Positions 1-64,000 of a stretch of 64,000 nt of DNA are shown piece by piece (position 1 is the stretch's first letter; the number at the start of each line of letters is the position of its first letter). This stretch comes from a virus: positions 26,549 to 90,548 of IMG/VR virus record IMGVR_UViG_3300027763_002499; one strand, written 5' to 3'. The notes beneath the pieces are model-generated. The model was not told where the DNA came from, made no database searches, and was given only the letters and a program-made list of their open reading frames with translations. The translations under genes were made by a program, and so were the position numbers.

Positions 1-50
1 AGTTGAGCCAACTCGCGGATTTGCTTTTGCGTTAAGATTACATTTGTCAT
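1..50 (-). CDS. Partial hypothetical protein (N-terminus only)
   Basis: An ATG at 50-48 is preceded by a good ribosome binding site (AAGGAA, about 5 bases upstream) and opens a frame that runs off the left window edge after 16 residues (begins MTNVILTQKQ). It shares an ATGA stop/start overlap with the gene at 47-280, so it is the next gene of the same operon. Too short to identify. Confidence 0.55.
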   Translation of the reverse strand, partial: MTNVILTQKQIRELAQ

Positions 51-280
51 CGTGTTCCTTTTAGTGTTTCTAGCATAACTTCTTCACTGTGCTCTTGTAA
101 CCAATCTTCTTCGGGTGCAAATGTAGAACACTTTTTTAATTGACGCTCCACTTCCCAAAGAATTTGATAGAGCTTTTGTTTTTGTCCCCACTGGAAGTAC
201 CCATCCATGTAAGGGTCGGTGGCTTTATAGCCTATGCGTTGAATGTCCCAAATGACATCGTTAATGCTTACGTCTTTCAA
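47..280 (-). CDS. Conserved small phage protein, TTG start
   Basis: A 77-aa protein rich in aromatic and charged residues (Trp at 11, 31, 42, 60) with no recognised domain. No ATG or GTG is available at the 5' end; the frame begins at a TTG preceded by GAGG about 6 bases upstream, inside the end of the preceding gene. Both neighbours overlap it, so it is translated as part of the GroES-like operon. Function unknown. Confidence 0.7.
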   Translation of the reverse strand: MKDVSINDVIWDIQRIGYKATDPYMDGYFQWGQKQKLYQILWEVERQLKKCSTFAPEEDWLQEHSEEVMLETLKGTR

Positions 281-443
281 ATAAACCTCGTACTGAGTTA
301 ATAAGGTTAAGGAATCTAGCTTTGAATGGATCGTTAATGATCTGTTCTGCTAGGCTAAGATGTTGTGGACATCGACCTTGCCTCCAGTCGCAAAGAGGAG
401 AATATTCTTGTCTACAGGTTTTACACTTCGTCTGGCTCATCAT
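261..443 (-). CDS. Small Cys-rich protein, zinc-ribbon-like
   Basis: A 60-aa protein whose first 25 residues carry CxxC followed by two further cysteines and a histidine (C7, C10, C18, C25, H28), a spacing compatible with a small zinc-binding knuckle. The remainder is a basic helix ending RRKH. It overlaps the 3' end of the GroES-like gene by 23 bases. Zinc binding is inferred from the cysteine pattern only. Confidence 0.65.
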   Translation of the reverse strand: MMSQTKCKTCRQEYSPLCDWRQGRCPQHLSLAEQIINDPFKARFLNLINSVRGLFERRKH

Positions 444-732
444 CGCTTGCTAATAAGATTTCGTTATTGTCAAGATGGACTAGCTTTAGCTTTTCGCCAT
501 TGTGTTCACATTCAAACTGGCGACTCCATCTACCATGTGCTACTAATACATATTGACCAGGCTGTACCCAATCAATGTCTTCTCCGACTAATTTAACTTT
601 TGCCCAGCGTGGTCGTACTCCATGGTCTTTACCGTTATCCGACTTTAGCACAATACCGCCAGAAGATACACGTTCTCCTAGCCCAAGCAATTCAGCAAGA
701 ATTCTTTTTGGTAATGGTTTAATTTTACTCAT
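421..732 (-). CDS. GroES-like co-chaperonin (T4 gp31-type role)
   Basis: A 103-aa GroES-fold protein. The N-terminal KPLPKRILAELL matches the GroES start strand, residues 20-30 carry the mobile-loop region ending SSGGIVL, and WVQPGQYVL plus the C-terminal LVHLDNNEILLA match the second half of the barrel. Such phage proteins cap the host GroEL ring, often to help fold the capsid protein. No GroEL gene is seen in the window, so it would work with the host chaperonin. A clear RBS (AAAGGAACAAG) precedes the ATG. Confidence 0.85.
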   Translation of the reverse strand: MSKIKPLPKRILAELLGLGERVSSGGIVLKSDNGKDHGVRPRWAKVKLVGEDIDWVQPGQYVLVAHGRWSRQFECEHNGEKLKLVHLDNNEILLASDDEPDEV

Positions 733-1111
733 CTTGTTCCTTTAAGATAACTTCCATACTTCCATCTGAGTATGTGATTTCAATGGCAGGACCTTCGGGT
801 GTATTGACTTCGGATTCTGACACAATTGTCACTGGTTCATTTACTGGAGTAAGGTCTTCGACAACAGGAGCATTTTTTACAGGAGCAATGTTTTCATCTG
901 CTTTTAAACTAACACTTTGTTTCTCGTTAGATTTAATTACAGATGTAGCTCTGGAAATGGTCTGGCTTGGAATTTTAACATTTCCCTTGGCATCTATAAT
1001 GTCTCCACGTGCATTCATTGAGATGTTGCTTACTGCTCTTACATTTCCGTTTTGTTCAACAAACGCGGCCATGTTAAATTCTCGTCCTCGATGTGTTTTA
1101 TATCTGCTCAT
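725..1111 (-). CDS. Hypothetical phage protein with acidic Pro/Val-rich tail
   Basis: A 128-aa protein. The first 45 residues look folded and conserved-like (RGREFNMAAF, NISMNARGDIID), followed by a low-complexity acidic region rich in Pro, Val and Glu (about 75-115) ending in KEQDE. It overlaps both neighbours (ATGA upstream, 8 bases downstream), placing it in the GroES-like operon. No family recognised. Confidence 0.7.
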   Translation of the reverse strand: MSRYKTHRGREFNMAAFVEQNGNVRAVSNISMNARGDIIDAKGNVKIPSQTISRATSVIKSNEKQSVSLKADENIAPVKNAPVVEDLTPVNEPVTIVSESEVNTPEGPAIEITYSDGSMEVILKEQDE

Positions 1112-1578
1112 CTGATAAATTCCTCTATTCCTAAGTTATACTTAATTGGATTAATCTGGTGTAGTCCTACCAAATAAAGTAAAAAGGAACTAACAGAGCT
1201 TCCTCGACCTACACCCCACACAATTTTATTGTCTTTCATTACTTGAACCATGTAAATCATAAAACGCAACATATGAGTTAAGTTACGCTCTTGAAATAAC
1301 TGTAGTTCTAATACAACACGCTCAGCTTCTTCCACTGTTGAAATCTTCTCAGCAAAGAATAAATCTAAATCTAAGTTTTGATAATGCTCGGGCATGGACC
1401 ATTGCGTTACTGCTTCTTCTGGTGCAAGATCAATGCCAGGTGTGAATCTAATGTCAAGACCTAGTTCTTTACATCCGCAGTCATACAATGACATAACCTC
1501 AGGGCTGACAAGTACTGGGCCGCTCTTGTCTTGATAAAGCAATTCAATAAGATCCGAATCGGTCAATTTTACACTCAT
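1108..1578 (-). CDS. Stand-alone DNA polymerase III alpha (DnaE)-like fragment
   Basis: A 156-aa protein whose C-terminal half aligns by eye with the palm entry of bacterial DnaE: VGRGSSVSSF (123-132) corresponds to VGPGRGSGAGS, and INPIKYNLGIEEFIR corresponds to the LDPLEFDLLFERFL segment. In DnaE the catalytic aspartate motif (PDFDxDF) follows about ten residues later; this protein stops before it. So it carries the template-handling segment without the active site and should not polymerise DNA. It could be a conserved accessory fragment or a decayed domain. It starts in a TAATG overlap with the upstream gene. Confidence 0.7.
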   Translation of the reverse strand: MSVKLTDSDLIELLYQDKSGPVLVSPEVMSLYDCGCKELGLDIRFTPGIDLAPEEAVTQWSMPEHYQNLDLDLFFAEKISTVEEAERVVLELQLFQERNLTHMLRFMIYMVQVMKDNKIVWGVGRGSSVSSFLLYLVGLHQINPIKYNLGIEEFIR

Positions 1579-1805
1579 TAGTTAATAATACTATCTTTAA
1601 AAGGATCACTGTCTTTGTCAGAATCCATTTTTCTCTTATAACCCAATTCCCACATAGCATGTTTAATAGCTTCCATATGGGCATACATTTGATTCATAAC
1701 TTCCTGGCTGGCACCAGCTGAATAGGCCGCATTATACTTTTTAGTAATTTCTGCTTGTTTAGTCATTAGTTCATCAAATGTCATTGTATAGTATGGTGCA
1801 AACAT
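1578..1805 (-). CDS. Small helical hypothetical protein
   Basis: A 75-aa protein beginning MFAPYYTMTF, mostly predicted helical with Met, Ala and Lys-rich stretches and an acidic Asp/Lys tail. The ATG at 1805 has an AAGGT ribosome site 6 bases upstream; the frame also extends to a TTG at 1811 that lacks this spacing. It sits directly downstream of the Fe-S carrier gene. Function unknown. Confidence 0.7.
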   Translation of the reverse strand: MFAPYYTMTFDELMTKQAEITKKYNAAYSAGASQEVMNQMYAHMEAIKHAMWELGYKRKMDSDKDSDPFKDSIIN

Positions 1806-1813
1806 AGTCAACC

Positions 1814-2152
1814 TTAAAATGGCATAGAAGGTGAAAAGCTACTGCCACACCCACATGTTGTTTGAGCATTTGGATTATCAATTACAAAGCGACTGCCTGT
1901 AATATCATCTTTAAAATCAATGACTGCTGAGGATAGATATTGCATACTCATTGAATCAACTAGAATCTTAACACCATCTTGTTCTAATTCAAAATCATCT
2001 TCGTTTTTTTCTTCGTCAAATGTAAAGCCGTACTCCATACCGCTACATCCACCACCTTGTACAAAGATACGTAATGGTAAGCTTGCATTGCCCTCATCAA
2101 TGGCAATTTCTCTAACTCTGTTGATTGCTGAATCTGTAATTTTAATTTGCAT
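1814..2152 (-). CDS. A-type iron-sulfur cluster carrier (IscA/ErpA/HesB family)
   Basis: A 112-aa protein with the full A-type signature: C36 in GGGCSGMEY and the C-terminal C100-x-C102 pair (TTCGCGSSF). These three cysteines hold a transferable Fe-S cluster in IscA and ErpA. The length matches the family. It would deliver clusters to Fe-S apo-proteins in the cytoplasm; the window encodes ten radical SAM enzymes that each need at least one [4Fe-4S] cluster, an attractive client set (inference). RBS AAGG 8 bases before the ATG. Confidence 0.9.
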
Positions 2153-2153
2153 A

Positions 2154-2360
2154 TTATGACCTTAGAATAATTTCAATTATCTCTTCTTTTTTCTTACGAC
2201 TGTTAAACACAATAGAGTGCTGATGTCCGTAAGCAATTACTTCTTTTTTAGTTAGCTGACTGAGGTACTCAGCATTGTGCATTGGCCTTACGACTAAAGT
2301 ATCACTGGTGATAGCTTTATCGTTGTCAATTTGCTTGCCTAAAAAAGATTTAATTGACAT
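2154..2360 (-). CDS. Small basic protein with SAP/HeH-like helix pair
   Basis: A 68-aa protein; the C-terminal 32 residues ([10 protein letters not shown] onward to EIIEIIL) have the helix-extended-loop-helix pattern of SAP, HeH or Rho-N modules, which often bind nucleic acid. The N-terminal half is unassigned. It overlaps the upstream gene by 11 bases and ends just before the Fe-S carrier. The fold assignment is by pattern only. Confidence 0.65.
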
Positions 2361-2619
2361 TTATATGTTCCCCATATATTAATTTAGCAAAAATAGCATC
2401 ATGCTCTTGCTCGAACAACATATAAGGCTTAGATTCTTGGTTAGGTCCTGCTTCAAACGCCCAGCCGCTCCAACCATGTGACTTTTCAACACAATCATCA
2501 ATCATGAGCCCGGGAATTCCATCACCCTCTAGCTGTATAGCCCATACCTGGCTTGGTTTATCAGAGTCAAGTACAGAAAACACTTGATAGAAGCTGGATA
2601 ATGGCACGTTCTTGATCAC
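2350..2619 (-). CDS. Hypothetical protein, GTG start coupled to QueD stop
   Basis: An 89-aa protein of unknown function (Trp, Gly and acidic residues, no motif recognised). The chosen GTG at 2619-2617 overlaps the QueD-like stop as GTGA and has GAGGA 9 bases upstream; an in-frame GTG at 2640 is possible but has no better site. Tight coupling suggests co-translation with the QueD-like gene. Confidence 0.65.
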   Translation of the reverse strand: MIKNVPLSSFYQVFSVLDSDKPSQVWAIQLEGDGIPGLMIDDCVEKSHGWSGWAFEAGPNQESKPYMLFEQEHDAIFAKLIYGEHINVN

Positions 2620-3119
2620 GCAAACAAGTCCTCGTTCCACTCGCGATGGCCTTCGCGGAAAGCCATATTACTTTGTGTTTCTCTAACTTCAACCCGATAG
2701 CACCACAAGCGAGCCGCTTCACCTGGTCCCCACATCTCAGGAATATAAACTCCGTTAACATATTTGTACAACATGTCACTGAGACCTTCACAGCCTAATT
2801 TAGGAAGCACAACTACTTTTGCCATCTTCTTTTCTACTAACAAATTGTATGTTTCCATTTCCGGATCATCTTGCGCTACAATAAGTGTATGATCAAACTG
2901 GTCTTCTAACGTCTTTTTAAGTTCTTTAAGTCCTCCATAGTCTGCCGCCCAGTTACGAACGTCCAGATCATTGGTTCCGAAATAGAACTTCATGCTAAAT
3001 GAATAGCCGTGGATTAGATTGCAATGGCTATCTGCTCTCCACTGTCGGTAAGCGCATGGAAATGCGTCATGGTACTCTTTTGTACTTGTGTATTTGTATA
3101 CAACTGGTTGTAATGCCAT
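2616..3119 (-). CDS. QueD-like 6-carboxytetrahydropterin synthase family protein
   Basis: A 167-aa PTPS/QueD-fold protein. C33 and H37 (SHCNLIHGYS), the DHT catalytic segment (76-78), the CEGLSD segment and RVEVRETQSN near the C-terminus match the family. QueD makes carboxytetrahydropterin in the preQ0/queuosine pathway; phages use this route for tRNA or for 7-deazaguanine DNA modification. Two usual zinc-ligand positions read Tyr here (Y24 in CAYRQW and Y39 in HGYS), so the metal site may differ. No QueC, QueE or QueF partner was recognised in the window. A -10 TATAAT lies 18 bases before the ATG, with RBS AGGAGAATAAG. Confidence 0.75.
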   Translation of the reverse strand: MALQPVVYKYTSTKEYHDAFPCAYRQWRADSHCNLIHGYSFSMKFYFGTNDLDVRNWAADYGGLKELKKTLEDQFDHTLIVAQDDPEMETYNLLVEKKMAKVVVLPKLGCEGLSDMLYKYVNGVYIPEMWGPGEAARLWCYRVEVRETQSNMAFREGHREWNEDLFA

Positions 3120-3137
3120 CTTATTCTCCTATGTTAA

Positions 3138-3143
3138 ATTATA
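3138..3143 (-). promoter_or_regulatory. Possible -10 element upstream of QueD-like gene
   Basis: A perfect TATAAT on the minus strand 18 bases before the ATG at 3119. No good -35 box lies 16-18 bases upstream (best is TACAAA), so this is a weaker candidate than the other promoters listed here. Confidence 0.35.
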
Positions 3144-3203
3144 GCATAGGCTTGCAGAATTTGTATAGCGGGATGAATGCCAGAAAGGCCGCTGTCATAT
3201 TTA

Positions 3204-3788
3204 TTAACGATTTCTTAGTTCGTTAATACCTAATGCTTTAAATGCTCGCTGAACGCCAACCAACTGACTCCAACAATCCCAAAGTGCGTGGTGAGCGGCT
3301 CCCTGTGGTCGTTCAAGTCCTGGTACAAGTGCATATAAAGTTCGTGCATCACGGGCTTGCCAGTAGTTCCAAGCAACTCCACGTTTTAATTCTCTACTAA
3401 AGTGTTCAAGTATGTTCAAGTCAAATCCAGTGCCATTGGCCCATATTGCATCAATGCCTCCACACCACTTGTGAAAGTCTCGCAAAACATCTTGTATACT
3501 GTGCCTATCATCTTCAGCAAATGCTTCTGCTCTAACTTCTTCGTTTTGGTTACCCCACCATGCTAATGTGGCATCATCAATAACATGATCTAATCCTTCA
3601 AAACTTTCAAAGCTAACACGACGATAAAATGTATCCATAGTCTCCATTGGATTATCTGTGTCATCTGCAAAAGGGTTAAAACGAATTGCGCCAATAGTAA
3701 GCATTAAACTATTTGGCTTTGTACCAAGTGTCTCCAAGTCAACCATAACGTGATTGCCCGGCGCTCGGATGTTCATTTCATTTGCCAT
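3204..3788 (-). CDS. DEDD-family 3'-5' exonuclease (DexA / Rv2179c-like)
   Basis: A 194-aa exonuclease of the DnaQ-like superfamily. ExoI motif VMVDLETLGT gives D17 and E19; ExoII is WANGTGFDLNIL (around 115-126); ExoIII is AHHALWDCWSQ (around 165-175), supplying the last His and Asp. Length and motif spacing suit the Rv2179c/DexA group. T4 DexA degrades single-stranded ends and host DNA; a similar role or RNA trimming is plausible. It starts inside the upstream 59-aa gene (11-base overlap). Confidence 0.85.
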   Translation of the reverse strand: MANEMNIRAPGNHVMVDLETLGTKPNSLMLTIGAIRFNPFADDTDNPMETMDTFYRRVSFESFEGLDHVIDDATLAWWGNQNEEVRAEAFAEDDRHSIQDVLRDFHKWCGGIDAIWANGTGFDLNILEHFSRELKRGVAWNYWQARDARTLYALVPGLERPQGAAHHALWDCWSQLVGVQRAFKALGINELRNR

Positions 3789-3957
3789 TGGTAACTTCCA
3801 GTTTCTTTAATGACCAAGTGCCATTTTTGTTGTCAATCCACTCTAAGGTATCACCTTCTGCCCATCCTGTTTCTTTAAGAAAATCTTCTGGAAATGGCAA
3901 TATAAGCTCTTCCGGATTATCCGGATTCTCTTCAACAGTGATGGTCCACGATTTCAT
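3778..3957 (-). CDS. AbrB/MazE-like small protein
   Basis: A 59-aa gene: MKSWTITVEE at the start, then LPFPEDFLKETGWAEGDTL and NGTWSLKKLE, the swapped-hairpin pattern seen in SpoVT/AbrB and MazE-like proteins (strand, helix with GW.EGD, strand). Such proteins bind DNA or act as antitoxins; no toxin neighbour is visible. It overlaps the gene above by ATGA and the exonuclease start below by 11 bases. Confidence 0.7.
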   Translation of the reverse strand: MKSWTITVEENPDNPEELILPFPEDFLKETGWAEGDTLEWIDNKNGTWSLKKLEVTNGK

Positions 3958-4175
3958 TTTATGTTGTTTCCGTTAAAGTCTTTTGTTGCAAGCATGTCGG
4001 GAATTTGAGTAGACATAGCTTCTAGTTCAAATCGATTAGGATAGTGTCGCATTATCCAACGAGCTCGTTCTCGAATTTGTCCTGGCACCCGAGGAGTAAC
4101 CTGCGGAATAAGTAAATCTTCAATAAGACGCATGCCTTCAAGCATAGCGCGATAGCGTTCATCTGGCATTGTCAT
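3954..4175 (-). CDS. BPSL0761-like conserved protein
   Basis: A 73-aa protein opening MTMPDERYRA and containing RERARWIMRHYPNRFELE, closely resembling the BPSL0761 family of small proteins (MTMPDERTRA..., LRHYP) known mainly from betaproteobacteria and their phages. Function is unknown. It has ATGA overlaps with both neighbours and RBS GAGGA. It is one of the few hints about host range in the window. Confidence 0.65.
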   Translation of the reverse strand: MTMPDERYRAMLEGMRLIEDLLIPQVTPRVPGQIRERARWIMRHYPNRFELEAMSTQIPDMLATKDFNGNNIK

Positions 4176-4345
4176 TGTTCAATCCTCGTTTCAGGCACAT
4201 CTGGCCTACTTATACAAAATTCACATTTTGGGTCATTACATGTTGACTCCAACCACTTATTGCAAGATTTACAGTAATAGGCATCATACTTTTCTGAATA
4301 TGATTTCTTTTCATTGCACCTACAGTAATTTGTATTCAAGTCCAC
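4172..4345 (-). CDS. Small zinc-knuckle protein, GTG start
   Basis: A 57-aa protein with two cysteine clusters: YCRC near the N-terminus and YCKSCNKWLE...CNDPKCEFC in the middle. Eight cysteines in CxC and CxxC pairs suggest a two-zinc ribbon. It starts with GTG overlapping the end of the 279-aa gene and ends in an ATGA overlap with the next. Zinc binding is inferred. Confidence 0.7.
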   Translation of the reverse strand: MDLNTNYCRCNEKKSYSEKYDAYYCKSCNKWLESTCNDPKCEFCISRPDVPETRIEQ

Positions 4346-5175
4346 AGCGAATCTCTTGCCTTAATAAGTCGAATCATCATAGCTTCATCTTCTTTTTCAT
4401 AAGCGGCTTCAATTTTTTGTAGCAACTTATGAGCCTTGTCACTCATCTTTTTAAGTTCAGGTGTTTTGTCACTGCTAAAACTCAACTTGCCACCATTGGC
4501 AATGCGACTTGCTTCGCAATACTCAGTCCAACCACTAGCATCATACGGATCTGGACGATTACGATATGTAACAGTCCACCATGTGTATAGCTCTTTAATC
4601 TCTTGAGCACGAACTGCCTGTAGCGTGGGCTTACCATATTCGGGATGATCAGGCTCCAGCCAATCGCTGTTGGTTAAAGTCATTGCCCAATCGAGATGAT
4701 CTAAACCTGCTTGAGGGCAACGCCATGTTCTCCAACGGAACCAGCCACTGGCCCAAAATGGAGGATTATACTTGGCACGAGCTTGTTCGTCGCCCCAAGC
4801 AATATGACTCCATGCAGTTTCTATCTCAACAAAGTCCACAAGCTCATTGAATAAGCAAGGTAAAAAGCGGTTCCCTACGTCTTGCCACTGGCCAGGTTTA
4901 ATATCTCGGGGATGAGCGGTAAGACCATGAGTGCGACTAACCCAACGGTTGTTAATGTAGTACTTGATATCATAAATTTTCCTTACAGGCCATGTTACAA
5001 AATCCTGGATATGTCCAAGTCCCTCTTCTGCCAACCAGTAGCGGAAGTTGTGCTTCATCTGTGCCCGAGTAGTCCAGTCATCCCATTCTTCAGCTGTGCC
5101 TGCACTTAATTTCTTAGTGCCGCGAAGCCAATCTGCAAAAGGACTGCATGACCAGTAATGTGTGTGATGTGCCAT
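4336..5175 (-). CDS. Trp-rich conserved phage protein of unknown function
   Basis: A 279-aa protein with very high Trp content (about 20 Trp), many Tyr and His, and no recognised domain. Blocks such as FWASGWFRWRTWRCPQ and ELYTWWTV look conserved-like. The last 50 residues form a charged helix. It follows the dCMP deaminase gene directly (TAAATG), so it shares that promoter. Intracellular phage protein of unknown role. Confidence 0.65.
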   Translation of the reverse strand: MAHHTHYWSCSPFADWLRGTKKLSAGTAEEWDDWTTRAQMKHNFRYWLAEEGLGHIQDFVTWPVRKIYDIKYYINNRWVSRTHGLTAHPRDIKPGQWQDVGNRFLPCLFNELVDFVEIETAWSHIAWGDEQARAKYNPPFWASGWFRWRTWRCPQAGLDHLDWAMTLTNSDWLEPDHPEYGKPTLQAVRAQEIKELYTWWTVTYRNRPDPYDASGWTEYCEASRIANGGKLSFSSDKTPELKKMSDKAHKLLQKIEAAYEKEDEAMMIRLIKARDSLWT

Positions 5176-5640
5176 TTATTCTTCTACCTTGTTAATTGTA
5201 ATTCCTGCTTGCTTTAAAAATACAATGCCGGCTTCACTTCTATAATTATCCCGATAAAACACCTGTTTAATACCACTTTGGTATATCAATTTAGCACATT
5301 CAATACAAGGTGCATGGGTAACAAAGATTACTGCATTTTCAGATGACTCTGGACTACGTGCTACCTTTGCAATGGCATTTGCTTCTGCATGAAGAACTTC
5401 AGGTTTGGTTACCAGTTCTCCTGTCTTGACTAGTATAGAACCAACACCATACTCGGGCTGGATTTCAGTTACTTCATCTTCACAGTTGTTGTCCCAACCA
5501 CTGGGCATTCCATTATAACCAATGCTAATGATCCTGTCATCTTTAACTACAATAGCACCCACTTGCAGTCGTCTAGCTGTGCTGAGACGGGCATAAGTAC
5601 CTGCCACTTCCATGTGTGCTTTGATGTATTTGGGTTTCAT
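5176..5640 (-). CDS. Deoxycytidylate (dCMP) deaminase
   Basis: A 154-aa zinc-dependent dCMP deaminase (ComEB / T4 Cd family). The zinc and proton-shuttle motif HAE is at 84-86 and PCIEC at 111-115 supplies C112 and C115. The N-terminal half (ARRLQVGAIVV, GYNGMPSGWDN) matches substrate-binding loops. It converts dCMP to dUMP, feeding dTMP synthesis during phage replication. The ATG lies only 6 bases after a -10 box, so the mRNA is probably leaderless at this gene. Confidence 0.92.
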   Translation of the reverse strand: MKPKYIKAHMEVAGTYARLSTARRLQVGAIVVKDDRIISIGYNGMPSGWDNNCEDEVTEIQPEYGVGSILVKTGELVTKPEVLHAEANAIAKVARSPESSENAVIFVTHAPCIECAKLIYQSGIKQVFYRDNYRSEAGIVFLKQAGITINKVEE

Positions 5641-5646
5641 ACGATA

Positions 5647-5675
5647 AGTATAACACTAGTTCTGACTAATGTCAA
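5647..5675 (-). promoter_or_regulatory. Sigma70-type promoter for the dCMP deaminase operon
   Basis: TTGACA (5675-5670), 17-bp spacer, TATACT (5652-5647). The ATG at 5640 begins 6 bases after the -10 box with no Shine-Dalgarno sequence, predicting a leaderless transcript. Confidence 0.8.
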
Positions 5676-5694
5676 CGGTAAAAGGGAATTTTGA

Positions 5695-6261
5695 ATGATT
5701 GTTTATATCCACGGCGCTAGTGCTACAGGTGAAAGTTTCAATTACATTCGCCAAAACATCAAAATTAAGGACCTTGTACTAGAATACTCGAGTTCAAGTG
5801 GTTTTGAAAACAATTTAATTAAAATGGAAAAGTCCATTGAATCATGTGACAAGATATTTTTTATTGCACATAGTTTAGGTGGAATATATGCGCTTCATTT
5901 GGCAAATCGTTTTGCAGGTGAAGTATTGGGTGGTGTTACTCTTAGTACACCATATGGCGGCTGTATTCAAGCCGATTATGCAAAATACTTCCTGCCATTT
6001 AGCAGACTCATGCGTGACATTGGCACAATGAGTCGCCCAATGAGTGATGTAGCAAAAATTCCAGCCCCTAACAATTGGACCAACATTGTCACCACTGTAG
6101 GCAAGAGTCCTTGGATACTTGAACCAAACGATGGTGTTGTTACAATTGATAGTATGCGGGCCAGGCAAGACATAGAACTAATTGAAATGTCACTAAACCA
6201 TTACGAAGTTGTGTTGAGCAATGATGTAATTAAAATAATCAAAGACCGAATAAAAAATTAA
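5695..6261 (+). CDS. Alpha/beta hydrolase (lipase/esterase-like)
   Basis: A 188-aa alpha/beta hydrolase with the N-terminal MIVYIHGASATG (oxyanion strand and loop), nucleophile elbow AHSLGG (Ser about 60), an acidic residue in EPNDGVV and a late His in SLNHYEVV, giving a complete Ser-Asp-His triad. Substrate unknown. It lies on the opposite strand to its neighbours, with RBS AGGG and a stop codon overlapping that of the converging gene (6258-6261), as expected of an inserted accessory gene. Confidence 0.8.
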   Translation: MIVYIHGASATGESFNYIRQNIKIKDLVLEYSSSSGFENNLIKMEKSIESCDKIFFIAHSLGGIYALHLANRFAGEVLGGVTLSTPYGGCIQADYAKYFLPFSRLMRDIGTMSRPMSDVAKIPAPNNWTNIVTTVGKSPWILEPNDGVVTIDSMRARQDIELIEMSLNHYEVVLSNDVIKIIKDRIKN

Positions 6262-6587
6262 ACAATCACTGACTTTTCTTTGGCATACTTGAACAGATTT
6301 GTGCCCTTCTCTCTGACCGAATCTGCTACCACTTGTGGAGAGTCTGTCCACATCTCACGCATGTCTTCGTACGTGAAATCATCTTCTGTATCATATGCCC
6401 ATACTTCAGGAAAGCGTTGGTGATTAGCCTTGGCTCGCATGATCATCATGTTAACACGTTGACCTGCATGATCTTTTGGTTTCTTACCTGACAATATTGC
6501 TAACATGTCTTCCCCTTTAAGATCATCCCAAGGAATAAGGGTGTCAACTCCCAGTGTATCAAATAACACAATCCATTGTTTAGCCAC
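6258..6587 (-). CDS. Hypothetical phage protein, GTG start
   Basis: A 109-aa protein (MAKQWIVLFD...) with several Trp and acidic residues; no motif recognised. The chosen GTG at 6587 has AAAGG 8 bases upstream; an in-frame GTG at 6596 is also possible. It overlaps the upstream gene, and its stop interlocks with the stop of the converging plus-strand hydrolase gene. Confidence 0.6.
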   Translation of the reverse strand: MAKQWIVLFDTLGVDTLIPWDDLKGEDMLAILSGKKPKDHAGQRVNMMIMRAKANHQRFPEVWAYDTEDDFTYEDMREMWTDSPQVVADSVREKGTNLFKYAKEKSVIV

Positions 6588-6774
6588 GGATTTCACCTTT
6601 TAAAATTCTAAGAGCCCTTTCTAGATTCTCTACTGTTGGTTCAACCATTCTCATGAGTGTATTTTCTGTAGACTCATCAAACACAGACAATGAAACTTTG
6701 TCATTTGACTTGTCTTGGATCAACAATAAAGCTTTGCGATCTAATTCGGTTATCTTAAAAACAGTGTAAATCAT
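6580..6774 (-). CDS. Small hypothetical phage protein
   Basis: A 64-aa acidic/charged protein (MIYTVFKITE...) with an apparent beta-alpha layout and no recognised family. Starts in an ATGA overlap with the upstream membrane protein gene. Confidence 0.6.
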   Translation of the reverse strand: MIYTVFKITELDRKALLLIQDKSNDKVSLSVFDESTENTLMRMVEPTVENLERALRILKGEIRG

Positions 6775-7085
6775 TTTAATAATACCTCATCATCTTTTAC
6801 AAGAATACCCTTTGCTCCAGGAAACCTTTTACCAAAGTTTTCATTTAATTCATCAAATGTGTTACCTTGACAAACAAATTCATTGTTTGTTGCGTTATAT
6901 GCAAATTGAATGCCATTGTGTTCTTCAATCTTGAGAAAAATAAACTTATTCCTTAAGTCTTCAATCTGTGCTTCAACTTCGTCTTGCATCTTTTTAAAAT
7001 GCCAATTTGTCCAGAATATAAATATCCTCAGCAATAGAATGGAACCTAAAAAAATCAGTAGAATGTTGTCAGTATTATTAAGCAT
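6771..7085 (-). CDS. Single-pass membrane protein
   Basis: A 104-aa protein starting MLNNTDNILL, with one hydrophobic segment at about 6-25 (ILLIFLGSILLLRIFIFW) then a charged coiled-coil-like stretch and a soluble C-terminal domain. The ATG at 7085 overlaps the end of the upstream gene and has AAGG upstream; the frame runs further to 7115, but those residues overlap the neighbour's 9-bp repeats. Probably an inner-membrane protein of unknown role. Confidence 0.6.
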   Translation of the reverse strand: MLNNTDNILLIFLGSILLLRIFIFWTNWHFKKMQDEVEAQIEDLRNKFIFLKIEEHNGIQFAYNATNNEFVCQGNTFDELNENFGKRFPGAKGILVKDDEVLLK

Positions 7086-7389
7086 CTGGTGATGCCTTAA
7101 TGTCCTTAATGTCATTAATGTCCTTAATGTTAATAACGTTATCTACTCGAAAACTCCTCCACTGTTGTTTGTCAGTACAAAAAACGCTCATGACTTCCAG
7201 CTTGGGTTCTTTCTTTTTCTTACCCTCAACAATTGCCACCTGAGGTAATAACGCAGGTTGCAAAGTACAAGGCATGGTACGCAATTCGCCATCAACCTTG
7301 GTAAAGGTAACCTCTACAATTCCTGCATTGAGTTGTTCACTAAGAACTTGCCTACGCTGTTCTATAGTTTCTTTATCAAACCAAATCAT
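7078..7389 (-). CDS. DUF2693-like SH3-type beta-barrel phage protein
   Basis: A 103-aa protein matching the phage SH3 beta-barrel (DUF2693-like) pattern: VEVTFTKVDGELRTMPCTLQP early and FCTDKQQWRSFRVDNV late. The family is common in T4-like phages and has no assigned biochemical function. The C-terminal extension (NIKDINDIKDIK) is encoded by four tandem 9-bp units and is probably a slippage product. Confidence 0.7.
   Translation of the reverse strand: MIWFDKETIEQRRQVLSEQLNAGIVEVTFTKVDGELRTMPCTLQPALLPQVAIVEGKKKKEPKLEVMSVFCTDKQQWRSFRVDNVINIKDINDIKDIKASPDA
7097..7132 (-). repeat. Four tandem 9-bp units inside a gene
   Basis: Plus strand reads ttaatgtcc, ttaatgtca, ttaatgtcc, ttaatgtta in a row. 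Each unit encodes the I-K-D / I-N-D type tripeptide of the neighbouring protein's C-terminal tail. In-frame length makes it a candidate slippage site. Confidence 0.85.
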
Positions 7390-7402
7390 TTAGTCCTCAC
7401 TA

Positions 7403-8014
7403 TTAATTAAAAACATCATTAACAAATTGTCTATTGGAGTCGATTGATTCATAGTCTTTCATTGCAGAATCTGTTACTCTAAATGCCCAGCTAGTTCCTG
7501 TTTTAGTTTTTTCAAAATAACCCGGACAATTTGCAAATCCTTTAACAGTGACCCAAGGAAGTGAATTAGCATACTTTGGGTTGGATATTAAAATTGTTCT
7601 AGCCTCTTCATATGATTTTTTAATCTGAGATTGAATACAATCATCTGTGAACTGGCAAACTTTTGCTTTAACTATAAAGCCAGGTTCACCGTTTTTAAAG
7701 TATACTCTATATTGCTGTTGAAATTTTTTGCAGACATTAGATTGCTCATATGGTGTATTACAAATTTCTTCATATGTCATAGAACCTACTGTGTGTGGAG
7801 CATCTGAATCTATGTTTCTTGTTTTAACTTCAACATCAACACCACTGATGTTAATATCGCATCCAGCACCCTTATTAACAGGATAACCATTTGAATTTAA
7901 CACTTCCTCTACATAGCATCCAATGTTGCCGTGACTGCCGTTTCCATCTGCTTGCTTTGGTACTGGCATTCCAATTAGCATTTCATCAATTTTTAATTTT
8001 TTAACAACAATCAT
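7403..8014 (-). CDS. PD-(D/E)XK nuclease-like protein
   Basis: A 203-aa protein. The N-terminal third has the restriction-endonuclease-fold layout: an early helix with E36/E37 (GCYVEEVLNSNGY), then D53 in GAGCDI and an E62-x-K64 pair in DVEVKTRN. That D-x(8)-ExK spacing after a glutamate-bearing helix fits the PD-(D/E)XK core of MutH/Sau3AI-like enzymes. The rest is unassigned. Target (host DNA, branched DNA, own DNA) unknown. ATGA overlap with the upstream gene, RBS AAAGGA. Confidence 0.6.
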   Translation of the reverse strand: MIVVKKLKIDEMLIGMPVPKQADGNGSHGNIGCYVEEVLNSNGYPVNKGAGCDINISGVDVEVKTRNIDSDAPHTVGSMTYEEICNTPYEQSNVCKKFQQQYRVYFKNGEPGFIVKAKVCQFTDDCIQSQIKKSYEEARTILISNPKYANSLPWVTVKGFANCPGYFEKTKTGTSWAFRVTDSAMKDYESIDSNRQFVNDVFN

Positions 8015-8334
8015 TTCTGTTCCTTTACAATGTTATATAGTACGTCAAATTCCTTCTTGGCTTCTGCAAGGTTTGGATATTGCTTACAAAGCTCTTTGAT
8101 AGCTTCTTCCTCTGCCCTCATCTTTTCAAACCAAACAATCATCTCTCTTAGCTTAGGTCCAACATTGATGTTAGCACTACCCTGTGGAATTGTTTGTGCG
8201 CTTCCATTAGCATCAACAACTTTATATTGTCTGCTGTTTGCGTCCCAATAAAGAGCACCACTAGCATATGGACCATTGTTAAAGGTTGATACTTCTAAGA
8301 TGCCTGGATCAATACTATTGATATAATCTATCAT
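8011..8334 (-). CDS. Hypothetical phage protein, leaderless start
   Basis: A 107-aa protein: an N-terminal Gly/Asn/Tyr-rich beta segment (GALYWDANSRQYKVVD), then a charged helical C-terminal half (about 60-105). No family recognised. The ATG lies 5 bases after a TATAAT box with no Shine-Dalgarno sequence, so translation probably begins at the 5' end of the mRNA. Confidence 0.65.
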   Translation of the reverse strand: MIDYINSIDPGILEVSTFNNGPYASGALYWDANSRQYKVVDANGSAQTIPQGSANINVGPKLREMIVWFEKMRAEEEAIKELCKQYPNLAEAKKEFDVLYNIVKEQK

Positions 8335-8339
8335 AATCT

Positions 8340-8368
8340 ATTATACACTACTTTGTTTAGATTTTCAA
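8340..8368 (-). promoter_or_regulatory. Sigma70-type promoter, leaderless
   Basis: TTGAAA (8368-8363), 17-bp spacer, TATAAT (8345-8340); ATG at 8334 begins 5 bases after the -10 box. The -35 lies inside the end of the upstream gene. Confidence 0.75.
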
Positions 8369-8917
8369 GTGTTTGAAATACTCAAAATGCTTTTCAAGTG
8401 TCCATGTTTCAGGATTAACCAGTGTACCATCATGAGTTTGGTAACTTGCCGAAAACACATTTGAGTAACGCTTGAATGGCAACCACATGTCTGGGGTATG
8501 GCTAGCCCAACCTGCATCCTTTAGAGCCATGTGTTTGGCACGACTCAACTTCACAGTTGGTACATTAAGAGCTTGTTCAACTGTAATAATACTTGCTAAC
8601 AACAAGTCACGAATACGGGCCGCCGGAATTAAATGCTCAAAGTCAGTTTCATTGTCTGCACCAATCTCAACATAGTGAGCATCCATACCATCGCGTTCTT
8701 CGATACAGTACTTGTGGTACCTACGCAAATAGTAATCAATGTCGTTGCGAATTTCACGCAACAATTGTTGATTATTCTTAACCATGAGGTATTCGTTAAC
8801 TAAACGCTCAATATGTTTGGTGCAATGTTCTGCTACTGTTTTATAGGTAGCAGGACTACGTTTTGTCTTGCCGTAAACTGGAGCCGTAAAGTTTTCAAGA
8901 GATTCTTTTAAGTTCAT
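8357..8917 (-). CDS. Conserved phage protein of unknown function
   Basis: A 186-aa protein with a charged helical first half (KHIERLVNEY, DIDYYLRRYHKYC) and a central FEHLIPAARIRDLLL segment that resembles the E-H-x-I-P part of some HNH-like phage proteins, but no complete HNH motif is present. C-terminal Trp/Tyr/His-rich. Starts with a strong RBS (GGAGGGG) in an ATGA overlap with the ParB-like gene. Function unknown. Confidence 0.6.
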   Translation of the reverse strand: MNLKESLENFTAPVYGKTKRSPATYKTVAEHCTKHIERLVNEYLMVKNNQQLLREIRNDIDYYLRRYHKYCIEERDGMDAHYVEIGADNETDFEHLIPAARIRDLLLASIITVEQALNVPTVKLSRAKHMALKDAGWASHTPDMWLPFKRYSNVFSASYQTHDGTLVNPETWTLEKHFEYFKHLKI

Positions 8918-9957
8918 AACCCCTCCGGAATCAATCCGTCAACAATATTACCTTCCTCGATACCAATCTTAGAACCTTCGCCATGGTATGGCAAATCAAG
9001 TTTACCACCATTACGAATATGCATTTCCCTTAGGAAGTTGCTCATTGCTTCCGGGGCACTCCAACTGGCACCAGGCCGAACGTGTGTCCATTGTAGTTTA
9101 GCACGACTGTGAACAAGCGCAGAGCTCTTAAAGGTTTTCTTAACACTGTCAAGTAAAGTTTTCATCCAACCAATAGGTAAAGATGCGGCCTCGGCTTTAG
9201 AAAGCTTGTACAATTCCAACAGGCCAATGTAAACACCTTGATCAATTTCTTCTTGCAAGGGAAACGCATCTTTGATAGTTGTAAGAATCTCTAACAACAC
9301 TTTACCTTTCTCGTCAACTTCAATGCCCTTTTGTGCATACTTAAAGTGACTAAAGAAGTAGTCGTTCTCACCCCGTAGATTGTCACTTGCACGACTGCTC
9401 TTGTCTTGTAAGTCGATGCCTGCTACATCAAATTGATCTTGCATAGTTTTAGCGGCAACAACCTTTTTATCACGACTACCATTTTTATAACGTACTAGAG
9501 CATTACGGTGAAGGTCGCCTGGGGTTAGACGCTTAACTCCAGTGTCATTTAATAATTCAAACGCATAACTTGCAAAGTTTGGATCTGTAGTGTCAACAAT
9601 GGCACACGGCACTTGGGTGTAACCTAGTAATGCGGCCGACAAAGTGCGGTGTTGTGCATCATACAAATAAATCTTGCCATTGATGCGACATGCAGAACCT
9701 GGGCTACATACCCTTGGGTCCCACTTTTTCATAATGTTCATAACGTGTTTATGAATAACATCACGCTGAACTTCATAGTCAATCCACAGGTCTTCAATCT
9801 CAACCATGGTGCTATGTGGGAATAAATGGACCAAAGCTTTGGCACGATTACGCCATGCTTCTAAGTCCTTGTCGGTAACTTCGTAATGTGCTTTGAGTTG
9901 ACGTTCAACTTCAGCAACCACATCGGTAAATTTGCGTGTAAGACGCTTAACTGCCAT
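8914..9957 (-). CDS. ParB/sulfiredoxin-fold domain protein
   Basis: A 347-aa protein whose region 85-122 has the ParB nuclease / Srx-fold pattern: GKIYLYDAQHRTLSAALLG, followed by QVPCAIVDTTD. In this fold the (G/A)QHR loop binds a nucleotide phosphate. The C-terminal 200 residues are unassigned. It is a non-partition ParB-like protein as often seen in phages; a nuclease or NTP-binding regulatory role is possible. A promoter lies upstream with a 43-base leader and RBS GAAGGAG. Confidence 0.75.
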   Translation of the reverse strand: MAVKRLTRKFTDVVAEVERQLKAHYEVTDKDLEAWRNRAKALVHLFPHSTMVEIEDLWIDYEVQRDVIHKHVMNIMKKWDPRVCSPGSACRINGKIYLYDAQHRTLSAALLGYTQVPCAIVDTTDPNFASYAFELLNDTGVKRLTPGDLHRNALVRYKNGSRDKKVVAAKTMQDQFDVAGIDLQDKSSRASDNLRGENDYFFSHFKYAQKGIEVDEKGKVLLEILTTIKDAFPLQEEIDQGVYIGLLELYKLSKAEAASLPIGWMKTLLDSVKKTFKSSALVHSRAKLQWTHVRPGASWSAPEAMSNFLREMHIRNGGKLDLPYHGEGSKIGIEEGNIVDGLIPEGL

Positions 9958-10006
9958 TTGCTTTCTCCTTCATTACCCGACACAATGCGGGATTAGTAAA
10001 GTATAT

Positions 10007-10035
10007 ATTGTATTAAAAAATACTTAGTTTGTCAA
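10007..10035 (-). promoter_or_regulatory. Sigma70-type promoter for the ParB-like gene
   Basis: TTGACA (10035-10030), 17-bp spacer, TACAAT (10012-10007). A short CCCG/CGGG hairpin lies in the leader before the RBS. Confidence 0.8.
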
Positions 10036-10043
10036 TTATTATT

Positions 10044-10484
10044 TTACCAACTTGCTTGATAATAAAATTCCCAACTATTCCAGTCTCGGGTGAACAGGTC
10101 TTGTAGCTTAGATTGGGTCTCTCTTAGATCTTGCCAGTACCAGTCATCAACATCAGTACCACCAAAAAAGAAACCTGCATGTGGTGGTAATAGATCACGT
10201 GCCAGACTTGGATCATCTAGAACCAAATCAATCACATCAAGAAGCTTTTCAAGTTGTTCAAGGCTTACTTCAGTCTCCTGGCATTCGTCCCGACCATTTT
10301 GTACATTATCTACAAACCATTTGTGGATTGCATTGGCTTTGCGCCAGTACATGGCTTCAATAATCACTTCCTTGATTCGCATGTGTTCAGGAAGCTCTGG
10401 CATGACCTGTTTGAGATTGTCAGCAAGAGTTTGATCGGTATGCCACAAGAAGCGTCGAGCATTCAAGTACATGTCCAGTCCCAT
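10044..10484 (-). CDS. Conserved phage protein (MGLDMYL family)
   Basis: A 146-aa protein opening MGLDMYLNAR with MYWRKANAIHKWFVDN and HAGFFFGGTDVDDWYW blocks, a pattern widespread in phages and some bacteria, without assigned function. Start chosen at the ATG with GGAG 6 bases upstream; a TTG four codons earlier is in frame but lies within that RBS. It follows two tiny genes in the same operon. Confidence 0.75.
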   Translation of the reverse strand: MGLDMYLNARRFLWHTDQTLADNLKQVMPELPEHMRIKEVIIEAMYWRKANAIHKWFVDNVQNGRDECQETEVSLEQLEKLLDVIDLVLDDPSLARDLLPPHAGFFFGGTDVDDWYWQDLRETQSKLQDLFTRDWNSWEFYYQASW

Positions 10485-10485
10485 C

Positions 10486-10578
10486 TTAATCTCCAAATGC
10501 TAGAATACAGAATACCAAAAACAATGCCCACCAGGGATGGCCAATAGCCGCTAGAATAATTACACCAACCCAGGCCAT
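10486..10578 (-). CDS. 30-aa membrane mini-protein
   Basis: A 30-codon gene (MAWVGVIILA...) that is almost entirely hydrophobic with paired Trp in the middle: a single transmembrane helix ending in GD. It begins 1 base after the stop of the upstream gene and ends 2 bases before the next ATG. No charged domain, so it could be a membrane-active or regulatory mini-protein; function unknown. Confidence 0.6.
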   Translation of the reverse strand: MAWVGVIILAAIGHPWWALFLVFCILAFGD

Positions 10579-10752
10579 TTATACAGCACCAAGGTAAGGA
10601 CTGTAAATTTCCTCATCTACGGTAACTACCGGCATTACCCAAGATTGCATCACTGCATCCAATGCCGCAAAATCATATTGTGGCAACTTAGGACGAACTT
10701 TGCTGTTTGCACGAGCGGTGTGTTCTGTGTTTTTTTCGCGATTAGTTTTCAT
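10579..10752 (-). CDS. Small hypothetical phage protein
   Basis: A 57-aa protein: basic N-terminal 20 residues (KTNREKNTEH), then a hydrophobic and acidic half ending SPYLGAV. Starts at an ATG with AAGGAA 6 bases upstream. Unknown function; lies between two small genes of one operon. Confidence 0.6.
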   Translation of the reverse strand: MKTNREKNTEHTARANSKVRPKLPQYDFAALDAVMQSWVMPVVTVDEEIYSPYLGAV

Positions 10753-10761
10753 GATGTTTCC

Positions 10762-10956
10762 TTATAGTGACTTAATGTGTTTAATAACTTCTTTTGCTTC
10801 TCTATACTCAGAATCTTCTAGCATTTGATTTTCATTTATTTCTGCTATCATTTTCCTGGCTATCATTTCTAAATTTAATTTAGATAATGGTCCATTGAGA
10901 TTGTATGCCTGTATCCAACGAATCTTATATCCTTTAAGAGGATCGTTGTTTTCCAT
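10762..10956 (-). CDS. Small charged helical protein
   Basis: A 64-aa protein (MENNDPLKGY...) predicted largely helical, with no motif recognised. The ATG at 10956 has AAAGGTG 4 bases upstream; an in-frame GTG at 10971 lies inside the upstream gene and was not chosen. Confidence 0.6.
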   Translation of the reverse strand: MENNDPLKGYKIRWIQAYNLNGPLSKLNLEMIARKMIAEINENQMLEDSEYREAKEVIKHIKSL

Positions 10957-10957
10957 G

Positions 10958-11134
10958 TTACACCTTTTCACCTTCCTGCTTTAGGAATTGCTCATTACGA
11001 CGTTGAGCAACACCTGCAATACTAGCAATGGCTCGAAAAATTTCTGCCTCTTGCTTGGTTGTCAAAGATTCAGTTTTAAGTCGGTTAATACCAAACTCAA
11101 TGCGAGCAATGAGTTCTCGATTTGATACAGTCAT
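10958..11134 (-). CDS. Small helical phage protein
   Basis: A 58-aa protein (MTVSNRELIA...) predicted all-helical with alternating charged and hydrophobic residues. It has an ATGA overlap with the HTH-like gene upstream and its stop is followed at once by the next start. Function unknown. Confidence 0.65.
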   Translation of the reverse strand: MTVSNRELIARIEFGINRLKTESLTTKQEAEIFRAIASIAGVAQRRNEQFLKQEGEKV

Positions 11135-11271
11135 GCATCAACCCCTTGACTTTCAATCCAACCCAATACCAATTCAATTGGACACTCAAGCTCACTTGCA
11201 ATCTGCTTCGGGCTCATGCCATCAATATACAGTTGCTCAATGTCCCAGGCCAAATCTTTCATCGTGCTCAT
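11131..11271 (-). CDS. Small HTH-like phage protein
   Basis: A 46-aa protein beginning MSTMKDLAWD. Residues 11-43 (LYIDGMSPKQIASELECPIELVLGW) have the helix-turn-helix spacing of terminase-small-subunit and resolvase-type HTH modules, so DNA binding is plausible. The start is fixed by the ATGA overlap with the upstream gene and the AAGGAA site. Confidence 0.65.
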   Translation of the reverse strand: MSTMKDLAWDIEQLYIDGMSPKQIASELECPIELVLGWIESQGVDA

Positions 11272-11720
11272 ACTGTTTCCTTTTCTTCTTGGGCAATAGC
11301 ATCTGTTAACGCTGTCAATGTCCGGCTCAATGGATGAGTGTTTTCGTATGTAGTACCGCAATACCAAACACCATCTTTGATAATGTAGTAATACTCTGCA
11401 CCACAGTTGTCGCATTGTTCCAGAAACTCTGTGAATGTGTGTGCTACTTTAAACTCTGCACCTGTTTCGCCACGGTCACGGCCGTAAAAAACAGTAATGT
11501 CTTCTGCTGGCTTTTCAAACGAGTGCTCAACACCGTCAGGAATCTCAATGTTGTTGCACAGACTTGACATGTCACCAAGTGCTACCAGGTGGTTTGCTTT
11601 AGAGCTGTCGTAGCTGTTTTCCAAGATTTTACCATTGTGAGCCAAATAGCCGTCCCAGTGACAGTAAACACTTTTGACTTTGTCACCGTGCATGACACCA
11701 ATTCTTGAACGTGTACCCAT
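11268..11720 (-). CDS. Conserved phage protein (MGTRSRIGV family)
   Basis: A 150-aa protein with the well-conserved phage opening MGTRSRIGVMHGDKVKSVY, CHWDGYLAHNGKIL, and a CxxC pair (QCDNCGAEYYY) that may bind metal. Homologous proteins are common in phages of Gram-negatives; role unknown. It is first in an operon driven by the promoter at 11753-11781, with RBS CAGGAG. Confidence 0.8.
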   Translation of the reverse strand: MGTRSRIGVMHGDKVKSVYCHWDGYLAHNGKILENSYDSSKANHLVALGDMSSLCNNIEIPDGVEHSFEKPAEDITVFYGRDRGETGAEFKVAHTFTEFLEQCDNCGAEYYYIIKDGVWYCGTTYENTHPLSRTLTALTDAIAQEEKETV

Positions 11721-11752
11721 TTTAAACTCCTGTTTTGTTTGTGTATGTATGT

Positions 11753-11781
11753 ATTATAGCACTGAACCAATAACCCGTCAA
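11753..11781 (-). promoter_or_regulatory. Sigma70-type promoter
   Basis: TTGACG (11781-11776), 17-bp spacer, TATAAT (11758-11753). The -35 sits inside an arm of the hairpin at 11769-11795, so the terminator of one unit and the promoter of the next overlap. Confidence 0.85.
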
Positions 11782-11795
11782 CCACCCGGGTTATT
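11769..11795 (-). terminator. Hairpin overlapping a promoter
   Basis: AATAACCCG / CGGGTTATT, 9-bp perfect stem with a 9-base loop, just after the stop of the gene at 11807-12100. No U-tract follows, so termination may be partial. The same stem recurs at 12554-12580. Confidence 0.6.
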
Positions 11796-11806
11796 TTGTG
11801 TTGGTT

Positions 11807-12100
11807 TTAAGCAACAACTTCCAGCATGTTAGCAGGCACTTTCCACAAACCACTGGTAAAAGAACCTGGTTTATTTTCGCGAATTGTAACATACTTGATG
11901 GCAATCTTTTCCACAGTACCAACCACAGGCTGACCGCGTTTGGTGCTGTTGAATTTTACCTTGGAGCCCAAAGTCAGACTACGTTTGGTCTGGTCCATTA
12001 ATCGAGCTCGGGCAAACTTGACAGCATCGATGATGCTGGTCAGTTCATCGTTTGTACAGTTGCCAGTGATGATGGCACGGTTGATTTCTTTGATATCCAT
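11807..12100 (-). CDS. Conserved phage protein with SH3/KOW-like C-terminus
   Basis: A 97-aa protein: helical N-terminal 40 residues, then a strand-rich segment VGTVEKIAIKYVTI ending WKVPANMLEVV, reminiscent of small SH3/KOW barrels. Common in phages without assigned function. Preceded by the RBS cassette CAAGGAGACTCAA, which is repeated almost exactly before the next gene upstream. Confidence 0.65.
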   Translation of the reverse strand: MDIKEINRAIITGNCTNDELTSIIDAVKFARARLMDQTKRSLTLGSKVKFNSTKRGQPVVGTVEKIAIKYVTIRENKPGSFTSGLWKVPANMLEVVA

Positions 12101-12114
12101 TTGAGTCTCCTTGG

Positions 12115-12258
12115 TTAAGCTTGATACATTTCTTGGGCCAATTGTTCAGCGTATTCCTGTGCTTCCTCATAGTCATCTGTGCCAGTGAGCACTACATCAC
12201 CATTGATGGTAACAGTATAAACGTTGAACAAAAAGTCAAATTCTAATTCATAATCCAT
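12115..12258 (-). CDS. 47-aa acidic protein
   Basis: A 47-aa gene (MDYELEFDFL...): strand-turn-strand (VYTVTINGDVV) followed by an acidic helix (YEEAQEYAEQLAQEM). RBS AAGGAG lies 6 bases before the ATG within a 19-bp segment identical to that before the following gene. Function unknown. Confidence 0.65.
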   Translation of the reverse strand: MDYELEFDFLFNVYTVTINGDVVLTGTDDYEEAQEYAEQLAQEMYQA

Positions 12259-12273
12259 TTGAGTCTCCTTGAT

Positions 12274-12507
12274 TTAACAGTAAAAATCTTCGCCACGATC
12301 GTAAGCACCAATCGCTTCGTAAACCACTTCACGAACCGCGGTGTCCATTGCTTCGCCAAACTTTTCGTAATCTGAGTCAGCCAAGTCACGCAGGTTTTGT
12401 TGAACCAAGGCCCAGGGGCTTTTGCGATGTGCATGGTATTCGATAATACCTTAATGGCTTGGATTACCAGCTTCGCTAAACATACCAAAACTTTGAACAA
12501 CTTGCAT
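12274..12507 (-). pseudogene. Small phage gene interrupted by an in-frame TAA
   Basis: From the ATG at 12507 (RBS AAGGAG) the frame reads MQVVQSFGMFSEAGNPSH, then TAA at 12453-12451, then continues in the same frame for 58 more codons (GIIEYHAHRK...YDRGEDFYC) with a normal protein-like composition. Removing one C after the AAT codon and adding one G to the following GG run would replace NPSH-stop with NQAIKG and leave one 77-codon gene. This points to two compensating single-base changes, a real nonsense lesion, or a sequencing error. Neighbours are intact. Function unknown. Confidence 0.7.
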
Positions 12508-12537
12508 GCCCGACTCCTTTTTACTGAACATGTATGT

Positions 12538-12566
12538 ATTATACGGTATTTTGAATAACCCGTCAA
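12538..12566 (-). promoter_or_regulatory. Sigma70-type promoter
   Basis: TTGACG (12566-12561), 17-bp spacer, TATAAT (12543-12538). An ATG 6 bases after the -10 is in frame with the interrupted gene. The -35 overlaps the hairpin at 12554-12580. Confidence 0.85.
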
Positions 12567-12580
12567 CTCAACGGGTTATT
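12554..12580 (-). terminator. Hairpin overlapping a promoter
   Basis: AATAACCCGT / ACGGGTTATT, 10-bp perfect stem and 7-base loop, between the stop at 12592 and the promoter. Nearly the same as the hairpin at 11769-11795. Confidence 0.6.
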
Positions 12581-12591
12581 ATTTGTTGTTT

Positions 12592-12906
12592 TTAAACAAC
12601 GTATGAAGTGCCAGTAATCACATTGTAAACACGGGTACCAGCACCAAATTCTGCACGGGCTTCGAGCTTTTCTTCATCGCTTGGACCACGATAGTTGGCA
12701 CGATAATTTTCCAAAAACTTACGAGTTTCTTGTGCTCGGGCTTCGTTGCTGTTAGCAACAACCAAACTATCAACCAAACCTGCTTTTTGGAATTCTTCTA
12801 ACATGTCGTTAAAAGGAACTTGATCATTGCTGTTCCAACGCACTACTGGACCTGTAGCATCATTAGTTTCGTCAATGTAAAATTTGTCTGCGTATTTGTG
12901 GCTCAT
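12592..12906 (-). CDS. Hypothetical phage protein
   Basis: A 104-aa protein beginning MSHKYADKFY, with a helical middle rich in Glu/Ala/Arg and a C-terminal GTRVYNVITGTSY. No family recognised. The ATG at 12906 has AAGGAG 6 bases upstream; an in-frame ATG 8 codons earlier sits 7 bases after the -10 box, so a leaderless longer form is possible. It is a single-gene transcription unit. Confidence 0.65.
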   Translation of the reverse strand: MSHKYADKFYIDETNDATGPVVRWNSNDQVPFNDMLEEFQKAGLVDSLVVANSNEARAQETRKFLENYRANYRGPSDEEKLEARAEFGAGTRVYNVITGTSYVV

Positions 12907-12937
12907 CTTTTGCTCCTTATTACCTAACATACTTTGT

Positions 12938-12966
12938 ATTATAGATAGATCTGGACCAAGAGTCAA
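12938..12966 (-). promoter_or_regulatory. Sigma70-type promoter
   Basis: TTGACT (12966-12961), 17-bp spacer, TATAAT (12943-12938). Confidence 0.85.
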
Positions 12967-12977
12967 CCACTTTTGTG

Positions 12978-13004
12978 AAAAACCCTACAAAAAGTAGGGT
13001 TTTT
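12978..13004 (-). terminator. Terminator hairpin (CCCTAC/GTAGGG type)
   Basis: AAAAACCCTAC / GTAGGGTTTTT, 11-bp stem with a 5-base loop, ending in a T-run on the minus strand. It lies between the gene ending at 13039 and the promoter at 12938-12966. The same core stem recurs at 57310-57332. Confidence 0.8.
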
Positions 13005-13038
13005 TGGGATAAATTTGTTGTTTTTTTACAAAAAAGTG

Positions 13039-13323
13039 TTAATTTTGGGCTTTTTTCTTCTTTTGTAAGTCCTGCATTTTTAAAACGGGTTTTTTTGGTG
13101 CAGATTTTGCTTTTTTTACTGTAAATTCTGCCCGCATATAATAAGATATCATCTTCTTACGAATATTGTGAACTACATCTACACTATCATCATCAATGAC
13201 CCACTGGTAAGGACAATGTGACCATTTCATTGTTTTTTCAAATGTATAAAATAACTTACGATGCTCGGGATTATTTGCATCAAAGATGTAAGCTGGTCTA
13301 ATAGCAGTAAAAGACTTAATCAT
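13039..13323 (-). CDS. Hypothetical phage protein with Lys-rich tail
   Basis: A 94-aa protein: an alpha/beta-like N-terminal 65 residues with several Trp/Tyr (MKWSHCPYQWVIDDDS), then a very basic tail (KKAKSAPKKPVL, KKKKAQN) suggestive of nucleic-acid contact. RBS AAAGGA. Unknown function. Confidence 0.65.
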   Translation of the reverse strand: MIKSFTAIRPAYIFDANNPEHRKLFYTFEKTMKWSHCPYQWVIDDDSVDVVHNIRKKMISYYMRAEFTVKKAKSAPKKPVLKMQDLQKKKKAQN

Positions 13324-13335
13324 AAATTTCCTTTG

Positions 13336-13731
13336 TTAACGGCGCATCGTGCTAATGTCACGAGCTTCTTCATCACTAAAAATAGGCACAGCATTAGACT
13401 TGTGCATGGTACCGATACCCTTTACCTTTGTACCAGTATATTGCTTAATTGGAGTATTTGTGCTTGTACCTGCTTCACCAGTATTGCGTGAAGGAATATG
13501 ACTAGAAGTTGATCTACCAGGCGGCGCACTCAAGGTATAGGAGAGTGGTGCCGCTGACATGGCCCGTCTGCGTTTCCGTTCTTCCTGTTCAATGCCCCAA
13601 CGCTTTTGTAACTCGCGCCATTCTTGGTCCAACTGGCGGGCTTTTTGGGCCTCAGCGGCATTGCGAAACTTACGCTTGCCTTTCTGTTTGCCTGTTGTAC
13701 TAAGCCATGGGCCTTCTAAATGCATACTCAT
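13336..13731 (-). CDS. Conserved phage protein (GPWLSTTGK family)
   Basis: A 131-aa protein opening MSMHLEGPWLSTTGKQKGK and closing VKGIGTMHKSNAVPIFSDE, both ends matching a small protein found in many phages of Gram-negatives. The middle is a basic helix (RQLDQEWRELQKRWG) and a Ser/Pro-rich linker. Role unknown. The ATG at 13731 has GGAGG upstream; the frame opens earlier at a TTG. Confidence 0.75.
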   Translation of the reverse strand: MSMHLEGPWLSTTGKQKGKRKFRNAAEAQKARQLDQEWRELQKRWGIEQEERKRRRAMSAAPLSYTLSAPPGRSTSSHIPSRNTGEAGTSTNTPIKQYTGTKVKGIGTMHKSNAVPIFSDEEARDISTMRR

Positions 13732-13748
13732 AATAGGTACCTCCAAGA

Positions 13749-13949
13749 TCAATTATAACTGTTATAGTCTGGAAAGTCAAAGAATTTTTCTAGAAAATGG
13801 CCAATGTTGCCATAAATTATAGCTTCTAGATATTCTTGGTCCTCTGTACTTAGGTTCACATCATTTTCAATGGCTTCGTGCATTTGCAGTAGCCAATGAT
13901 TAATCATGTCCATGTGTACACTAGATTTTTCAAGCTTTTTCTTGATCAT
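13749..13949 (-). CDS. Small helical protein, leaderless start
   Basis: A 66-aa acidic helical protein (MIKKKLEKSS...). The ATG at 13949 begins 6 bases after a perfect TATAAT with no Shine-Dalgarno site, so the longer frame to 14012 would start upstream of the transcript and was rejected. First gene of the operon continuing to 13039. Function unknown. Confidence 0.65.
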   Translation of the reverse strand: MIKKKLEKSSVHMDMINHWLLQMHEAIENDVNLSTEDQEYLEAIIYGNIGHFLEKFFDFPDYNSYN

Positions 13950-13955
13950 GTGTTT

Positions 13956-13984
13956 ATTATAATGTATAATGAAGCAATTGTCAA
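13956..13984 (-). promoter_or_regulatory. Consensus sigma70 promoter, leaderless
   Basis: TTGACA (13984-13979), 17-bp spacer, TATAAT (13961-13956): a perfect consensus match in both boxes and spacing. The ATG at 13949 starts 6 bases after the -10. Confidence 0.9.
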
Positions 13985-14023
13985 ATTTTTTTTGATAAGT
14001 AAACTTATACAACCTTTCAAGTT

Positions 14024-14581
14024 ATGATTGCATTAAACGCATACCCTGCACTATTACTCAACGCCGATTTTCAACCGGTCCATATGCATCCATTAAGTAC
14101 TATAAATTGGCAAGACGCTATTAAATCAGTCTTTTCTGATCGAGTGAATGTAGTTGCAGAATACGATGTTGAAATTCATAGTGCTACGCAAAGTTGGCGC
14201 TTGCCCAGTGTTGTGGCTCTCAAAGACTATGTCAAAAGAGACCAAACTCCTACATTCAGCAGATACAATGTTTATCTACGTGACCAGTTTACTTGCCAAT
14301 ATTGTGGAGGAGAGTTTGAAGCTCGTCATTTGACATTTGACCATGTTATCCCAAGAGCACATGGTGGTATAAGTTCATGGCAAAACGTTGTTGCGGCTTG
14401 CAGTCCTTGCAATCACAAAAAAGGATCAAAGTTGCCAAATGAAGCCAAGATGTTCCCGATCAACAAACCTGTACCTCCTACTGCATGGGACTTGTACGCT
14501 AGGGGAAAACGTAGGCCTCAAAGTAATCTACACGAATCTTGGAGAGATTATCTATATTGGGATAGTGCTTTAGAAGCATAA
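14024..14581 (+). CDS. HNH endonuclease
   Basis: A 185-aa HNH nuclease. C91/C94 and C126/C129 form the structural zinc site, D106-H107 (FDHVIPRAHGG) starts the betabeta-alpha-Me motif and N130-H131 with NHKKGSK completes it. The first 80 residues match the N-terminal extension of bacterial and phage HNH proteins of the RRXRR/McrA-like group. It could be a free-standing homing-type or packaging-associated nuclease. It is one of only two plus-strand genes and has no clear Shine-Dalgarno site. Confidence 0.88.
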   Translation: MIALNAYPALLLNADFQPVHMHPLSTINWQDAIKSVFSDRVNVVAEYDVEIHSATQSWRLPSVVALKDYVKRDQTPTFSRYNVYLRDQFTCQYCGGEFEARHLTFDHVIPRAHGGISSWQNVVAACSPCNHKKGSKLPNEAKMFPINKPVPPTAWDLYARGKRRPQSNLHESWRDYLYWDSALEA

Positions 14582-14583
14582 AG

Positions 14584-14610
14584 AAAAGGCTGTCAATCCG
14601 ACAGCTTTTT
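14584..14610 (+). terminator. Rho-independent terminator after the HNH gene
   Basis: GCTGTC / GACAGC stem with a 5-base loop, extended by flanking A and T runs and followed by TTTTT. It starts 3 bases after the HNH stop and overlaps the 3' end of the converging gene. Confidence 0.8.
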
Positions 14611-14934
14611 CATCATCAAAGACTCGGCTTCGTCTTTTCTTCTTTCAGCTTGCGCTTCGGCCAACATTGGGACTGCTTGTCTTATAACCGTTAGCATGAA
14701 TTCTTCACCAGCTTCCCTCATATGACTAAACTCGGGCTTTGAGCTAACATAACAGTATTCACTGTCATTAAGCATTTCCTTTAATGCACCCATGATTAGA
14801 ATTGAGATTTGTTTTTCCTTAGGTGTCATGTGATTAATGGCAATAGCAGGTTTTACCGGACTAGCCACTCCGAAACAGATTTTCCTCCAAGTTGCCCTGA
14901 AGCTGTTGATAATTTTTTCCATCGTGAGTTGCAT
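14593..14934 (-). CDS. Helical hypothetical protein
   Basis: A 113-aa protein, mostly helical, with MTPKEKQISILIMGALKEML and a charged C-terminus. It overlaps the 3' end of the peptidase-G2-like gene by 82 bases in another frame, an unusual length for this genome, so its true start may be the internal ATG near 14829. No strong RBS is seen for either. Function unknown. Confidence 0.5.
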   Translation of the reverse strand: MQLTMEKIINSFRATWRKICFGVASPVKPAIAINHMTPKEKQISILIMGALKEMLNDSEYCYVSSKPEFSHMREAGEEFMLTVIRQAVPMLAEAQAERRKDEAESLMMKKLSD

Positions 14935-15458
14935 ACGCTGTTATCTCTAACAATTACTCTACCAAGCAATACTACCAAAGCCCATTCCTTTCTTTCCCAT
15001 CGAGGAAGATAAGGTTCAATTGGCTTGCCTGTATTTTTATATTCTTCACTGAGTATTTCTCTCATTAATGGATGTTTGGTTTGTGGGTTAATAGTATGAT
15101 ATACAGCATCTGGTGGTGGTACTGTACCGTCGGGAATACGGTCAGCTTCATACCAATGTCTGAATCCTTCACTTAACCATTCTACCATTACCTGTTTTTC
15201 CCAGAGTAATCTGTTGGCACTATCCCTCAAGTGTTTGTTGTGCCACTCACCCGGTGAACCGTGTGTGATAATGGCCACTGATGTATTGTCTCCGCCAACA
15301 ACGCCAATGATATCGCTAGGATCTACATCAAATGGTGCCCTGTCAGCTGGTATTACTTTACCATCGTGTAACACGACTGTTAAACCAGCACGATCTTCAC
15401 CTACAGGATTTCCATCCCACCATTCAAACATTTCAGAATAACCACTTGGTGCGCTCAT
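14853..15458 (-). CDS. Peptidase-G2-like (intramolecular chaperone/autocleavage) protein
   Basis: A 201-aa protein resembling the peptidase G2 domain of phage tail appendages: YSEMFEWWDGNP, DRAGLTVVL, SDIIGVVGGD, HNKHLRDSANRLLWE and PYLPRWERKEWALVVLLGRVIVRD follow that family's block order. In tail spikes this domain sits at the C-terminus, helps trimerisation and is cut off. Here it stands alone without a fibre body. The last 30 residues overlap the next gene and do not look family-like, so the 3' end may be rearranged. Confidence 0.65.
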   Translation of the reverse strand: MSAPSGYSEMFEWWDGNPVGEDRAGLTVVLHDGKVIPADRAPFDVDPSDIIGVVGGDNTSVAIITHGSPGEWHNKHLRDSANRLLWEKQVMVEWLSEGFRHWYEADRIPDGTVPPPDAVYHTINPQTKHPLMREILSEEYKNTGKPIEPYLPRWERKEWALVVLLGRVIVRDNSVCNSRWKKLSTASGQLGGKSVSEWLVR

Positions 15459-16012
15459 TTAGTTTCCAATTTTACGTTTAGTTCTTTTAAGACTTCCCTA
15501 TATAAAGGTTCGCCTGCGGCAACTTGTTCCTTCCAAGTTTTGCCAGCGCCAGAATCTGCCGGATCGCTAATGTATTTCCATACTTCAATATCAATGCCTA
15601 GTTTATTTGCAGCCTTGGCCACACTGTAGGCCTCCATATCAACTACATCACACTCAACACGAAGTTTGTTGGGTTCTGTAATAAAGATGTCACCTGATGC
15701 ACAAGTCTTGCCTACGCCTGGCATGATAATCATACTTTCTGGATCATTAAAGTGAATGCCAGGTTGCATACCAAGTGCCATCAAGTTTACATCATGTTGC
15801 CATACAGTATTGATACGATGAACACCTGTGCCAAGTGTAATGCCACCAGCAGTGCCCATGTTAATAATACGCTTAGGATGATACAAGTGGCATAGGCGCA
15901 TTGTGTTAATTGCGGCATTTACTTTACCTACGCCAATGCAATGTACATTAGAATATTCTTTAAAAAGATTTGGCGCTTCGTCTGTGAGTGCAAATACAAT
16001 TAGATCAGTCAT
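15455..16012 (-). CDS. MTA/SAH-type nucleosidase (PNP/UDP superfamily)
   Basis: A 185-aa nucleoside phosphorylase-superfamily protein, a little shorter than typical MTA/SAH nucleosidases (about 230). Seen: N-terminal strand LIVFALTDEAP, INMGTAGGI, and the hallmark DVVDMEAYSVAKAA, whose Glu binds the ribose hydroxyls, followed by KYISDPAD with the catalytic Asp. Members hydrolyse methylthioadenosine, S-adenosylhomocysteine and 5'-deoxyadenosine to adenine. It overlaps the adenine phosphoribosyltransferase gene by 8 bases, which would reuse the adenine. Confidence 0.8.
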   Translation of the reverse strand: MTDLIVFALTDEAPNLFKEYSNVHCIGVGKVNAAINTMRLCHLYHPKRIINMGTAGGITLGTGVHRINTVWQHDVNLMALGMQPGIHFNDPESMIIMPGVGKTCASGDIFITEPNKLRVECDVVDMEAYSVAKAANKLGIDIEVWKYISDPADSGAGKTWKEQVAAGEPLYREVLKELNVKLETK

Positions 16013-16562
16013 TTATTAATCCAAAAACACGAACACCTTTTTCTTCTAACAACCGTTGTCCTGGTAAGAATGAGAGGTTAACCAATACGGCCACGTTCAT
16101 TGAAGTATATGGGATAGCTAGGTTATTATGCAATAATTTACAAATTGCTTCTGCTGTGCCGCCCGTTGCAAGTACATCATCAATGATTAATATTGGGCGA
16201 TTGCCAATGTTAGTGGTTGTTGAAAGTTCCAGGGTATCGGTACCATACTCAAGATTATAAGTTTGGCTCCACACGGCACCAGGAAGTTTACCTGGCTTCC
16301 TTACCACATGCAAAGGTAGTTTACAATGATTTGCAGTTGGAGCACCCCAAATAAAGCCACGAGCATCAGCGGCAAAAATATCTTGTACATTGCAATCTTC
16401 AGCAACTGCTTTAAACCATTGTACACTTTGATCAAATGCAATTGGGTGCTGACAAAGTCCAACTGTATTAAGATAATTAACTCCTGGCTTGGGCCAGTTA
16501 GAATATATTGGTATATGTTTGCGTACAGAGTCTGATGTTGTTGAAGTAAGATGTGTTAGCAT
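16005..16562 (-). CDS. Adenine phosphoribosyltransferase
   Basis: A 185-aa type I phosphoribosyltransferase. SNWPKPGVNYL matches the APRT N-terminal signature, ARGFIWGAP and RKPGKLPGAV with LEYGTDTLEL are APRT-specific, and ILIIDDVLATGGTAEA is the PRPP-binding loop. It converts adenine plus PRPP to AMP. Fused by overlap to the nucleosidase gene, it forms a two-step salvage route from SAM by-products. Confidence 0.92.
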   Translation of the reverse strand: MLTHLTSTTSDSVRKHIPIYSNWPKPGVNYLNTVGLCQHPIAFDQSVQWFKAVAEDCNVQDIFAADARGFIWGAPTANHCKLPLHVVRKPGKLPGAVWSQTYNLEYGTDTLELSTTTNIGNRPILIIDDVLATGGTAEAICKLLHNNLAIPYTSMNVAVLVNLSFLPGQRLLEEKGVRVFGLIND

Positions 16563-16622
16563 ACAACTAATTAGTATCTATACTTCCAGCATGTAAGATC
16601 AAAATCCTGCTAGGATTATAAA

Positions 16623-17318
16623 TTACAAAATCTTTACTCTGGTCAGTCTGGTTTCTTTTGTACCAAACTGATCATTACCATGTGCTTTAACAACACCAAC
16701 AATGGGGAATTCTTCAGGTGAGTCGGGCCACATATCAACCATCATGCTACTGGACCAAAAATACATGTTAGTACCATCTGTGGCACGAACAACACTCCCT
16801 GGAAATGCTCGGCCCATATATTTTGCCACCACACGAACTTTTAGGTTAAGCTTTTGGCCGATTTCGCCTTGATGGATACTGGTACGTGCAACAAGGTCTA
16901 GCTCTTCCTTTTTGCGTTCTTTAACCAACTCCCTGCGATACCTGCTGGGCATACAAGCAAGATAAGCCAAACCCATACGAACATTAACTTTTTCTTCAGT
17001 GATCAAATTTAAAATCTTTTGATCAAACTCTGATATCTTGCCTGTAATGGCATCCATGGCAATATATTGAAAGTGTTCGTTTAACTGCTGGGCTAACGCA
17101 CGGTCTTCATCTGTAATATTGACCATGCCAAGTTTAACTTGGTCCGCAATAATATCTCTGTTTGGCCTCAACTTAACATTGCCAGTTTCTTGATCAAGCT
17201 CAGCAAACTTAATGTATTGTCCGCCATTGATCCGATCAGCTAGAGCAACCAAGGACCAGGCATCAATGAGGGGAAGTACACCTTCTTTGAGGAACTTTGT
17301 CTTTTCTTGATTATCCAT
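16623..17318 (-). CDS. Hypothetical phage protein with OB-like C-terminus
   Basis: A 231-aa protein: a helical N-terminal two thirds and a strand-rich C-terminal 80 residues (NLKVRVVAKYMGR, VVRATDGTNMYFW, VGVVKAHGNDQFGTKETRLTRVKI). The latter pattern resembles small OB-type modules in phage replication proteins, but I do not recognise the family. Own promoter at 17356-17384 with a 30-base leader. Confidence 0.6.
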   Translation of the reverse strand: MDNQEKTKFLKEGVLPLIDAWSLVALADRINGGQYIKFAELDQETGNVKLRPNRDIIADQVKLGMVNITDEDRALAQQLNEHFQYIAMDAITGKISEFDQKILNLITEEKVNVRMGLAYLACMPSRYRRELVKERKKEELDLVARTSIHQGEIGQKLNLKVRVVAKYMGRAFPGSVVRATDGTNMYFWSSSMMVDMWPDSPEEFPIVGVVKAHGNDQFGTKETRLTRVKIL

Positions 17319-17355
17319 TGTTGATAACTTTCAAATTGAAACGTTGATGTTTGCT

Positions 17356-17384
17356 ATTATACCACAAACAAACAGAAAAGTCAA
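17356..17384 (-). promoter_or_regulatory. Sigma70-type promoter
   Basis: TTGACT (17384-17379), 17-bp spacer, TATAAT (17361-17356), upstream of the gene starting at 17318. Confidence 0.85.
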
Positions 17385-17406
17385 TGGTTAATATGTTGTA
17401 TACAAT

Positions 17407-17847
17407 TTACATAGAAATACACAATCTGATTCCTCTACTGCGAAGCTTTTCTTCCCAGGCAAAAAATGTTGTGTATCCGTGGGTCATAACGCCGTGATAT
17501 TCCCATTCCCATTGATGGACCATTTCATGGGCCACTACAGAAATAAACTTTTTAAAATTGGGCCAGTGTTTTTGCAACCTTATGGCTTTTGTGTAATAAG
17601 GTCCCCAACGACTGCCGCGTTGTAGGCCTTCGCACTCTCCCCAGATTTGTCTATGCTTATAATCCCTGACTATAATTTTAGGGATTGTAAGAGCATTACT
17701 AAAAACGGAAGAATTGATAGAATGATAGACTGTTTTGGCAAGATTTTCGGTAGCGACAAATGGACATTTTATGCCCATATTATTGGCCACCCCTACTAAT
17801 TGATGTAGTTGGTATCGTGGAGACTGTTTTAGTTCTAAAACTACCAT
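17407..17847 (-). CDS. SprT-like zinc metallopeptidase
   Basis: A 146-aa protein with the SprT/Spartan active-site helix VVAHEMVHQWEWEYH (HExxH, about 108-112) followed by a third His in MTHGYTTFFAW. SprT-like proteases act on DNA-protein crosslinks in eukaryotes; bacterial and phage members are less defined. No C-terminal zinc ribbon is visible. Strong RBS (GCAGGAG). Confidence 0.8.
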   Translation of the reverse strand: MVVLELKQSPRYQLHQLVGVANNMGIKCPFVATENLAKTVYHSINSSVFSNALTIPKIIVRDYKHRQIWGECEGLQRGSRWGPYYTKAIRLQKHWPNFKKFISVVAHEMVHQWEWEYHGVMTHGYTTFFAWEEKLRSRGIRLCISM

Positions 17848-17935
17848 GTATACTCCTGCCTGTACAGATAACTGTACTAGCTATTTAGTCATACATCTGG
17901 TGTTATAAACTACAGTTATAGGAAGCAATTAAAGC

Positions 17936-18547
17936 TTACTTTAAATACCGTTGTAGTGCTTGTTCTATATCAGTCCAATTGTTAAACTTTCGGATGCGAA
18001 TATCTGAAAATTCATGGTTCCATGGCTGATTCATTAAAAATGTAGCATGCCCTGCCTGAGCACTGGCTATGGCTGTTGATTCAAGAGCAGTGATACAAAT
18101 ACTATAATCATAGCCTTTTAAAATTGGATAAAAATTTTCATCTTTGTGCATCACATAGACATCGTTGAAAATACCAGGAAAAAGTAGTTCAAGATTTGCT
18201 CTGCGTAATATTGCCCTATGCATGTCTTTGCTTGCTCTACTGAAAGCAATGATATGCCAACCTCGACTTTTAATTTTAGACAGTGCTGTATCTGCTCCTA
18301 GACATGGAAGGGTAGCACCCCATTGCCAAGAATATTCGGTAAATTCTTTAAGCCATAAATCAGCGTGTTCATCACTAACGCCTAGCCAGGATCCAAGTTT
18401 TTCCCTGTCAGATATTTTTTCTGAGGAAACTTTACTTAAACGATCTAGTCCTGCTAGCCATTTTACAAATGCAGTAAGCGTATCAAGACACGTATCGTCT
18501 ATGTCGATGATTAACTTTGGTGGTAGTTCATCAGACGAGTTCAACAC
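17936..18547 (-). CDS. HAD-superfamily hydrolase-like protein
   Basis: A 203-aa protein with HAD motif I LIIDIDDTCLDT (nucleophile D16 and D18) and a probable motif II in IIAFSRASKD; a C-terminal Asp-rich motif III/IV is less clear (VMHKDENFYP). Length and layout resemble 5'-nucleotidase/NT5C-type phage HAD proteins. Start GTG or the adjacent TTG, inside the end of clpS, so translation is coupled. Confidence 0.65.
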   Translation of the reverse strand: MLNSSDELPPKLIIDIDDTCLDTLTAFVKWLAGLDRLSKVSSEKISDREKLGSWLGVSDEHADLWLKEFTEYSWQWGATLPCLGADTALSKIKSRGWHIIAFSRASKDMHRAILRRANLELLFPGIFNDVYVMHKDENFYPILKGYDYSICITALESTAIASAQAGHATFLMNQPWNHEFSDIRIRKFNNWTDIEQALQRYLK

Positions 18548-18836
18548 TAACCCCTAATGGGTGACCATTTGTTCTAGCAACCTGTGTAGACTCAAGTGCT
18601 TTTTGTTCAGCAACTTCGTAGCTATAAATTCCAGCAGTGCCTTTTCCTTTTTCATGTACTTCAAGCATGATTTTAACAGAAGCATCATGGCTGTGGTGAA
18701 AAATTGCTTTTAGCAATTCAATTACAAATTCCATAGGCGTAGCGTTGTCGTTTAAAATAACAACACGGTAACGTTCGGGCTCTTTTACTCCTACTATGTT
18801 TTCTGTTTTCTTAATTGTGTCTACTGCTGTGCTCAT
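18531..18836 (-). CDS. clpS: ClpS, N-degron adaptor of ClpAP
   Basis: A 101-aa protein matching ClpS along its core: RYRVVILNDNATPMEFV (the N-D pair that grips the N-terminal amine), ML-x-VHEKGKG with the conserved His, the Y-x-x-EVAE helix and NGHPLGVSVE. ClpS delivers proteins with destabilising N-termini to ClpA. Finding it in a phage, close to clpX and hsp20, suggests reprogramming of host proteolysis. A hairpin separates it from hsp20 upstream. Confidence 0.92.
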   Translation of the reverse strand: MSTAVDTIKKTENIVGVKEPERYRVVILNDNATPMEFVIELLKAIFHHSHDASVKIMLEVHEKGKGTAGIYSYEVAEQKALESTQVARTNGHPLGVSVELV

Positions 18837-18865
18837 TTTAAAAATCCATATTCTATTTTTATTTA

Positions 18866-18889
18866 GTAAGGTAGCAGGTGCTACCTTAC
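18866..18889 (-). terminator. Hairpin between hsp20 and clpS
   Basis: GTAAGGTAGC / GCTACCTTAC, 10-bp perfect stem with a 4-base loop, 7 bases after the hsp20 stop. Followed by AAATAAAAATAG rather than a U-run on the minus strand, so it may be an mRNA processing or partial termination site. Confidence 0.6.
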
Positions 18890-18895
18890 ATTATC

Positions 18896-19327
18896 TTATT
18901 CCTTTATTAAAGGAATTTTTTTAGGTTGTAGTTGGTCTGGAATTTGTTGTTCCAAATCAATGACTAACATACCGTCTTTGAGACTTGCTGTTTTTACTTC
19001 AACATGGTCAGCTAATACAAATTCTTGTTTAAAATTTCGTTTAGCAATACCACGGTAAACAAAAGTAGTATCAGCAGATTCCTCTTCTGATTTCTTACCT
19101 TCTACAACAAGGATATTTTCTTGTTGAGTAACATCAATATCAGCTTCACTAAAGCCTGCGACGGCCATAGTGATGCGAGTAGCAGTGTCACTGATCTTCT
19201 CAACATTGATTGGTGGGTAAGTACTTTTACCTTGGGGGCTTGTAGCCATTAAGCGTTCGAGTTCATTAAAAATGTTATCGAAGCCGATACCAAAGTGGTG
19301 TGATGGGAATAGTCGCAGATTTGACAT
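18896..19327 (-). CDS. Small heat-shock protein (Hsp20 / IbpA family)
   Basis: A 143-aa protein with an IbpA-like N-terminus (FDNIFNELERLM, PPINVEKISD) and an alpha-crystallin domain: ITMAVAGFSEADIDV, ENILVVEGKK, YRGIAKRNFKQEFVLADHVEV and LKDGMLVIDLEQ. The C-terminal IxI-type anchor is KIPLIKE. It holds unfolding proteins for refolding. A promoter and a long leader with a strong hairpin precede it; RBS AAAGGAG. Confidence 0.93.
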   Translation of the reverse strand: MSNLRLFPSHHFGIGFDNIFNELERLMATSPQGKSTYPPINVEKISDTATRITMAVAGFSEADIDVTQQENILVVEGKKSEEESADTTFVYRGIAKRNFKQEFVLADHVEVKTASLKDGMLVIDLEQQIPDQLQPKKIPLIKE

Positions 19328-19385
19328 GATATAGTCTCCTTTATTAAGCGAGTTTTAATTTGACAACCCCTCTTGGGCCTTGTCT

Positions 19386-19419
19386 TGTAATGCTAACCCT
19401 CATGGCATTAGCATTACAA
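19386..19419 (-). promoter_or_regulatory. Strong hairpin in the hsp20 leader
   Basis: TTGTAATGCTA / TAGCATTACAA, 11-bp perfect stem with a 12-base loop, beginning right at the expected transcription start and about 60 bases before the hsp20 ATG. It does not cover the RBS, so it is more likely a 5' stabilising or attenuation hairpin than a simple thermometer. Confidence 0.6.
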
Positions 19420-19447
19420 TTGTATTTATCATTGACATGAAAGTCAA
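19419..19447 (-). promoter_or_regulatory. Sigma70-type promoter for hsp20
   Basis: TTGACT (19447-19442), 17-bp spacer, TACAAT (19424-19419), in the gap between bS21 and hsp20. Confidence 0.75.
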
Positions 19448-19450
19448 GTA

Positions 19451-19726
19451 TTAAAATAACCTTTTTCTTGTACCTTCTCTTGCTGGTCTGCGTCCTTCAA
19501 GTTCATCTTTTTCAACCTGACGCAACCAGCGTCTACGGGCTTGATTTTCATCTTTTAATCTACGCACACATGGTTTTACATACTCCATGCGTTCGCGGAC
19601 TTCTTCTAATAGGCCGCTTTCCTGAATTTTGTTCTTAAATTTTCTTAGAGCTTTGTCAACATTGCCATCCTTGACTTCTACTCTTGCTCCACCCTTTCTT
19701 GTGGAACTTGGCTTGTCTCTACTCAT
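19451..19726 (-). CDS. rpsU: Ribosomal protein bS21
   Basis: A 91-aa bS21 homologue: [19 protein letters not shown] is the conserved N-terminal core, followed by [17 protein letters not shown] and a long Arg/Lys-rich C-terminal tail. Bacterial bS21 is about 70 aa and helps the 30S subunit pair with Shine-Dalgarno sequences. Phage-encoded bS21 is known from aquatic phages and may replace host bS21 to favour phage mRNAs. The N-terminal 14 residues and Arg-rich tail are extensions. ATGA overlap with clpX. Confidence 0.88.
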
Positions 19727-20961
19727 CTTGCAATGACTTCTTTATTTTTATAGATCATAACAGGCAAGTGGTCCTCCACTGCTTTTTCGTTGATTATGAC
19801 TTTACTTAATCCTTCATGTGATAATTCGGGTAGATTAAACTGTGTTTTTAACAGAATATTCTCAACAATGCTCCTGATTCCACGAGCGCCTGTTTTTTTA
19901 ATAAAACCAAGTTTGGCTATGGCTTTTCTTGCTTCGGGTGTAAATTCTAGAGATACCTTATCCATTTCAAATATAGCACAATATTCTTTTTCAATGCTAT
20001 CTTCTGGTTCAGTCATAATTCTAACCAAGTCTTCAATCGACAATTCATTGAGAGTTGTTATTACTGGTATACGTCCCATGAACTCGGGAATCATACCAAA
20101 CTTAACAAAATCGTCGGGTTCAACAGCAGACAACCACGAATCAACATTTTGTTTTGCTGATTCTACTGTAGCATTAAAACCAATTTTTACCCCACCGGTC
20201 ACACGCTTTTTTACTTCTTCTTCGAGACCAACAAATGCGCCGCCAAGGATAAACAGTATATCTTTTGTATTAACAATGTTTGCTTCACTGCCCGGGTGTT
20301 TACGTCCACCGTTAACTGGTACACGACACTCGGTACCTTCTATTAATTTTAACAATGCTTGTTGTACACCTTCGCCTGATACGTCACGAGTAATACTTGC
20401 GCTTTCACTCTTACGACCTTTCTTGTCAATTTCGTCAATGTAGATAATACCTTTTTCAGCTTTCTTAATGTCACCATCGGCACTTTGAACAAGACGATGA
20501 ATAATACTTTCAACGTCGTCACCTACATAACCACTTTCAGTTAGTGTGGTAGCATCAGCAACAGCAAACGGAACATTAAGGCGCTCTGCTAATTTTTTAG
20601 CAAGCAATGTCTTACCACTACCCGTTGGCCCAATCAATAGTACATTACTTTTCTTAATAAGATTGCCAAAGATGTTATAGTGCAATCTTTTGTAATGATT
20701 TCTAACTGCGACGCTCAGTGCAATCTTTGCTGAGTCTTGGCCAACAACAAATCTATCAAGATATGATTTAATTTCACTAGGGGTAGTTGTATCGTTAAAC
20801 TCAATGTTTTTATTTTTATCTTTGTCTGAATCCAATGCTTCAAGGCAAAGATTAATACACTCGTTGCAAATGTATGCCTTGTCCCCAGCAATTAGTGCTT
20901 GGACTTCGTCCCTATGCTTATTGCAAAAACTGCAATAGAGTGATATTGACTTATCCACCAA
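19723..20961 (-). CDS. clpX: ClpX, ATP-dependent unfoldase
   Basis: A 412-aa, full-length ClpX. Zinc-binding domain with C10, C13, C32, C35; Walker A GPTGSGKT (111-118); pore loop GYVG (144-147); Walker [11 protein letters not shown] (171-180); RKH loop (220-222); IGF loop (260-262) that docks on ClpP; sensor-2 region GARGIRS. All parts needed to unfold substrates and bind host ClpP appear intact. No ClpP gene is in the window. Start is TTG or the next GTG, inside the upstream gene's end (GAGG site). Confidence 0.95.
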
Positions 20962-21373
20962 AAGCTGCCTCTAATAATACAGGTAAGTTATCCAAGTCAT
21001 CAAAGCAAGGAACGTCGATTGCATTGAGCAAAGCAACAAACTCGTCGTTACCATCCTTCACATAAAATACAACAGGATTATCTAATTTGCAAAGTCCTAA
21101 TGCCATGCGTATTTCTTGTTCAGTACAACTTGATGTATCAACAATGATTAAATTACAATTATCAACCACATGCCAATACCAGACCCAAGCCTTTGGGTCT
21201 TTTGAACCTGATTCATTTACATAAAATGTAATTTGATTCTGAACTACCTTTTCAATTGTAGTTAGGGCTTTGTCTTGCCATTTTTTATCACTACCTATTA
21301 GACATATTGCAATGCCTCCACCAGGCATATACAATGTTGGTGGACTAACAACATAAACATTAGAATCGTTCAA
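20951..21373 (-). CDS. Rossmann-like protein, possibly deoxyribosyltransferase-fold
   Basis: A 140-aa protein with [17 protein letters not shown] near the N-terminus and [22 protein letters not shown] in the middle, a layout similar to nucleoside 2-deoxyribosyltransferase-like proteins (strand, then D-x-S...E helix). Active-site identity is not established. TTG start with AAGGAAG upstream. Overlaps clpX by 11 bases. Confidence 0.5.
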
Positions 21374-21382
21374 AATACTTCC

Positions 21383-22732
21383 TTAATCTGATTTCTTTGG
21401 AAACACTGCTTGGAACCAGCCGCGACTGCGTTGCTGTTTAGCTAGTTCTTCTGCACTTGTCTTATATATTTTATCAATTTTACTTTCTGTTTGTTGCTCG
21501 GATTTGGTAGGAGCAGTCCATGCTTCTCCGGGAGTACCTGGTGGTGCAAATGTATTGTCTGGGGTTAGATAATCTCCCGGACGTTCTAAAGCATCATTGT
21601 CATTGACTGTGGATGTTTCAATATCTTTGTCAAATGCTTCAGACTTGGCACTATCAACGGCTTCATTATATTCTTCAATCTCTTCTTCTGTTGAAGGATA
21701 TGCTTTTATAGTATCTAATTCTTCAGCAGGTTCCTCTACAGATTGTACTACTGCTTCATTGGGTGCCTTAGTTGATGTATAGTTAGATGGGAATGGCCAT
21801 AGCTTAGTATCGGGGATAAAGGGCTCAGGTACAGTTTTCTTTTCAATTGTCTCTTCTACAGTTTCATTATACGTTTCTGGTACAGGAGGTGGTGCAACAG
21901 TAGCTGGCAAACTTTCGCTTGGGCTTAACGGGCTGTTGCCCTCCTCTTCTCGTTGTTGGCGGAACCATTGGAAGCTGTACTGACTTGCTAACAATAAGAT
22001 GACTGCTAATGGATCAAATACTGACACTATAATAATAATCACCCATGTCACTGCTTTTTCTAACACATTGGCGTCAGGATTGTCACCATAGACAAATGCC
22101 GCAATGTATTTGATAGGTCCTACTTCTGCTTCAACCTTGCGTACTTCAGCCGCAATAGGCGCTCGTTCTTCTCGTAGTCCTGCAATTGTTTTCTGCTCGG
22201 CTGTAATTTCAGCAAGAAGTCTAGTTCTTTCCTTTGCTTGGGATTTGCGTATAGCAACGGCCTTATCCGCACCCGTTTCTGAAGTCGAGCGGCCCATGAC
22301 TTGGTCCACTGCCTCATCGAGCTGTTTAAGTGCTTTGCGATTTGCATCTATGTTGTCCTGTGAAGTTTTAATTTTTTCATCATATACGGCAATTCTACTT
22401 TGTACATCGCCGCTTACCAAACTTTGATCACTGTGTGCTTTGCTCAGAAAACCAAAGATACCCATGCTGGTAATAATCATTAGAATGGCCACTGCCATGC
22501 TCATGTATGCCTTAATAAAGAATGGGGCACGGGACCAGTTTAGTTTTAGCCAAATGGTAGCAATCAGTTTACTGATTTCAAGTGCTACACCCATAACAAT
22601 AATAGGAATGACTGCGGCAGCAAAAATGCTTACTAAGCCTGCAACCGAATAGTATACGGCCACAACTGATATGCTAAGGCCGCTTATTAGTGCCAAGTAG
22701 GCAACTATTCTGTCAGATGTTTCAACTTTCAT
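21383..22732 (-). CDS. Multi-pass membrane protein with coiled coil
   Basis: A 449-aa protein: three hydrophobic helices in the first 95 residues (about 10-30, 34-60, 74-95), a charged coiled-coil segment (about 110-205), a further membrane helix (about 228-250), then a long acidic Pro/Glu/Thr-rich tail and a basic end. The membrane part matches a family seen in large phages of Gram-negatives; function unknown. Overlaps the nuclease-like gene by ATGA. Confidence 0.7.
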   Translation of the reverse strand: MKVETSDRIVAYLALISGLSISVVAVYYSVAGLVSIFAAAVIPIIVMGVALEISKLIATIWLKLNWSRAPFFIKAYMSMAVAILMIITSMGIFGFLSKAHSDQSLVSGDVQSRIAVYDEKIKTSQDNIDANRKALKQLDEAVDQVMGRSTSETGADKAVAIRKSQAKERTRLLAEITAEQKTIAGLREERAPIAAEVRKVEAEVGPIKYIAAFVYGDNPDANVLEKAVTWVIIIIVSVFDPLAVILLLASQYSFQWFRQQREEEGNSPLSPSESLPATVAPPPVPETYNETVEETIEKKTVPEPFIPDTKLWPFPSNYTSTKAPNEAVVQSVEEPAEELDTIKAYPSTEEEIEEYNEAVDSAKSEAFDKDIETSTVNDNDALERPGDYLTPDNTFAPPGTPGEAWTAPTKSEQQTESKIDKIYKTSAEELAKQQRSRGWFQAVFPKKSD

Positions 22733-23073
22733 TCGTCCTCTTCCTCATACGGGGCCTGGAAGCTTGTGGCCAAACCCTGGTCTACTAATGCTTCATTAAG
22801 GTTAACCTTGGGTTCACCTGCTTCGTCGGCAATATATGCCCAACCTAGGACTCGGCCTAGTTTTGCTCGTTTTGTAATAATTGGTTCAATAACCAAACCA
22901 TCTTTGCACAATTCAGTTAAGACAATTCGAACTTCGGTGTCTTTTCCTGAGCTTGCTACACCAAATAGTCTAATTTTTTGTTTGGTAAAAACATTGAAGC
23001 CAAGATCAAGTTCTACGTCTAGTGTGTCTGCACCGCGTACTTCAAGTAATCTAGCTGGATATAATCTTCTCAT
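22729..23073 (-). CDS. SNase-like protein with altered active site
   Basis: A 114-aa thermonuclease-fold protein: RGADTLDVELDLGF corresponds to the (D)GDT strand, KIRLFGV to the R-x-x-G-(I/V)-D loop and KLGRVLGWAYI to the YGRxLA strand; LVDQGLA matches the family end. The catalytic Glu/Asp that usually follow RLxGVDTPE are replaced by Ala-Ser, so it may bind but not cut nucleic acid. ATGA overlaps on both sides. Confidence 0.65.
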   Translation of the reverse strand: MRRLYPARLLEVRGADTLDVELDLGFNVFTKQKIRLFGVASSGKDTEVRIVLTELCKDGLVIEPIITKRAKLGRVLGWAYIADEAGEPKVNLNEALVDQGLATSFQAPYEEEDE

Positions 23074-23756
23074 TTTTCCTCTTTTGATTTTACTCTATAA
23101 AAAACATGGTTGCCAATTCGTTGAACCGAATCTTTGACTCGTTTCCATGCTGGTTGCCAGTTAATATATGTAGCATGGAAGTGGGTGGCTCCGTTAGTCG
23201 GATCCTCTATCTTGTCTGATTCATTGAGTACCACAAGAGCAACACCAACTGCCTGACTCCAAAGGAAGCCACTTGGCGATATAGTGTTTTTGTTGCACAC
23301 CCACGAAAACTGACAGTTGCCTGCTTCACGCTGTTTAACTACTCCACATACAGTTTTTGCATAGCCTTCGTCTAATCTATTTAACGTAACTTTAGCAACT
23401 GCAACTTGTCCAGCAAGGCCTTCACCTCGACTTTCATAGTATACATTTTCTGCTAAACAGCGAACCTGTTTATCTGAAAGTGCTTCTTTTACTCCACCAA
23501 TGTTATTAATATTAGTTTGTATTAAATTAAGAACGTCTTGCTCCCAGTGTTTGTTTTCGTGCAATACTATTTGTTTATCAAACCATTCGTGTATTGAGAC
23601 AAGACTTATGTCTTGAGATTTTGAATTGTTTTTAACTTCTGCAGATGCTGTTGTAATAGACAACGCAAATGTCAGAGTCATTAAAAATACCGTTATTAGC
23701 AAACGTAAGGCCGCTTGCTTATACATGCCCGTGAAAAACTTAAGGGTCATGTGCAT
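23070..23756 (-). CDS. SleB-type cell-wall hydrolase, exported
   Basis: A 228-aa protein with an N-terminal signal segment (about 17-39, ending TASA) and a Hydrolase_2/SleB domain from about 103: CLAENVYYESRGEGLAGQ with the catalytic Glu, then TLNRL, CGVVKQ, CQFSW and ATHFHATYINW. SleB-like enzymes cleave peptidoglycan glycan strands. It may act as the endolysin reaching the wall by its own signal peptide. RBS AAGGAGG; an 8-codon upstream mini-frame with its own GGAGG ends at this start. Confidence 0.85.
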   Translation of the reverse strand: MHMTLKFFTGMYKQAALRLLITVFLMTLTFALSITTASAEVKNNSKSQDISLVSIHEWFDKQIVLHENKHWEQDVLNLIQTNINNIGGVKEALSDKQVRCLAENVYYESRGEGLAGQVAVAKVTLNRLDEGYAKTVCGVVKQREAGNCQFSWVCNKNTISPSGFLWSQAVGVALVVLNESDKIEDPTNGATHFHATYINWQPAWKRVKDSVQRIGNHVFYRVKSKEEK

Positions 23757-23788
23757 GTTACACCTCCTTTCATAAGGATTACCTCCAG

Positions 23789-24307
23789 TCAGGCCTTTGA
23801 CAATAAAATATCATCTAAGACTTCACCTGGGTTACTGTATCCATAATCAACCTGGGTGTAGGTTATATTATGCTTCGCCAGTAACGCCGCAATCCGTCGA
23901 TCGACCTCAATGCTTGCATCAAGGTTATGCACACGGCCGCGATCATCGAACCACGGGCCGCGCCCTAGAAATGCCACGTGATTATCGTAACGCTTCCAGA
24001 GTTCTACTACTACCCGCTCCCACTCTGCAGGATAATCTGCTGGAGCATAGATAGCACTCAATAATACCGGGCTGTCGGTTATTACATAATCAACTTGTCC
24101 CGCAAGCCTGTGTATTCTTTGTACTTGACGACCGAATACATAAGCTTGATTTTCCAGCGCACAATGCCTGCCTTCCCAAACTAGGTCTTTAGCAACTTCC
24201 GTTACTAATTCTACATTCCACCCACGGCGTTTTGCTTCATGATACAAGCCTGACGCTAAGGTGCTTTTACCTGCTCCTGGGCCAGCAATAACATTGATAA
24301 CTTTCAT
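23789..24307 (-). CDS. P-loop NTPase, NadR/AAA_28-like
   Basis: A 172-aa kinase-fold protein: Walker A AGPGAGKST (8-16), VELVTEVAKDLVWEGR and a Walker B-like YVITDSPVLLS. The pattern matches the AAA_28/NadR-kinase-like proteins common in phages; a nucleotide or nicotinamide-riboside kinase role is possible. Its GC content looks higher than its neighbours', hinting at separate acquisition. ATG lies 6 bases after a -10 box (leaderless). Confidence 0.75.
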   Translation of the reverse strand: MKVINVIAGPGAGKSTLASGLYHEAKRRGWNVELVTEVAKDLVWEGRHCALENQAYVFGRQVQRIHRLAGQVDYVITDSPVLLSAIYAPADYPAEWERVVVELWKRYDNHVAFLGRGPWFDDRGRVHNLDASIEVDRRIAALLAKHNITYTQVDYGYSNPGEVLDDILLSKA

Positions 24308-24313
24308 CTTATT

Positions 24314-24342
24314 ATTGTAGCAAAATACTTATTGAAAGTCAA
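24314..24342 (-). promoter_or_regulatory. Sigma70-type promoter, leaderless
   Basis: TTGACT (24342-24337), 17-bp spacer, TACAAT (24319-24314); the ATG at 24307 begins 6 bases after the -10. Likely drives the operon down to bS21 (19451). Confidence 0.8.
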
Positions 24343-24346
24343 AGAA

Positions 24347-24369
24347 ATAGGGCACTCAATGTGCCCTAT
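24347..24369 (-). terminator. Rho-independent terminator
   Basis: ATAGGGCAC / GTGCCCTAT, 9-bp perfect stem with a 5-base loop, followed on the minus strand by TTCTTT. It ends the 25933-24427 unit just before the next promoter. Confidence 0.85.
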
Positions 24370-24426
24370 CTAGCGGTGCCGTATTTGGCGATTCTTAATT
24401 TTTTAAAAATTAATTTGCCATTAACA

Positions 24427-24786
24427 TTATACTTTATCCCAATACATACGGTTATTTTGTTGATAAAAGAGGTCTTTCTTGAGTGCTATCATGTCATCGG
24501 GGGAAATTCTATACTGGTGGCCAATACCATTGTGATAAATTGAAATTCTAACGTAAGCGCACGGAACTCTAGGTTCGGGTGTATGCCATTTAAGTTGAAC
24601 AAGCCAGTGCTGGTTGGATATGTCTTTAACAAAGCCTTCTCCGGCATAATATGTTTCGAGCATTTCTTGTAACACTGGTGTAGGCAGATTAAATGTTTGT
24701 GCGTATTGCTCGCTTACCATAATGGTAAGGTCAGATGTGCCTTTGTCTTTAAACACATAAAGCTTGAATGTTTTTGAAAAATTCAT
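24427..24786 (-). CDS. Hypothetical protein
   Basis: A 119-aa soluble protein (MNFSKTFKLY...) with alternating strands and aromatic residues; no family recognised. Second gene of a two-gene unit, 4 bases after the FG-GAP lipoprotein, so a functional pairing is possible. Confidence 0.6.
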   Translation of the reverse strand: MNFSKTFKLYVFKDKGTSDLTIMVSEQYAQTFNLPTPVLQEMLETYYAGEGFVKDISNQHWLVQLKWHTPEPRVPCAYVRISIYHNGIGHQYRISPDDMIALKKDLFYQQNNRMYWDKV

Positions 24787-24790
24787 TTGT

Positions 24791-25933
24791 TTACTGCTTT
24801 ACAAAAATAATATTACCAAAGTCTGACATGATAGACCCGTTACGCTCAATGATCCAATCTATCCACGTTGAATATCCATTTCTAGAATCTATAAAATTAG
24901 GATTTGAATATGCAATGGAACTGGTTTTATCTGCCAACGAAAATTTCTGAATCCACACTCCCTTGTATAGGTCGCTTGCACCTTCAGAGCTTCCACCTGT
25001 TCTTAGAACATATATAGAATTTGTATTTTTAGAATATACAAAATCTAATACAATCCTGGCTCCATCAACTGGGGGTATTACCATAGAAGGTGTACCAGTA
25101 AATTTATTATTACCGGGGTTTAGTTCAATCGCTGTTGGTTCAGCATAACCCCATTCAATTGCACCATACACCAAATCAAATTTACCATCGTTGTTTACGT
25201 CAATGGCTTCAACTTGAAATACTGTTTTTTGTGTTGGTGGAAATGCATATTCACTTGAGCGAACAAACTTGCCAGTCTTGTCATTTATATAAACAACCAG
25301 GCCATTGAATGTAGTAACAACAACATCAGGGTAGCCGTCGCCATTGAAATCGTTTGCACTGCCACCGTGATAAAAACCTGTGTCAGATTCCGATGCTGTA
25401 AGATAATCTGTCTTGTATCTACCATTGGATTGGCTTAACACAATACGATTGCGTTCTCCGGGAAAAGGCATAGTATCATATCCATGACAAACAATTACAA
25501 AGTCTAACACACCATCTTGGTTGTAATCTGCTGGTAGAACTTTCCTAGGATGGATACACATTGGAACAGATTCATCAACTATGGGATTTGTGGTCCACGA
25601 TCCATTAACCTGTTTCCACATTGTTAATATTGCAGGAGGAGCATTGTTAGCAGTGTGACGATCCAAATAATAATTTAAGCTAGTGGTTATTAAACCTTGA
25701 GTATCATCATTATATTTGAAAAAGGAACGAGCATTAATTTGTTTATTTAATTGTAGTAGGTCTACATAAAATCCGGGATTCTTTGAGTTTTCGTAAGAAC
25801 TTAAACTATATGTAACCTTTGCCGCGGGTGGTACTGGATCAACAACAGGAGTAACAGCCGCTTGTCCACCACCCCCGCCGCAGGCCACCAGTAGTGTTGC
25901 AAATAAACTAGCTAAAATTAGACGAAGTTTCAT
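24791..25933 (-). CDS. FG-GAP/VCBS-repeat lipoprotein
   Basis: A 380-aa protein with a lipoprotein signal (MKLRLILASL, lipobox LVAC, Cys about 18) followed by a Gly run. At least three calcium-binding FG-GAP/VCBS blades are visible: DYNQDGVLDFV, DFNGDGYPDVV and DVNNDGKFDLV. It should be anchored in a membrane facing the periplasm or cell surface, possibly altering adsorption or superinfection. The ATG at 25933 has GGGGA upstream; the frame opens earlier at 25993 without a signal sequence. Confidence 0.82.
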   Translation of the reverse strand: MKLRLILASLFATLLVACGGGGGQAAVTPVVDPVPPAAKVTYSLSSYENSKNPGFYVDLLQLNKQINARSFFKYNDDTQGLITTSLNYYLDRHTANNAPPAILTMWKQVNGSWTTNPIVDESVPMCIHPRKVLPADYNQDGVLDFVIVCHGYDTMPFPGERNRIVLSQSNGRYKTDYLTASESDTGFYHGGSANDFNGDGYPDVVVTTFNGLVVYINDKTGKFVRSSEYAFPPTQKTVFQVEAIDVNNDGKFDLVYGAIEWGYAEPTAIELNPGNNKFTGTPSMVIPPVDGARIVLDFVYSKNTNSIYVLRTGGSSEGASDLYKGVWIQKFSLADKTSSIAYSNPNFIDSRNGYSTWIDWIIERNGSIMSDFGNIIFVKQ

Positions 25934-25964
25934 AAAATCCCCAAATTGGTTTAATATAAAGGTT

Positions 25965-25993
25965 ATTATACTCAAATTTATGAAACTTGTCAA
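25965..25993 (-). promoter_or_regulatory. Consensus sigma70 promoter for the lipoprotein unit
   Basis: TTGACA (25993-25988), 17-bp spacer, TATAAT (25970-25965): perfect boxes and spacing. Confidence 0.88.
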
Positions 25994-25995
25994 GT

Positions 25996-26802
25996 TTATT
26001 TACAAATGGCCCTCTTTGCGTTGGTCAAAGCACCAAAATCCACGGCCCACTCTGATCCAACAGCTAGTTCCTTGGCACCTGTTGGATATTCATATTTTAC
26101 CCCGGCTTCCTTTTGTATTTGTGCAATTGGAGAACGGAATTTAGTAAGGTCATTGCCTAGATTAACATATGGTTTGGTATGTGGGAATTTCCATCCAGCC
26201 ATTTCCTTAGTAGCATTGTTAATTACAATTTTATAATAACCGTGTGGGACAATAACCTTACCCGGACCTATAAATTCATCGCCTGATCCATAGAATGCAC
26301 CTACATAAATTGTATAAGGTTGATTATGTTGTACAGCCCAACCACGAATACTAGTTTCTAACAATTTCCAAATACCACGATTTAGACTGCCGTGTTGTGG
26401 ATACATGTTGGTCATTAGGAAACTTTCGTACTCTACTTGTTCACTCCAAGATAAGTCACCATCTGGAGCGGCATGGCCCTTGTCATAGCCTGTACCAGCA
26501 TAGTCATCTGGCTTTGCACCGTTGGGAACTGATTTGTCTGCTACAAAGGCATTTGTGCGTGGCCAGCAACCTAATGCATTTTTTGGAAGTAGCGTATAAC
26601 TTACATACGCTGGAATTTTAACAGGTGCATCATAAGCAACCAAATATGCTTCACGGCAAATTGGTTTTGCATCTCTGGTTGTTTCAGCAAAACCATATGG
26701 GGCATGAACTTTACATGCGGCAAGTGGCAATGGCGCACGTTGTTCCCATGCATGTGATATGTTAGCAAAAAATACAAGTGCTAAGACGAGTAATCGTTTC
26801 AT
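25996..26802 (-). CDS. Secreted DNA/RNA non-specific endonuclease (NUC1 family)
   Basis: A 268-aa protein with a cleavable signal (MKRLLVLALVFFANISHA) and a betabeta-alpha-Me nuclease core: DKGHAAPDGDL (catalytic His in the DRGH-type motif), then LMTNMYPQHGSLNRGIW with the metal-binding Asn. It should act in the periplasm, for example on incoming DNA or on nucleic acids for nucleotide supply. It is the last gene downstream of the carbamoyltransferase (26-base gap), so it may be co-expressed with the radical SAM cluster. RBS AAAGGA. Confidence 0.85.
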   Translation of the reverse strand: MKRLLVLALVFFANISHAWEQRAPLPLAACKVHAPYGFAETTRDAKPICREAYLVAYDAPVKIPAYVSYTLLPKNALGCWPRTNAFVADKSVPNGAKPDDYAGTGYDKGHAAPDGDLSWSEQVEYESFLMTNMYPQHGSLNRGIWKLLETSIRGWAVQHNQPYTIYVGAFYGSGDEFIGPGKVIVPHGYYKIVINNATKEMAGWKFPHTKPYVNLGNDLTKFRSPIAQIQKEAGVKYEYPTGAKELAVGSEWAVDFGALTNAKRAICK

Positions 26803-26828
26803 TGGAAAATCCTTTAAAACGATACTTA

Positions 26829-28286
26829 TCAATATACTGGTATATTATGTAGATTTTGAAATTTCAGTGCATCATCCCAGGTGTTTACCAAGGGCTCACC
26901 TTTGATGTTAAGGCTTGTATTCATTAATACAGGACAACCGCTTTTTCTGTTCCACTCTTCCAATAATGTTCTAAAAGTTATATTGTCATCTTTTGATACA
27001 GTTTGCACCCTACTTGTTCCATCTACATGACAAACTCCAGGCAGTTCACCGCTGGTACACTTTGCTACAAACTGCATATAAGGACTAGAGGACACAGGCA
27101 TGTCAAAGTATGCACCAGCATGTTCTTTTAGTACTGCTGGTGCAAATGGTCTAAACTGTTCTCGCTTTTTAATAGCGTTCATTCTAGACTTGGCTTTGGG
27201 TCCACGCGGGTCACATAGTAGACTACGATTGCCTAACGCTCTTGGTCCAAACTCTGCTCTGCCATTTGCTACTGCTACTACTTCTCCTGCCTGTAGACGT
27301 TTGACCACAGCATCAATGTCAAGTTCACGTTCAATATCTGTGCCAAGATAAGGATGCTTCCATGTCAAGTGCTCTTTGGTATGTACGGCAACTGCTCCAA
27401 TAGCACTACCAGCATCACCAGGGTTAGGCATGATCCAAATGTTGTCAAAGACTTGACTGCGAGCAAGCCTAGCATTGGCAACACAATTTAATGCCACTCC
27501 CCCCATGAACACAAGATTTTTGCTCTTGATATTCATGCTCATACCAATTACAGTTTCTATCAGGTAATCTTCAACTATGCTCTGAACACATGCGGCAATA
27601 TCAAACTTATTGGTGTTTAATGGTGCAGTCCACCAACGACATCCGCGATGTAAGTTATGTCTTAGTTTAAAATCTGGTGCTTCAATATATTCAAAGAATT
27701 CATTCTTAATATGGTTTTTAAGAACTAGGTCAACAGAACCATATGCTGCCATGCCCATAAGAATGTATTCTTCTTCGTTGGGCTTTAGGCCAACATAATC
27801 AGTAAATGCTGTGTAAAACAATCCAATGCTATTGGGATAACGCTGTCGCCATTTACACTTTAATTTATTTGCCTGACCTTCCCAGATGCTAACAGTATCC
27901 CATTCACCAATGGCATCAACTACAAGTACTGCGGCATCACTGTATCCGCTTGTGTAGTATCCAGCTGCCGCATGACTATGATGGTGTCCAACAACCTCCA
28001 TTGGCAAATTATCCAACCCAACAAGTTTGAGTTGATCTTGAGGATTTACAATCCAAGGTCTTTGTCCCGAGTAAAGTCTACGCAAATTCTTAGACCAAGG
28101 CTTTTCAAACCATACAATTTGAGTTGGTTCGCCGTACTCACGCATTTCACGCACCATGTTAACATCTAACATAGTATCGTTTTTCTTTCTGCTATAGCGT
28201 TCGCTGTGCCCTGCCCAGAGTATTTTATCTCCATCAATCAGTGCCATACTGGCATCATGATTCTGGGCAGTGATACCCAGAATCAT
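26829..28286 (-). CDS. O-carbamoyltransferase (NodU/CmcH/TobZ family)
   Basis: A 485-aa two-domain carbamoyltransferase. The N-terminal Kae1-like domain shows MILGITAQNHDAS, HHHSHAAAGYY (metal-binding His), VVDAIGEWDT and MGGVALNCVAN; the C-terminal YrdC-like domain has FGPRALGNRSLL, FRPFAPAVL, CHVDGTSRVQTV and VLMNTSLNIKGEP. The family uses carbamoyl phosphate and ATP to carbamoylate hydroxyls of sugars or antibiotics. Slightly shorter than the usual 530-570 aa. It abuts the fused radical SAM gene with no gap, suggesting a tailoring role on the cluster's product. Confidence 0.92.
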   Translation of the reverse strand: MILGITAQNHDASMALIDGDKILWAGHSERYSRKKNDTMLDVNMVREMREYGEPTQIVWFEKPWSKNLRRLYSGQRPWIVNPQDQLKLVGLDNLPMEVVGHHHSHAAAGYYTSGYSDAAVLVVDAIGEWDTVSIWEGQANKLKCKWRQRYPNSIGLFYTAFTDYVGLKPNEEEYILMGMAAYGSVDLVLKNHIKNEFFEYIEAPDFKLRHNLHRGCRWWTAPLNTNKFDIAACVQSIVEDYLIETVIGMSMNIKSKNLVFMGGVALNCVANARLARSQVFDNIWIMPNPGDAGSAIGAVAVHTKEHLTWKHPYLGTDIERELDIDAVVKRLQAGEVVAVANGRAEFGPRALGNRSLLCDPRGPKAKSRMNAIKKREQFRPFAPAVLKEHAGAYFDMPVSSSPYMQFVAKCTSGELPGVCHVDGTSRVQTVSKDDNITFRTLLEEWNRKSGCPVLMNTSLNIKGEPLVNTWDDALKFQNLHNIPVY

Positions 28287-30356
28287 TTAAATACCCTTCC
28301 ACTTACTAACTGGAATGTCGCCGCCACAGTGGCAACGCAAACTATTACAGATAACCGGGCGAGAAAAACTGTCCCAATTAATTTTATCAAATTCTTTTAC
28401 AGAGCCAACAACACCGCCTACATCACAATTTCCACGTTTGATATGTCCATTTTGATGAATGAATAAACTTTCAGCACCAATGTTGCACAAGTAATCATAG
28501 AAGTTTGTCTGTCCTTTGTTGATTAGACCCTGAGGACTTGTTATGTTTTCAGTGGTGTTATCTTCAAAGGTTGCTTGGACAGGAGTTGCATGGAAATCTC
28601 TATATATTGGATTGGTTATTCTAATCAAATCAGCAGATGATCGACTTGGTGTTTCTTTAAATGTTTTAAAAAATTCAAGTTGTTCTTCGCTGTAATTAAT
28701 TTTAGCCAACTTGGTCCTGCTTGCACCATACTGGTCGTCGATATAAACAATTTCAATTTTAGCAGTAGTTTTCTTTTTAAGTTTTTCAATGAACTCTATA
28801 GATTTATCCCAATGCAACGGATCCATCATAATACGAGCCGCAACTTGAGTTTCTAAACTGGCAATTTTAATTTTTTCCAACCATTCATCTGCTGTACCAT
28901 TGGGAAACTCTTGTGCTGGATGAAAGCTACATGCCGCATAAGTCAGATATTTAAAATTATCTTTAATAAATCTTGGAGTACGCACAAGATTTGTAGTCAT
29001 ACCACCGGTACCACCAAGAGTGTGAATACGCTCAATCATCTCCGGGAAGAAAGGACTTAGCGTAGGTTCTCCACCGCTCAATGAAAATGTCAAATGCCGG
29101 TTCTTGCCATATTGTTCAAATAACCTGTCAAGGAAAGGAGAAACAACATCCCAGTTAAACAAATGGTTTTTTCCATCGTGTAATACTGGTGGGCAATACC
29201 TACAAGCATAATTACAAATGTCATTTAAGATCCAGGTAATGATTGCTTTGTCTTCATTCTTAATTTCAATGATCTTTTTAGCCTGGACTGGGATTGGAAA
29301 CTTCCACTGCGGAATACGTGCTCTTGGAGTTTTAAATGCTGAATGCATTTGTATGTTGTCAACAATCTGTACATCTTGGATGCTTTTAAATCTACTTAGG
29401 TCTTTCTTCAAGCCATGTGATGCAGAATATAATGTATCTCGTTGTTCACCTAGCATGTGCCCAATGCCCATATACCCATGGCGATTGTCTGGATGAGACC
29501 ATTTGTGTCCTTGTATGCCATCAATGTTTAATGCTTTGAATTTTTTATATTCATTTGTAAGTGTATATGGATCATAATCGTCATATACAAGATACGCGGC
29601 CATTTCATTAGACCATGTTTCCTGACGATAAAAGGCATTTTCGTCAACAGCTCGTTGGTCATTATCAGCAATAATGTGACTCATGTTTTTACCAAGAGTA
29701 TTATAGCCTAGTACCAAGTCGCCAAATCTAAGCCTGTGTAAAAAGCTGGCTGCATCCTCTTCGGTAATTTCAAAATCAATCCTTGGATTGAAACTGATCA
29801 AAATATTGGCAGCAGAATAACTAGGTTCCTTTTTGCCTGATCCTCTTTTTTTAATAAACATTTCAGCAGTGTGAATAGCATCGTTCAACTGAATGAATGT
29901 ACTGTGAAAATCCTCATTGAAGGTAATACCTGGCCAACACTTGGCTTCTGGGCTGTCTGCTGAAATGCGTTTATAAGCATCATCCCACCATTTTTGTGAT
30001 AGCTTTTCGCTTAGACGTTCACCATAAATCTCATATTCCTCGTGGAGGTAATTTAGTGCATCTTGATCGTGTTCTCGAAACATTGTCAATGGGCGGTCAT
30101 AAAAAAGATTAATTTTTCTAACAATATTACTCAAACGCTCATCAAGATCCAATCCTTGATAGGCCGCACTCCTTGTAAACTTAATGCGCTTTTCTCGAAA
30201 ACTTTTCTCTCCGTAACGCATGTCTTCCATGAGCTTGACCCATTTCTTGGCAAGATTGGTATTGTACAGCTTATAGTATATGTCAAAAGGTTCCCACGTT
30301 GTTGTATCAACAAGCGTGAGCCGTACGTTTTTGTCGTTTAGATATTTTCCGCTCAT
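28287..30356 (-). CDS. FGD-domain / radical SAM fusion protein
   Basis: A 689-aa fusion. Residues 1-300 form an unrecognised domain shared with the genes at 38499 and 32967 (LNYLHEEYE 101-109, QLNDAIHTAE 156-165, FGDLVLGYNTLGKN 211-224). Residues 370-560 form a radical SAM core: CNYACRYC with C381, C385, C388, and SLSGGEPTLSP. The C-terminus has further cysteines (CNIGAES, GNCDVGG, CNSLRCHCGGD) like a SPASM/twitch auxiliary-cluster region. It therefore likely holds extra Fe-S clusters. The fusion says the N-terminal domain works directly with a radical SAM enzyme. Substrate unknown. Confidence 0.82.
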   Translation of the reverse strand: MSGKYLNDKNVRLTLVDTTTWEPFDIYYKLYNTNLAKKWVKLMEDMRYGEKSFREKRIKFTRSAAYQGLDLDERLSNIVRKINLFYDRPLTMFREHDQDALNYLHEEYEIYGERLSEKLSQKWWDDAYKRISADSPEAKCWPGITFNEDFHSTFIQLNDAIHTAEMFIKKRGSGKKEPSYSAANILISFNPRIDFEITEEDAASFLHRLRFGDLVLGYNTLGKNMSHIIADNDQRAVDENAFYRQETWSNEMAAYLVYDDYDPYTLTNEYKKFKALNIDGIQGHKWSHPDNRHGYMGIGHMLGEQRDTLYSASHGLKKDLSRFKSIQDVQIVDNIQMHSAFKTPRARIPQWKFPIPVQAKKIIEIKNEDKAIITWILNDICNYACRYCPPVLHDGKNHLFNWDVVSPFLDRLFEQYGKNRHLTFSLSGGEPTLSPFFPEMIERIHTLGGTGGMTTNLVRTPRFIKDNFKYLTYAACSFHPAQEFPNGTADEWLEKIKIASLETQVAARIMMDPLHWDKSIEFIEKLKKKTTAKIEIVYIDDQYGASRTKLAKINYSEEQLEFFKTFKETPSRSSADLIRITNPIYRDFHATPVQATFEDNTTENITSPQGLINKGQTNFYDYLCNIGAESLFIHQNGHIKRGNCDVGGVVGSVKEFDKINWDSFSRPVICNSLRCHCGGDIPVSKWKGI

Positions 30357-30376
30357 AAAGTCCTCAAATAATGTTT

Positions 30377-31609
30377 TTATATATCAAGTAATCTGGCATG
30401 CGTTGTGCCATGTAATTCATCTAGCCCGTTTACATAATCCAACATTTGTGGATATAAATGGCTCCAATCTTCGCTATTCATAAATGATATTAGGCCTGTA
30501 AATCTAGAAACAAGTTTGTTATCAGGATGTTTATCTATATATTCTTGTAACTTCTTGGTAATTTTTTCTTTTTTGTCTGCAGGCAATGATTTAGAACACA
30601 GGTATGGTGGCCAGTGCAAAATGCCCAAGAAGAAAATGCCACCTTTATTGTCACGTTTAATCTTTTCCAAATCTAAACTCATCATCCAATCTGCAAACTC
30701 TGGCAACCAGTTAATGTTTAAGGCCTGCACTGTACACAGTACCTTGACATGAATGTTTTCTGGCAATTCACAGTAGGCCTTAAAGTTCTTTTCAATGGTT
30801 GCCCAATCGGCCGGATGACGAATATATGAGTTAACCCAATCGTATCCATCAATACTGAGCATGAGTTCTACTTTTTCAAAGTGTTCCCACAGCTCGACAA
30901 TTTCAGGACTATAAATTGTACAGTTGGTGTGATATCGCAATTCAATGTTCTTAGACAGTCCACTTTCAACCAAGCGTTTGATTAGTGTTTTGTGTTCTTT
31001 AATATAAAGAGGCTCGCCACCGCCAAATATAATATGTTTGATGTCTTTGGCATGTGTAAAGAAATCATCCCAGAATTCTTCATTTTTATACCATTCAAAC
31101 TTTTCACTGGCAAATGTTTCAATCTTATGCTTCCAATCATATCGAGCATCAGTTTGTAAACTATTGCTGAGTGTTTCTGCATCCTTGATCCACTTGCTGG
31201 AATCTTTGGGCCCACACATGACACATTGTAAATTGCAAGTATTACCTAGTCGTAGGTCCAAGGTTATAATGTCATGATTAACTGTGCCATTTTTGTTGGT
31301 GCCAGCAACTAAATTGTCAAGATATGTTGTGTCTAACTGTTGATACCAATAATGGTTTTCATTTTGTCTATGACTTTTAATACCATTTGCTTCTTCTTTG
31401 TAGCAGGCTTCGCAAGCAGGAAACTTACGACCGCCAAGCATGGCCAGTCTGGCTTCTGTAAAATGATTACTGTTCCATATCTTGGTCCAATTGCTTGTAT
31501 TTAAATTTAGACCACTGGTCTTGGCCACACAGCATAACAATGCTGAACCGTCGTTATAAGTTGCCGCATGTATCCATGGGAGAATACAAAATGTATCAGA
31601 TTTTACCAT
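30377..31609 (-). CDS. Radical SAM protein with N-terminal twitch (class A)
   Basis: A 410-aa radical SAM enzyme. The N-terminal cysteine-rich region has C8 in FCILPW, C26-C27 and C66-x-x-C69; the radical SAM triad is C125, C129, C132 (CNLQCVMC) and FGGGEPL binds SAM. Late blocks NCTI, SIDGYDWVNSYIRHP are shared with other class A copies. One [4Fe-4S] cluster generates the 5'-deoxyadenosyl radical and the N-terminal cysteines probably bind another cluster. Overlaps the next rSAM gene by 14 bases. Substrate unknown. Confidence 0.85.
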   Translation of the reverse strand: MVKSDTFCILPWIHAATYNDGSALLCCVAKTSGLNLNTSNWTKIWNSNHFTEARLAMLGGRKFPACEACYKEEANGIKSHRQNENHYWYQQLDTTYLDNLVAGTNKNGTVNHDIITLDLRLGNTCNLQCVMCGPKDSSKWIKDAETLSNSLQTDARYDWKHKIETFASEKFEWYKNEEFWDDFFTHAKDIKHIIFGGGEPLYIKEHKTLIKRLVESGLSKNIELRYHTNCTIYSPEIVELWEHFEKVELMLSIDGYDWVNSYIRHPADWATIEKNFKAYCELPENIHVKVLCTVQALNINWLPEFADWMMSLDLEKIKRDNKGGIFFLGILHWPPYLCSKSLPADKKEKITKKLQEYIDKHPDNKLVSRFTGLISFMNSEDWSHLYPQMLDYVNGLDELHGTTHARLLDI

Positions 31610-32900
31610 TAATGAAATCCACTATTCTCGAGTCAAGAACTGTATAGTCCTGTTTCCTTGCACTATCCAGGCTCTTGGTGTAAACTTGTAATCGTGCAAG
31701 TTGTTCTTGCCAATCTTCTGCTCTTGTTTGCTGTAGTAATCCTATTATACCATTAACGCTGTTCTTTGTCAAGTCATGAACATTCCATGGCATCTTTTTA
31801 TCTCTATAATCTGTTAACATTTTTAGAGCAGTGGCTCGCAGACTATCTGGTAGTATGTTCACATTCAAATGATGTGGATGTATGTTGATTAATAAATCAA
31901 CAAATATCTTCTTACTGTATTTCTTGTTAAGTTCGTCAACCCAGGTCAGTGTCTCGACTAAATTAAATACATTGTAAACTTGTACCGTTGGAGTAACGCC
32001 TAGCTTAATGTTAGGTAATGCGGCTAGTTTTTCAACATTGACTTTGAGCTGGCTCCATTTGCTAGGAGGACGAATGTATTCGTTGACAGCACCAATGCCA
32101 TCAAGACTTGCGTTAATGTTAATTTCATCAAATTGGCTAATCAAGTCTGTAAACTTTTGATTTACGTTTGTACAGTTGGTATTAAAGAATAACAGTATAT
32201 CCTTTCTGCCTTGATCAATACACTCCTGCATAAACTTAAAGTTATGCTCAATCAATGTAGGCTCTCCGCCTGTCATGTAAACTTTTTTAAGATCTGGAAT
32301 TAATTTTATAACCTGGTCCCAAAGCAAATCGCTTTCAAACCATTCCTGGTTCTTCATTACAGCTTCGGGGAACTTGCCAAATGTCTTGCCCCAAACCTTA
32401 CTATACTCGCTGTCTGCAATTACAATGTCCTTGTGTTCTTTAGCAATCTGACTAGAGTTCCAGGGATTGCACATGCGGCATTTTAAATTGCATAGATTGC
32501 CTAATCGCAGGTCTAGATATACAATATCCTTGTTTACTACGCCTCCGTTCATCTTGGCAAATCTTACTCGTTGTTGTAGTTCCTCTTCTCCGAGACGCCA
32601 AGCCCATTCATTGTTGGCATGCATGCGATTGCTTTCACGACCTGATTCCTCTTGTAGGTAGCATGTACTGCAACCCTCAACCCGATCACCTTGTATCATA
32701 GCAGTACGAATGTCTCGCATGTCTTTGCCATTCCATGCGTGTTCTATAAACTGGTCCTGGATTGTAAAAAATTTACCATCTTCTTTTTTGAGTTTGTTAG
32801 CAGAACCCTTTACCATACAGCAATAACGAACTGTGGTATCGGTATTCACCATCATACTAACAAACGGGATGGCACAAAATGTATTTGAAATTGGTTTCAT
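31596..32900 (-). CDS. Radical SAM protein with N-terminal twitch (class A)
   Basis: A 434-aa paralogue of the gene at 30377: C9 in FCAIPF, C27-C28, C77-x-x-C80, core triad C137, C141, C144 (CNLKCRMC) with TGGEPTLIEHNF, NTNCTN and SLDGIGAVNEYIRPP. The C-terminus ends RIVDFINGKI. Lies after a 66-base gap containing a perfect palindrome, the largest gap in the cluster, and lacks a good Shine-Dalgarno site. Confidence 0.85.
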   Translation of the reverse strand: MKPISNTFCAIPFVSMMVNTDTTVRYCCMVKGSANKLKKEDGKFFTIQDQFIEHAWNGKDMRDIRTAMIQGDRVEGCSTCYLQEESGRESNRMHANNEWAWRLGEEELQQRVRFAKMNGGVVNKDIVYLDLRLGNLCNLKCRMCNPWNSSQIAKEHKDIVIADSEYSKVWGKTFGKFPEAVMKNQEWFESDLLWDQVIKLIPDLKKVYMTGGEPTLIEHNFKFMQECIDQGRKDILLFFNTNCTNVNQKFTDLISQFDEININASLDGIGAVNEYIRPPSKWSQLKVNVEKLAALPNIKLGVTPTVQVYNVFNLVETLTWVDELNKKYSKKIFVDLLINIHPHHLNVNILPDSLRATALKMLTDYRDKKMPWNVHDLTKNSVNGIIGLLQQTRAEDWQEQLARLQVYTKSLDSARKQDYTVLDSRIVDFINGKI

Positions 32901-32941
32901 TAAACTAAGATTTAACTTTAATAGCTTTACTTAGTGGTTTT

Positions 32942-32965
32942 AGACTGGGCAGATCTGCCCAGTCT
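32942..32965 (-). terminator. Perfect palindrome inside the radical SAM operon
   Basis: Two 12-base arms (AGACTGGGCAGA / TCTGCCCAGTCT) with no spacer, giving a stable hairpin with a 4-base loop. No U-run follows on the minus strand, so it may attenuate, process or stabilise mRNA rather than terminate. It also encodes part of a 21-codon mini-frame in another reading frame. Confidence 0.55.
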
Positions 32966-32966
32966 T

Positions 32967-34463
32967 TCAAGATGTGCGAGATTCTTCTTGAGTAACTTGG
33001 TCTCGCCAAGTGTAATTTAGTACCTTGCTTGCAATTGTGTTGTTATTAAAATCAACCAATTCCATCTTGTAAACATCATCATAGTTAAACAGATCGAGCA
33101 TGATACTTTCGGTACTATCGCTGGAATCCCAATCGCTTCTTATTATTTGAGCCACTGGGATTTTACCAATGCTGGTAAACTTACTTTCTGGATCAACATT
33201 TCTTTCTCGTAACCAAGGAAACATTTTGTTGTTTAAATTATTAATAACTTGCGTTTGTAAATCACGGCTATGTTCTTTTAAGAACATTACATTACATTCA
33301 CCGCTAAGGTAACGTAAACCACTTATATTCTCATCGTGGATCTCGCCATCTTTGTCGTGATAGGCTTCAATTGGTGTTTTTCCAAGTTGGCAATAGTGTA
33401 AAAATACATCACCAAAAAATTCATATTGTGTAAAATTGTCAAAGTCGCTTTCAACGAATTTGTAACGCCTGACTGGCATTGCAGGGAAAAAAACATAAGA
33501 ACTCCAGAATCCTTGTCCAATTTTGTTTTGTCTGCAACCTTCTATTTCATGACATAGGTTATTGAGTTGTCTAATTGCAAACATCACGGGCAATGTTGCA
33601 TTGGCAAAATACTTGGCTGGATTCCATACTTGCCCTATCAATAGCTCAAAGTGATGATGAATCTCATTAAGAATCTGTTGATCCAGTGTTACAGGATCAA
33701 AGAATTGTGTAATGTTATATAACGGGCGTTTTTCTTCATCACTACCGTCAAAGTATTCATTGATTGTGTTTACATACTTGTTTAATTCACTGCACAATGC
33801 TGGTATATTTCTTGCAACAGGACTGTTATCTGGGTACTGCCAATTTTGCAACATAAAATTCTTTTCAAATGTAGCATTGTCATCTGCCAAATAGTCATTG
33901 TGACAGCATCTTGCCCATTTTTGTGCAATAAAAGATGTATTAATTCTAAACCTTACTTTTTTTGTTTGGTTGTTGGCAACTGACCTGAAAGTCAATTGAA
34001 ATTCATTGTAATTGGTATTCTTATATGCATTGCCGATTTTTTCTACGGTAGAACCATCTGTGGTAATTTCTGAACTAAACAATCTGGCCTGGCGCACCTG
34101 TTCAACATGGTCATAGTCTGCCAACCAAAGAAAGTTGTTTACATGGCATTGAGATTCTAGGTCATCAAAAAATTCCCGGCTGTCAGCAATAAAGAAAGAC
34201 TTGTATATACTGTTACAATATGCCCAAAATTCGTCAAATTTCTCCCTGCTGTTGAAATAATGAATTAGGTTATCAACTTTGCCGTTGGGACTTGCCAACG
34301 CTTCTTTAATAAAGTTGATTTCACTTTCAGCATCGCATAAAAAAATTAAACGAGTATTTGAGGCCTTTTGCAAGGTTGCAAAAGCCAACAGTCCGGGTAA
34401 AGATATACCATAGACATAATAGTTTTCAACATAGGTTTCGGGATTTGTAAATTGTGTCAGCAT
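32967..34463 (-). CDS. Unknown protein carrying the FGD domain
   Basis: A 498-aa protein. The first 150 residues are a separate alpha/beta-like part (YVYGISLPGLLAF, FFIADSREFFDDL, FLWLADYD). Residues 150-420 share the domain of the genes at 28287 and 38499: RFRINTSFIAQKW, ILNEIHHHFELL (264-275), QLNNLCHEIE (299-308) and FGDVFLHYCQLGK (350-362). No cysteine cluster or known catalytic motif is seen. It may recognise or hold the substrate for the neighbouring radical SAM enzymes (inference). Confidence 0.7.
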   Translation of the reverse strand: MLTQFTNPETYVENYYVYGISLPGLLAFATLQKASNTRLIFLCDAESEINFIKEALASPNGKVDNLIHYFNSREKFDEFWAYCNSIYKSFFIADSREFFDDLESQCHVNNFLWLADYDHVEQVRQARLFSSEITTDGSTVEKIGNAYKNTNYNEFQLTFRSVANNQTKKVRFRINTSFIAQKWARCCHNDYLADDNATFEKNFMLQNWQYPDNSPVARNIPALCSELNKYVNTINEYFDGSDEEKRPLYNITQFFDPVTLDQQILNEIHHHFELLIGQVWNPAKYFANATLPVMFAIRQLNNLCHEIEGCRQNKIGQGFWSSYVFFPAMPVRRYKFVESDFDNFTQYEFFGDVFLHYCQLGKTPIEAYHDKDGEIHDENISGLRYLSGECNVMFLKEHSRDLQTQVINNLNNKMFPWLRERNVDPESKFTSIGKIPVAQIIRSDWDSSDSTESIMLDLFNYDDVYKMELVDFNNNTIASKVLNYTWRDQVTQEESRTS

Positions 34464-34466
34464 AGA

Positions 34467-34568
34467 TTAATAGATAAATGGGTCACGCTTTTTCAGCTCT
34501 TTGAGTCGTTTTCTGTAGCGAATTTCGCCTTTGATTTTTTCAATAATATTTTTAATAAAATTCCACAT
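34467..34568 (-). CDS. 33-aa basic helical peptide gene
   Basis: A 33-codon gene (MWNFIKNIIE..., ending RDPFIY) with a good RBS (AGGAAGAAACACA) before the ATG, 3 bases ahead of the FGD-domain gene and 11 after the SGNH gene. The peptide is an amphipathic basic helix (about 12 Lys/Arg) with an aromatic C-terminus. Being a short gene among radical SAM enzymes, it is a candidate substrate peptide, but a structural or membrane role is equally possible. Confidence 0.65.
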   Translation of the reverse strand: MWNFIKNIIEKIKGEIRYRKRLKELKKRDPFIY

Positions 34569-34579
34569 TGTGTTTCTTC

Positions 34580-35470
34580 CTATAGTGAATATTTGGAGAC
34601 AAAGTAATTATACACATTGTCGGCTGCTATATCGTGTATATATTCCATGACATGGCCGCCGATCCTGGCCACTGCCTTGTTTGCATCTTGTTTTTTTGCA
34701 ATATCTTCTAAGTCTATTAGGTAGCCAATATCTAATTCTTTGTAAAGCTGTTGTATTGCCCAATTTATTGATGATGGCGGTTCTCTAGATCCTGCCAATT
34801 CAACTAACCAATCTGGGGCCATTTCGGTGACTGATCTTACAAAATACAGTTCAATCCCTTTGCTTTGGCAAAATGTTTTTAGCAATAAATTAGAAAGCAA
34901 CCACTTGTGTAACCGCACATCTTCATGTTCGTGCATTATCGCAGTTTTGCGTATAGCATCAATTTGTGTACCAGTGCGAGCAGGTTCATTGCTTAACAAA
35001 ATAGAAGACCAATAATTAACTGTTTCGTTAAAGTATTGAATCCTATTGACACTGGTAGTTCCAATTAAGAAAATTACTCGTTTGCCTTGTGTTCGCCCGT
35101 GTTTTGTTTCGTTTAAGTATTGGTCAATAATTTCTCTGTTGATCCATTCTTGGCTTGCACCACCGCATGCATAATTATGTACAGTACATTTCACACCAGG
35201 GTGGTTAGAAAGTCTCATTGCAATTTTAGCAGGATAGGCCCTGTTACGGTTTTCGTTCATTAGACTATCTTGTTGTTCCCGGGTAAGTTTGGTATTATTT
35301 TTACGTTGAAACCACGCCTTTACCATATTCTGTCTATTTACTTTGTTGTCAATTCCTCGCCACTCATTGAACGTTATATCTTCATGACCAACATTGGTGT
35401 AAAATAAATCATCAGACAGCTCTTCGCCAGCTGTAAAGCTATCACCACATGCAAAAATTACTATTTCCAT
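34580..35470 (-). CDS. SGNH/GDSL-like hydrolase (copy 2)
   Basis: A 296-aa protein with block I ACGDSFTAGEEL (Ser 11), block II NYACGGASQEW (Gly), block III-like VIFLIGTTSVNRIQYF (Asn) and a C-terminal GGHVMEYIHDIA giving the Asp/His pair. SGNH enzymes deacylate or de-esterify sugars and lipids, and some relatives transfer acyl groups. Cytoplasmic (no signal peptide). About half of its residues match the adjacent copy at 35485, a clear tandem duplication. Confidence 0.78.
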   Translation of the reverse strand: MEIVIFACGDSFTAGEELSDDLFYTNVGHEDITFNEWRGIDNKVNRQNMVKAWFQRKNNTKLTREQQDSLMNENRNRAYPAKIAMRLSNHPGVKCTVHNYACGGASQEWINREIIDQYLNETKHGRTQGKRVIFLIGTTSVNRIQYFNETVNYWSSILLSNEPARTGTQIDAIRKTAIMHEHEDVRLHKWLLSNLLLKTFCQSKGIELYFVRSVTEMAPDWLVELAGSREPPSSINWAIQQLYKELDIGYLIDLEDIAKKQDANKAVARIGGHVMEYIHDIAADNVYNYFVSKYSL

Positions 35471-35484
35471 TTAATTCTCTTGCT

Positions 35485-36372
35485 CTATAATGAATACTTA
35501 GCAACAAACTCGTTGAAGATTTTATCAGCAGCCATATCATGTATGTATTCTACAAAGTGGCCGCCGGGTTTGACAATATGAGCATTTTCATCTTGTTCTT
35601 TGGCAATGTCTTCTAAGTTTATTATATAATTAATGTCTAGTTCATCAAACAGAGATACAATAGACTGTCCAATAAAAGATTGTTTCTCGCCAATTGCAAT
35701 AGGGTTGACCAAGTTTTCAGGACCAAATACTGACCTTACAAAATATAAATCAATGCCTTTACTCTGACAAAATGTTTTTAGTAGTAGATTACAAAGCAAC
35801 CACTTGTGTAAACGTGCATCTTCATGTTCGTGCATTATTGCAGTTTTACGTATATCATTAATTTGAGGTGTGATGCTATCTGTTATGTGCAACATAATAG
35901 AAGACCAATAGTTAACCGACTTACTGGTACTAAAATATTGAATCCTATTAACATAGGTAATGCCAACTAGAAAAATTACTTTTCTGCCCTGTGTTCTTCC
36001 GTGTTTTGTTTCATGCAGGTACTTGTCGATAATTTCCCTGTTTATCCATTCTTGTCCTGCGCCGCCTGCGGCATAATTGTGTAACACACATTGACCATTC
36101 AATTTTTCAGATAGTTTTGTATATAATTTAGCAGGATAAGCCCTTCTTAAATTCTCTGCTTCTAGATTATATTTCTGCTCTGCGGTTAGTTTGTGATTAT
36201 TTTTATGCTGGTGAATTGCTTGTATACGTAACGTATTACTTTTTTGACTTTCAGGATCTATCCATTCTTGATGTGTAAGATTACCAAGTCCCGAATCGGG
36301 GTAAAACATATCATCGGCCAACTCATCACCAGCAGTAAAACTATCGCCACAAGCAAAAACTACCAGTTCCAT
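35485..36372 (-). CDS. SGNH/GDSL-like hydrolase (copy 1)
   Basis: A 295-aa tandem paralogue of the next gene: ACGDSFTAGDEL (Ser 11), NYAAGGAGQEW, VIFLVGITYVNRIQYF and GGHFVEYIHDMAAD. The block HEHEDARLHKWLL and LLLKTFCQSKGI are nearly identical in both copies while the regions at 30-60 and 215-245 differ, suggesting diverged substrate preference. No signal peptide. Confidence 0.78.
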   Translation of the reverse strand: MELVVFACGDSFTAGDELADDMFYPDSGLGNLTHQEWIDPESQKSNTLRIQAIHQHKNNHKLTAEQKYNLEAENLRRAYPAKLYTKLSEKLNGQCVLHNYAAGGAGQEWINREIIDKYLHETKHGRTQGRKVIFLVGITYVNRIQYFSTSKSVNYWSSIMLHITDSITPQINDIRKTAIMHEHEDARLHKWLLCNLLLKTFCQSKGIDLYFVRSVFGPENLVNPIAIGEKQSFIGQSIVSLFDELDINYIINLEDIAKEQDENAHIVKPGGHFVEYIHDMAADKIFNEFVAKYSL

Positions 36373-36375
36373 GAT

Positions 36376-37113
36376 TTACATTATTGCTTTTAAACTATCT
36401 AATACAATTTGATTGAATGGATCGCGGGCACCGCCATGACTGATCATGTGAATTCTAGGTGTGTCACTGTTGTTCCAGACTGAGTGCAGGTTTCCAATAT
36501 CTACCAAGCAGGCATTGCCTTCATTTTTAAAAGGAACATAACCCTTGCCTTCCATTTTAAAATTACAACCCGCTGGATTGTTCAATGCTACATTAATTGG
36601 CAACAAGAAGTGTTCATTTCGATCCTTATGTGGCTGAATGTAACCGTGTGGATCTAACCACATGTAACGTAGTCTGTGATATCTGTGATTTGGAAACACA
36701 TCGAGGAAGTATCTTGTTGTTTCGGGACAACGTTCGGTTATCTCGCCGCACCAATGATAATTGATATCATCAATGGTTTTACCTTTGTTATCTTCATATG
36801 CTTCCCAATGTCCAGTTCTGTCCCAGGCCTCACCATGCAAACAAATACTCTTCCATCCTTTATTTGCATATTCTGGGTTTTCATTTGGATGTGTTCTGTG
36901 CATCTGGAAAAGATCTTCCATGGCAAATGCTTCACGCAACATGTCTGCAAACGGTGCACCTGGAAGAATCAGTGGCAAGTAAGGCCACCCACTTTTCATA
37001 ATGATCCAATCAACCAATTCATGTTCATGCTCAAACTTTGGTAATTCTACTTTTTTAAAATCCATGGTCCATGGACTATCATTGAAAAATTCTACAATTG
37101 CTTTTGGTATCAT
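36376..37113 (-). CDS. Asp/Asn beta-hydroxylase-like 2OG-Fe(II) oxygenase
   Basis: A 245-aa protein whose C-terminal half fits the aspartyl/asparaginyl beta-hydroxylase cupin: LRYMWLDPHGYIQPHKDRNEH (His and HxD iron ligands), VALNNPAGCNF and the distal NLHSVWNNSDTPRIHMISH with His and the 2-oxoglutarate Arg. It would hydroxylate a peptide side chain or small molecule using O2 and 2OG. The start is set by an ATGA overlap with the upstream gene; the frame runs 19 codons further but inside that gene. Confidence 0.8.
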   Translation of the reverse strand: MIPKAIVEFFNDSPWTMDFKKVELPKFEHEHELVDWIIMKSGWPYLPLILPGAPFADMLREAFAMEDLFQMHRTHPNENPEYANKGWKSICLHGEAWDRTGHWEAYEDNKGKTIDDINYHWCGEITERCPETTRYFLDVFPNHRYHRLRYMWLDPHGYIQPHKDRNEHFLLPINVALNNPAGCNFKMEGKGYVPFKNEGNACLVDIGNLHSVWNNSDTPRIHMISHGGARDPFNQIVLDSLKAIM

Positions 37114-38495
37114 TTTATTACATTTCCTAGGTGTGTCCAACCAGATATGCCAGAGCTTGTTGTTCCACATACTTGTATGCTGGTATTATTTAATCGTAGT
37201 TCCTGTGAAAAAGAATCATACACTGACTTTAACCACGCTGGTTTAAAGTGGCGTAGGCTTGCCTCAGTGTAGAAACTATTACTGAACCAAATTAAATTAT
37301 TGCCTGGATGTTGACGCATATCAGCAATCAATTCACTGCGATCGTAATACAGGTTAGTCTTTAAGAATCTATGCTCAAGTGCTCTGTATCTGTTCCATAT
37401 GTCTAACCAGGCGGATTCTCCGCCAAATACTGCAATGGTTTTTTCCCACTCAGGAGTGTAGTCTTTTTGTGCAAACCAAATTGGTCTAAACCCTGGATCA
37501 ACATTGTTGATATAATGTTGTATAATGCCCAGATAATCACGCCCGTCCCAGTTCTTTAATAACCATTCTTTAAATGCCAGTGCTGAGTCACTATAATCAA
37601 AATATATCACTCTGGTAGTCGAATCCCATTTGCATTGGTCTAAGAATTGAATTGGCTTAAAACCTGCCGCAACACAATACAAATTGTCAAGTTTGGTTGT
37701 CTTATCATAAGCAATATTGTCTGGCGTCATTGGGTCTGTGTTAAACACATAAACACTGCCTTGGAATCCAGAAAAATCCATCATGCTAATATAATTCTTT
37801 TGATTGTATTCCACTGGCTCCACTGATGTGTCGCCATCTAAAATACGCTCAAGTTCAGTGCCTACTTCTGGATAGAAGTGCTGTTTAAACTTTCTAATTT
37901 CTTCTGGGAAATTGCCAATGCCAAATCCATGCTTTAGTACTTCACTTGCAAGATTCCAACCTTCTCTAAGTTGTCCGGTAAATTGTCTTGTTTCATTGGT
38001 AGGTAAAATATAAAAAGGCGTGTACCCATCGTGGAAGTCTTCACTGCTACGCTGTACCTTTGGTAGAGTTACATTGTTGACTGTGTCATGATTACCCCAA
38101 AAAGGACTGCCGCTTTGTCTCCAATGATTCAAGTTGATCAATACACATTGATTATGTAAGGAATAAAAGCCTTGCTCTTTATCGGTGGGATTATCTTCTA
38201 ATATGTGTGCTAATACACTGTAATTATTACCTTCAGCATGTTTAATCATGCTTTCAACCAGGCGAGGGTCATAGCTTCTATACCCATAAGCAACAATGTA
38301 GAGATAATCATCATCTGTTAAACGAACAGAATTGAGTATTGAGTCTATTGTATCGGCAACAAGTAAATCGCCAGTGTGTTGATTTGCCATTGTCAATTGT
38401 AAGGATACTGCAAAGTCAGTGATGGCCCTGACATGATCTTGATAGCCTTGTGACCTGTTGGCTATTTGATTAAAAAGTCCAAATTTAATTTTCAT
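37110..38495 (-). CDS. Unknown 461-aa protein of the radical SAM cluster
   Basis: A soluble 461-aa protein with no family I can name. The N-terminal half has an alpha/beta pattern with SVLAHILEDNP, SLHNQCVLINLNHW and SPFWGNHD, slightly reminiscent of glycosyltransferase-like folds; the second half has KLDNLYCVAAGFKPI and RVIYFDYSDSALAFKEWL, like a Rossmann unit. No cysteine motif. Tightly packed between the hydroxylase (4-base overlap) and an FGD-domain gene (3-base gap). Confidence 0.55.
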   Translation of the reverse strand: MKIKFGLFNQIANRSQGYQDHVRAITDFAVSLQLTMANQHTGDLLVADTIDSILNSVRLTDDDYLYIVAYGYRSYDPRLVESMIKHAEGNNYSVLAHILEDNPTDKEQGFYSLHNQCVLINLNHWRQSGSPFWGNHDTVNNVTLPKVQRSSEDFHDGYTPFYILPTNETRQFTGQLREGWNLASEVLKHGFGIGNFPEEIRKFKQHFYPEVGTELERILDGDTSVEPVEYNQKNYISMMDFSGFQGSVYVFNTDPMTPDNIAYDKTTKLDNLYCVAAGFKPIQFLDQCKWDSTTRVIYFDYSDSALAFKEWLLKNWDGRDYLGIIQHYINNVDPGFRPIWFAQKDYTPEWEKTIAVFGGESAWLDIWNRYRALEHRFLKTNLYYDRSELIADMRQHPGNNLIWFSNSFYTEASLRHFKPAWLKSVYDSFSQELRLNNTSIQVCGTTSSGISGWTHLGNVIK

Positions 38496-38498
38496 GAT

Positions 38499-39443
38499 TT
38501 ACTCTATTAGTCTTGCGGCAGAAATTTTGCCCAATTCAAAGATTTCGTTTACTTCGTCATACGTTACTTCATCTCTATTTACTAGCTGTCCCAGTAATGG
38601 TCGTGCCACTGCTTGATTTTCTGGCAATGACATATCAACATACTCATTGAGTTCGTTATCATCTACCCACTTGATTAAGTCTTCTAACACTAACTTTGAG
38701 TGGCCTTCATACTGTGGTTGTCTAATGGTTTCTGAAAATGATAATATCACTTCGTTACTAATTGTACGCTGTGGTCTAATCATATTTTTCTTAACTAAAT
38801 CAATATCGTTGTCAACATAGCAATGATAAATGTTTTTGCCAACTGTATGATAACCCAATAATAGATCACCAAATACTACATCATGCAAGAAATATTCATA
38901 TAGTGAGGGGTCTGTAATTTCTTCTACATGAATTCCTGCAACGACACCTTCATTATGACTGGCATGTAAGAAAAAACCTGCAAGTAAATCGTTACCATAA
39001 CTGTTTAGCATTGTTTCCAAAACATGAATATCAACGTTTAATCTGATCAAAGGATCATATTCTACTAATATTCCGTTAAGTTGTTCTTCAAATCTATGAA
39101 ATTCATAGTGTAAGTAATTTAAAATTTGACGGTTATTTCTAGTTTCATCAAATTCCTCCGGCATGTCAATAAAATCAACCTGAATGTACTTTCCGGAATT
39201 GGCTTCATCTACTAACCGTTTCATCTCTTTCCATAAAGCACTAATTTTTTCCTTGGATGCTGAACTGGCAATCCACTGATTTTCAAAAATGTGGCAGTCT
39301 GGATGAGATGTTACCCAACGTACACGCTCTAACCATTTCTGACTAACTGGAGTATCTACAATTTGATAACGCAGTGTTTTTGTAACTTCACCGTCGGTAA
39401 AGTCAATTTCATAAAATTTATCTAATAAGTTATAAGTCGTCAT
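38499..39443 (-). CDS. Stand-alone FGD-domain protein
   Basis: A 314-aa protein consisting mainly of the shared domain: TLRYQIVDTPVSQKW (24-37), ILNYLHYEFHRFEEQL (107-121), RLNVDIHVLE (134-143) and FGDLLLGYHTVGKN (191-204) followed by a DND. The same blocks occur in the same order in the rSAM fusion at 28287 and in the gene at 32967. It overlaps the upstream rSAM gene by 14 bases, so the two are probably made together and may form the split equivalent of the fusion. Confidence 0.7.
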   Translation of the reverse strand: MTTYNLLDKFYEIDFTDGEVTKTLRYQIVDTPVSQKWLERVRWVTSHPDCHIFENQWIASSASKEKISALWKEMKRLVDEANSGKYIQVDFIDMPEEFDETRNNRQILNYLHYEFHRFEEQLNGILVEYDPLIRLNVDIHVLETMLNSYGNDLLAGFFLHASHNEGVVAGIHVEEITDPSLYEYFLHDVVFGDLLLGYHTVGKNIYHCYVDNDIDLVKKNMIRPQRTISNEVILSFSETIRQPQYEGHSKLVLEDLIKWVDDNELNEYVDMSLPENQAVARPLLGQLVNRDEVTYDEVNEIFELGKISAARLIE

Positions 39444-40686
39444 TTAAATGTCCATAGATATCAATTTTACTTATATCCTTGTTTCGTCGTTGTGCAAACT
39501 GCTTGATGAAAGAGAGAAAGTCCTTGGCCAGCGCCGTTTGGTTAGGTGCTTCACGCACATCAAGCAAGGTTAAAAGTCTACTGTAGCGATTTGTCTCATG
39601 TTCATTAAATTGCGGAAGCAGTCTTGCAAATACCTTTTCATACTTGTTGTAGTATTGATCAATTGACATTTGATCTAGTATTTTGAAACTTTGAAACTCA
39701 GGGTAGGTTAAAAAGTTAAAGTCAATTGAGATAGGTGTACGCATGCCTTGTCGGAGACGTATTATATCTTCTAAGAATTTATCAAAGTTTTGTAAACACA
39801 TTGCGCCAATTGTGGTCATTACAAATATATGATCAAGTCCGGCATCATCTAAGAATTTGATGTTATCAAGCCACTCTTGATAGTTCATACCATCTCGCAA
39901 AATTTCTGCAACATGATCTGCGCTTTCATTGCTGGTATAGATAGATACTTGCTTGATACCTTTAATTTTTTCTTTGAATCTTTCTAGTACCAGTGGCTTC
40001 TGACAGAGGTTAGAATTAATTGCAATCTTAACATTGGGATTCTTGGTACGCACTCGGTCAAGCAAATCAAAAGTTTGCTCATGTAACAATGGTTCGCCTC
40101 CAGTGATGCGAATAATATCAATATTATCTACAACTGTATCAAACCAGGCCCAGAATAGATCAAAGTCAACTGAATTATCCTTGTACTGCTCTATTGGTCT
40201 CTGATAGTGTTTGCGAGCATCTGTTGTGATATTCTCATAAACACCATTGTTCCTAATATCATTTGCCCACTGCGAGCTAAAGTCAGCATTACAGTAAGAG
40301 CAACCTAGGTTACAGGTCTTTTGGAAGGCCAATTCTAATACCTTGGGTTTAAAATTAAAACCAGGGTCTAGGTAATTTTCTGGAGTCAGGTGATCAGGGT
40401 AACTGACAGATTTATATTCCCTGTCACTGGTTAATCCTTGTGCTTCCAATTTCCAGCAGTAGTTGCAAGGCTCTGGTTTTTCACCTGCAAGCATGGACTT
40501 TTGCTGGTTGCGTTTGTCTGTTGTGTTATAAAAAGTTTCAACAGTTGAACCAGTGCTGTGGAAGGGGTTATGATGGCAACTGGCAATTTTACCACTGTAC
40601 AACCAAATTGTTGCTTCGTGAAATTTAGCCATACAAAATGTATTGCTAGTGTTTGCCCACAATTTTTCTAATTCTATTTTTTGCAT
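39430..40686 (-). CDS. Radical SAM protein, CHH-type N-terminus (class B)
   Basis: A 418-aa radical SAM enzyme: C18 in FCMAKF, CHH at 37-39 (ASCHHNPFH), C74-x-x-C77 (CNYCWKLE), TSDR, core triad C125, C129, C132 (CNLGCSYC), and ITGGEPLLHE. The C-terminal FAQRRNKDISK corresponds to the Q-x-D-x-RRNKNF motif of its class B relatives. Class B copies replace the CC pair of class A with C-H-H, implying a differently ligated auxiliary site. Confidence 0.85.
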   Translation of the reverse strand: MQKIELEKLWANTSNTFCMAKFHEATIWLYSGKIASCHHNPFHSTGSTVETFYNTTDKRNQQKSMLAGEKPEPCNYCWKLEAQGLTSDREYKSVSYPDHLTPENYLDPGFNFKPKVLELAFQKTCNLGCSYCNADFSSQWANDIRNNGVYENITTDARKHYQRPIEQYKDNSVDFDLFWAWFDTVVDNIDIIRITGGEPLLHEQTFDLLDRVRTKNPNVKIAINSNLCQKPLVLERFKEKIKGIKQVSIYTSNESADHVAEILRDGMNYQEWLDNIKFLDDAGLDHIFVMTTIGAMCLQNFDKFLEDIIRLRQGMRTPISIDFNFLTYPEFQSFKILDQMSIDQYYNKYEKVFARLLPQFNEHETNRYSRLLTLLDVREAPNQTALAKDFLSFIKQFAQRRNKDISKIDIYGHLNDDL

Positions 40687-42035
40687 TATTGACCTGTAAT
40701 CATTGGCTTCAAGTCTATATATTCAGGAAAGACCTCAAAGAAATCTTCTTTTCTATTATTATCAAGCCACAATTCTCTTCGCCAGCCTGCTGTTATTAAA
40801 TTATTAAACTTTGCAGGATTCTTTAAGATATCAATTGCACTTTGGTATCCCTGAATCGCATTGTGTAAATTTGAGCTTGTGGGATTTTCTGTATCAGCAA
40901 ATGTCGATAGCCATTTAATTTGCTCTTCGTACAATTCAGTTAGCTTGGCTTTGTGATGGTCTGGCAGGTTGGAAATACACCAGTGTTCTGGACCAAACAA
41001 TAGGTTAACAATAATGTCGCCTGGTCCAACATATCCAAGGTTGACCCATTCTCTGTGAAAATCAACAATATTATATGCTGTCATTATGCTTAACGTTGCA
41101 CCAATGATAAACTTCACATGCGGAACCTCAGCAATCATTCGTTCTCTGTTTTTAACTACCTGTTCCCATGACAAATTTTTACGAGCATATTCTCCTCTTT
41201 TATAACTGCCGTCAAGACTGGCCGAAACTGTTACCCTCTTAAATTTTTTCCAATACTCAATGACATCAAATTTTGAATGAGTCAACTTGCTAAAATTTGT
41301 ATTGTAAAAAATGTCAATGTCGGTGTTTCCTAGTTCTAAGAAATAATCTAAGATTTCGTAATGCTGAGGCATAATTAACGGTTCGCCGCCGGCAAAGTAA
41401 ATTCTATGGCAGCTTCTTAGATTTTGTTTAAGACTCTCAACAGACACGTCGGCTTTGTGAAATCTGGTCAGGTTATTATTGACTATGATTTTTTTCTCAA
41501 CCATTTCTAGCTCTTCAGGATACCACGTTGAGCTATATTCTGGACCACATGACCTGCATCTTAAATTGCAAGTGTTATCAAACCGCACATCTAGGTAATT
41601 AATCTCAGGTTCGTCAACTGTGTAATCTTCGGCGACTGCATTGCGAATAGTTTCACCAACTTCCCACTGATCCATCCATCCTAGCATTGCATGTCGCATA
41701 CTATGAGTATTAACTGCTTCGCCCTTCCAGCAATATTCACATTGTGAATTTTTAACTCCGTTTAGCAGATCCTTACGCAGGTCTTTAAAAGACTTGGTAT
41801 TATATGCATTGACAATATCCTTGTTTGTTGAACCTTCAATTTTAGATCGTGGTTCACCTGTACCGTATTTGTCGCCAGACTTGGGTGCCCTATGCACACA
41901 ACAGGCACCTAAACTGCCGTCTGTATGGATATAATAAGAGTTAAATGGTGCTGGACAAAATGTACCATTTGTTTTAATTTTCTCCCATTCTGCATCTGTA
42001 AATTCTAATTTTTTAGTCATTGTCATTTGTCTCAT
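40686..42035 (-). CDS. Radical SAM protein with N-terminal twitch (class A)
   Basis: A 449-aa enzyme: C27 in FCPAPF, C45-C46 (LGACCVHRA), C99-x-x-C102 (CEYCWKGE), core triad C156, C160, C163 (CNLRCRSC), FAGGEPLIMP, NTNFSKL and SLDGSYKRGEYAR. Residues around 99-105 (CEYCWKGE) look class B-like, so it may be an intermediate form. Ends WRRELWLDNN...FEVFPEY. Overlaps the upstream rSAM gene by 23 bases; the start could be either of two nearby ATGs. Confidence 0.83.
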   Translation of the reverse strand: MRQMTMTKKLEFTDAEWEKIKTNGTFCPAPFNSYYIHTDGSLGACCVHRAPKSGDKYGTGEPRSKIEGSTNKDIVNAYNTKSFKDLRKDLLNGVKNSQCEYCWKGEAVNTHSMRHAMLGWMDQWEVGETIRNAVAEDYTVDEPEINYLDVRFDNTCNLRCRSCGPEYSSTWYPEELEMVEKKIIVNNNLTRFHKADVSVESLKQNLRSCHRIYFAGGEPLIMPQHYEILDYFLELGNTDIDIFYNTNFSKLTHSKFDVIEYWKKFKRVTVSASLDGSYKRGEYARKNLSWEQVVKNRERMIAEVPHVKFIIGATLSIMTAYNIVDFHREWVNLGYVGPGDIIVNLLFGPEHWCISNLPDHHKAKLTELYEEQIKWLSTFADTENPTSSNLHNAIQGYQSAIDILKNPAKFNNLITAGWRRELWLDNNRKEDFFEVFPEYIDLKPMITGQ

Positions 42036-43242
42036 ATCGCGGCAACAGCCCCCTGATATAATCTAATATCTTAGGTTCAACAAAATGTCTGGTCTTTTGG
42101 TTTCTTGAAAGATCAACCAAATAAAATTTATTATAAATGTCAGCTAGCTCATTGTTGCTTGGTAGTCGGCTGTTCATATGATTTACAAGTCCCTTGACAA
42201 CATCTTTGTCTAATGCACTTTTATTCCATTTATCTTCGATAAGATCTTTTGCACCATCCGGTAAAGCCCATAAGGCCATGTGAGGAGGACTGTGAATTAG
42301 ATTATACCAAATTGAAAATGTTGGTGTATTGGTATTAATCCATTCAACAAATTGAGGTAGGTCCCAGGCATTTATCCAGCCAATGGTATGACTAACGGAG
42401 ATATTTGTGTTATCAAGTTCTCCGGCAGCTTTTATGGCATTATACCTGATTAGGTTTTCTTGTACTTCGTCCCATTTACCAGGATAACGAAGATACTCAT
42501 AGGTCCTACCAAGTCCGTCGATACTTAATCCCAATCCCACTGACTTGAAATTATCATTGAGGAATTTAACACGTTCGCCTGAGAATATTGTAGCGTTTGA
42601 ACTTAGTGATATATTAATTTCTTTACTGCGACCACTGGTCACAAACTCATCCCATATGTCATTCCATTGCTGAATATAAAATGGTTCGCCACCAACAATT
42701 TCCAAGTTTTTTACATGTTGCATCCACTCATGACGATTTTTCCAAAGTAGTCCATTCTTATCTCCACTTTGGCTATGCTTCATTTCATAACCAGTGGTTC
42801 CGTATAATACCTTATGCTCGGCTTGCCATAAATTACTATGACTTGGAGAGCAACTGCGGCATTTGAGATTGCAGGCATTGTTAATAATCATCTGATATTC
42901 GTAAGGCAAGCCCGGCTCGCTATCAAAGTCAACTATAGAATCAAAAGTTTTATCTGCATTTCTAGTGTAAATCTGACGTTTGCTTTTGTGTCCGTTGTTT
43001 TCATCAACAATGCAGGTTTCACATGCCAGTGGTTTTTTACCATCACGGAAATCTTGTCTTAGTTTCTTCATGTAGTTACTGGAAAATATTTCTGTAACAG
43101 TGTTTGTTTGAACGTGCATGAATTCGCCATTGTCGTCTTTGATGTAATCTTTATACAGGCAACAAGGACGTACCTTACCGTCAGGATCGTTACTGAATCC
43201 TGTCCATGGAAGGCTACAGAGCCATTTTTTAGATTGAGTCAT
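42013..43242 (-). CDS. Radical SAM protein with N-terminal twitch (class A)
   Basis: A 409-aa enzyme: C9 in LCSLPW, C27-C28 (VRPCCLYK), C74-x-x-C77, core triad C124, C128, C131 (CNLKCRSC), VGGEPFYIQQW and SIDGLGRTYEYLRYP. The C-terminus ends KILDYIRGLLP. Substrate unknown. Overlaps both neighbouring rSAM genes. Confidence 0.85.
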   Translation of the reverse strand: MTQSKKWLCSLPWTGFSNDPDGKVRPCCLYKDYIKDDNGEFMHVQTNTVTEIFSSNYMKKLRQDFRDGKKPLACETCIVDENNGHKSKRQIYTRNADKTFDSIVDFDSEPGLPYEYQMIINNACNLKCRSCSPSHSNLWQAEHKVLYGTTGYEMKHSQSGDKNGLLWKNRHEWMQHVKNLEIVGGEPFYIQQWNDIWDEFVTSGRSKEINISLSSNATIFSGERVKFLNDNFKSVGLGLSIDGLGRTYEYLRYPGKWDEVQENLIRYNAIKAAGELDNTNISVSHTIGWINAWDLPQFVEWINTNTPTFSIWYNLIHSPPHMALWALPDGAKDLIEDKWNKSALDKDVVKGLVNHMNSRLPSNNELADIYNKFYLVDLSRNQKTRHFVEPKILDYIRGLLPRYETNDND

Positions 43243-44572
43243 ACCAGTTTATAAACCTTTGATCTAGTGATTCACGGAAATTCTTATTTCTTCTTTTGTC
43301 ATATTGTGACACATATGATTTTAAATCTTTTAATGCGTTTTCTTCACTCAAATGCTTTTCCCATTTAACGTTTGTTTCTGACATATTTACAATTAGTCGT
43401 TCAACGTGAGCAATTTCAGTATCATGGCACAGGCTTCTATTTTCATCTAGCCAGGCAGTAAATTCTTTTACCATCTCTAACCTAAGCTCAATAGGGATAA
43501 GCTGAACACGCATAAATGCAGGTGAATGAACAAAGTTGCAATTAAGTTCAACCCTGAGTTGTCCATATTTAATCTTAAGGTCTTTGATCATATTTAGATA
43601 ATCAATCATGGACCAAACACCAAGGTTGTTAATGCTTGTAGTAAAGTTTAATCTATTGACAACATAGCTTGGACTTTCAAGTACTGTAATCACATTCTTC
43701 ATCCATACATCGCCATCAAACCCGTCACGAATGTATTCAGTTTGTTTTAACGAACTTTCAATGCTGGTGTGTAACACTGTTCTAAAATTACTACCCACTG
43801 TATCAAGCAAACGCTGTAGCACATCTTCTTTGCAAACAAGATTGGTATTAATTGACAAGTCTCTATTAAACTCACCTTCTTTTAATCTATCTAGGAAGCG
43901 CCAAAAGTTTGGACTCATGGTAGGTTCGCCACCAGTGACACGAAGCCACTTTAGGTCTCTTTCTAAAGTAGGTAACCATTTAAAAAAAGCTTCAACATAG
44001 GGGTTTTCTCCCTGATCAATCATGTCTTCATCGTTTGATTTGGTATATCTAGAATCAGTAAGCAATCCTTCATATGGACCGTAATTTTTAATGTCATTTG
44101 CCCATTTGGTGCTAAATGCTGGACCGCAATAGGCACATGCCAAATTACAAATCCTGTCAAACGCAATTTCTAGCATGTAAGGATTAGTTGTTAGTGGTCT
44201 CTCTGCCTTCATCCATTTGTATAAACGATAGGTTGGAACAGCCTGTGTTTTAATATAGCGATCACTTAGTCCTCCGTCATCTTCAATGCTCCAGCAATAA
44301 TTACAACCGCTGGGCTTTTCACCATCAAGCATGGCCTGTCTCTCTCGTATTTTTTGAGGAGTATTTTGTAGACTTGACGGGTCATTTGGATCTAGTTCAA
44401 TCTTGTGAAATGGGTTGTGATGGCAACTGGCTGTTGCACCCTGGTATAGCCAAATTGTACCTTCAAACCATTTGGCGCCACAGAAGCTAGGACTAACCTT
44501 GTCCATTTGCTCTTCTTTAAAAATTTTAAATCGAGCAGTTTCTCCAGTCTGATGTGATTTCATGTCTGACAT
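43229..44572 (-). CDS. Radical SAM protein, CHH-type N-terminus (class B)
   Basis: A 447-aa enzyme: C31 in FCGAKW, CHH at 50-52 (CHHNPFH), C90-x-x-C93 (CNYCWSIE), LSDR, core triad C142, C146, C149 (CNLACAYC), FSTKWANDI, VTGGEPTMSP, YIRDGF and terminal YDKRRNKNF. Start taken at the ATG after the preceding stop; a TTG 4 codons earlier is in frame. Confidence 0.85.
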   Translation of the reverse strand: MSDMKSHQTGETARFKIFKEEQMDKVSPSFCGAKWFEGTIWLYQGATASCHHNPFHKIELDPNDPSSLQNTPQKIRERQAMLDGEKPSGCNYCWSIEDDGGLSDRYIKTQAVPTYRLYKWMKAERPLTTNPYMLEIAFDRICNLACAYCGPAFSTKWANDIKNYGPYEGLLTDSRYTKSNDEDMIDQGENPYVEAFFKWLPTLERDLKWLRVTGGEPTMSPNFWRFLDRLKEGEFNRDLSINTNLVCKEDVLQRLLDTVGSNFRTVLHTSIESSLKQTEYIRDGFDGDVWMKNVITVLESPSYVVNRLNFTTSINNLGVWSMIDYLNMIKDLKIKYGQLRVELNCNFVHSPAFMRVQLIPIELRLEMVKEFTAWLDENRSLCHDTEIAHVERLIVNMSETNVKWEKHLSEENALKDLKSYVSQYDKRRNKNFRESLDQRFINWYDSI

Positions 44573-44573
44573 A

Positions 44574-45944
44574 TTAAATTTCAATCCTGTTGTACCAATC
44601 TGCTAAATCTGGAAATGCTTCTGTGAAATTCTTTCCGCGACGTTGATCATATTGCTGATAGAAACTCTTAAAATCCTTTTCGAGTTTTTCTCTTTCAAAT
44701 GCATCCTTGTGCGGTGTTTTTACAACGTCAAGATAGTCAATCAATCGTTGAGTTTGATTAACTTCCATCTGATGCAATAATTCACTGTCTTTGTTATCAT
44801 CTAGCCACTGTTGTAATTTATCTTTTCTAGTTTGCCTCATATCATCTGGCATAACAGTAGGACTTTGGAAACTTGGGAAACGCAAGATGTTCAGGGAAAA
44901 TACAGCATAATTTCTACCATGCTTGGCCTTGAAAGCCATTACCCAATCTAAGAATTCAGTCAGACTTTCCAAGCAAAGTAAATTGATTGTACACATAACA
45001 TGCAATGCTTTAAAATTACCACTGGTGGCCAGTTTGTGCATATTATCTTCCCACTGTTTCCAATCAAGCCCGTCACGAATGTACTCGGCTTGTAGACCCA
45101 CTGCTTCGCCACTGGTATAAATTTGTAGGTCATCAATGTACTGTGCTCTATCAATTAACTTGTCAATGAGTTCATCTTTTCCGCCCAGATTACTGTTAAC
45201 TGCCAATCTCATATCAGGATTACGAGTATTCTTTGGGTCAGCAAACCAATCTAATAAACGCCATGTATGTGGGCTCATCAATGGTTCACCACCAGTGACA
45301 CGAAGTTCATATAGTGTTCTGTGCAAGTCACTTTCCCACCACTTGAAGAATGCTTCAATATAAGGATTACTTGGATCATGGTCATATACACCAGCAGAGT
45401 CATGAATATGATTATAGTGACCACGCCCATCTGTGTGCAGGTTGGTATAGTTGCCAAACTTCTTTAAATCGTTTACCCATGTTGTACTAAACGCAGGATT
45501 GCAATAAGAACAGGCAAACTGACAGGTGCGGTCAAACGCAATTTCTAGTGTGCGGAGATCTACATCGTTATTATAATCACCTTCCCATGCTTCTTTTAGC
45601 AAGTTGTCATCATATATCACACTTTTGTAAACGCGATCGCTGATGTTGTCTCTGCCAATGTCTTCAACTTTCCAGCAATATTCACAACCTGGTGGACGTT
45701 CACCATCTTGCATTTGCCTACGTTCATTTTTCTTATGGGCTGTATTGTGAATAGCCTTAGGGTTAAATTTAATTTCTTGTAAATCAGCTTGGTGTGGCAA
45801 AGGATGGTGACAGCTGGTGGTTTGTCCGCTGCCTAACCAAATGGTTGCATTGTACCATTTAGCTAGACATAAACTTTTACTGTGCCCGTCAAGCAAGTTT
45901 TTAATTTCGTGGTCAGTTGATCTGCCCGGAACACGTAATGTCAT
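44574..45944 (-). CDS. Radical SAM protein, CHH-type N-terminus (class B)
   Basis: A 456-aa enzyme: C26 in LCLAKW, CHH at 45-47 (TSCHHPLPH), C87-x-x-C90 (CEYCWKVE), ISDR, core triad C141, C145, C148 (CQFACSYC), FSTTWVNDL, VTGGEPLMSPH, YIRDGLDW and terminal YDQRRGKNFTEAFPDL. ATGA overlap with the upstream rSAM gene. Closest in layout to the genes at 43229 and 45941. Confidence 0.86.
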   Translation of the reverse strand: MTLRVPGRSTDHEIKNLLDGHSKSLCLAKWYNATIWLGSGQTTSCHHPLPHQADLQEIKFNPKAIHNTAHKKNERRQMQDGERPPGCEYCWKVEDIGRDNISDRVYKSVIYDDNLLKEAWEGDYNNDVDLRTLEIAFDRTCQFACSYCNPAFSTTWVNDLKKFGNYTNLHTDGRGHYNHIHDSAGVYDHDPSNPYIEAFFKWWESDLHRTLYELRVTGGEPLMSPHTWRLLDWFADPKNTRNPDMRLAVNSNLGGKDELIDKLIDRAQYIDDLQIYTSGEAVGLQAEYIRDGLDWKQWEDNMHKLATSGNFKALHVMCTINLLCLESLTEFLDWVMAFKAKHGRNYAVFSLNILRFPSFQSPTVMPDDMRQTRKDKLQQWLDDNKDSELLHQMEVNQTQRLIDYLDVVKTPHKDAFEREKLEKDFKSFYQQYDQRRGKNFTEAFPDLADWYNRIEI

Positions 45945-47536
45945 TTTGTTTTTCCTGTGATATTTTTAAAGCTTTGTTCGCTTAGTATATATAACTCTTC
46001 CAATTCGGGGAAGGTTTTCCTAAAGTTGGTATTGCGTCGCTGATCATGTTGAGTTACAAATGCAAAGAAATCAGCCCTGGCCATTTCTAATTTATCCGCT
46101 GTTAGTGGTTGTATTGCCCAGTCGTACAAACGTTGAACTTTATCTATTTCAAAATCTTTAAATCCTTTATATGGATTTTCTGATGTTTCAATGTTTTCTT
46201 TCATGAACTCAATTGATTCAAGTAACACATCAAAGTAGTGTGTTGGTAGTAATTTTAAACTTAACCAAACAGGATCGTTTAGCATTGGCACATCAAACCA
46301 TACCAATTGACGAGTAGTATTAAATTCTTGACGTAAACGTAAAATATTTTTTACATAATCCATCCAACCTGGAATACTAAGTGCATTAAAAGTAACAATT
46401 AAATTCAAGCTGTGTTTTCGGCCTACACGCAAATACTCTGTTATGTTTCTATGAAGCATTTCAAAGTCCAAGCCATATCTGCCGTACTCAGCCTGTGGCC
46501 CCCACGAATCTAGGCTACAGTAAAGCATGAAATGGTCAATTGCATTTTTTGTTTCCAATTCGTCAAGTGAGGTTAAAAACTTATTCCACTGATTACCAGG
46601 TGGACAGCAGTTTGATGTAACACTTAAATGTAGGTCGTCGCCTTTTGGATTGGCTGCCACATAGTCAAAAATCTTAAAGGTATTTTTATCCATAAAAGGC
46701 TCGCCGCCAGTCATGCGAAATGTTTGTAGTGTTGGGTAGATAGTAGGGAACCATTCCCAGAATGCCAATAGGTATGGATTATCTGGTCCGTTATCTGGAA
46801 TCATGTTTTCATTTTTCATCCAGGTTGTATCATTGTGTCTACGACCATCTGCCAATATTAACGGACCATGCTTGTCAATTTCTTTGTGCCATTCTGTGCT
46901 CAAATGAGGACTACAATATGAACACTTGAGATTACAGGCCTGGTTAAAGTTTACTTCCACATACTTTGGTGTTGGGTCACCATTATAACCATCCTTGACC
47001 ACTTCATTGAGTACACCTGGGCGCCAAACATCTTTGCTACGATAAGCTCGGTCACTTAACATTTCACCACTGTCTTCAATTTCCCAACAGAAATTGCACT
47101 CCTTGGGTCTGACACCATTGAGCATTTTCTTACGCTGTTCTTTTTTAAATTTAGTGTTATGAATTGCACCGGCATCAAGTTTAATTTCCTCTAAAGGAAT
47201 CTTGTGTGCAGGCGGATGATAACAACTATGTGTCTTGCCAGTGGGAATGTGAATACTTACATTGTACCACTTGGCCAAGCACATGCTAGGGCTAATCTCA
47301 TTGAGAATTTTAAATACTTTTTTAGTATCTTCTAGGTATACACTTTTTGCAACACCATTTGTTGTAATGGTGCCATCACCTTTAACTTGATGTAACTCGC
47401 CTCGGAATTCTTCCTTCTCTTCCTCAGACATGTATGCATATAGCTTTGGCTCAACAAGACCTGCAATTCTCTTTTTTGCTAATTCTTCATTGCTATTGTC
47501 AAACTTGTTGTTCTTAATTTTATTGAAAATGTTCAT
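45941..47536 (-). CDS. Radical SAM protein, class B with N-terminal extension
   Basis: A 531-aa enzyme, first gene after the cluster promoter. It has a 75-residue charged extension, then C86 in MCLAKW, C105-Y-H (HSCYHPPAH, one His replaced by Tyr), C147-x-x-C150 (CNFCWEIE), LSDR, core triad C201, C205, C208 (CNLKCSYC), LSTEWHKEI, MTGGEPFMDKN and terminal HDQRRNTNFRKTFPEL. Otherwise follows class B throughout. Confidence 0.86.
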   Translation of the reverse strand: MNIFNKIKNNKFDNSNEELAKKRIAGLVEPKLYAYMSEEEKEEFRGELHQVKGDGTITTNGVAKSVYLEDTKKVFKILNEISPSMCLAKWYNVSIHIPTGKTHSCYHPPAHKIPLEEIKLDAGAIHNTKFKKEQRKKMLNGVRPKECNFCWEIEDSGEMLSDRAYRSKDVWRPGVLNEVVKDGYNGDPTPKYVEVNFNQACNLKCSYCSPHLSTEWHKEIDKHGPLILADGRRHNDTTWMKNENMIPDNGPDNPYLLAFWEWFPTIYPTLQTFRMTGGEPFMDKNTFKIFDYVAANPKGDDLHLSVTSNCCPPGNQWNKFLTSLDELETKNAIDHFMLYCSLDSWGPQAEYGRYGLDFEMLHRNITEYLRVGRKHSLNLIVTFNALSIPGWMDYVKNILRLRQEFNTTRQLVWFDVPMLNDPVWLSLKLLPTHYFDVLLESIEFMKENIETSENPYKGFKDFEIDKVQRLYDWAIQPLTADKLEMARADFFAFVTQHDQRRNTNFRKTFPELEELYILSEQSFKNITGKTK

Positions 47537-47556
47537 TTGTGTGCTTAGATAAAATG

Positions 47557-47585
47557 ATAATGATACTTATCATGCAAAATGTCAA
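47557..47585 (-). promoter_or_regulatory. Likely promoter of the radical SAM operon
   Basis: TTGACA (47585-47580), 17-bp spacer, CATTAT (47562-47557). The -10 is imperfect (4/6), weaker than the other promoters, which may keep this long operon at low expression. An overlapping TATCAT lies at a shorter spacing. Confidence 0.6.
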
Positions 47586-47593
47586 GGGTTTAT

Positions 47594-48856
47594 TCAGATG
47601 AGCTTTTTGTTGTATTTGAGTATGGTTTCCATATCACTTGCCAACTTTGGCAATTCCTTCCTCCATTGTGTTTTTCGAATCTTATCCTTATCATTTAACT
47701 TGTACACTTGCTCATTAACCTTGTCAATTACTACATCTTTACTATAATTAGAAGGATTTTTAAGTACATATAAAAATTCTTTAAATGCCCTTCTTCTTTC
47801 CTCGATGGCGTATTTGTCAAATAAAGGATTAGTGAAATTTTTGCTTAAATCTTCTACATTCTGTATAGTTTCTTCTCGCATTGCAGGTGTTAGTACATCA
47901 ATAGAAAGTCCAACGGGATAAACCATTGGACCAAAATTCATGCGACAGCCATTGTTGTTGGTTATGCCATCTAGCCAATTTGCAATTTTGCCTATCATGC
48001 GATAGTTTGCTAAACCAATTGTTATGGTAAATTCTAAACGTATATGAGGGCCTTTCTTTGCCATCAAGGTTCTTATATTTGATGCAAACTCCTTGGCATC
48101 AAGACCATAACGAATGTACTCTCCCCATCTGTCAAAACCGTCGATACTAACTGATAATATCACTTTACCGTTTACCTTATTCCACATGTCTATTAGATCA
48201 TAATTCTTATAGGTTAAGTGACTAAAATTGGTATTGTAAAATATTTCAATTGGTTGCTGGCTGTCAATGAACAATTGTAATATTTCATAATGATGTTCTG
48301 CTATAGTAGGTTCGCCGCCAGCAAAATAAATTCTCTCAATATCTCTATAAAATTCTTTAATTTCACTTAATATTTTATCACTATCTACACTAATAATTGG
48401 TGTAGGAAGTTTTGGAACCTTAAGTCTTTTATCTTCTACAGCGTGTGAAGAACTATATGTATCACCGCAACCAATACAGGCAAAATTGCACTTGTTGGTA
48501 AATCTATAGTCCAGGTACAATTGTTTAAATTCTGCATGTCCGGTAAGATCTGTTTCTATCAATGATATAAATTCTTTCCATTTTTCATTTACATCCTGTC
48601 GTAACGATCTCCTACCAGCCTCTTCAAATCGAGCACATGAACTACATTCTGTAGGCAGTGCGTCAGAAGTAAGCATGTGTTTTCTAATTTTTTTATACGT
48701 GTGACCTTGGAAAATTTCCTTTAATGTGTTGTTTTTCAAATTGCCAACAGGAGTTTTTGAAGTAAGACAGCATAAATTTACATTGCTGTCTGGATCAATT
48801 TCCGAGTGCATCCATGGTAGGACACAAAATGCTTTGGGTAGATTGTTGATATCCAT
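47594..48856 (-). CDS. Radical SAM protein with N-terminal twitch (class A)
   Basis: A 420-aa enzyme: C11 in FCVLPW, C29-C30 (NLCCLTSK), C71-x-x-C74, core triad C123, C127, C130 (CNFACIGC), FAGGEPTIAEHHYE, NTNFSHL and SIDGFDRWGEYIRYG. It is upstream of the cluster promoter, separated from the rest by about 57 bases, so it may be a separate unit reading through. No clear Shine-Dalgarno site next to the ATG; AGGAGG lies inside the upstream hairpin loop. Confidence 0.84.
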   Translation of the reverse strand: MDINNLPKAFCVLPWMHSEIDPDSNVNLCCLTSKTPVGNLKNNTLKEIFQGHTYKKIRKHMLTSDALPTECSSCARFEEAGRRSLRQDVNEKWKEFISLIETDLTGHAEFKQLYLDYRFTNKCNFACIGCGDTYSSSHAVEDKRLKVPKLPTPIISVDSDKILSEIKEFYRDIERIYFAGGEPTIAEHHYEILQLFIDSQQPIEIFYNTNFSHLTYKNYDLIDMWNKVNGKVILSVSIDGFDRWGEYIRYGLDAKEFASNIRTLMAKKGPHIRLEFTITIGLANYRMIGKIANWLDGITNNNGCRMNFGPMVYPVGLSIDVLTPAMREETIQNVEDLSKNFTNPLFDKYAIEERRRAFKEFLYVLKNPSNYSKDVVIDKVNEQVYKLNDKDKIRKTQWRKELPKLASDMETILKYNKKLI

Positions 48857-48860
48857 TTTA

Positions 48861-48906
48861 ATAGTACTTTAGTCGAGGTATTTACCTCCTATGACTAAAG
48901 TACTAT
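48861..48906 (-). terminator. Large hairpin between two operons
   Basis: Two perfect 14-base arms (48861-48874 and 48893-48906) enclosing an inner GAGGTA/TACCTC stem. It separates the 49426-48917 gene from the first radical SAM gene and buries an AGGAGG sequence, so it may act as terminator and as control of the following gene. Confidence 0.7.
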
Positions 48907-48916
48907 ATTGGATATC

Positions 48917-49426
48917 TTATTCTACAGTTAATCCGTGCCTGGCAATAGCGTCACGTAGTGCTTCTTCTACAAAATCGTTAAAGGTTTGGCCACGTTCATG
49001 TGCCATAATCATGTACTTTAACAGCTCATCATTTGGAATATCCAATGGTAAACTTACACGAGTGTCGTAGTCCTCACCAGCAACAATAGCAGATGCCTTT
49101 TCAATAAAGTCTTCTATTACATCTAAATCAATATACTTTACGTTATCATATGCAAATTCAAGGTCAACTTTTCTAGCACGTTGTTCATCTTGATATTGTT
49201 GTAAATATTCAGGGTGAATCATTCTATAACAACGATCGTTGGCTGAGTCATGTACTTCAGCCACATAAACTACCTGTGTTTTACTATCAAAAACAGCACT
49301 GGCAGAATAATGCCCGCCGTCACTGTCTAACCAACGTGCGTTTGGACCAAAGCATTGCCAGCCATAATCACTACCACCAGTAATGCTATAATCAATGGAC
49401 TCAATAAACTCTTTTAGCGTTAACAT
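48917..49426 (-). CDS. Conserved phage protein with RHH-like C-terminus
   Basis: A 169-aa protein. The N-terminal part has ITGGSDYGWQCFGPNA and VYVAEVHD; the C-terminal VSLPLDIPNDELLKYMIMAHERG...FNDFVEEALRDAI resembles ribbon-helix-helix or antitoxin-like tails seen in many phage proteins. Role unknown. RBS AAGG. Confidence 0.68.
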   Translation of the reverse strand: MLTLKEFIESIDYSITGGSDYGWQCFGPNARWLDSDGGHYSASAVFDSKTQVVYVAEVHDSANDRCYRMIHPEYLQQYQDEQRARKVDLEFAYDNVKYIDLDVIEDFIEKASAIVAGEDYDTRVSLPLDIPNDELLKYMIMAHERGQTFNDFVEEALRDAIARHGLTVE

Positions 49427-49427
49427 A

Positions 49428-49574
49428 TTAAACCTTATCTAGTACTTCATACGAATCATAGTAACACAATTCGTTCTCGAGTAGTTCGTCTAACTCAATT
49501 TCATTATAACACGATTCTGTTCTTACTGCAACCTGTTCATTGTTGATTACACGATAAAAGATTATTGTAATCAT
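49428..49574 (-). CDS. 48-aa acidic protein
   Basis: A 48-aa gene (MITIIFYRVI...): a strand-rich N-terminus then an acidic segment (NEIELDELLENELCYYD). ATGA overlap with the upstream gene; its stop lies 1 base before the next start. Function unknown. Confidence 0.6.
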   Translation of the reverse strand: MITIIFYRVINNEQVAVRTESCYNEIELDELLENELCYYDSYEVLDKV

Positions 49575-49852
49575 GATTTATTCTCCCAGGAACCTTTTGT
49601 ATAATCCCAATGCCGAACATCATATATTTTTGCTGATAAACTATACCCAAACAGATTTATTTCAACTAAAGGACCAGCGTGGTCAAAACCAGTAAAATTT
49701 AAATCTACTGCAAATTCAAACATAAACGACGGGAAATGGATAAGGCTCACACTGTAAGCCTTTCTTTGAGAAATTAACTTTTCCCGTTGCCACAAACTTT
49801 TAAAAGTATTTTTTGAAAACGGATTTCGCACACCAAAATAAAATTTTAACAT
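49571..49852 (-). CDS. Hypothetical phage protein
   Basis: A 93-aa protein (MLKFYFGVRN...) rich in Phe, with FAVDLNFTGFDHAGPLVEINLFG forming a likely beta-sheet. No function known. RBS AGGT. Confidence 0.62.
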   Translation of the reverse strand: MLKFYFGVRNPFSKNTFKSLWQREKLISQRKAYSVSLIHFPSFMFEFAVDLNFTGFDHAGPLVEINLFGYSLSAKIYDVRHWDYTKGSWENKS

Positions 49853-49873
49853 AATGTACCTATAAAGTAAATG

Positions 49874-50395
49874 TCATTTGTTTGAACCTTCAGGTGGTCG
49901 TTCGTAAGGAAAAGGCCAATTGTTGTTTATAATTGCTTCTGGTTTTGGACGCTTTTTTAGTTTAACATTTTCTTCAATTACAGTGCCATCATCTTTGCAT
50001 AGATCAACTTGATACGGTGCAATGATATGAACAGCACAGTCTTCTTCTTGCCACTCATGTTCACCATCGTAAAGCCATGCCGCGCCGCCTTCGTAGTAGA
50101 GTTCTTTAAGTTCTTGTTGTTCTAGTTCACCAATATCATCACTGAATTCCCACTCAACACTGATGCTGTCATCAAACTCGCAACCCCACCCTGCATCTGT
50201 TTTAGCGTATGCTACAGGATCACCCTTGTAAGGTAGGTTACAGTCCATGTCCGCTTCAATGAAGCCTTGACCCCAACGATAAGTTTCGTCAATGTTAAAC
50301 CAACTGATAGAACCATCAGGATTTTCTCGAAACATTTCTACATGGTAGACAATGCTTTTCTTTTCAAGGGGTTTAATGACATATACCTTAGACAT
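49874..50395 (-). CDS. Conserved acidic phage protein
   Basis: A 173-aa acidic protein with many Trp and Tyr (FNIDETYRWGQGF, AGWGCEFDD, AAWLYDGEHEWQEEDC) and a short basic tail. Resembles conserved phage proteins without assigned function. RBS AGGAAAT. Confidence 0.62.
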   Translation of the reverse strand: MSKVYVIKPLEKKSIVYHVEMFRENPDGSISWFNIDETYRWGQGFIEADMDCNLPYKGDPVAYAKTDAGWGCEFDDSISVEWEFSDDIGELEQQELKELYYEGGAAWLYDGEHEWQEEDCAVHIIAPYQVDLCKDDGTVIEENVKLKKRPKPEAIINNNWPFPYERPPEGSNK

Positions 50396-50398
50396 AAT

Positions 50399-51112
50399 TT
50401 ATTTCCTATCACCAAATAGATTTAACAAGTTTAAGAACAGGTTGATAAAGTCCATATACAACGTTAACGCACCGCTAACTTCTGCGGCAGGACTTGTATC
50501 TACACTCAACTCTTCACGAATCTTCTGTGTATCATAAGCAGTTAAGCCAAGGAAGATGATAATAGCCAATGCTGAGATCACCATTTGCATTACTGTACTG
50601 CCAATAAAAATATTAACAATGCTGGCAATAAAAATATTAACAATGCTGGCAATAACAATGGCAATTAATCCTACAAACATAAACTTTCCCATGCTATCTA
50701 GACTACGTTTGGTAAAGTAGCCATAGCCACTCATAACACCAAACAAGATGGCCGCACCCATGAACGCACTTACAATACTACCCATGGTGAATACAGCAAA
50801 GATTGTAGCAAAGCTCAGGCCCATCAATGCCGCAAATCCATGTAAGCAAAGTTGTGCTACACTCTTACTTGGATTGTTGGCCAGCACCATGCCAACACCA
50901 AAAATTGCTAACAACGGAGCAAAGATCACAATCCATTTCGTTATTCCTGTAAAAAAGAATTGTAGCAACTCTGGGCTAGAGCCTACAAAATAACTAACAA
51001 TCATTGATACAATAATAGCAAGACTCATATGTCCGTAGACACGACCCATTGCTGAGTTAATTTCACTGGCTGAGCGATATGATACTTCGCCTGTATAATT
51101 TGCTTCAAACAT
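50399..51112 (-). CDS. Bax inhibitor-1 / YccA family membrane protein
   Basis: A 237-aa protein with seven hydrophobic segments and family hallmarks: an N-terminal NSAMGRVYGHMSLAI, TMGSIVSAFMGAAILFG, YGYFTKRSLDSMG and the C-terminal TAYDTQKIRE. Bacterial YccA binds FtsH and protects substrates from it; a phage copy might limit host membrane proteolysis or affect ion leakage. One membrane helix contains an exact 8-residue tandem repeat. RBS AAGGAG. Confidence 0.88.
   Translation of the reverse strand: MFEANYTGEVSYRSASEINSAMGRVYGHMSLAIIVSMIVSYFVGSSPELLQFFFTGITKWIVIFAPLLAIFGVGMVLANNPSKSVAQLCLHGFAALMGLSFATIFAVFTMGSIVSAFMGAAILFGVMSGYGYFTKRSLDSMGKFMFVGLIAIVIASIVNIFIASIVNIFIGSTVMQMVISALAIIIFLGLTAYDTQKIREELSVDTSPAAEVSGALTLYMDFINLFLNLLNLFGDRK
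50603..50650 (-). repeat. Perfect 24-bp tandem duplication in the BI-1 gene
   Basis: The 24 bases at 50603-50626 are repeated exactly at 50627-50650, duplicating IASIVNIF within a membrane helix. The repeat is in frame and probably recent. Confidence 0.9.
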
Positions 51113-51204
51113 TTTAATCTCCTTGTTTAATTAGTTCATTCAATTCTAACATAAGTTTCTCCAGGTCGTCAACTAAATCCTGCTTGGCGATTTAAATTTC
51201 TGGT

Positions 51205-51414
51205 TTACGCTTCAACATCTTTCTTCTTTCGGGTGCGCTTTGGTTTTTCTGCCGCGCCTTCCACACCTGCAATGGCTTCGCGCACATCACGTAGTAAGGC
51301 CTCATCATCCCACTTTAACTCTGTACGCCCATTTGGATAGGTTGTTACTGTAAGGTGACTGCCCTTAACAATCACCGCATCGGTAACTTCTGCAAGTTTC
51401 TTTTTTGTAGCCAT
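51205..51414 (-). CDS. Small conserved phage protein
   Basis: A 69-aa protein (MATKKKLAEV...): a strand pair (HLTVTTYPNGRTELKWDD), a short helix and a basic tail (KRTRKKKDVEA). Starts 1 base after the upstream stop with GAGGAT as RBS. Last gene before a 92-base gap holding no clear gene. Confidence 0.62.
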   Translation of the reverse strand: MATKKKLAEVTDAVIVKGSHLTVTTYPNGRTELKWDDEALLRDVREAIAGVEGAAEKPKRTRKKKDVEA

Positions 51415-51657
51415 TTAATAATCCTCATCATAATTGAGAGCAATGTGTTTACCTATTTCAAGCAATCCAACTGCTGTAGGCAAATCACTTACCATAGTGT
51501 GAATCTGTTGTTCACCGTCTTTGCACGTACTTACTGCAACAAATTCTACAATGTTGCCCTGTTCAATTTGTTCTCGTATATCGTCAAGGATTTCTAGTAA
51601 GTCTGCTTTGAGCTTTCGCTGTTCTTTATCTTTTGGGTCAATACTAATAACGTTCAT
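51415..51657 (-). CDS. Small conserved phage protein
   Basis: An 80-aa protein: a charged N-terminal helix (QRKLKADLLEILDDIREQ), then VEFVAVSTCKDGEQQIH and AVGLLEIGKH, a pattern seen in several phage small proteins of unknown role. RBS GGAGAG. Confidence 0.65.
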   Translation of the reverse strand: MNVISIDPKDKEQRKLKADLLEILDDIREQIEQGNIVEFVAVSTCKDGEQQIHTMVSDLPTAVGLLEIGKHIALNYDEDY

Positions 51658-51665
51658 ATACTCTC

Positions 51666-51893
51666 CTAGTTAGACAACTGCATTACCATGTACTCTTCGT
51701 CGGTAACATGGGCAACAGGTTTGATCCATCCTCGGTCGATACAGGCAGCAATAATCTGTCTATATTCCTGTGGACAACTTTTACTAATTTCAAAACTGGC
51801 ACGGCCCGATGTTACTAACCCATCAGTAATTCTAAAATGTTTATCCCCGGGTTGAATTGATTTGATGTTAGATTTAGCAAATGTAAAGTTCAT
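51666..51893 (-). CDS. Small hypothetical phage protein
   Basis: A 75-aa protein (MNFTFAKSNI...) with one long helix (CPQEYRQIIAACIDRGW). No family recognised. ATGA overlap upstream. Confidence 0.62.
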   Translation of the reverse strand: MNFTFAKSNIKSIQPGDKHFRITDGLVTSGRASFEISKSCPQEYRQIIAACIDRGWIKPVAHVTDEEYMVMQLSN

Positions 51894-52132
51894 TCTTCAA
51901 CTCCATTTTCTTTATCTAATAGATATTGAGCATGATCTCCATTGATTGGATTACCTTTCAATACTAAATGATCGTGCATTGCCATCATAGCATTGGCGAA
52001 CCACGCAGTCATTACGGCCTCAGAGTCAGCTTCAACACCATCTTCCGACCATACTTTATACTTTTCAGTAAAGAATTTAGCCCAAGCTCTGGCATCAGGA
52101 TTTGTGTGTATAGTCATATCATAATCGTTCAT
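51890..52132 (-). CDS. Conserved phage protein (NPDARAWA family)
   Basis: An 80-aa protein with NPDARAWAKFFTEKY and MTAWFANAMMAMHDHL, a block order typical of a conserved small protein in T4-like and related phages. Function unknown. ATGA overlaps on both sides. Confidence 0.68.
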   Translation of the reverse strand: MNDYDMTIHTNPDARAWAKFFTEKYKVWSEDGVEADSEAVMTAWFANAMMAMHDHLVLKGNPINGDHAQYLLDKENGVEE

Positions 52133-52341
52133 TCTTCTTCAATTCCAAAATGACGTTTGACAGCTCTACTGGTGTTCCATCCTATGCCTTGAAAAAGATT
52201 TTTCTCAATTACAGTGTTACACTCTTGAATAATCAGCTCAGCAAATCGTTGCTCAAATTCGTTATCTAATGCATAGCGTGTAATACCATCAATGGTTATT
52301 AGTCTAGCTTCAATAGCAAGTTCTTGTATTCGTTTATTCAT
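52129..52341 (-). CDS. Conserved small phage protein
   Basis: A 70-aa helical protein with RIQELAIEA, FEQRFAELIIQEC and a terminal VKRHFGIEEE, matching a small protein repeatedly found in phage accessory regions. Role unknown. Confidence 0.68.
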   Translation of the reverse strand: MNKRIQELAIEARLITIDGITRYALDNEFEQRFAELIIQECNTVIEKNLFQGIGWNTSRAVKRHFGIEEE

Positions 52342-52538
52342 TTGTGGCCTTTGTGTATCAACTGATTCACAATGTTAAGGTCAAACTGTAGATCTACAAT
52401 ACGTTCTTTAAGAACTTGATATTCTGTACTATCCACATTGCCATTGTTACTAACAACAATACTCAGGTACATGTTTGCGGCCTCTTCATGGGCTCTTTTA
52501 ATTTCTTGTTCTAATAATGCTCGTCTATCTTTTAACAT
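52338..52538 (-). CDS. Coiled-coil small protein
   Basis: A 66-aa protein predicted as two long helices with heptad-like spacing (LLEQEIKRAHEEAANMYL; VLKERIVDLQFDLNIV). RBS AAGGAG. Unknown function. Confidence 0.62.
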   Translation of the reverse strand: MLKDRRALLEQEIKRAHEEAANMYLSIVVSNNGNVDSTEYQVLKERIVDLQFDLNIVNQLIHKGHK

Positions 52539-52549
52539 ATCATACTCCT

Positions 52550-52720
52550 TTAGAATTCATCTTCATCAAATTCATCACTTACTTGATGAACCATATCGCA
52601 CATACAACTAAAACATGTGGGACAGAAGGATACAGGCAAAATACCAAAGTGGCCATGTATACCACCTTCGTCGTCTGTAAATTCGCAACTGCATACATTA
52701 CATTTGTGAGCATCGTTCAT
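52550..52720 (-). CDS. Small zinc-binding phage protein
   Basis: A 56-aa protein with C7-x-x-C10-x-C12, then GGIHGHFGILPVSFCPTCFSCMCDM and an acidic tail. The cysteine pairs flanking a GxFGILPV core match a small conserved phage protein thought to bind zinc. ATGA overlap with the DNA ligase stop. Confidence 0.7.
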   Translation of the reverse strand: MNDAHKCNVCSCEFTDDEGGIHGHFGILPVSFCPTCFSCMCDMVHQVSDEFDEDEF

Positions 52721-54051
52721 AGTTTCTCTCCTAATTCAAATCCCCTGAATCTCAAAAATCGAGGGAATCGCAAACTGTATGTACCATCTTGATTTTGTGT
52801 AATGGCATCGGCCCGTACTTCTACAATACTGCCATTAAGACTAGTCCTGTCATTCCAATACTCAATGCGGTGCTCATCAGTAAAGCCGCTACCCACGTTG
52901 ACCCGAATTGACTTGCCATCATCAATTCCTTCACATACAAGAGCACCGAGACGTCCAATATTTTTTCCTGTACCTTCTTCAACATCTATAACTCCTAAGC
53001 TAACTTCAATAAATGGTTTCAATTTGAGCCAAGCTACACTGCGTTTGCATTCGTAGCCGGCATCGGGATCTTTGATCATAATACCTTCATAACCACCAGC
53101 GATGGCCTGTGCATTGATTTCTTTAAAACGTTTCTTGCCTGCATCTGTATCTAAATCAACAAGTTCCTGTGACAATGTACGCACATGAGTCAGCGTATCT
53201 TTGTGATGCTCAACAAATGCGGCAATATGTTGTGTGCGGAAACTTTGTTTGGCGTTCCACTTGCCTGCTTTAAAGTGTACCAGAGGAACGCAATCAAATA
53301 GATTCAATACAGCATCATCTGCGGCTACAGCACTCTTACGATGCACCTGCTTCATTAAGTCTTGGAAACTACTTGACATTATCTCGCCGTCGAACACCCA
53401 AGGCTCCAGCAAGCCAGTCGCCACTTGTTCGAACTGCTTTTTGACATGACCAAAGTTCACCAATTCCTTGCCGTTGCGGCTGTACTGATTTACCTGTCCA
53501 TCCGGATACACGATTGTTAGAATCCTGACCCCATCCAGTTTCACTTCGATTAGTCGTTTGCCACATACTTTGCTTTCATGGTTAGCCGAATCATGTGCCA
53601 GCTGACATTCAAATACAGGAATCAAGTAATGAGGTTTGGCTTGCTTGACTGGTTTTAGTTTGTTGATTACCTTGTTTACGGTAACTTCACTAATACCACA
53701 GCGCAGATCCTTTTGTAGGATACGCATGTACCAGTCGTTCCATTCATTTTGCTTTGCAACAGACAAGCATAGTTCAATTGCAGTTTTTGCGGAATCGCCA
53801 GTGAGCTCTCGTCTAGCAAGGTTATCTGCTAACGCACGGAAGGCAGTCCAGGTTAGGCCTTGACCATCTGGACCACTGTGCCGGGGGATTTTTTTGACAC
53901 CAAAAGTGATCATGGGGTCAAGTGCAAGACGCACACCGGCAAAGAATTCGTCATTCCCTGCTAAGGCCTCGGCTTCAATGATTGCTTCCTTTTCCAAACG
54001 ACTAGGATGTGTTTCTAGTGCATGAATAACAAAAGTATTTTGAGCCGACAT
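52717..54051 (-). CDS. ATP-dependent DNA ligase (T4 gp30-like)
   Basis: A 444-aa ligase. Motif I EVKLDGVRI with the adenylated Lys at about 171; motif Ia YSRNGKEL; motif III VFDGEIM; motif IV YEGIMIKDPD; motif V WLKLKP; and a C-terminal OB domain with VGSGFTDEHR and VEVRADAIT. It seals nicks during replication and repair. Start taken at the second ATG after AAGG; upstream in-frame residues lie in the GC-rich hairpin and were excluded. Confidence 0.92.
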   Translation of the reverse strand: MSAQNTFVIHALETHPSRLEKEAIIEAEALAGNDEFFAGVRLALDPMITFGVKKIPRHSGPDGQGLTWTAFRALADNLARRELTGDSAKTAIELCLSVAKQNEWNDWYMRILQKDLRCGISEVTVNKVINKLKPVKQAKPHYLIPVFECQLAHDSANHESKVCGKRLIEVKLDGVRILTIVYPDGQVNQYSRNGKELVNFGHVKKQFEQVATGLLEPWVFDGEIMSSSFQDLMKQVHRKSAVAADDAVLNLFDCVPLVHFKAGKWNAKQSFRTQHIAAFVEHHKDTLTHVRTLSQELVDLDTDAGKKRFKEINAQAIAGGYEGIMIKDPDAGYECKRSVAWLKLKPFIEVSLGVIDVEEGTGKNIGRLGALVCEGIDDGKSIRVNVGSGFTDEHRIEYWNDRTSLNGSIVEVRADAITQNQDGTYSLRFPRFLRFRGFELGEKL

Positions 54052-54073
54052 GTGCATCCTTAAGAAATTAGTT

Positions 54074-54094
54074 GGGGGCTTTAGGCCTGCCCCC
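54074..54094 (-). terminator. GC-rich hairpin before DNA ligase
   Basis: GGGGGC / GCCCCC stem with a 9-base loop between the stop at 54112 and the ligase start, followed by a T-containing stretch. Likely partial terminator. Confidence 0.5.
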
Positions 54095-54111
54095 GCAAGG
54101 CCCAAAGTCTA

Positions 54112-54402
54112 TTAAGCGGCTTTGGAAACAGGGCCAGTCTTAATAAGATCAGCCACTTTGCGCTTTGTGCGCTTGGCCAGCTCTTCGGCGATAGCAACGC
54201 CAGCATGACCAGAGATGTTCTTGGCATGCAAGAACTCCAGTGCTTCAACCTTTGAAGCAGGTTTTGCCAACTCATAAAGTTGGATGTCGGTATGACCGGT
54301 CTTGACCAAGGTCTTGATGCGAGTCATGTCAGTTGCGAAACGGGCCTTTGTTTTGCCATCTTTAGTTGAATAGCCAGCCACTGTAAAAAGTTTATCAGAC
54401 AT
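54112..54402 (-). CDS. Conserved phage protein
   Basis: A 96-aa protein with KLFTVAGYSTKDGKTKARFATDM and GHTDIQLYELAKPASKVEALEFL, a pattern common in phage accessory genes, and a basic C-terminal helix. Function unknown. The 5' leader of about 70 bases contains an AGCAAG/CTTGCT hairpin and a 14-codon mini-frame whose ATG is 6 bases after the -10 box. Confidence 0.7.
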   Translation of the reverse strand: MSDKLFTVAGYSTKDGKTKARFATDMTRIKTLVKTGHTDIQLYELAKPASKVEALEFLHAKNISGHAGVAIAEELAKRTKRKVADLIKTGPVSKAA

Positions 54403-54479
54403 ATTATCTCCTGTGAGTGTGTCTTAGTTTAGCAAGAAATCCGCTTGCTGTCGGTTATGAGCATCGTGCCCATAATCTT

Positions 54480-54508
54480 ATTATACCACCAAGTGTTCGA
54501 AAGGTCAA
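54480..54508 (-). promoter_or_regulatory. Sigma70-type promoter
   Basis: TTGACC (54508-54503), 17-bp spacer, TATAAT (54485-54480), upstream of the gene at 54402. Confidence 0.85.
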
Positions 54509-54533
54509 CCACTTTTTGGCAAAATATCTCAAA

Positions 54534-54956
54534 TTATTTTGTCACCATGTAAGGCTTATCCCATGAGCCAACACTCAGGTGAATGTAATAAGCGGTATGG
54601 AAGTAATCAGTCATTGCATCACTATCATCAAACCAACGACGTCCGCCGGGGATGGTGCTGGGTGCAATTTTAATGATACGCAAAAACTGATCAATAGAGT
54701 CTTTGGCTTCGCCAGTAAAATGATCTTGGAACCAGTATTGATTAACCTGCATATAACCTTCTGCAAGACGAGTGTCAACATGACGGTCATCTATAGTTTG
54801 GTTATAGTTTTCAATAAAGTCAACCGGACCAGACTTGACTGTGACGTCAACGCTGAGTGAACCACTGCCTTTACGCACACCAAATTTGAACTTAGGGAAT
54901 TGAGCTTTGAGTTCGTCGCGAATTGCCTTAACTTCGTTTGCACTAATATAAGCCAT
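54534..54956 (-). CDS. LPD29-like domain protein
   Basis: A 140-aa protein resembling the large polyvalent-protein-associated domain LPD29: AYISANEVKAIRDELKAQFPKFKFGVRKGSGS, VKSGPVDFIENY, QYWFQDHFTGEA and DDSDAMTDYFHTAYYI. Stand-alone copies are common in phages and plasmids; function unknown. Own promoter and single-gene unit. Confidence 0.8.
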   Translation of the reverse strand: MAYISANEVKAIRDELKAQFPKFKFGVRKGSGSLSVDVTVKSGPVDFIENYNQTIDDRHVDTRLAEGYMQVNQYWFQDHFTGEAKDSIDQFLRIIKIAPSTIPGGRRWFDDSDAMTDYFHTAYYIHLSVGSWDKPYMVTK

Positions 54957-54988
54957 TTGTCAGTTCCTTTTTGTTTAACAATACGTGT

Positions 54989-55017
54989 ATTATACTGGAT
55001 TCTGCCCGTTTGGTCAA
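54989..55017 (-). promoter_or_regulatory. Sigma70-type promoter
   Basis: TTGACC (55017-55012), 17-bp spacer, TATAAT (54994-54989), before the LPD29-like gene. Confidence 0.85.
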
Positions 55018-55023
55018 CCGAAA

Positions 55024-55278
55024 TCAGTCACCAATTGCTCTTACAAGTTGTTGTGTTTTTGCAACAACATTTTCAATTTCTATCAAGCTTGCTTGACCAT
55101 GGCCCAATAATGCTTCAGATTCTGTAGCATATCTACGGACCACATCACTGTCGCCATTGGGATAAAATACACAGGTCTCGTATTTCATTGTTCCATAGTG
55201 CATGTCGTGCAGATTAACGGTACTGATCATCAATTTACCGACTTCGGTAACTGCTACAGTTTCAGGTGTCTTAAACAT
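55024..55278 (-). CDS. Conserved small phage protein
   Basis: An 84-aa protein with STVNLHDMHYGTMKYETCVF and TESEALLGH, a pattern recurring in phage small genes of unknown role. Overlaps the upstream gene by 8 bases. Confidence 0.68.
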   Translation of the reverse strand: MFKTPETVAVTEVGKLMISTVNLHDMHYGTMKYETCVFYPNGDSDVVRRYATESEALLGHGQASLIEIENVVAKTQQLVRAIGD

Positions 55279-55474
55279 TTACAAACTCCATTCTAGGATG
55301 ATATTCAATTCGGTAGCCTTGACTAGCAGGATATAACCCAAACAATTCGGCGCATTCGCGTTTCATGCTTGCTTCATCCCTATCACGCCAAACTGTGATA
55401 CTAACCGTACGCTCGCCAGTTTTTACACGACGGTCTGCTTTGTAGATGAACAAGGTATAGTCTTGACGCATCAT
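55271..55474 (-). CDS. Conserved small phage protein
   Basis: A 67-aa protein (MMRQDYTLFI...) with KADRRVKTGERTVSITVWRD and GYRIEYHPR. Similar proteins occur widely in phages. Start fixed by the AAGGAG site and the ATGA overlap with the upstream gene; the frame extends further up to 55567 inside that gene. Confidence 0.7.
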   Translation of the reverse strand: MMRQDYTLFIYKADRRVKTGERTVSITVWRDRDEASMKRECAELFGLYPASQGYRIEYHPRMEFVNV

Positions 55475-55845
55475 GCAATCTCCTTGCGAAAATAACCATA
55501 GGGCAAGCCCTGGGTAAAACAAAAATACTCCGAGTCGCCGTTGGCGCCTTCTGCGTCCATGAGCCACGCAATCACACGCTCACGGTTGGTACCAGTGTGC
55601 ATTAGATTTGCAACACGGTTTTCAAAATCAACAACGGCCTGGGCTTCGGCGGCCTTACGAGCAATATCTTCACGCTCGATAATTTCTTCCAACTGCCTGA
55701 ACTCGGCTAGGTAGTCTGCTTCGGTCCAACTAGAAGTATCAATACCGCGGGGGCGAATGCCAAACGCATCTTTGTACATGTCCCAATAGATACAGGCATA
55801 CTGCTCAAGGGTTGTCATCTCTTCCCAGCTTTTGAAGTCTTCCAT
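55471..55845 (-). CDS. Conserved phage protein
   Basis: A 124-aa protein with DMYKDAFGIRPRGIDTSSWT, a Glu/Arg-rich helix and YFCFTQGLPYGYF, a widely shared phage protein of unknown role. The ATG at 55845 follows AAGGAG; another in-frame ATG 8 codons upstream is 6 bases after the -10 box, so both a leaderless and an SD-led start are possible. Confidence 0.75.
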   Translation of the reverse strand: MEDFKSWEEMTTLEQYACIYWDMYKDAFGIRPRGIDTSSWTEADYLAEFRQLEEIIEREDIARKAAEAQAVVDFENRVANLMHTGTNRERVIAWLMDAEGANGDSEYFCFTQGLPYGYFRKEIA

Positions 55846-55875
55846 TTTGAACTCCTTTTTACTTAACATGTATCT

Positions 55876-55904
55876 ATTATAGCCGATTTAGCCCTTTTGG
55901 TCAA
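55876..55904 (-). promoter_or_regulatory. Sigma70-type promoter
   Basis: TTGACC (55904-55899), 17-bp spacer, TATAAT (55881-55876). Confidence 0.85.
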
Positions 55905-55963
55905 CCATTTTTTGGTGTTTTTTAGACTTTTTTGAGCCTATTTTTGTTGTTTTTTAGCAACAC

Positions 55964-55988
55964 ATTCTGCTTAAAAATTAAGCAGAAT
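55964..55988 (-). terminator. Terminator hairpin
   Basis: ATTCTGCTTAA / TTAAGCAGAAT, 11-bp perfect stem with a 3-base loop, directly after the stop of the gene at 55994; A/T-rich sequence follows before the next promoter. Confidence 0.7.
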
Positions 55989-55993
55989 TTCAC

Positions 55994-56353
55994 CTAATAT
56001 GTTACGCCAGGGCCGGCTACAAAGGACGGTATAATTGGAGTAGGATCAACGACCTCGCCGTAACGACGCACTTGTCTCTGTTCATATTCTGTAAGAAAGT
56101 CGTTACTGACCAATTCCCAGTCTGAAATACATTCTCCATATCGTTTGGGATTTGCTTGTATTGTTTTATTATTCAATACAATTTTAGGTCTTAACTGGTA
56201 CAAAATAAAATCTAACATTTTCCAGTCTTTTCGAAAATGTTTTTTATATGTTTCAGCGTCTGGAATGTAAAAGTATTCATTATGACGCTTACCAAAACCA
56301 TAATCACCGTCAAGGTAGGTAACATAAAACCATGTTACGACACGAAGTTTCAT
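55994..56353 (-). CDS. Hypothetical phage protein
   Basis: A 119-aa protein (MKLRVVTWFY...) with a Tyr-rich first half (YGFGKRHNEYFYIPDAETY) and a basic second half. No family recognised. Single-gene unit with promoter, 30-base leader and terminator. Confidence 0.65.
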   Translation of the reverse strand: MKLRVVTWFYVTYLDGDYGFGKRHNEYFYIPDAETYKKHFRKDWKMLDFILYQLRPKIVLNNKTIQANPKRYGECISDWELVSNDFLTEYEQRQVRRYGEVVDPTPIIPSFVAGPGVTY

Positions 56354-56383
56354 TTTTAATCCTTGTTTAGTCTCAATACAAGT

Positions 56384-56412
56384 ATTGTAGCAGTTTGGAA
56401 ATTTTTAGTCAA
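56384..56412 (-). promoter_or_regulatory. Sigma70-type promoter
   Basis: TTGACT (56412-56407), 17-bp spacer, TACAAT (56389-56384). The -35 overlaps the stop of the upstream membrane protein gene. Confidence 0.78.
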
Positions 56413-56642
56413 CCAAAGGCAGATATTAACCCTACAATTCCAATGGCTATTGACACAATGTTAACTGCCATTTGTGGCCGATTACCTGCACGAATAGCCC
56501 AGATTAAAAACGCTAGAGTCCCTACGGCAAAGACCACAATATTATAAGGATACATTGTAGGACCAATAGCATTCAATGAGTGCCCTGCAATAATTAAAAC
56601 AGCTCCGGCCCATTGTAGCACTTCATCAAAGTCAATTTTCAT
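56409..56642 (-). CDS. Small membrane protein (DUF6552-like)
   Basis: A 77-aa protein with three hydrophobic helices: VLQWAGAVLIIAGHSLNAIG, NIVVFAVGTLAFLIWAI and NIVSIAIGIVGLISAF. The layout resembles the small phage membrane family DUF6552. Function unknown. ATGA overlap upstream. Confidence 0.7.
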   Translation of the reverse strand: MKIDFDEVLQWAGAVLIIAGHSLNAIGPTMYPYNIVVFAVGTLAFLIWAIRAGNRPQMAVNIVSIAIGIVGLISAFG

Positions 56643-56848
56643 TGTGATAAGGTGTCCACAATTCGTTGCTCGATCAGATCCATTTCTGCCTGCTCCAAGT
56701 AAAAGTCTGTGGTTGGGTCATAGTACTGACCTTCTCGAACATCGTAATACAACACACGACCATTGAAGTTGAATGGACCTTCCAAGCCCGCACGTGGACC
56801 ATACTTTTCACGCATACGGTCTACGGAATTCAAAACTCGATAACCCAT
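56639..56848 (-). CDS. Conserved phage protein (GPRAGLEGPF family)
   Basis: A 69-aa protein with GPRAGLEGPFNFNGRVLYYD and YYDPTTDFYLEQAEMD, strongly patterned like a conserved phage small protein of unknown role. RBS AAGG. Confidence 0.72.
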   Translation of the reverse strand: MGYRVLNSVDRMREKYGPRAGLEGPFNFNGRVLYYDVREGQYYDPTTDFYLEQAEMDLIEQRIVDTLSQ

Positions 56849-56856
56849 GTCAATCC

Positions 56857-57024
56857 TTAAGAAAAGAACTCTGCGGCTTCAGCCATAAACACACGATAGG
56901 CTTCCAAGGTCTTTTGTGTTTGGGCCAGGGGATGGTCTTTGACAAATTGTATAAAGTCCAAAAAGTTCATACCCAAAAAGTCTGCGTCTTTTTGCAAAAC
57001 TGAAATAGCTGTAGAGATTTTCAT
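56857..57024 (-). CDS. Small helical protein
   Basis: A 55-aa gene (MKISTAISVL...) predicted helical with several Phe near the middle and end. RBS AAGGAAC precedes the ATG. Unknown function; part of the unit starting at 57261. Confidence 0.65.
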   Translation of the reverse strand: MKISTAISVLQKDADFLGMNFLDFIQFVKDHPLAQTQKTLEAYRVFMAEAAEFFS

Positions 57025-57036
57025 AATTTGTTCCTT

Positions 57037-57261
57037 TTAACCACGAATTTCAAAGGCAAAATCAGTGCCTGTCCTAGTGACATAAATCTTACGACCATGC
57101 ACCGTAATGTAACCCCACTCGCCATCTTGGTAAATGTCATGTGGATCTTTTTCAAGTGTGACATTACGCACAATTTCACAAAAACCATTGCGCCATGTAG
57201 GCAGTTTTTGCTTAAAGTACCGGTCGTTATCACGTTGTACAATAAAGATTTTTGCTTTCAT
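57037..57261 (-). CDS. Small hypothetical protein, leaderless start
   Basis: A 74-aa strand-rich basic protein (MKAKIFIVQR...). The ATG begins 6 bases after TATAAT with no Shine-Dalgarno site, so the mRNA appears leaderless. First gene of a unit down to 56409. Confidence 0.68.
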   Translation of the reverse strand: MKAKIFIVQRDNDRYFKQKLPTWRNGFCEIVRNVTLEKDPHDIYQDGEWGYITVHGRKIYVTRTGTDFAFEIRG

Positions 57262-57267
57262 GTATTG

Positions 57268-57296
57268 ATTATACTGGTTCTACCCCAAATGGTCAA
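57268..57296 (-). promoter_or_regulatory. Sigma70-type promoter, leaderless
   Basis: TTGACC (57296-57291), 17-bp spacer, TATAAT (57273-57268); ATG at 57261. Confidence 0.85.
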
Positions 57297-57309
57297 CCAT
57301 TTAAAGAAA

Positions 57310-57332
57310 AACCCTACACAAGGTAGGGTTTG
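57310..57332 (-). terminator. Terminator hairpin (CCCTAC/GTAGGG type)
   Basis: AAACCCTAC / GTAGGGTTT with a 5-base loop, then TTCTTT on the minus strand. Same stem as the terminator at 12978-13004; a GTTG/CAAC hairpin precedes it. Confidence 0.82.
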
Positions 57333-57355
57333 TTGTATTTTTGCAACAAATCTGC

Positions 57356-57643
57356 TTATTTTTTAGGCAAATCCCTTGCTAATTGGTACCAGTCTGTGGC
57401 TTTTTTGTAGTTAAAATTTGGGTGCCTATACATATAATCTCGTTTGCGCTCTGCTATCTCTAGTGCATCTAACAAACGCATTTTGTCATTAAACGGAAGC
57501 GACATTAAGATACTGTTCATATCTGTAATGTCTAACATGTACTCTACCCACTTTTCCGTGGCTTTTATTTTGTGAAAGCTGGACTGCCCTTTATTATTGT
57601 TATTAGTAGCAGTGTATTTTTGAATAAAATTAATTGCTCGCAT
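57356..57643 (-). CDS. Hypothetical phage protein
   Basis: A 95-aa protein (MRAINFIQKY...), helical and basic, with NSILMSLPFNDKMRLLDALEIAERK. No family recognised. Strong RBS (AAGGAAGG), own promoter and terminator. Confidence 0.65.
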   Translation of the reverse strand: MRAINFIQKYTATNNNNKGQSSFHKIKATEKWVEYMLDITDMNSILMSLPFNDKMRLLDALEIAERKRDYMYRHPNFNYKKATDWYQLARDLPKK

Positions 57644-57672
57644 ACTAATCCTTCCTTGGTGGTTGAATTAGT

Positions 57673-57701
57673 ATTATACTACAAAACAAACCATTTGTCA
57701 A
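57673..57701 (-). promoter_or_regulatory. Consensus sigma70 promoter
   Basis: TTGACA (57701-57696), 17-bp spacer, TATAAT (57678-57673): perfect in boxes and spacing. Confidence 0.9.
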
Positions 57702-57703
57702 GT

Positions 57704-57979
57704 CTACTTGCTTAGACGTTCTAGGGCCAGAATTTCACTCAGTGACTTGGCCATGTCCTCATCGGGTGTGACAATGTGCAAGGATACTCGACTGATATCT
57801 TTGCGATTGTCATATGATGATACTCGAATAATAGTTCCACCTGCCGCAGGGATTACTTTGAAGTTGATTGAATCATCTGAGTCAACATCAATGTCCTCAT
57901 TTACATAAACGCTACCACTGACGGTTTCCTTGTCGTGGGTAAACAACCAATTACGAAGTTTTTCTTTGAACCAACTCAT
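57704..57979 (-). CDS. Conserved phage protein (MSWFKEK family)
   Basis: A 91-aa protein opening MSWFKEKLRNWLF and containing VIPAAGGTIIRVSSYD and SLHIVTPDED, similar to a small phage protein that starts MSWF. The frame continues upstream to 58126, but that part overlaps the next gene by 110 bases and is compositionally different, so the start at 57979 was chosen. Confidence 0.7.
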   Translation of the reverse strand: MSWFKEKLRNWLFTHDKETVSGSVYVNEDIDVDSDDSINFKVIPAAGGTIIRVSSYDNRKDISRVSLHIVTPDEDMAKSLSEILALERLSK

Positions 57980-58016
57980 GTGCATTTTCTTTCTTAAACC
58001 AATTGTTTCATTGTCA

Positions 58017-58244
58017 TCATAACGATTGAGTCGTTGACTCATTGGCTTGGGTTGTAGACCGGGTCTCGTCCTCGGCCCAAACCGTCCATTCGCCATACTC
58101 TTTTTTGAAGCATAACCACCGCTCATAATCTATCCTTACATCTACCGGGTAAAATTCTAGGCTCTCACCAATGACTGCTAACAAACCGGGATTCATGCCG
58201 CGTGAAGCATGGTACAGGTTTGGAAATTCTAATTTATATGACAT
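58017..58244 (-). CDS. Hypothetical phage protein, near-leaderless start
   Basis: A 75-aa protein (MSYKLEFPNL...) with FYPVDVRIDYERWLCFKKEYGEWTVWAED. No family recognised. The ATG is 8 bases after a TATAAT with no Shine-Dalgarno site. Confidence 0.62.
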   Translation of the reverse strand: MSYKLEFPNLYHASRGMNPGLLAVIGESLEFYPVDVRIDYERWLCFKKEYGEWTVWAEDETRSTTQANESTTQSL

Positions 58245-58252
58245 TGTCAACA

Positions 58253-58282
58253 ATTATAGTTTATATGCAATAACATTGTCAA
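58253..58282 (-). promoter_or_regulatory. Sigma70-type promoter
   Basis: TTGACA (58282-58277), 18-bp spacer, TATAAT (58258-58253). The only candidate here with an 18-bp spacer. Confidence 0.75.
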
Positions 58283-58294
58283 CATTGAATTTGC

Positions 58295-58828
58295 CTAAAG
58301 TTCAAGACTTGAACCACGAGCTTTTTTGTAAAAGATGTGTCGTCCAATTTGTGCTATCTTGTACGACTTGTCAGCCCAGTAAGGATCCTTGATGTAGTCA
58401 GCATGATAAAACAAACTGTTTTCTAAACTGGCAACTCTGTGTCCTTGTAGTACGTCTCGAGCAATGAACAAGCTTTCATTCCAGGATTCCTGATCAGGCT
58501 TGGGAAGTGTTTTGAGTCTGGTCCAGGAAAATTGATCCTTGGAGTAAACAACCTCACAAACACTCTTGCCCCAGTGGCCAGTCTTCAATCTATTCATGGT
58601 GATATGGCCCACTGCATACTTGCCAACTCGATCCTCAATGCCTGCTTCGTAATAGATGTTTTTGGTCATGCAATCCACATCTGCAGAAGTAAGAGCAATA
58701 CCTTGATTGGTTTTGACAATGTGATTAAGGTCTTGAACCTGTGCTTGAATGTTTTCGAGTTGGTCCTCTAAACGAATCATAAAAATTACTGCCACACCCA
58801 CACATACTGCTGTAATACATCGGTCCAT
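58295..58828 (-). CDS. SleB-type cell-wall hydrolase with membrane anchor
   Basis: A 177-aa protein: a short hydrophobic N-terminus (ITAVCVGVAVIFMI) likely a signal anchor, a coiled segment, then a Hydrolase_2/SleB domain from about 53: CMTKNIYYEAGIEDRVGKYAVGHITMNRL with the catalytic Glu, VCEVVY, FSWTRL and FYHADYIK. The second such enzyme in the window; its loop after YYEA is altered (GIEDR for SRGEG). May serve in virion entry or lysis. Own promoter. Confidence 0.82.
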   Translation of the reverse strand: MDRCITAVCVGVAVIFMIRLEDQLENIQAQVQDLNHIVKTNQGIALTSADVDCMTKNIYYEAGIEDRVGKYAVGHITMNRLKTGHWGKSVCEVVYSKDQFSWTRLKTLPKPDQESWNESLFIARDVLQGHRVASLENSLFYHADYIKDPYWADKSYKIAQIGRHIFYKKARGSSLEL

Positions 58829-58857
58829 ATCTACCTCGAGTAAATTGATAAGTGTCT

Positions 58858-58886
58858 AGTATAGCATGAAATTTGTTTGTGGTCAA
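58858..58886 (-). promoter_or_regulatory. Sigma70-type promoter
   Basis: TTGACC (58886-58881), 17-bp spacer, TATACT (58863-58858), 30 bases before the hydrolase ATG. Confidence 0.78.
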
Positions 58887-58890
58887 TGAA

Positions 58891-58912
58891 AAAGGCTTCC
58901 GAAGAAGCCTTT
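58891..58912 (-). terminator. Terminator of the first tail-fibre-like gene
   Basis: AAAGGCTTC / GAAGCCTTT with a 4-base loop followed by TTTC on the minus strand. Nearly the same as the terminator at 61850-61874 after the paralogous gene. Confidence 0.88.
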
Positions 58913-58934
58913 CTATTTGTGGTTAAGATAGTTA

Positions 58935-58988
58935 TTAGAATGTAATTGACCCTGAACCAACTGTGGTCCATTTGTAAATTCTATAACC
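58935..58988 (-). repeat. 54-bp segment shared with 61896-61949
   Basis: The last 18 codons of the two tail-fibre-like genes match with one mismatch in 54 bases, and the terminators behind them also match. Likely a homology block for recombination between the two genes. Confidence 0.9.
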
Positions 58989-61073
58989 ACCTGCTACTGT
59001 AATATCAGGTGATCCTGTAGTGGACGTTGCGGCTGCGTATGTGTCTGGGTAACGAACGACAACAATACCAGATCCGCCTGATCCTTGGGAGCCACCGCCA
59101 CCGCCACCTGTGTTTGGTGTAGCTGAAGAATATGCATTACCGCCGCCGCCTAGGCCTCCTACACCCTGTGTACCAGAACCACTTTCTGTCATACCACCAC
59201 CGCCACCGGCATAGTAAGTAGGTGTTCCTGTGATAGAATTTTGTATACCTATGCCACCATCGCCGCCTTTAAGTGATTGGGCATTTGAACCTGCTGCGCC
59301 TGCACCACCACCACCACCGCCGCCAGAATCTCCGGATTGAATTCGTCCTGTTCCACCAGCGTTACCTTGCCCGGCAGTGCCTGCACCGCCAGGCATTTGT
59401 GCTCCGCCACCCCCTCCGGAACCTCCAGCTAGACCAGTAGCATAAGTATTTCCGCCACCACCGCCTCCGATAGCAGTTATTGAACTAAAGACAGAATTTG
59501 ATCCATTGTAACCGATAACTCCGGGAAAAGAAGCTTCTGGTGCGGTACGGCCTATTCCACCTGCACCTACCGTAATAGCGTAAGGAGTTCCAGCAGTGAC
59601 GCTTGTACTACCTGCTCGATATCCTCCGGCGCCGCCGCCACCTGAAAAGAAATTTCCAGCGCCGCCGCCACCGGCGACTACAAGATATTCCAATGTGGAT
59701 GGAGGAGGAGGAGCCACATAACTTGATATCACCATACCACTGCCTGTGCCACCCATTGTGATACCTGATGGGATAACTGCGCCCGTTGATGTACCGGTTG
59801 TAGTTGAAGCCGCTGTGTATGTAGGTGTTGCTGTAGCTGTGTTAGCTGTTAACGATGGGGTTGCTACAGTAAGGGTACTCGTTGCACCTGTCAATGAAAG
59901 TGCCGCATCACTCCAAGAGCCGGCCCCATCAGTCAAAGCAGTAGCTGATGCATAACTAAAATTATATCCACCAACTGTATACGTGCCTGTCATAGTTCCA
60001 TCTGTTGGTAATTTTGCAAATACTATATCATTATTTCCGCCGCTTGTGGCCGCATTATTTTTACCAGTAATATACATTATTGAATTTTTAACAAATATAC
60101 CATAACATTCAGCATACCACGCTGTTGGTCCAAATTGACGTTGCCATTGCAATGTTCCACTGGAATCATATTTTACAATAACAAATTTAGTTAGGCCAGA
60201 AATGGATGCACTGGTAGCAAGATATATATTCCCAGAGTCATCACTTGATAAATTAACATCTCCATTGCCAGTCGAACTAAGCGATCGTTGCCATTGTCTA
60301 GTACCACTAGAATTATATTTTGCTATAAAATATCCGCCACCTTGTTGATAAGCACCAACGTAAACATTGCCCGAGCTATCTGTTACTATACCGGTACCAA
60401 TATTACCAGAACTATTACCAAATTGACGTTGCCATTGTAGTGTTCCAGTTGAATCGTATTTTGCTATAACTGCATCTACTGTTGTACTACCGCTGGCAGT
60501 GCCACCTTGATACCAGCCCACTATATAAACGTTATTAGAAGAGTCAGTGGTTATTTTTACAGGAGCTTTTCTGTAAAAATTTGAAGCATCCTTTAGACTT
60601 CTTTGCCATTGTATTGCGCCAGTCGAATCAAACTTGGCCAATGAAATAAAACCAACATCAGTGCCATCGCTGGCCTCTCCTGCTACATAGATGTAATTGG
60701 CGCTATCTACAGCTACCGCTGCCGCACTAGAATTACCTACAGTTTTCTGCCATTGTTTATTGCCACTTGAATCGTATTTTACTAAACCTATGCCGCTGTT
60801 GCCGCCAAGATATATATTACTTGATGAATCAATTGCTATAGATCGAGCATTAAAACCCTGTGTACCTAACGTCCGTTGCCATTGTATTGTGCCACTTGAA
60901 TTATATTTGGCAACAAAATAGCCTTCTTGGGCTGTATTGCCGCCACAGATATAAATGTTCCCAGAAGAGTCAGTTACAGCACCATTTGCCTGTTCACTAA
61001 CCGGTCCTGATAATGTTGCAATAAAACACGTTTCTCCAGCCGCTGTTGCTTGTCCGCCTATAATAAATCCCAT
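58935..61073 (-). CDS. Tail-fibre-like protein: propeller repeats, Gly-rich domain
   Basis: A 712-aa protein. Residues 30-365 contain about eight SBBP-like repeats (pattern AKYDSSGTxQWQRxxG then D-S-S-G-N-I-Y), probably a beta-propeller. A Thr/Ala-rich linker (390-460) leads to a glycine-rich domain (465-670, many GGGG runs) like the tips of phage fibres, ending GGYRIYKWTTVGSGSITF. This resembles receptor-binding or decoration proteins. Paralogue of the gene at the window end. RBS AAAGGAA. Confidence 0.8.
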   Translation of the reverse strand: MGFIIGGQATAAGETCFIATLSGPVSEQANGAVTDSSGNIYICGGNTAQEGYFVAKYNSSGTIQWQRTLGTQGFNARSIAIDSSSNIYLGGNSGIGLVKYDSSGNKQWQKTVGNSSAAAVAVDSANYIYVAGEASDGTDVGFISLAKFDSTGAIQWQRSLKDASNFYRKAPVKITTDSSNNVYIVGWYQGGTASGSTTVDAVIAKYDSTGTLQWQRQFGNSSGNIGTGIVTDSSGNVYVGAYQQGGGYFIAKYNSSGTRQWQRSLSSTGNGDVNLSSDDSGNIYLATSASISGLTKFVIVKYDSSGTLQWQRQFGPTAWYAECYGIFVKNSIMYITGKNNAATSGGNNDIVFAKLPTDGTMTGTYTVGGYNFSYASATALTDGAGSWSDAALSLTGATSTLTVATPSLTANTATATPTYTAASTTTGTSTGAVIPSGITMGGTGSGMVISSYVAPPPPSTLEYLVVAGGGGAGNFFSGGGGAGGYRAGSTSVTAGTPYAITVGAGGIGRTAPEASFPGVIGYNGSNSVFSSITAIGGGGGGNTYATGLAGGSGGGGGAQMPGGAGTAGQGNAGGTGRIQSGDSGGGGGGGAGAAGSNAQSLKGGDGGIGIQNSITGTPTYYAGGGGGMTESGSGTQGVGGLGGGGNAYSSATPNTGGGGGGSQGSGGSGIVVVRYPDTYAAATSTTGSPDITVAGGYRIYKWTTVGSGSITF

Positions 61074-61091
61074 GATTGTTTCCTTTTAATT

Positions 61092-61111
61092 ATGGCAACT
61101 TACAGTGCCAT
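61092..61111 (-). other. Short hairpin between late genes
   Basis: ATGGCA / TGCCAT with an 8-base loop, upstream of the 58935-61073 gene. A similar ATGGCAG/CTGCCAT hairpin is at 61797-61819. Function unknown; possibly mRNA 5' stabilisation. Confidence 0.5.
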
Positions 61112-61130
61112 TGATGTCCTTATTTAGTTG

Positions 61131-61715
61131 TTACATCCAAAGTAACAGACCTTGGCTGCTTAACAGTATGCCAACACCTGCTACCACAAAGCTACCCCAG
61201 AATAGTGGCATGCTGACAGCAAGAATACTGGCACTTAGTAGCACAATGCTCATTTGGTACGCTGTACTGGCATAACCCAACCATGGACTACGCAACTTGG
61301 CAGCATCACGTTCGGCTTCCAATGCACGAGCCTTGACCATCAATTCCTTCTTGCCATCTTTGGGTTCGTTTTCATAACGATCAATTTTGGCAGTGAGTTC
61401 TTCTGCACGTTTTTTATCACCTGCTCGTACAGCATCATCACGAGCATACTCAGCCATGGTCTGTTTCATACTCTTGGCTTGATAAAAGGCCCATGTGTCA
61501 TTGGCCTTGATTGTGTTGTTTAAAATCAAACTGCTGTAACTGCCAGCAAAATAAGAATTCACGGCCAGCAATAGTGCAAACACATTGATTACAAGACCTG
61601 CTTTGTCTTTGATCTTGGCTTCGCGTTCACTGCGTGAGCCAACTGGCGGCTTGGGTGCATCCGGATCCTTGGGTGTTTTGTTTATTAAGTTTAATACTGA
61701 ATCTATTAGTGCCAT
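61131..61715 (-). CDS. DUF4337 membrane protein
   Basis: A 194-aa protein matching DUF4337: KIKDKAGLVINVFALLLAVNSY, LNNTIKANDTWAFYQAKS, ERDAAKLRSPWLGYAS and two C-terminal membrane helices. About four hydrophobic segments in total. Known from bacteria and phages; function unknown. Sits between the two tail-fibre-like genes with RBS AAGGAAAG. Confidence 0.85.
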   Translation of the reverse strand: MALIDSVLNLINKTPKDPDAPKPPVGSRSEREAKIKDKAGLVINVFALLLAVNSYFAGSYSSLILNNTIKANDTWAFYQAKSMKQTMAEYARDDAVRAGDKKRAEELTAKIDRYENEPKDGKKELMVKARALEAERDAAKLRSPWLGYASTAYQMSIVLLSASILAVSMPLFWGSFVVAGVGILLSSQGLLLWM

Positions 61716-61724
61716 TTTCTTTCC

Positions 61725-61778
61725 TTATTTGCTGTGTTTGCCGCCACATACAGGGCATTCTTCTTGTGTTGGGTACAT
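61725..61778 (-). CDS. 17-aa zinc-knuckle mini-protein
   Basis: A 17-codon gene (MYPTQEECPVCGGKHSK) with a strong RBS (AAGGAG) and CPVCGGKH, a single CxxC...H knuckle. It ends 10 bases before the DUF4337 start. Too short for similarity arguments, but the RBS and position support expression. Confidence 0.5.
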   Translation of the reverse strand: MYPTQEECPVCGGKHSK

Positions 61779-61796
61779 GCTATGTTCTCCTTGAAT

Positions 61797-61819
61797 ATGG
61801 CAGATATCTATACTGCCAT
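61797..61819 (-). other. Short hairpin in a late leader
   Basis: ATGGCAG / CTGCCAT with a 9-base loop, in the leader of the 17-aa gene, similar to 61092-61111. Confidence 0.5.
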
Positions 61820-61833
61820 TGTTGTATCACTGG

Positions 61834-61841
61834 TATTTATA
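61834..61841 (-). promoter_or_regulatory. T4-like late promoter candidate
   Basis: TATAAATA on the minus strand, identical to the T4 late promoter -10 consensus, just after the terminator at 61850-61874 and before the 17-aa and DUF4337 genes. No -35 box, as expected for late promoters. A weaker match (ACTAAATA) precedes the gene at 61073. Confidence 0.5.
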
Positions 61842-61849
61842 TAAAAAGG

Positions 61850-61874
61850 AAAAAGGCTTCCGGAGAAGCCTTTT
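61850..61874 (-). terminator. Terminator of the second tail-fibre-like gene
   Basis: AAAAAGGCTTC / GAAGCCTTTTT stem with a 4-base loop (CGGA on the plus strand) and a T-run on the minus strand. Matches the terminator at 58891-58912. Confidence 0.9.
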
Positions 61875-61895
61875 TGTTTGTGGGTAAAGTAATTG

Positions 61896-61949
61896 TTAGA
61901 ATGTAATTGACCCGGAACCAACTGTGGTCCATTTGTAAATTCTATAACC
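61896..61949 (-). repeat. 54-bp segment shared with 58935-58988
   Basis: Partner of the segment at the end of the first tail-fibre-like gene; one mismatch in 54 bases. Confidence 0.9.
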
Positions 61950-64000
61950 GTCACTAACAACTGGATACCCAGCGGCTAACCCGGTTGTACTTGCGGCTGC
62001 TGCCACAGAGGAAGGAGTTCTCAGTATCACAACACCAGAGCCACCCGCGGCACCATTGCCTTGTTGACCGCTACCGCCGCCACCACTACCGGTATTGACT
62101 GCTCCAGCGGTGGCGCTCGCGCCAGTTGTGCCGCCATTGCCGCCTATACCACTACCACCTGCACCACCTGCACCACCGTAATTACTGCCACCACCACCAC
62201 CACCAGCATAGGTTACCGAGCTTCCGCTAATTGTTGATGTAATACCAATGCCGCCTGCGCCACCTGTATTATCGAGAGTGCCTGTACCACCAACACCGCC
62301 TGCACCACCGCCGCCGCCACCAGCGTAATTTGAGGAGCTTCGACCACCATCAAAACCCTGCCCTGCTGTTCCAGATCCTTTATTAGAGTTGGCATGTCCG
62401 CCACCACCACCACCTGAACCGCCACTTAAACCAAGACCAAATGGACTGGCACCACCACCACCACCTATCGCAGTGGTCAAGCCTGTAACGGTGCTATTTG
62501 TACCGCTAGTACCAACGCCAAAAGTTCCACCACCTGCACCACCACCACCAACGGTAACCGCGTAAGTGGTCCCGGCCACATAGGTTGTAGAGCCAGTGAC
62601 AACACCACCTGCACCACCGCCAGATGCGCCATACCCACCACCACCGCCACCACCTGCTACCATGAGATAGTCTATCATGACCGGTGGTACATAACTTGAT
62701 ATCACCATGCCTGTGCCTGTGCCACCCATGAAGGCTCCAAATGGTCCTGAAGCGCCAGCTGATGAAATCGTAGTCACTGAAGTTGACAATGATGGTGTTT
62801 GTAATGTGTATCCGGCTGGTGTTCCTACTGATCCTGCATCTGTTGTTTCAGTAACTGAAATAGTAGAAGAAGTTAATGTAGGTGTTGTAGAAGATATACT
62901 AGAAGCCGCATATACATAACTATAACCACCAACTGTATAAGTTCCTGTTGATGTGCCATCTAAAGATAATCTAGCAAAGAATACTTTGTCAGAACCACTT
63001 GCACTTGTTATACCGGCAATGTTAATCCCACTACCGTTAACAGCAATACTTTCTACAGTCATTGCAGTTGATGCATGACTTATAGTTCTTTGCCATTGTA
63101 AAGAGCCCGAACTATCATGCTTGAATATACCAATTTTACTTGTAGAATCTGTTGTATTGCTAGCAGAATAGATATTACCAGACGTATCTATTCCTAAATA
63201 TTGGCCAGCAGTCCCTGCTCTTTGCCATTCCACAACCCCTGAACTATTAAATTTAACAATTTGCTTGGTAGGATAGCCGATGCCAATGTAAAGATTACCT
63301 GAACTATCTACCGCTGTGCTTGATGGCTGACCTGGGTAAATATTATTAGTTCCGTCACCTACCGAAGTCATCCATTGTAATACTCCCGAGCTATTAGTTT
63401 TAAATCCAAACGGTCTGGCTAGTCCAGTTGCTGTTGTGTAACCAGAACCGTATACATTTCCAGAACTATCTACTGTTAAAGACCCACTTGCAACAAGACT
63501 TGTAGCAGAATATTTTTTACCCCATTGAACAGTGCCCGAAGTATTTAATTTAAACAGTACTATTGCTCCAGACCTTGTACCACTAACATAAAGGTTATCT
63601 GAACTATCTATATAGAATCCAAGATTACTTATGCCTGCATTACCTGCATCACGTATATATCTTTGCCATTGCAGTGTACCAGAACTATCGTATTTGAATA
63701 CAACAATTGAACCGACTCGGCCAACACCTGCGCCATAAGCCTCAGACGCAAAATAATAGTTACCTGAACTATCAACTCCAGATACTACACCACTATTAGA
63801 TAAAGTGCCTGCCATGTCGTCTTGTTTTCCAGCCTGCCATTGTGCTGTTCCAGAAGAGTTGAGTTTTATTATTCTATTATCAAATCCCGTCATAGCATTC
63901 ATATAAATGTTGTTTGAACTATCAACATTTATATGAACTTGTTTCATATTTGTTCCATATACACCAATGATGCTGGCCACCGGTGGCACCACTGTTCCGC
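61896..64000 (-). CDS. Tail-fibre-like protein, paralogue, 5' end off window
   Basis: At least 700 codons, open to the right window edge; the first in-frame start (GTG near 63992) has open codons before it, so the gene probably begins outside. Residues up to about 345 hold SBBP-like repeats (FKYDSSGTLQWQR, VDSSGNxY), then a Ser/Thr-rich linker and a glycine-rich domain (about 445-655) ending GYRIYKWTTVGSGSITF. The C-terminal end and terminator match the neighbouring paralogue almost base for base, while repeats and Gly-rich loops differ. Confidence 0.8.
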   Translation of the reverse strand, partial: GTVVPPVASIIGVYGTNMKQVHINVDSSNNIYMNAMTGFDNRIIKLNSSGTAQWQAGKQDDMAGTLSNSGVVSGVDSSGNYYFASEAYGAGVGRVGSIVVFKYDSSGTLQWQRYIRDAGNAGISNLGFYIDSSDNLYVSGTRSGAIVLFKLNTSGTVQWGKKYSATSLVASGSLTVDSSGNVYGSGYTTATGLARPFGFKTNSSGVLQWMTSVGDGTNNIYPGQPSSTAVDSSGNLYIGIGYPTKQIVKFNSSGVVEWQRAGTAGQYLGIDTSGNIYSASNTTDSTSKIGIFKHDSSGSLQWQRTISHASTAMTVESIAVNGSGINIAGITSASGSDKVFFARLSLDGTSTGTYTVGGYSYVYAASSISSTTPTLTSSTISVTETTDAGSVGTPAGYTLQTPSLSTSVTTISSAGASGPFGAFMGGTGTGMVISSYVPPVMIDYLMVAGGGGGGGYGASGGGAGGVVTGSTTYVAGTTYAVTVGGGGAGGGTFGVGTSGTNSTVTGLTTAIGGGGGASPFGLGLSGGSGGGGGGHANSNKGSGTAGQGFDGGRSSSNYAGGGGGGAGGVGGTGTLDNTGGAGGIGITSTISGSSVTYAGGGGGGSNYGGAGGAGGSGIGGNGGTTGASATAGAVNTGSGGGGSGQQGNGAAGGSGVVILRTPSSVAAAASTTGLAAGYPVVSDGYRIYKWTTVGSGSITF

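Follow-up and report, generated by a model that had tools for sequence, protein, structure and literature searches.

An apparently uncatalogued protein domain that several viral lineages carry fused to a radical SAM core or beside radical SAM genes

A shared domain in three proteins of a radical SAM gene island

In the window, the 64,000-nucleotide stretch of viral DNA analysed here, three predicted proteins encoded among radical SAM genes carry four short sequence blocks in the same order, and one of them continues into a radical SAM core. This raises the question of whether the blocks mark a single domain and, if so, what such a domain does beside radical SAM enzymes. We name the domain defined here FAM, and its three window proteins p314, p498 and p689. 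They and their neighbours are arranged as follows:

1817..2152, minus strand: Fe-S cluster carrier family gene (PF01521, 80.1 bits against a cut-off of 26.3)
26829..28286, minus strand: NodU-like carbamoyltransferase (PF16861, PF02543)
28287..30356, minus strand: p689, 689 aa; FAM of subfamily II at about residues 9-308, radical SAM core at 377-539, Cys-rich C-terminal end
30377..32900, minus strand: two radical SAM genes between p689 and p498, both over the cut-off
32967..34463, minus strand: p498, 498 aa; N-terminal region (about residues 1-145) Rossmann-like by structural matches, FAM of subfamily I at about 152-469
34580..36372, minus strand: two similar proteins of about 295 aa, probably SGNH-type, judged from an N-terminal GDS motif noted by eye (Pfam E 0.038, for one only)
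36376..37170, minus strand: aspartyl/asparaginyl beta-hydroxylase family (PF05118, E 9.2e-12)
37110..38495, minus strand: 461 aa, no family match; residues 72-415 similar to the region preceding FAM in proteins of viral loci L003, L004 and L023
38499..39443, minus strand: p314, 314 aa; free FAM of subfamily II, its model resembling a cyclophilin barrel into which a helical part is inserted
39430..48856, minus strand: seven radical SAM genes, four over the Pfam cut-off and three weaker

Read from the translations, the blocks of p314, p498 and p689 are, respectively, VSQKW, IAQKW and LAKKW; LNYLHYEF, LNEIHHHF and LNYLHEEY; RLNVDIHVLE, QLNNLCHEIE and QLNDAIHTAE; and FGDLLLGYHTVGK, FGDVFLHYCQLGK and FGDLVLGYNTLGK, the last followed by DND, DKD and DND. 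Pairwise local alignments of the FAM domains were scored against a null of 300 shuffles per pair, and in each of the three pairs the real score was reached by 0 of the 300: p314 and p498 scored 89 (shuffle maximum 56, z 10.0), p314 and p689 scored 139 (maximum 57, z 18.2), and p498 and p689 scored 94 (maximum 53, z 12.0). With phmmer, p314 matched p689 at E 1.8e-11, and p498 was linked via a p314 relative in locus L001 at E 1e-4. The shuffle tests and the presence of all four blocks in the same order bear out the proposal, made by an earlier sequence-only reading, that the three proteins share one domain. A FAM profile of 43 rows (A6) found these three copies and no others in the record of 90,548 bases (E 1.6e-111, 1.6e-74 and 1.0e-64) and matches in 15 of 15 chosen FAM records and 0 of 26 controls; because the window and those 15 records supplied rows, this is a sign of consistency and not discovery.

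That p689 joins FAM to a radical SAM enzyme, as the same reading held, is likewise upheld: its C-terminal half matches PF04055 over the cut-off (31.8 bits against 29.5, residues 377-539) and has the CxxxCxxC motif (CNYACRYC), the two features by which we assign it to the radical SAM superfamily. It is not a member of the twitch-domain family NF033640 (16.4 bits, under the curated cut-off of 170 bits); 45944-47536 and 39433-40686, the two island genes tested, are members (317.2 and 259.1 bits). The latter gene, with its ORF at 39430-40686, overlaps the p314 ORF by 14 bases. The 461-aa protein resembles the pre-FAM region of the L003, L004 and L023 proteins, which are 749-766 aa long, at an hhalign E of 9e-9; against the N-terminal region of p498 alone it gives E 0.011 and a probability of 4%.

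Database searches and range of the family

No known family had been recognised in the domain, and our searches agree. None of the Pfam matches passes its cut-off, and the PHROGs and PDB sequence searches gave no convincing match; the weak rows, all judged to be chance, comprise TniB (E 0.074, p314), HECW_N (E 0.083, L005), phrog_19393 (E 0.074, p689 N-terminus) and, in the PDB, Exportin-1 (E 0.055) and a transthyretin-like protein (E 1.9). An ordinary known family was rejected on these grounds. Searches of GenBank phages by tblastn returned nothing beyond 22 chance rows for p314 (E 0.8 to 9) and no match for the FAM members of L036, L005, L008 and L027. Cellular homologues were sought by scanning 84,980 genomes with subfamily I patterns, which reach close relatives only, and 0 of the 152 pattern matches were confirmed. 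These comparisons support FAM as an uncatalogued family.

The domain is present in dozens of viral loci, each virus record being regarded as a possible fragment, with one to four copies per record and up to fourteen radical SAM matches alongside. The 22 loci L031-L052 are close relatives that amount to few independent events, and L027/L028 and L032/L033 form two pairs of near duplicates. The family has two subfamilies, I and II; its tree has open forks and carries a long-branch warning. Other than to radical SAM, FAM is also joined to the Rossmann-like region of p498 and, in L026, to a C-terminal part with a kinase-like motif spotted by eye and lacking a Pfam match. Subfamily I copies in myovirus contigs lie between the small terminase and an endonuclease gene, near head and tail genes (PHROGs labels nearby in L007 are tail sheath stabilizer, terminase and tail sheath), and from gene order we read contigs L006-L011 as T4-like. 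In the L031-L052 group FAM occurs as inverted single genes.

Association with radical SAM genes across viruses

The direct link between FAM and radical SAM enzymes that the fusion had been taken to imply finds support in two fusions, shared operons, jumbo-phage neighbours (see below) and co-occurrence in records. The fusion exists in two viruses, the window's record and L001. In G002 (locus L284), a free FAM gene (5492-6415) and a free radical SAM gene (6396-7409) share 20 bases in the gene call, which uses a TTG start; this radical SAM gene matches the window fusion at E 3.9e-53, and in L286 the three genes of L284 recur in a different order, with FAM one gene from radical SAM. Within an island of ten radical SAM genes plain adjacency is weak evidence, since any gene there is close to one of them; FAM lies within 2 genes of radical SAM in 27 of 60 FAM gene rows, a count that excludes fifteen loci (repeats of a contig or near copies), includes L284-L286 as second sites of records already in, misses a row for phage Phosso and scores phage Atu_ph07 at distance 5 because its radical SAM neighbours fall outside the match set (Pfam puts one adjacent). 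Every subfamily II row of the tree (17/17) has a radical SAM gene at most 3 genes away; the subfamily I copies of the 22 loci L031-L052 and of the myovirus contigs have no radical SAM gene within 2 genes.

Radical SAM genes are present in 17 of 25 FAM-bearing records versus 2 of 26 FAM-less controls, the former a mixed set and the latter of one phage type. The 25 records were drawn, mostly the longer ones, from 41 separate sources, of which the window is one; the controls are at least 15 kb long and come from 80 records kept of at least 600 matches to one tail sheath protein. Among the FAM records, radical SAM was found in 9 of the 9 with islands of at least three radical SAM matches and in 8 of the remaining 16. 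FAM is one family that in several lineages is fused to a radical SAM core or encoded next to radical SAM genes, and its role as a radical SAM partner is supported; since subfamily I is also found with no radical SAM gene close by, partnering is probably not its sole role.

Remote relatives in rhizobial jumbo phages

A structure search reached a relative in Agrobacterium phage Atu_ph07 (AUZ94948.1), and searches following from it reached another in Sinorhizobium phage Phosso (XYS97442.1). Against the FAM profile the pair gives an hhalign E of 4.8e-6, in an alignment too weak for judging conserved residues. A 300-aa protein of Atu_ph07, A0A2L0UZJ4, which we infer from length and genome to be AUZ94948.1, matches both FAM models (E 2.7e-9 and 3.9e-10) with poor superpositions (TM 0.30-0.50, rmsd 15-16); a direct FAM profile search of the Atu_ph07 record gave no match. 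These two cultured phages resemble the window in having, by remote homology, a FAM-like gene beside radical SAM genes, but differ in that their cassette also encodes a protein that has a Cys-His tail; this motif is absent from the window's record.

This protein, AUZ94952.1 in Atu_ph07, ends in CHxSCHxSCHxSRSRR, a type of tail common to 125 distinct proteins that we found. The motif occurs in none of 20 FAM records; conversely, profile A6 detected no FAM at E 0.01 among the 145 tail-scan loci, where the Atu_ph07/Phosso profile matched Atu_ph07 itself alone. The approximately 370-aa protein of the Cys-His-tail cassettes was considered as another FAM and rejected (hhalign E 0.28 and 0.34). A search for a shared substrate tail among 486 proteins of FAM islands, from the window's record and the other tested loci, produced no candidate; AEELAK, the sole six-residue stretch common to C-termini otherwise unrelated (two pairs), was judged to be chance. 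The FAM-like gene in a cassette with a Cys-His-tail protein suggested to us that the islands might be phage machines chemically rebuilding a virion protein, with FAM as a new substrate-recognition module for them, a reading that we regard as rather unlikely.

Two subfamilies and a candidate function

The explanation that we favour, tentatively, is that FAM may serve phages as the substrate-recognition module in a modification pathway built on radical SAM enzymes. The near-invariant polar residues of the family are, in p314 numbering, N82, N109, H112, E116, N136, H140, E143, Y198, K203, D213 and E231, with position E116 being His in p314 itself. They would form one putative pocket that binds a moiety common to all island substrates. 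Subfamily I, of the p498 type, would be the conserved binder, and subfamily II copies such as p314 and p689 would be diverged duplicates, fused or docked to a particular radical SAM core to which they bring the substrate. Decoration of that same substrate, be it a virion protein, a peptide or a glycan, would fall to the hydroxylase, carbamoyltransferase and SGNH-like proteins encoded nearby. The several copies per virus and the fusion to unlike partners fit a shared recognition part. The strict conservation of polar positions in subfamily I also speaks for such a module, but it is equally typical of an active site. Further points against a recognition module are the subfamily I loci with no radical SAM nearby and the lack of a shared-tail substrate candidate.

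Subfamily I could possibly, if somewhat doubtfully, be instead an enzyme that acts one step before or after radical SAM on the same substrate, with an active site of Asn, His, Glu, Asp, Tyr and Lys, and subfamily II would then contain paralogues that have lost activity in part or altogether and pair with it. In subfamily I, ten polar positions are unchanged across 31 of 31 rows, whereas in subfamily II the Asn/His/Glu set at 109, 112, 136, 140 and 143 is intact in 8 of 12; moreover, a subfamily II copy stands directly ahead of a subfamily I copy in L003, L004, L023, L025 and L027, like enzyme/pseudo-enzyme pairs, and both observations, together with the stand-alone copies away from radical SAM, favour an enzyme. 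However, those 8 subfamily II rows retain most of the residues, and no enzyme family or catalytic motif is recognised from which a reaction could be named.

The histidines are sometimes lost in subfamily II. In the L001 fusion, whose FAM domain is 57% identical to that of the window fusion, Asp, Tyr, Asp and Thr stand at N109, H112, E116 and H140. The sequence-only reading had left a conserved metal site possible; for the fusion this suggestion is not supported, since the homologous L001 protein is without either histidine, and a metal site was rejected there as a general trait.

Predicted folds and further alternatives

Two of the three window members were modelled with AlphaFold2, p498 (pLDDT 89.2, pTM 0.89) and p314 (pLDDT 85.8, pTM 0.84). 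The models, which share most of their alignment, are both confident and match the same viral proteins; for these two members the folds thus appear related and point to no ordinary enzyme family. Cyclophilins make up most of the best structural matches of the p314 model (top Z 8.9, rmsd 3.9, 144 aligned residues of 166), with 133-146 residues aligned at Z 7.5-8.9, a range that can mean a mere common arrangement. The search with whole p498 was dominated by its N-terminal region (best Z 7.6) and says little on FAM.

Cyclophilin-type isomerases have a catalytic Arg and His in a groove. The p314 model resembles the cyclophilin barrel at modest scores, but the searches showed no sequence similarity of FAM to cyclophilins: their families are absent among the Pfam matches to E 5 of five FAM members (filters drop most rows above 0.1), and the FAM family profile matched no solved chain to E 10, cyclophilins included. 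FAM also differs in an insertion of about 90 residues, where much of the conserved set is located. Most of the conserved polar residues are in the inserted helices and in segment 198-231, so that the pocket need not be a cyclophilin site. We consider it very unlikely that FAM is a cyclophilin-type folding helper, whether peptidyl-prolyl isomerase or chaperone, for the radical SAM enzymes or a virion protein. It is also highly improbable that FAM is a virion or host-takeover protein merely travelling with variable gene islands, as the stand-alone copies beside head and tail genes in myovirus contigs and the inverted single genes of the L031-L052 group might suggest, given the fusion, the free FAM gene that overlaps a radical SAM gene of the fusion's type and the recurrence in remote jumbo phages.

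Relation to known systems and significance

To our knowledge, the small recognition partners of radical SAM enzymes belong to few fold families only. RRE/PqqD domains are peptide-recognition partners of radical SAM peptide maturases, small and either fused or separate. FAM differs from them in size and probably in predicted fold, and no PqqD-type model is among the Pfam matches of FAM proteins.

Among T4-like marine viruses, one 183-kb genome has 12 radical SAM genes in addition to an ATC gene (PMC5332604). Such islands are like the window's record, with its ten PF04055 matches and PF01521 gene, in combining many radical SAM genes with an A-type Fe-S carrier, but the cited passages of that paper contain no mention of the FAM domain, the fusion or an island function. 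Radical SAM cassettes are also found in the host recognition cluster of pelagimyophages, again as variable islands in marine myophages; the cited passages do not mention the partner domain (PMC7029224). Our searches of an open literature library returned no paper uniting cyclophilin, radical SAM, fusion and phage, and none uniting radical SAM, tail fiber, post-translational modification and marine phage.

The overlapping gene pair of G002 and the natural fusion offer ready constructs for biochemistry. FAM has so far been seen in phages only, and if it is indeed a partner of radical SAM enzymes, it raises the question of why viruses use such costly chemistry.

A domain common to three proteins of the window

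The domain marked by an FGD...GK motif, here called FAM, had been proposed by the sequence-only reading for three proteins, and their open reading frames lie where it had put them:

28287-30356, minus strand, 689-aa fusion protein (p689)
32967-34463, minus strand, 498-aa protein (p498)
38499-39443, minus strand, 314-aa protein (p314)

All four sequence blocks on which the proposal was based occur in the same order in the three domains, and the C-terminal half of p689 is indeed a radical SAM core. Local alignment of the three pairs yielded scores of 89, 139 and 94; since no shuffle (300 per pair) scored above 57, the likeness is not due to chance. In the 90,548-base source record, a search with the family profile recovered these three copies and no others.

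Close relatives were obtained first from viral contigs and then via conserved stretches of the p498 type, which gave 42 loci, and of the p314 type, which gave three. A 15-member profile collected 53 ORFs among the loci then gathered, a number that includes repeat copies of a single contig. FAM reached no cut-off in Pfam, and had no convincing match in PHROGs or, by sequence, in the PDB; tblastn found none in GenBank phages, and for cells one scan covering 84,980 genomes yielded no confirmed member.

A tree of 42 rows split 25 of the p498 type (subfamily I; support 100/99) from 17 others. In the 43-row family alignment, using p314 numbering, subfamily I is typified by the residues N82, N109, H112, E116, N136, H140, E143, Y198, D213 and E231, identical in 31 of 31 rows, and by K203, kept in 30 and replaced by Arg in one. 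Subfamily II, the p314/p689 type, keeps N109, H112, N136, H140 and E143 in eight of 12 rows; E116 is His in five of these eight, p314 among them, and E231 is missing in one. Parts of the set are absent from the other four, including the fusion of locus L001, the closest relative of the window fusion. In the L001 protein, N109, H112, E116 and H140 are replaced by Asp, Tyr, Asp and Thr, so a metal site built on these histidines is not constant among the fused proteins.

Association with radical SAM genes

Two gene types that are fused in one virus and adjacent in another are a classical sign of joint action. Ten radical SAM matches were counted in the window record, all inside one gene cluster (the island), and seven exceed the Pfam cut-off. 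Among 60 FAM gene rows, 27 have a radical SAM gene no more than two genes away, including two fusions. Radical SAM matches (E <= 0.001) are commoner in FAM-bearing records (17/25; 16 over the cut-off) than in control records without FAM, each 15 kb or longer (2/26; 1 over the cut-off). Window-like islands are found in nine of the 25; of the remaining 16, eight hold a match, which is often distant from FAM.

The best single piece of evidence comes from virus record G002, where a free divergent FAM gene (L284, 5492-6415; TTG start as called) overlaps by 20 bases a radical SAM gene, likewise free (6396-7409), whose match to the window fusion has E 3.9e-53; another radical SAM gene comes next. These three genes recur in record G003, rearranged so that FAM adjoins the second radical SAM gene; in G009, FAM is accompanied by that second gene alone.

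The proposed partnership is supported by fusion, adjacency and commoner co-occurrence; stand-alone copies of subfamily I speak against an exclusive link. In myovirus contigs these copies have terminase on one side and an endonuclease gene on the other (shown for L007), and the subfamily is also single in 22 loci (L031-L052). The distance from a stand-alone copy to a radical SAM gene is seven genes in L032 and L033, eight in L007 and L011 and two in L020; in the remaining stand-alone loci no radical SAM gene was seen within the stretch covered.

The window also carries an Fe-S cluster carrier gene (1817-2152; PF01521, E 1.0e-23), a plausible supply for the Fe-S enzymes of the island. In G002, G003 and G009 (loci L284-L286), IscU-type (PF01592) and carrier (PF01521) genes lie a few genes from the divergent FAM/radical SAM genes, as do ClpP-like genes, named by eye and matching one another in phmmer. 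The available text of one study likewise describes Fe-S carriers in T4-like environmental genomes, one with 12 radical SAM genes (PMC5332604), and that of another places cassettes of radical SAM genes in the pelagimyophage host recognition cluster (PMC7029224); neither text, as available, names the FAM domain or a function for radical SAM islands. The accessible portions of PMC9301287, PMC8066314 and PMC10783043 hold nothing on FAM.

Predicted fold and remote relatives

AlphaFold2 gave models of p498 (pLDDT 89.2, pTM 0.89) and p314 (pLDDT 85.8, pTM 0.84), which are not independent because their alignments have most rows in common. The ten structure matches of p498 include all nine that p314 has at E <= 0.001; they are uncharacterised viral proteins, and the matches common to both models include a 300-aa protein of Agrobacterium phage Atu_ph07. 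Among solved structures, cyclophilins make up most of the best matches to p314 (Z up to 8.9, rmsd 3.9, 144 residues aligned), the non-cyclophilins by title in its 50 rows being 7zfm, 6hix, 2wlw, 9cf0, 9k87 and 6yxx. As most matches cover model residues from about 2-10 to 314 yet align only about 140 residues, the model fits a barrel with a large insertion, which the helices at 64-82, 104-122 and 130-147 would place at about residues 60-149. A cyclophilin-like fold is a tentative assignment, as a Z of this size may reflect a mere common arrangement.

In Atu_ph07, protein AUZ94948.1 adjoins one radical SAM gene, with another one small gene away; a protein 28.5% identical to it has the same surroundings in Sinorhizobium phage Phosso. 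Profile comparison matched FAM to the Atu_ph07 protein alone at E 5e-5 and to the pair at E 4.8e-6 (probability 86%). A direct search of the Atu_ph07 record with FAM profiles returned nothing, and its structural matches combine strong E-values with poor superposition (TM 0.30-0.50). With this reserve, we regard the two proteins as remote FAM relatives.

Joined regions and neighbouring genes

Judged from structural matches of the model, the N-terminal part of p498 looks Rossmann-like. In L003, L004 and L023 this part is longer, making proteins of 749-766 aa, and the lengthened region resembles the 461-aa protein of the window (hhalign E 9e-9). A FAM copy in L026 has a C-terminal part with a kinase-like motif, seen by eye and with no Pfam confirmation. 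An SGNH/GDSL-like protein of 227-232 aa directly adjoins stand-alone FAM in 13 loci, and SGNH-like genes are present in the window island too:

L046:3088-3774, SGNH/GDSL-like protein (PF00657 only at E 0.017; partly by eye), with relatives in L031-L033, L041, L043-L045 and L047-L051

In L025, ribulose-phosphate 3-epimerase and SIS genes, over the cut-off, and an NTP-transferase-like gene below it lie at 10993-13458, downstream of the radical SAM/FAM island, a set that suggests sugar-nucleotide chemistry in that virus. In the window, two ORFs (24791-26832) come after the carbamoyltransferase gene; by eye, the one of 278 aa looks nuclease-like and the one of 400 aa contains FG-GAP-like repeats.

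Cassettes with a Cys-His tail

The Atu_ph07 and Phosso cassettes hold a protein with the C-terminus CHxSCHxSCHxSRSRR, and such tails occur more widely:

L057:18119-19009, Cys-His-tail protein of Atu_ph07
L058:14221-15141, Cys-His-tail protein of Phosso
Most of L059-L203, further proteins with the tail CHxSCHxSCHxSR(G/S)RR
L289:7072-7632, gp72 of the cultured jumbo phage FLC6 (Burkholderia)
L290:7025-7561, Cys-His-tail protein of the cultured jumbo phage pPa_SNUABM_DT01 (Pseudomonas)

A scan that fixed the C, H, S and most R positions, leaving free the final Arg, the exact stop and a radical SAM neighbour, found at least 120 stretches in viral and 25 in cellular contigs. With a stricter protein pattern, the tail runs exactly up to the stop codon in 117 of the 120 viral stretches listed and in 11 of the 25 cellular ones; in L139, one of the three other viral loci, the tail is one Arg short and the pattern saw no stop. 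There are at least 125 distinct proteins with this tail, of 67-309 aa as called (median 179; some cut by contig ends).

The cassettes contain a cupin, a SPASM-type radical SAM protein, unknown proteins and further radical SAM genes. Among the matches listed, radical SAM proteins like those of Atu_ph07 and Phosso occur in 94 of 128 stop-ending loci, and a CxxxCxxC match lies at most three genes away in 110 of the 121 loci whose tail gene was called, once queries from a second cassette type are added; the radical SAM call of that type is weak (PF04055 at E 0.031, below the cut-off, for one protein and no match for the other). The FLC6 and DT01 genes adjoin cupin and radical SAM genes, the DT01 tail ending in CHSARGRR; the available text on FLC6 lists cupin, Fe-S oxidoreductase and radical SAM annotations (PMC8066314). 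In five loci chosen for this check, the cassette is flanked by a large ORF with a match to a tail fibre family. The Cys-His tail looks like a virion protein tail modified by radical SAM enzymes; literature containing the strings CHSSCH (among the matches listed) or SRGRR is, by title and start of abstract, on other subjects. The tail is a separate lead and not the function of FAM, because FAM is absent from the tail loci, among the matches listed, apart from the remote Atu_ph07 form.

Possible role of FAM

Two readings come close to each other in likelihood. Subfamily I could be an enzyme of the same pathway, a proposal nearly as likely as that of a binding domain. The latter, still tentative, is the likeliest of the readings: FAM would bind a moiety that every substrate of the island shares and present it to the radical SAM and other tailoring enzymes.
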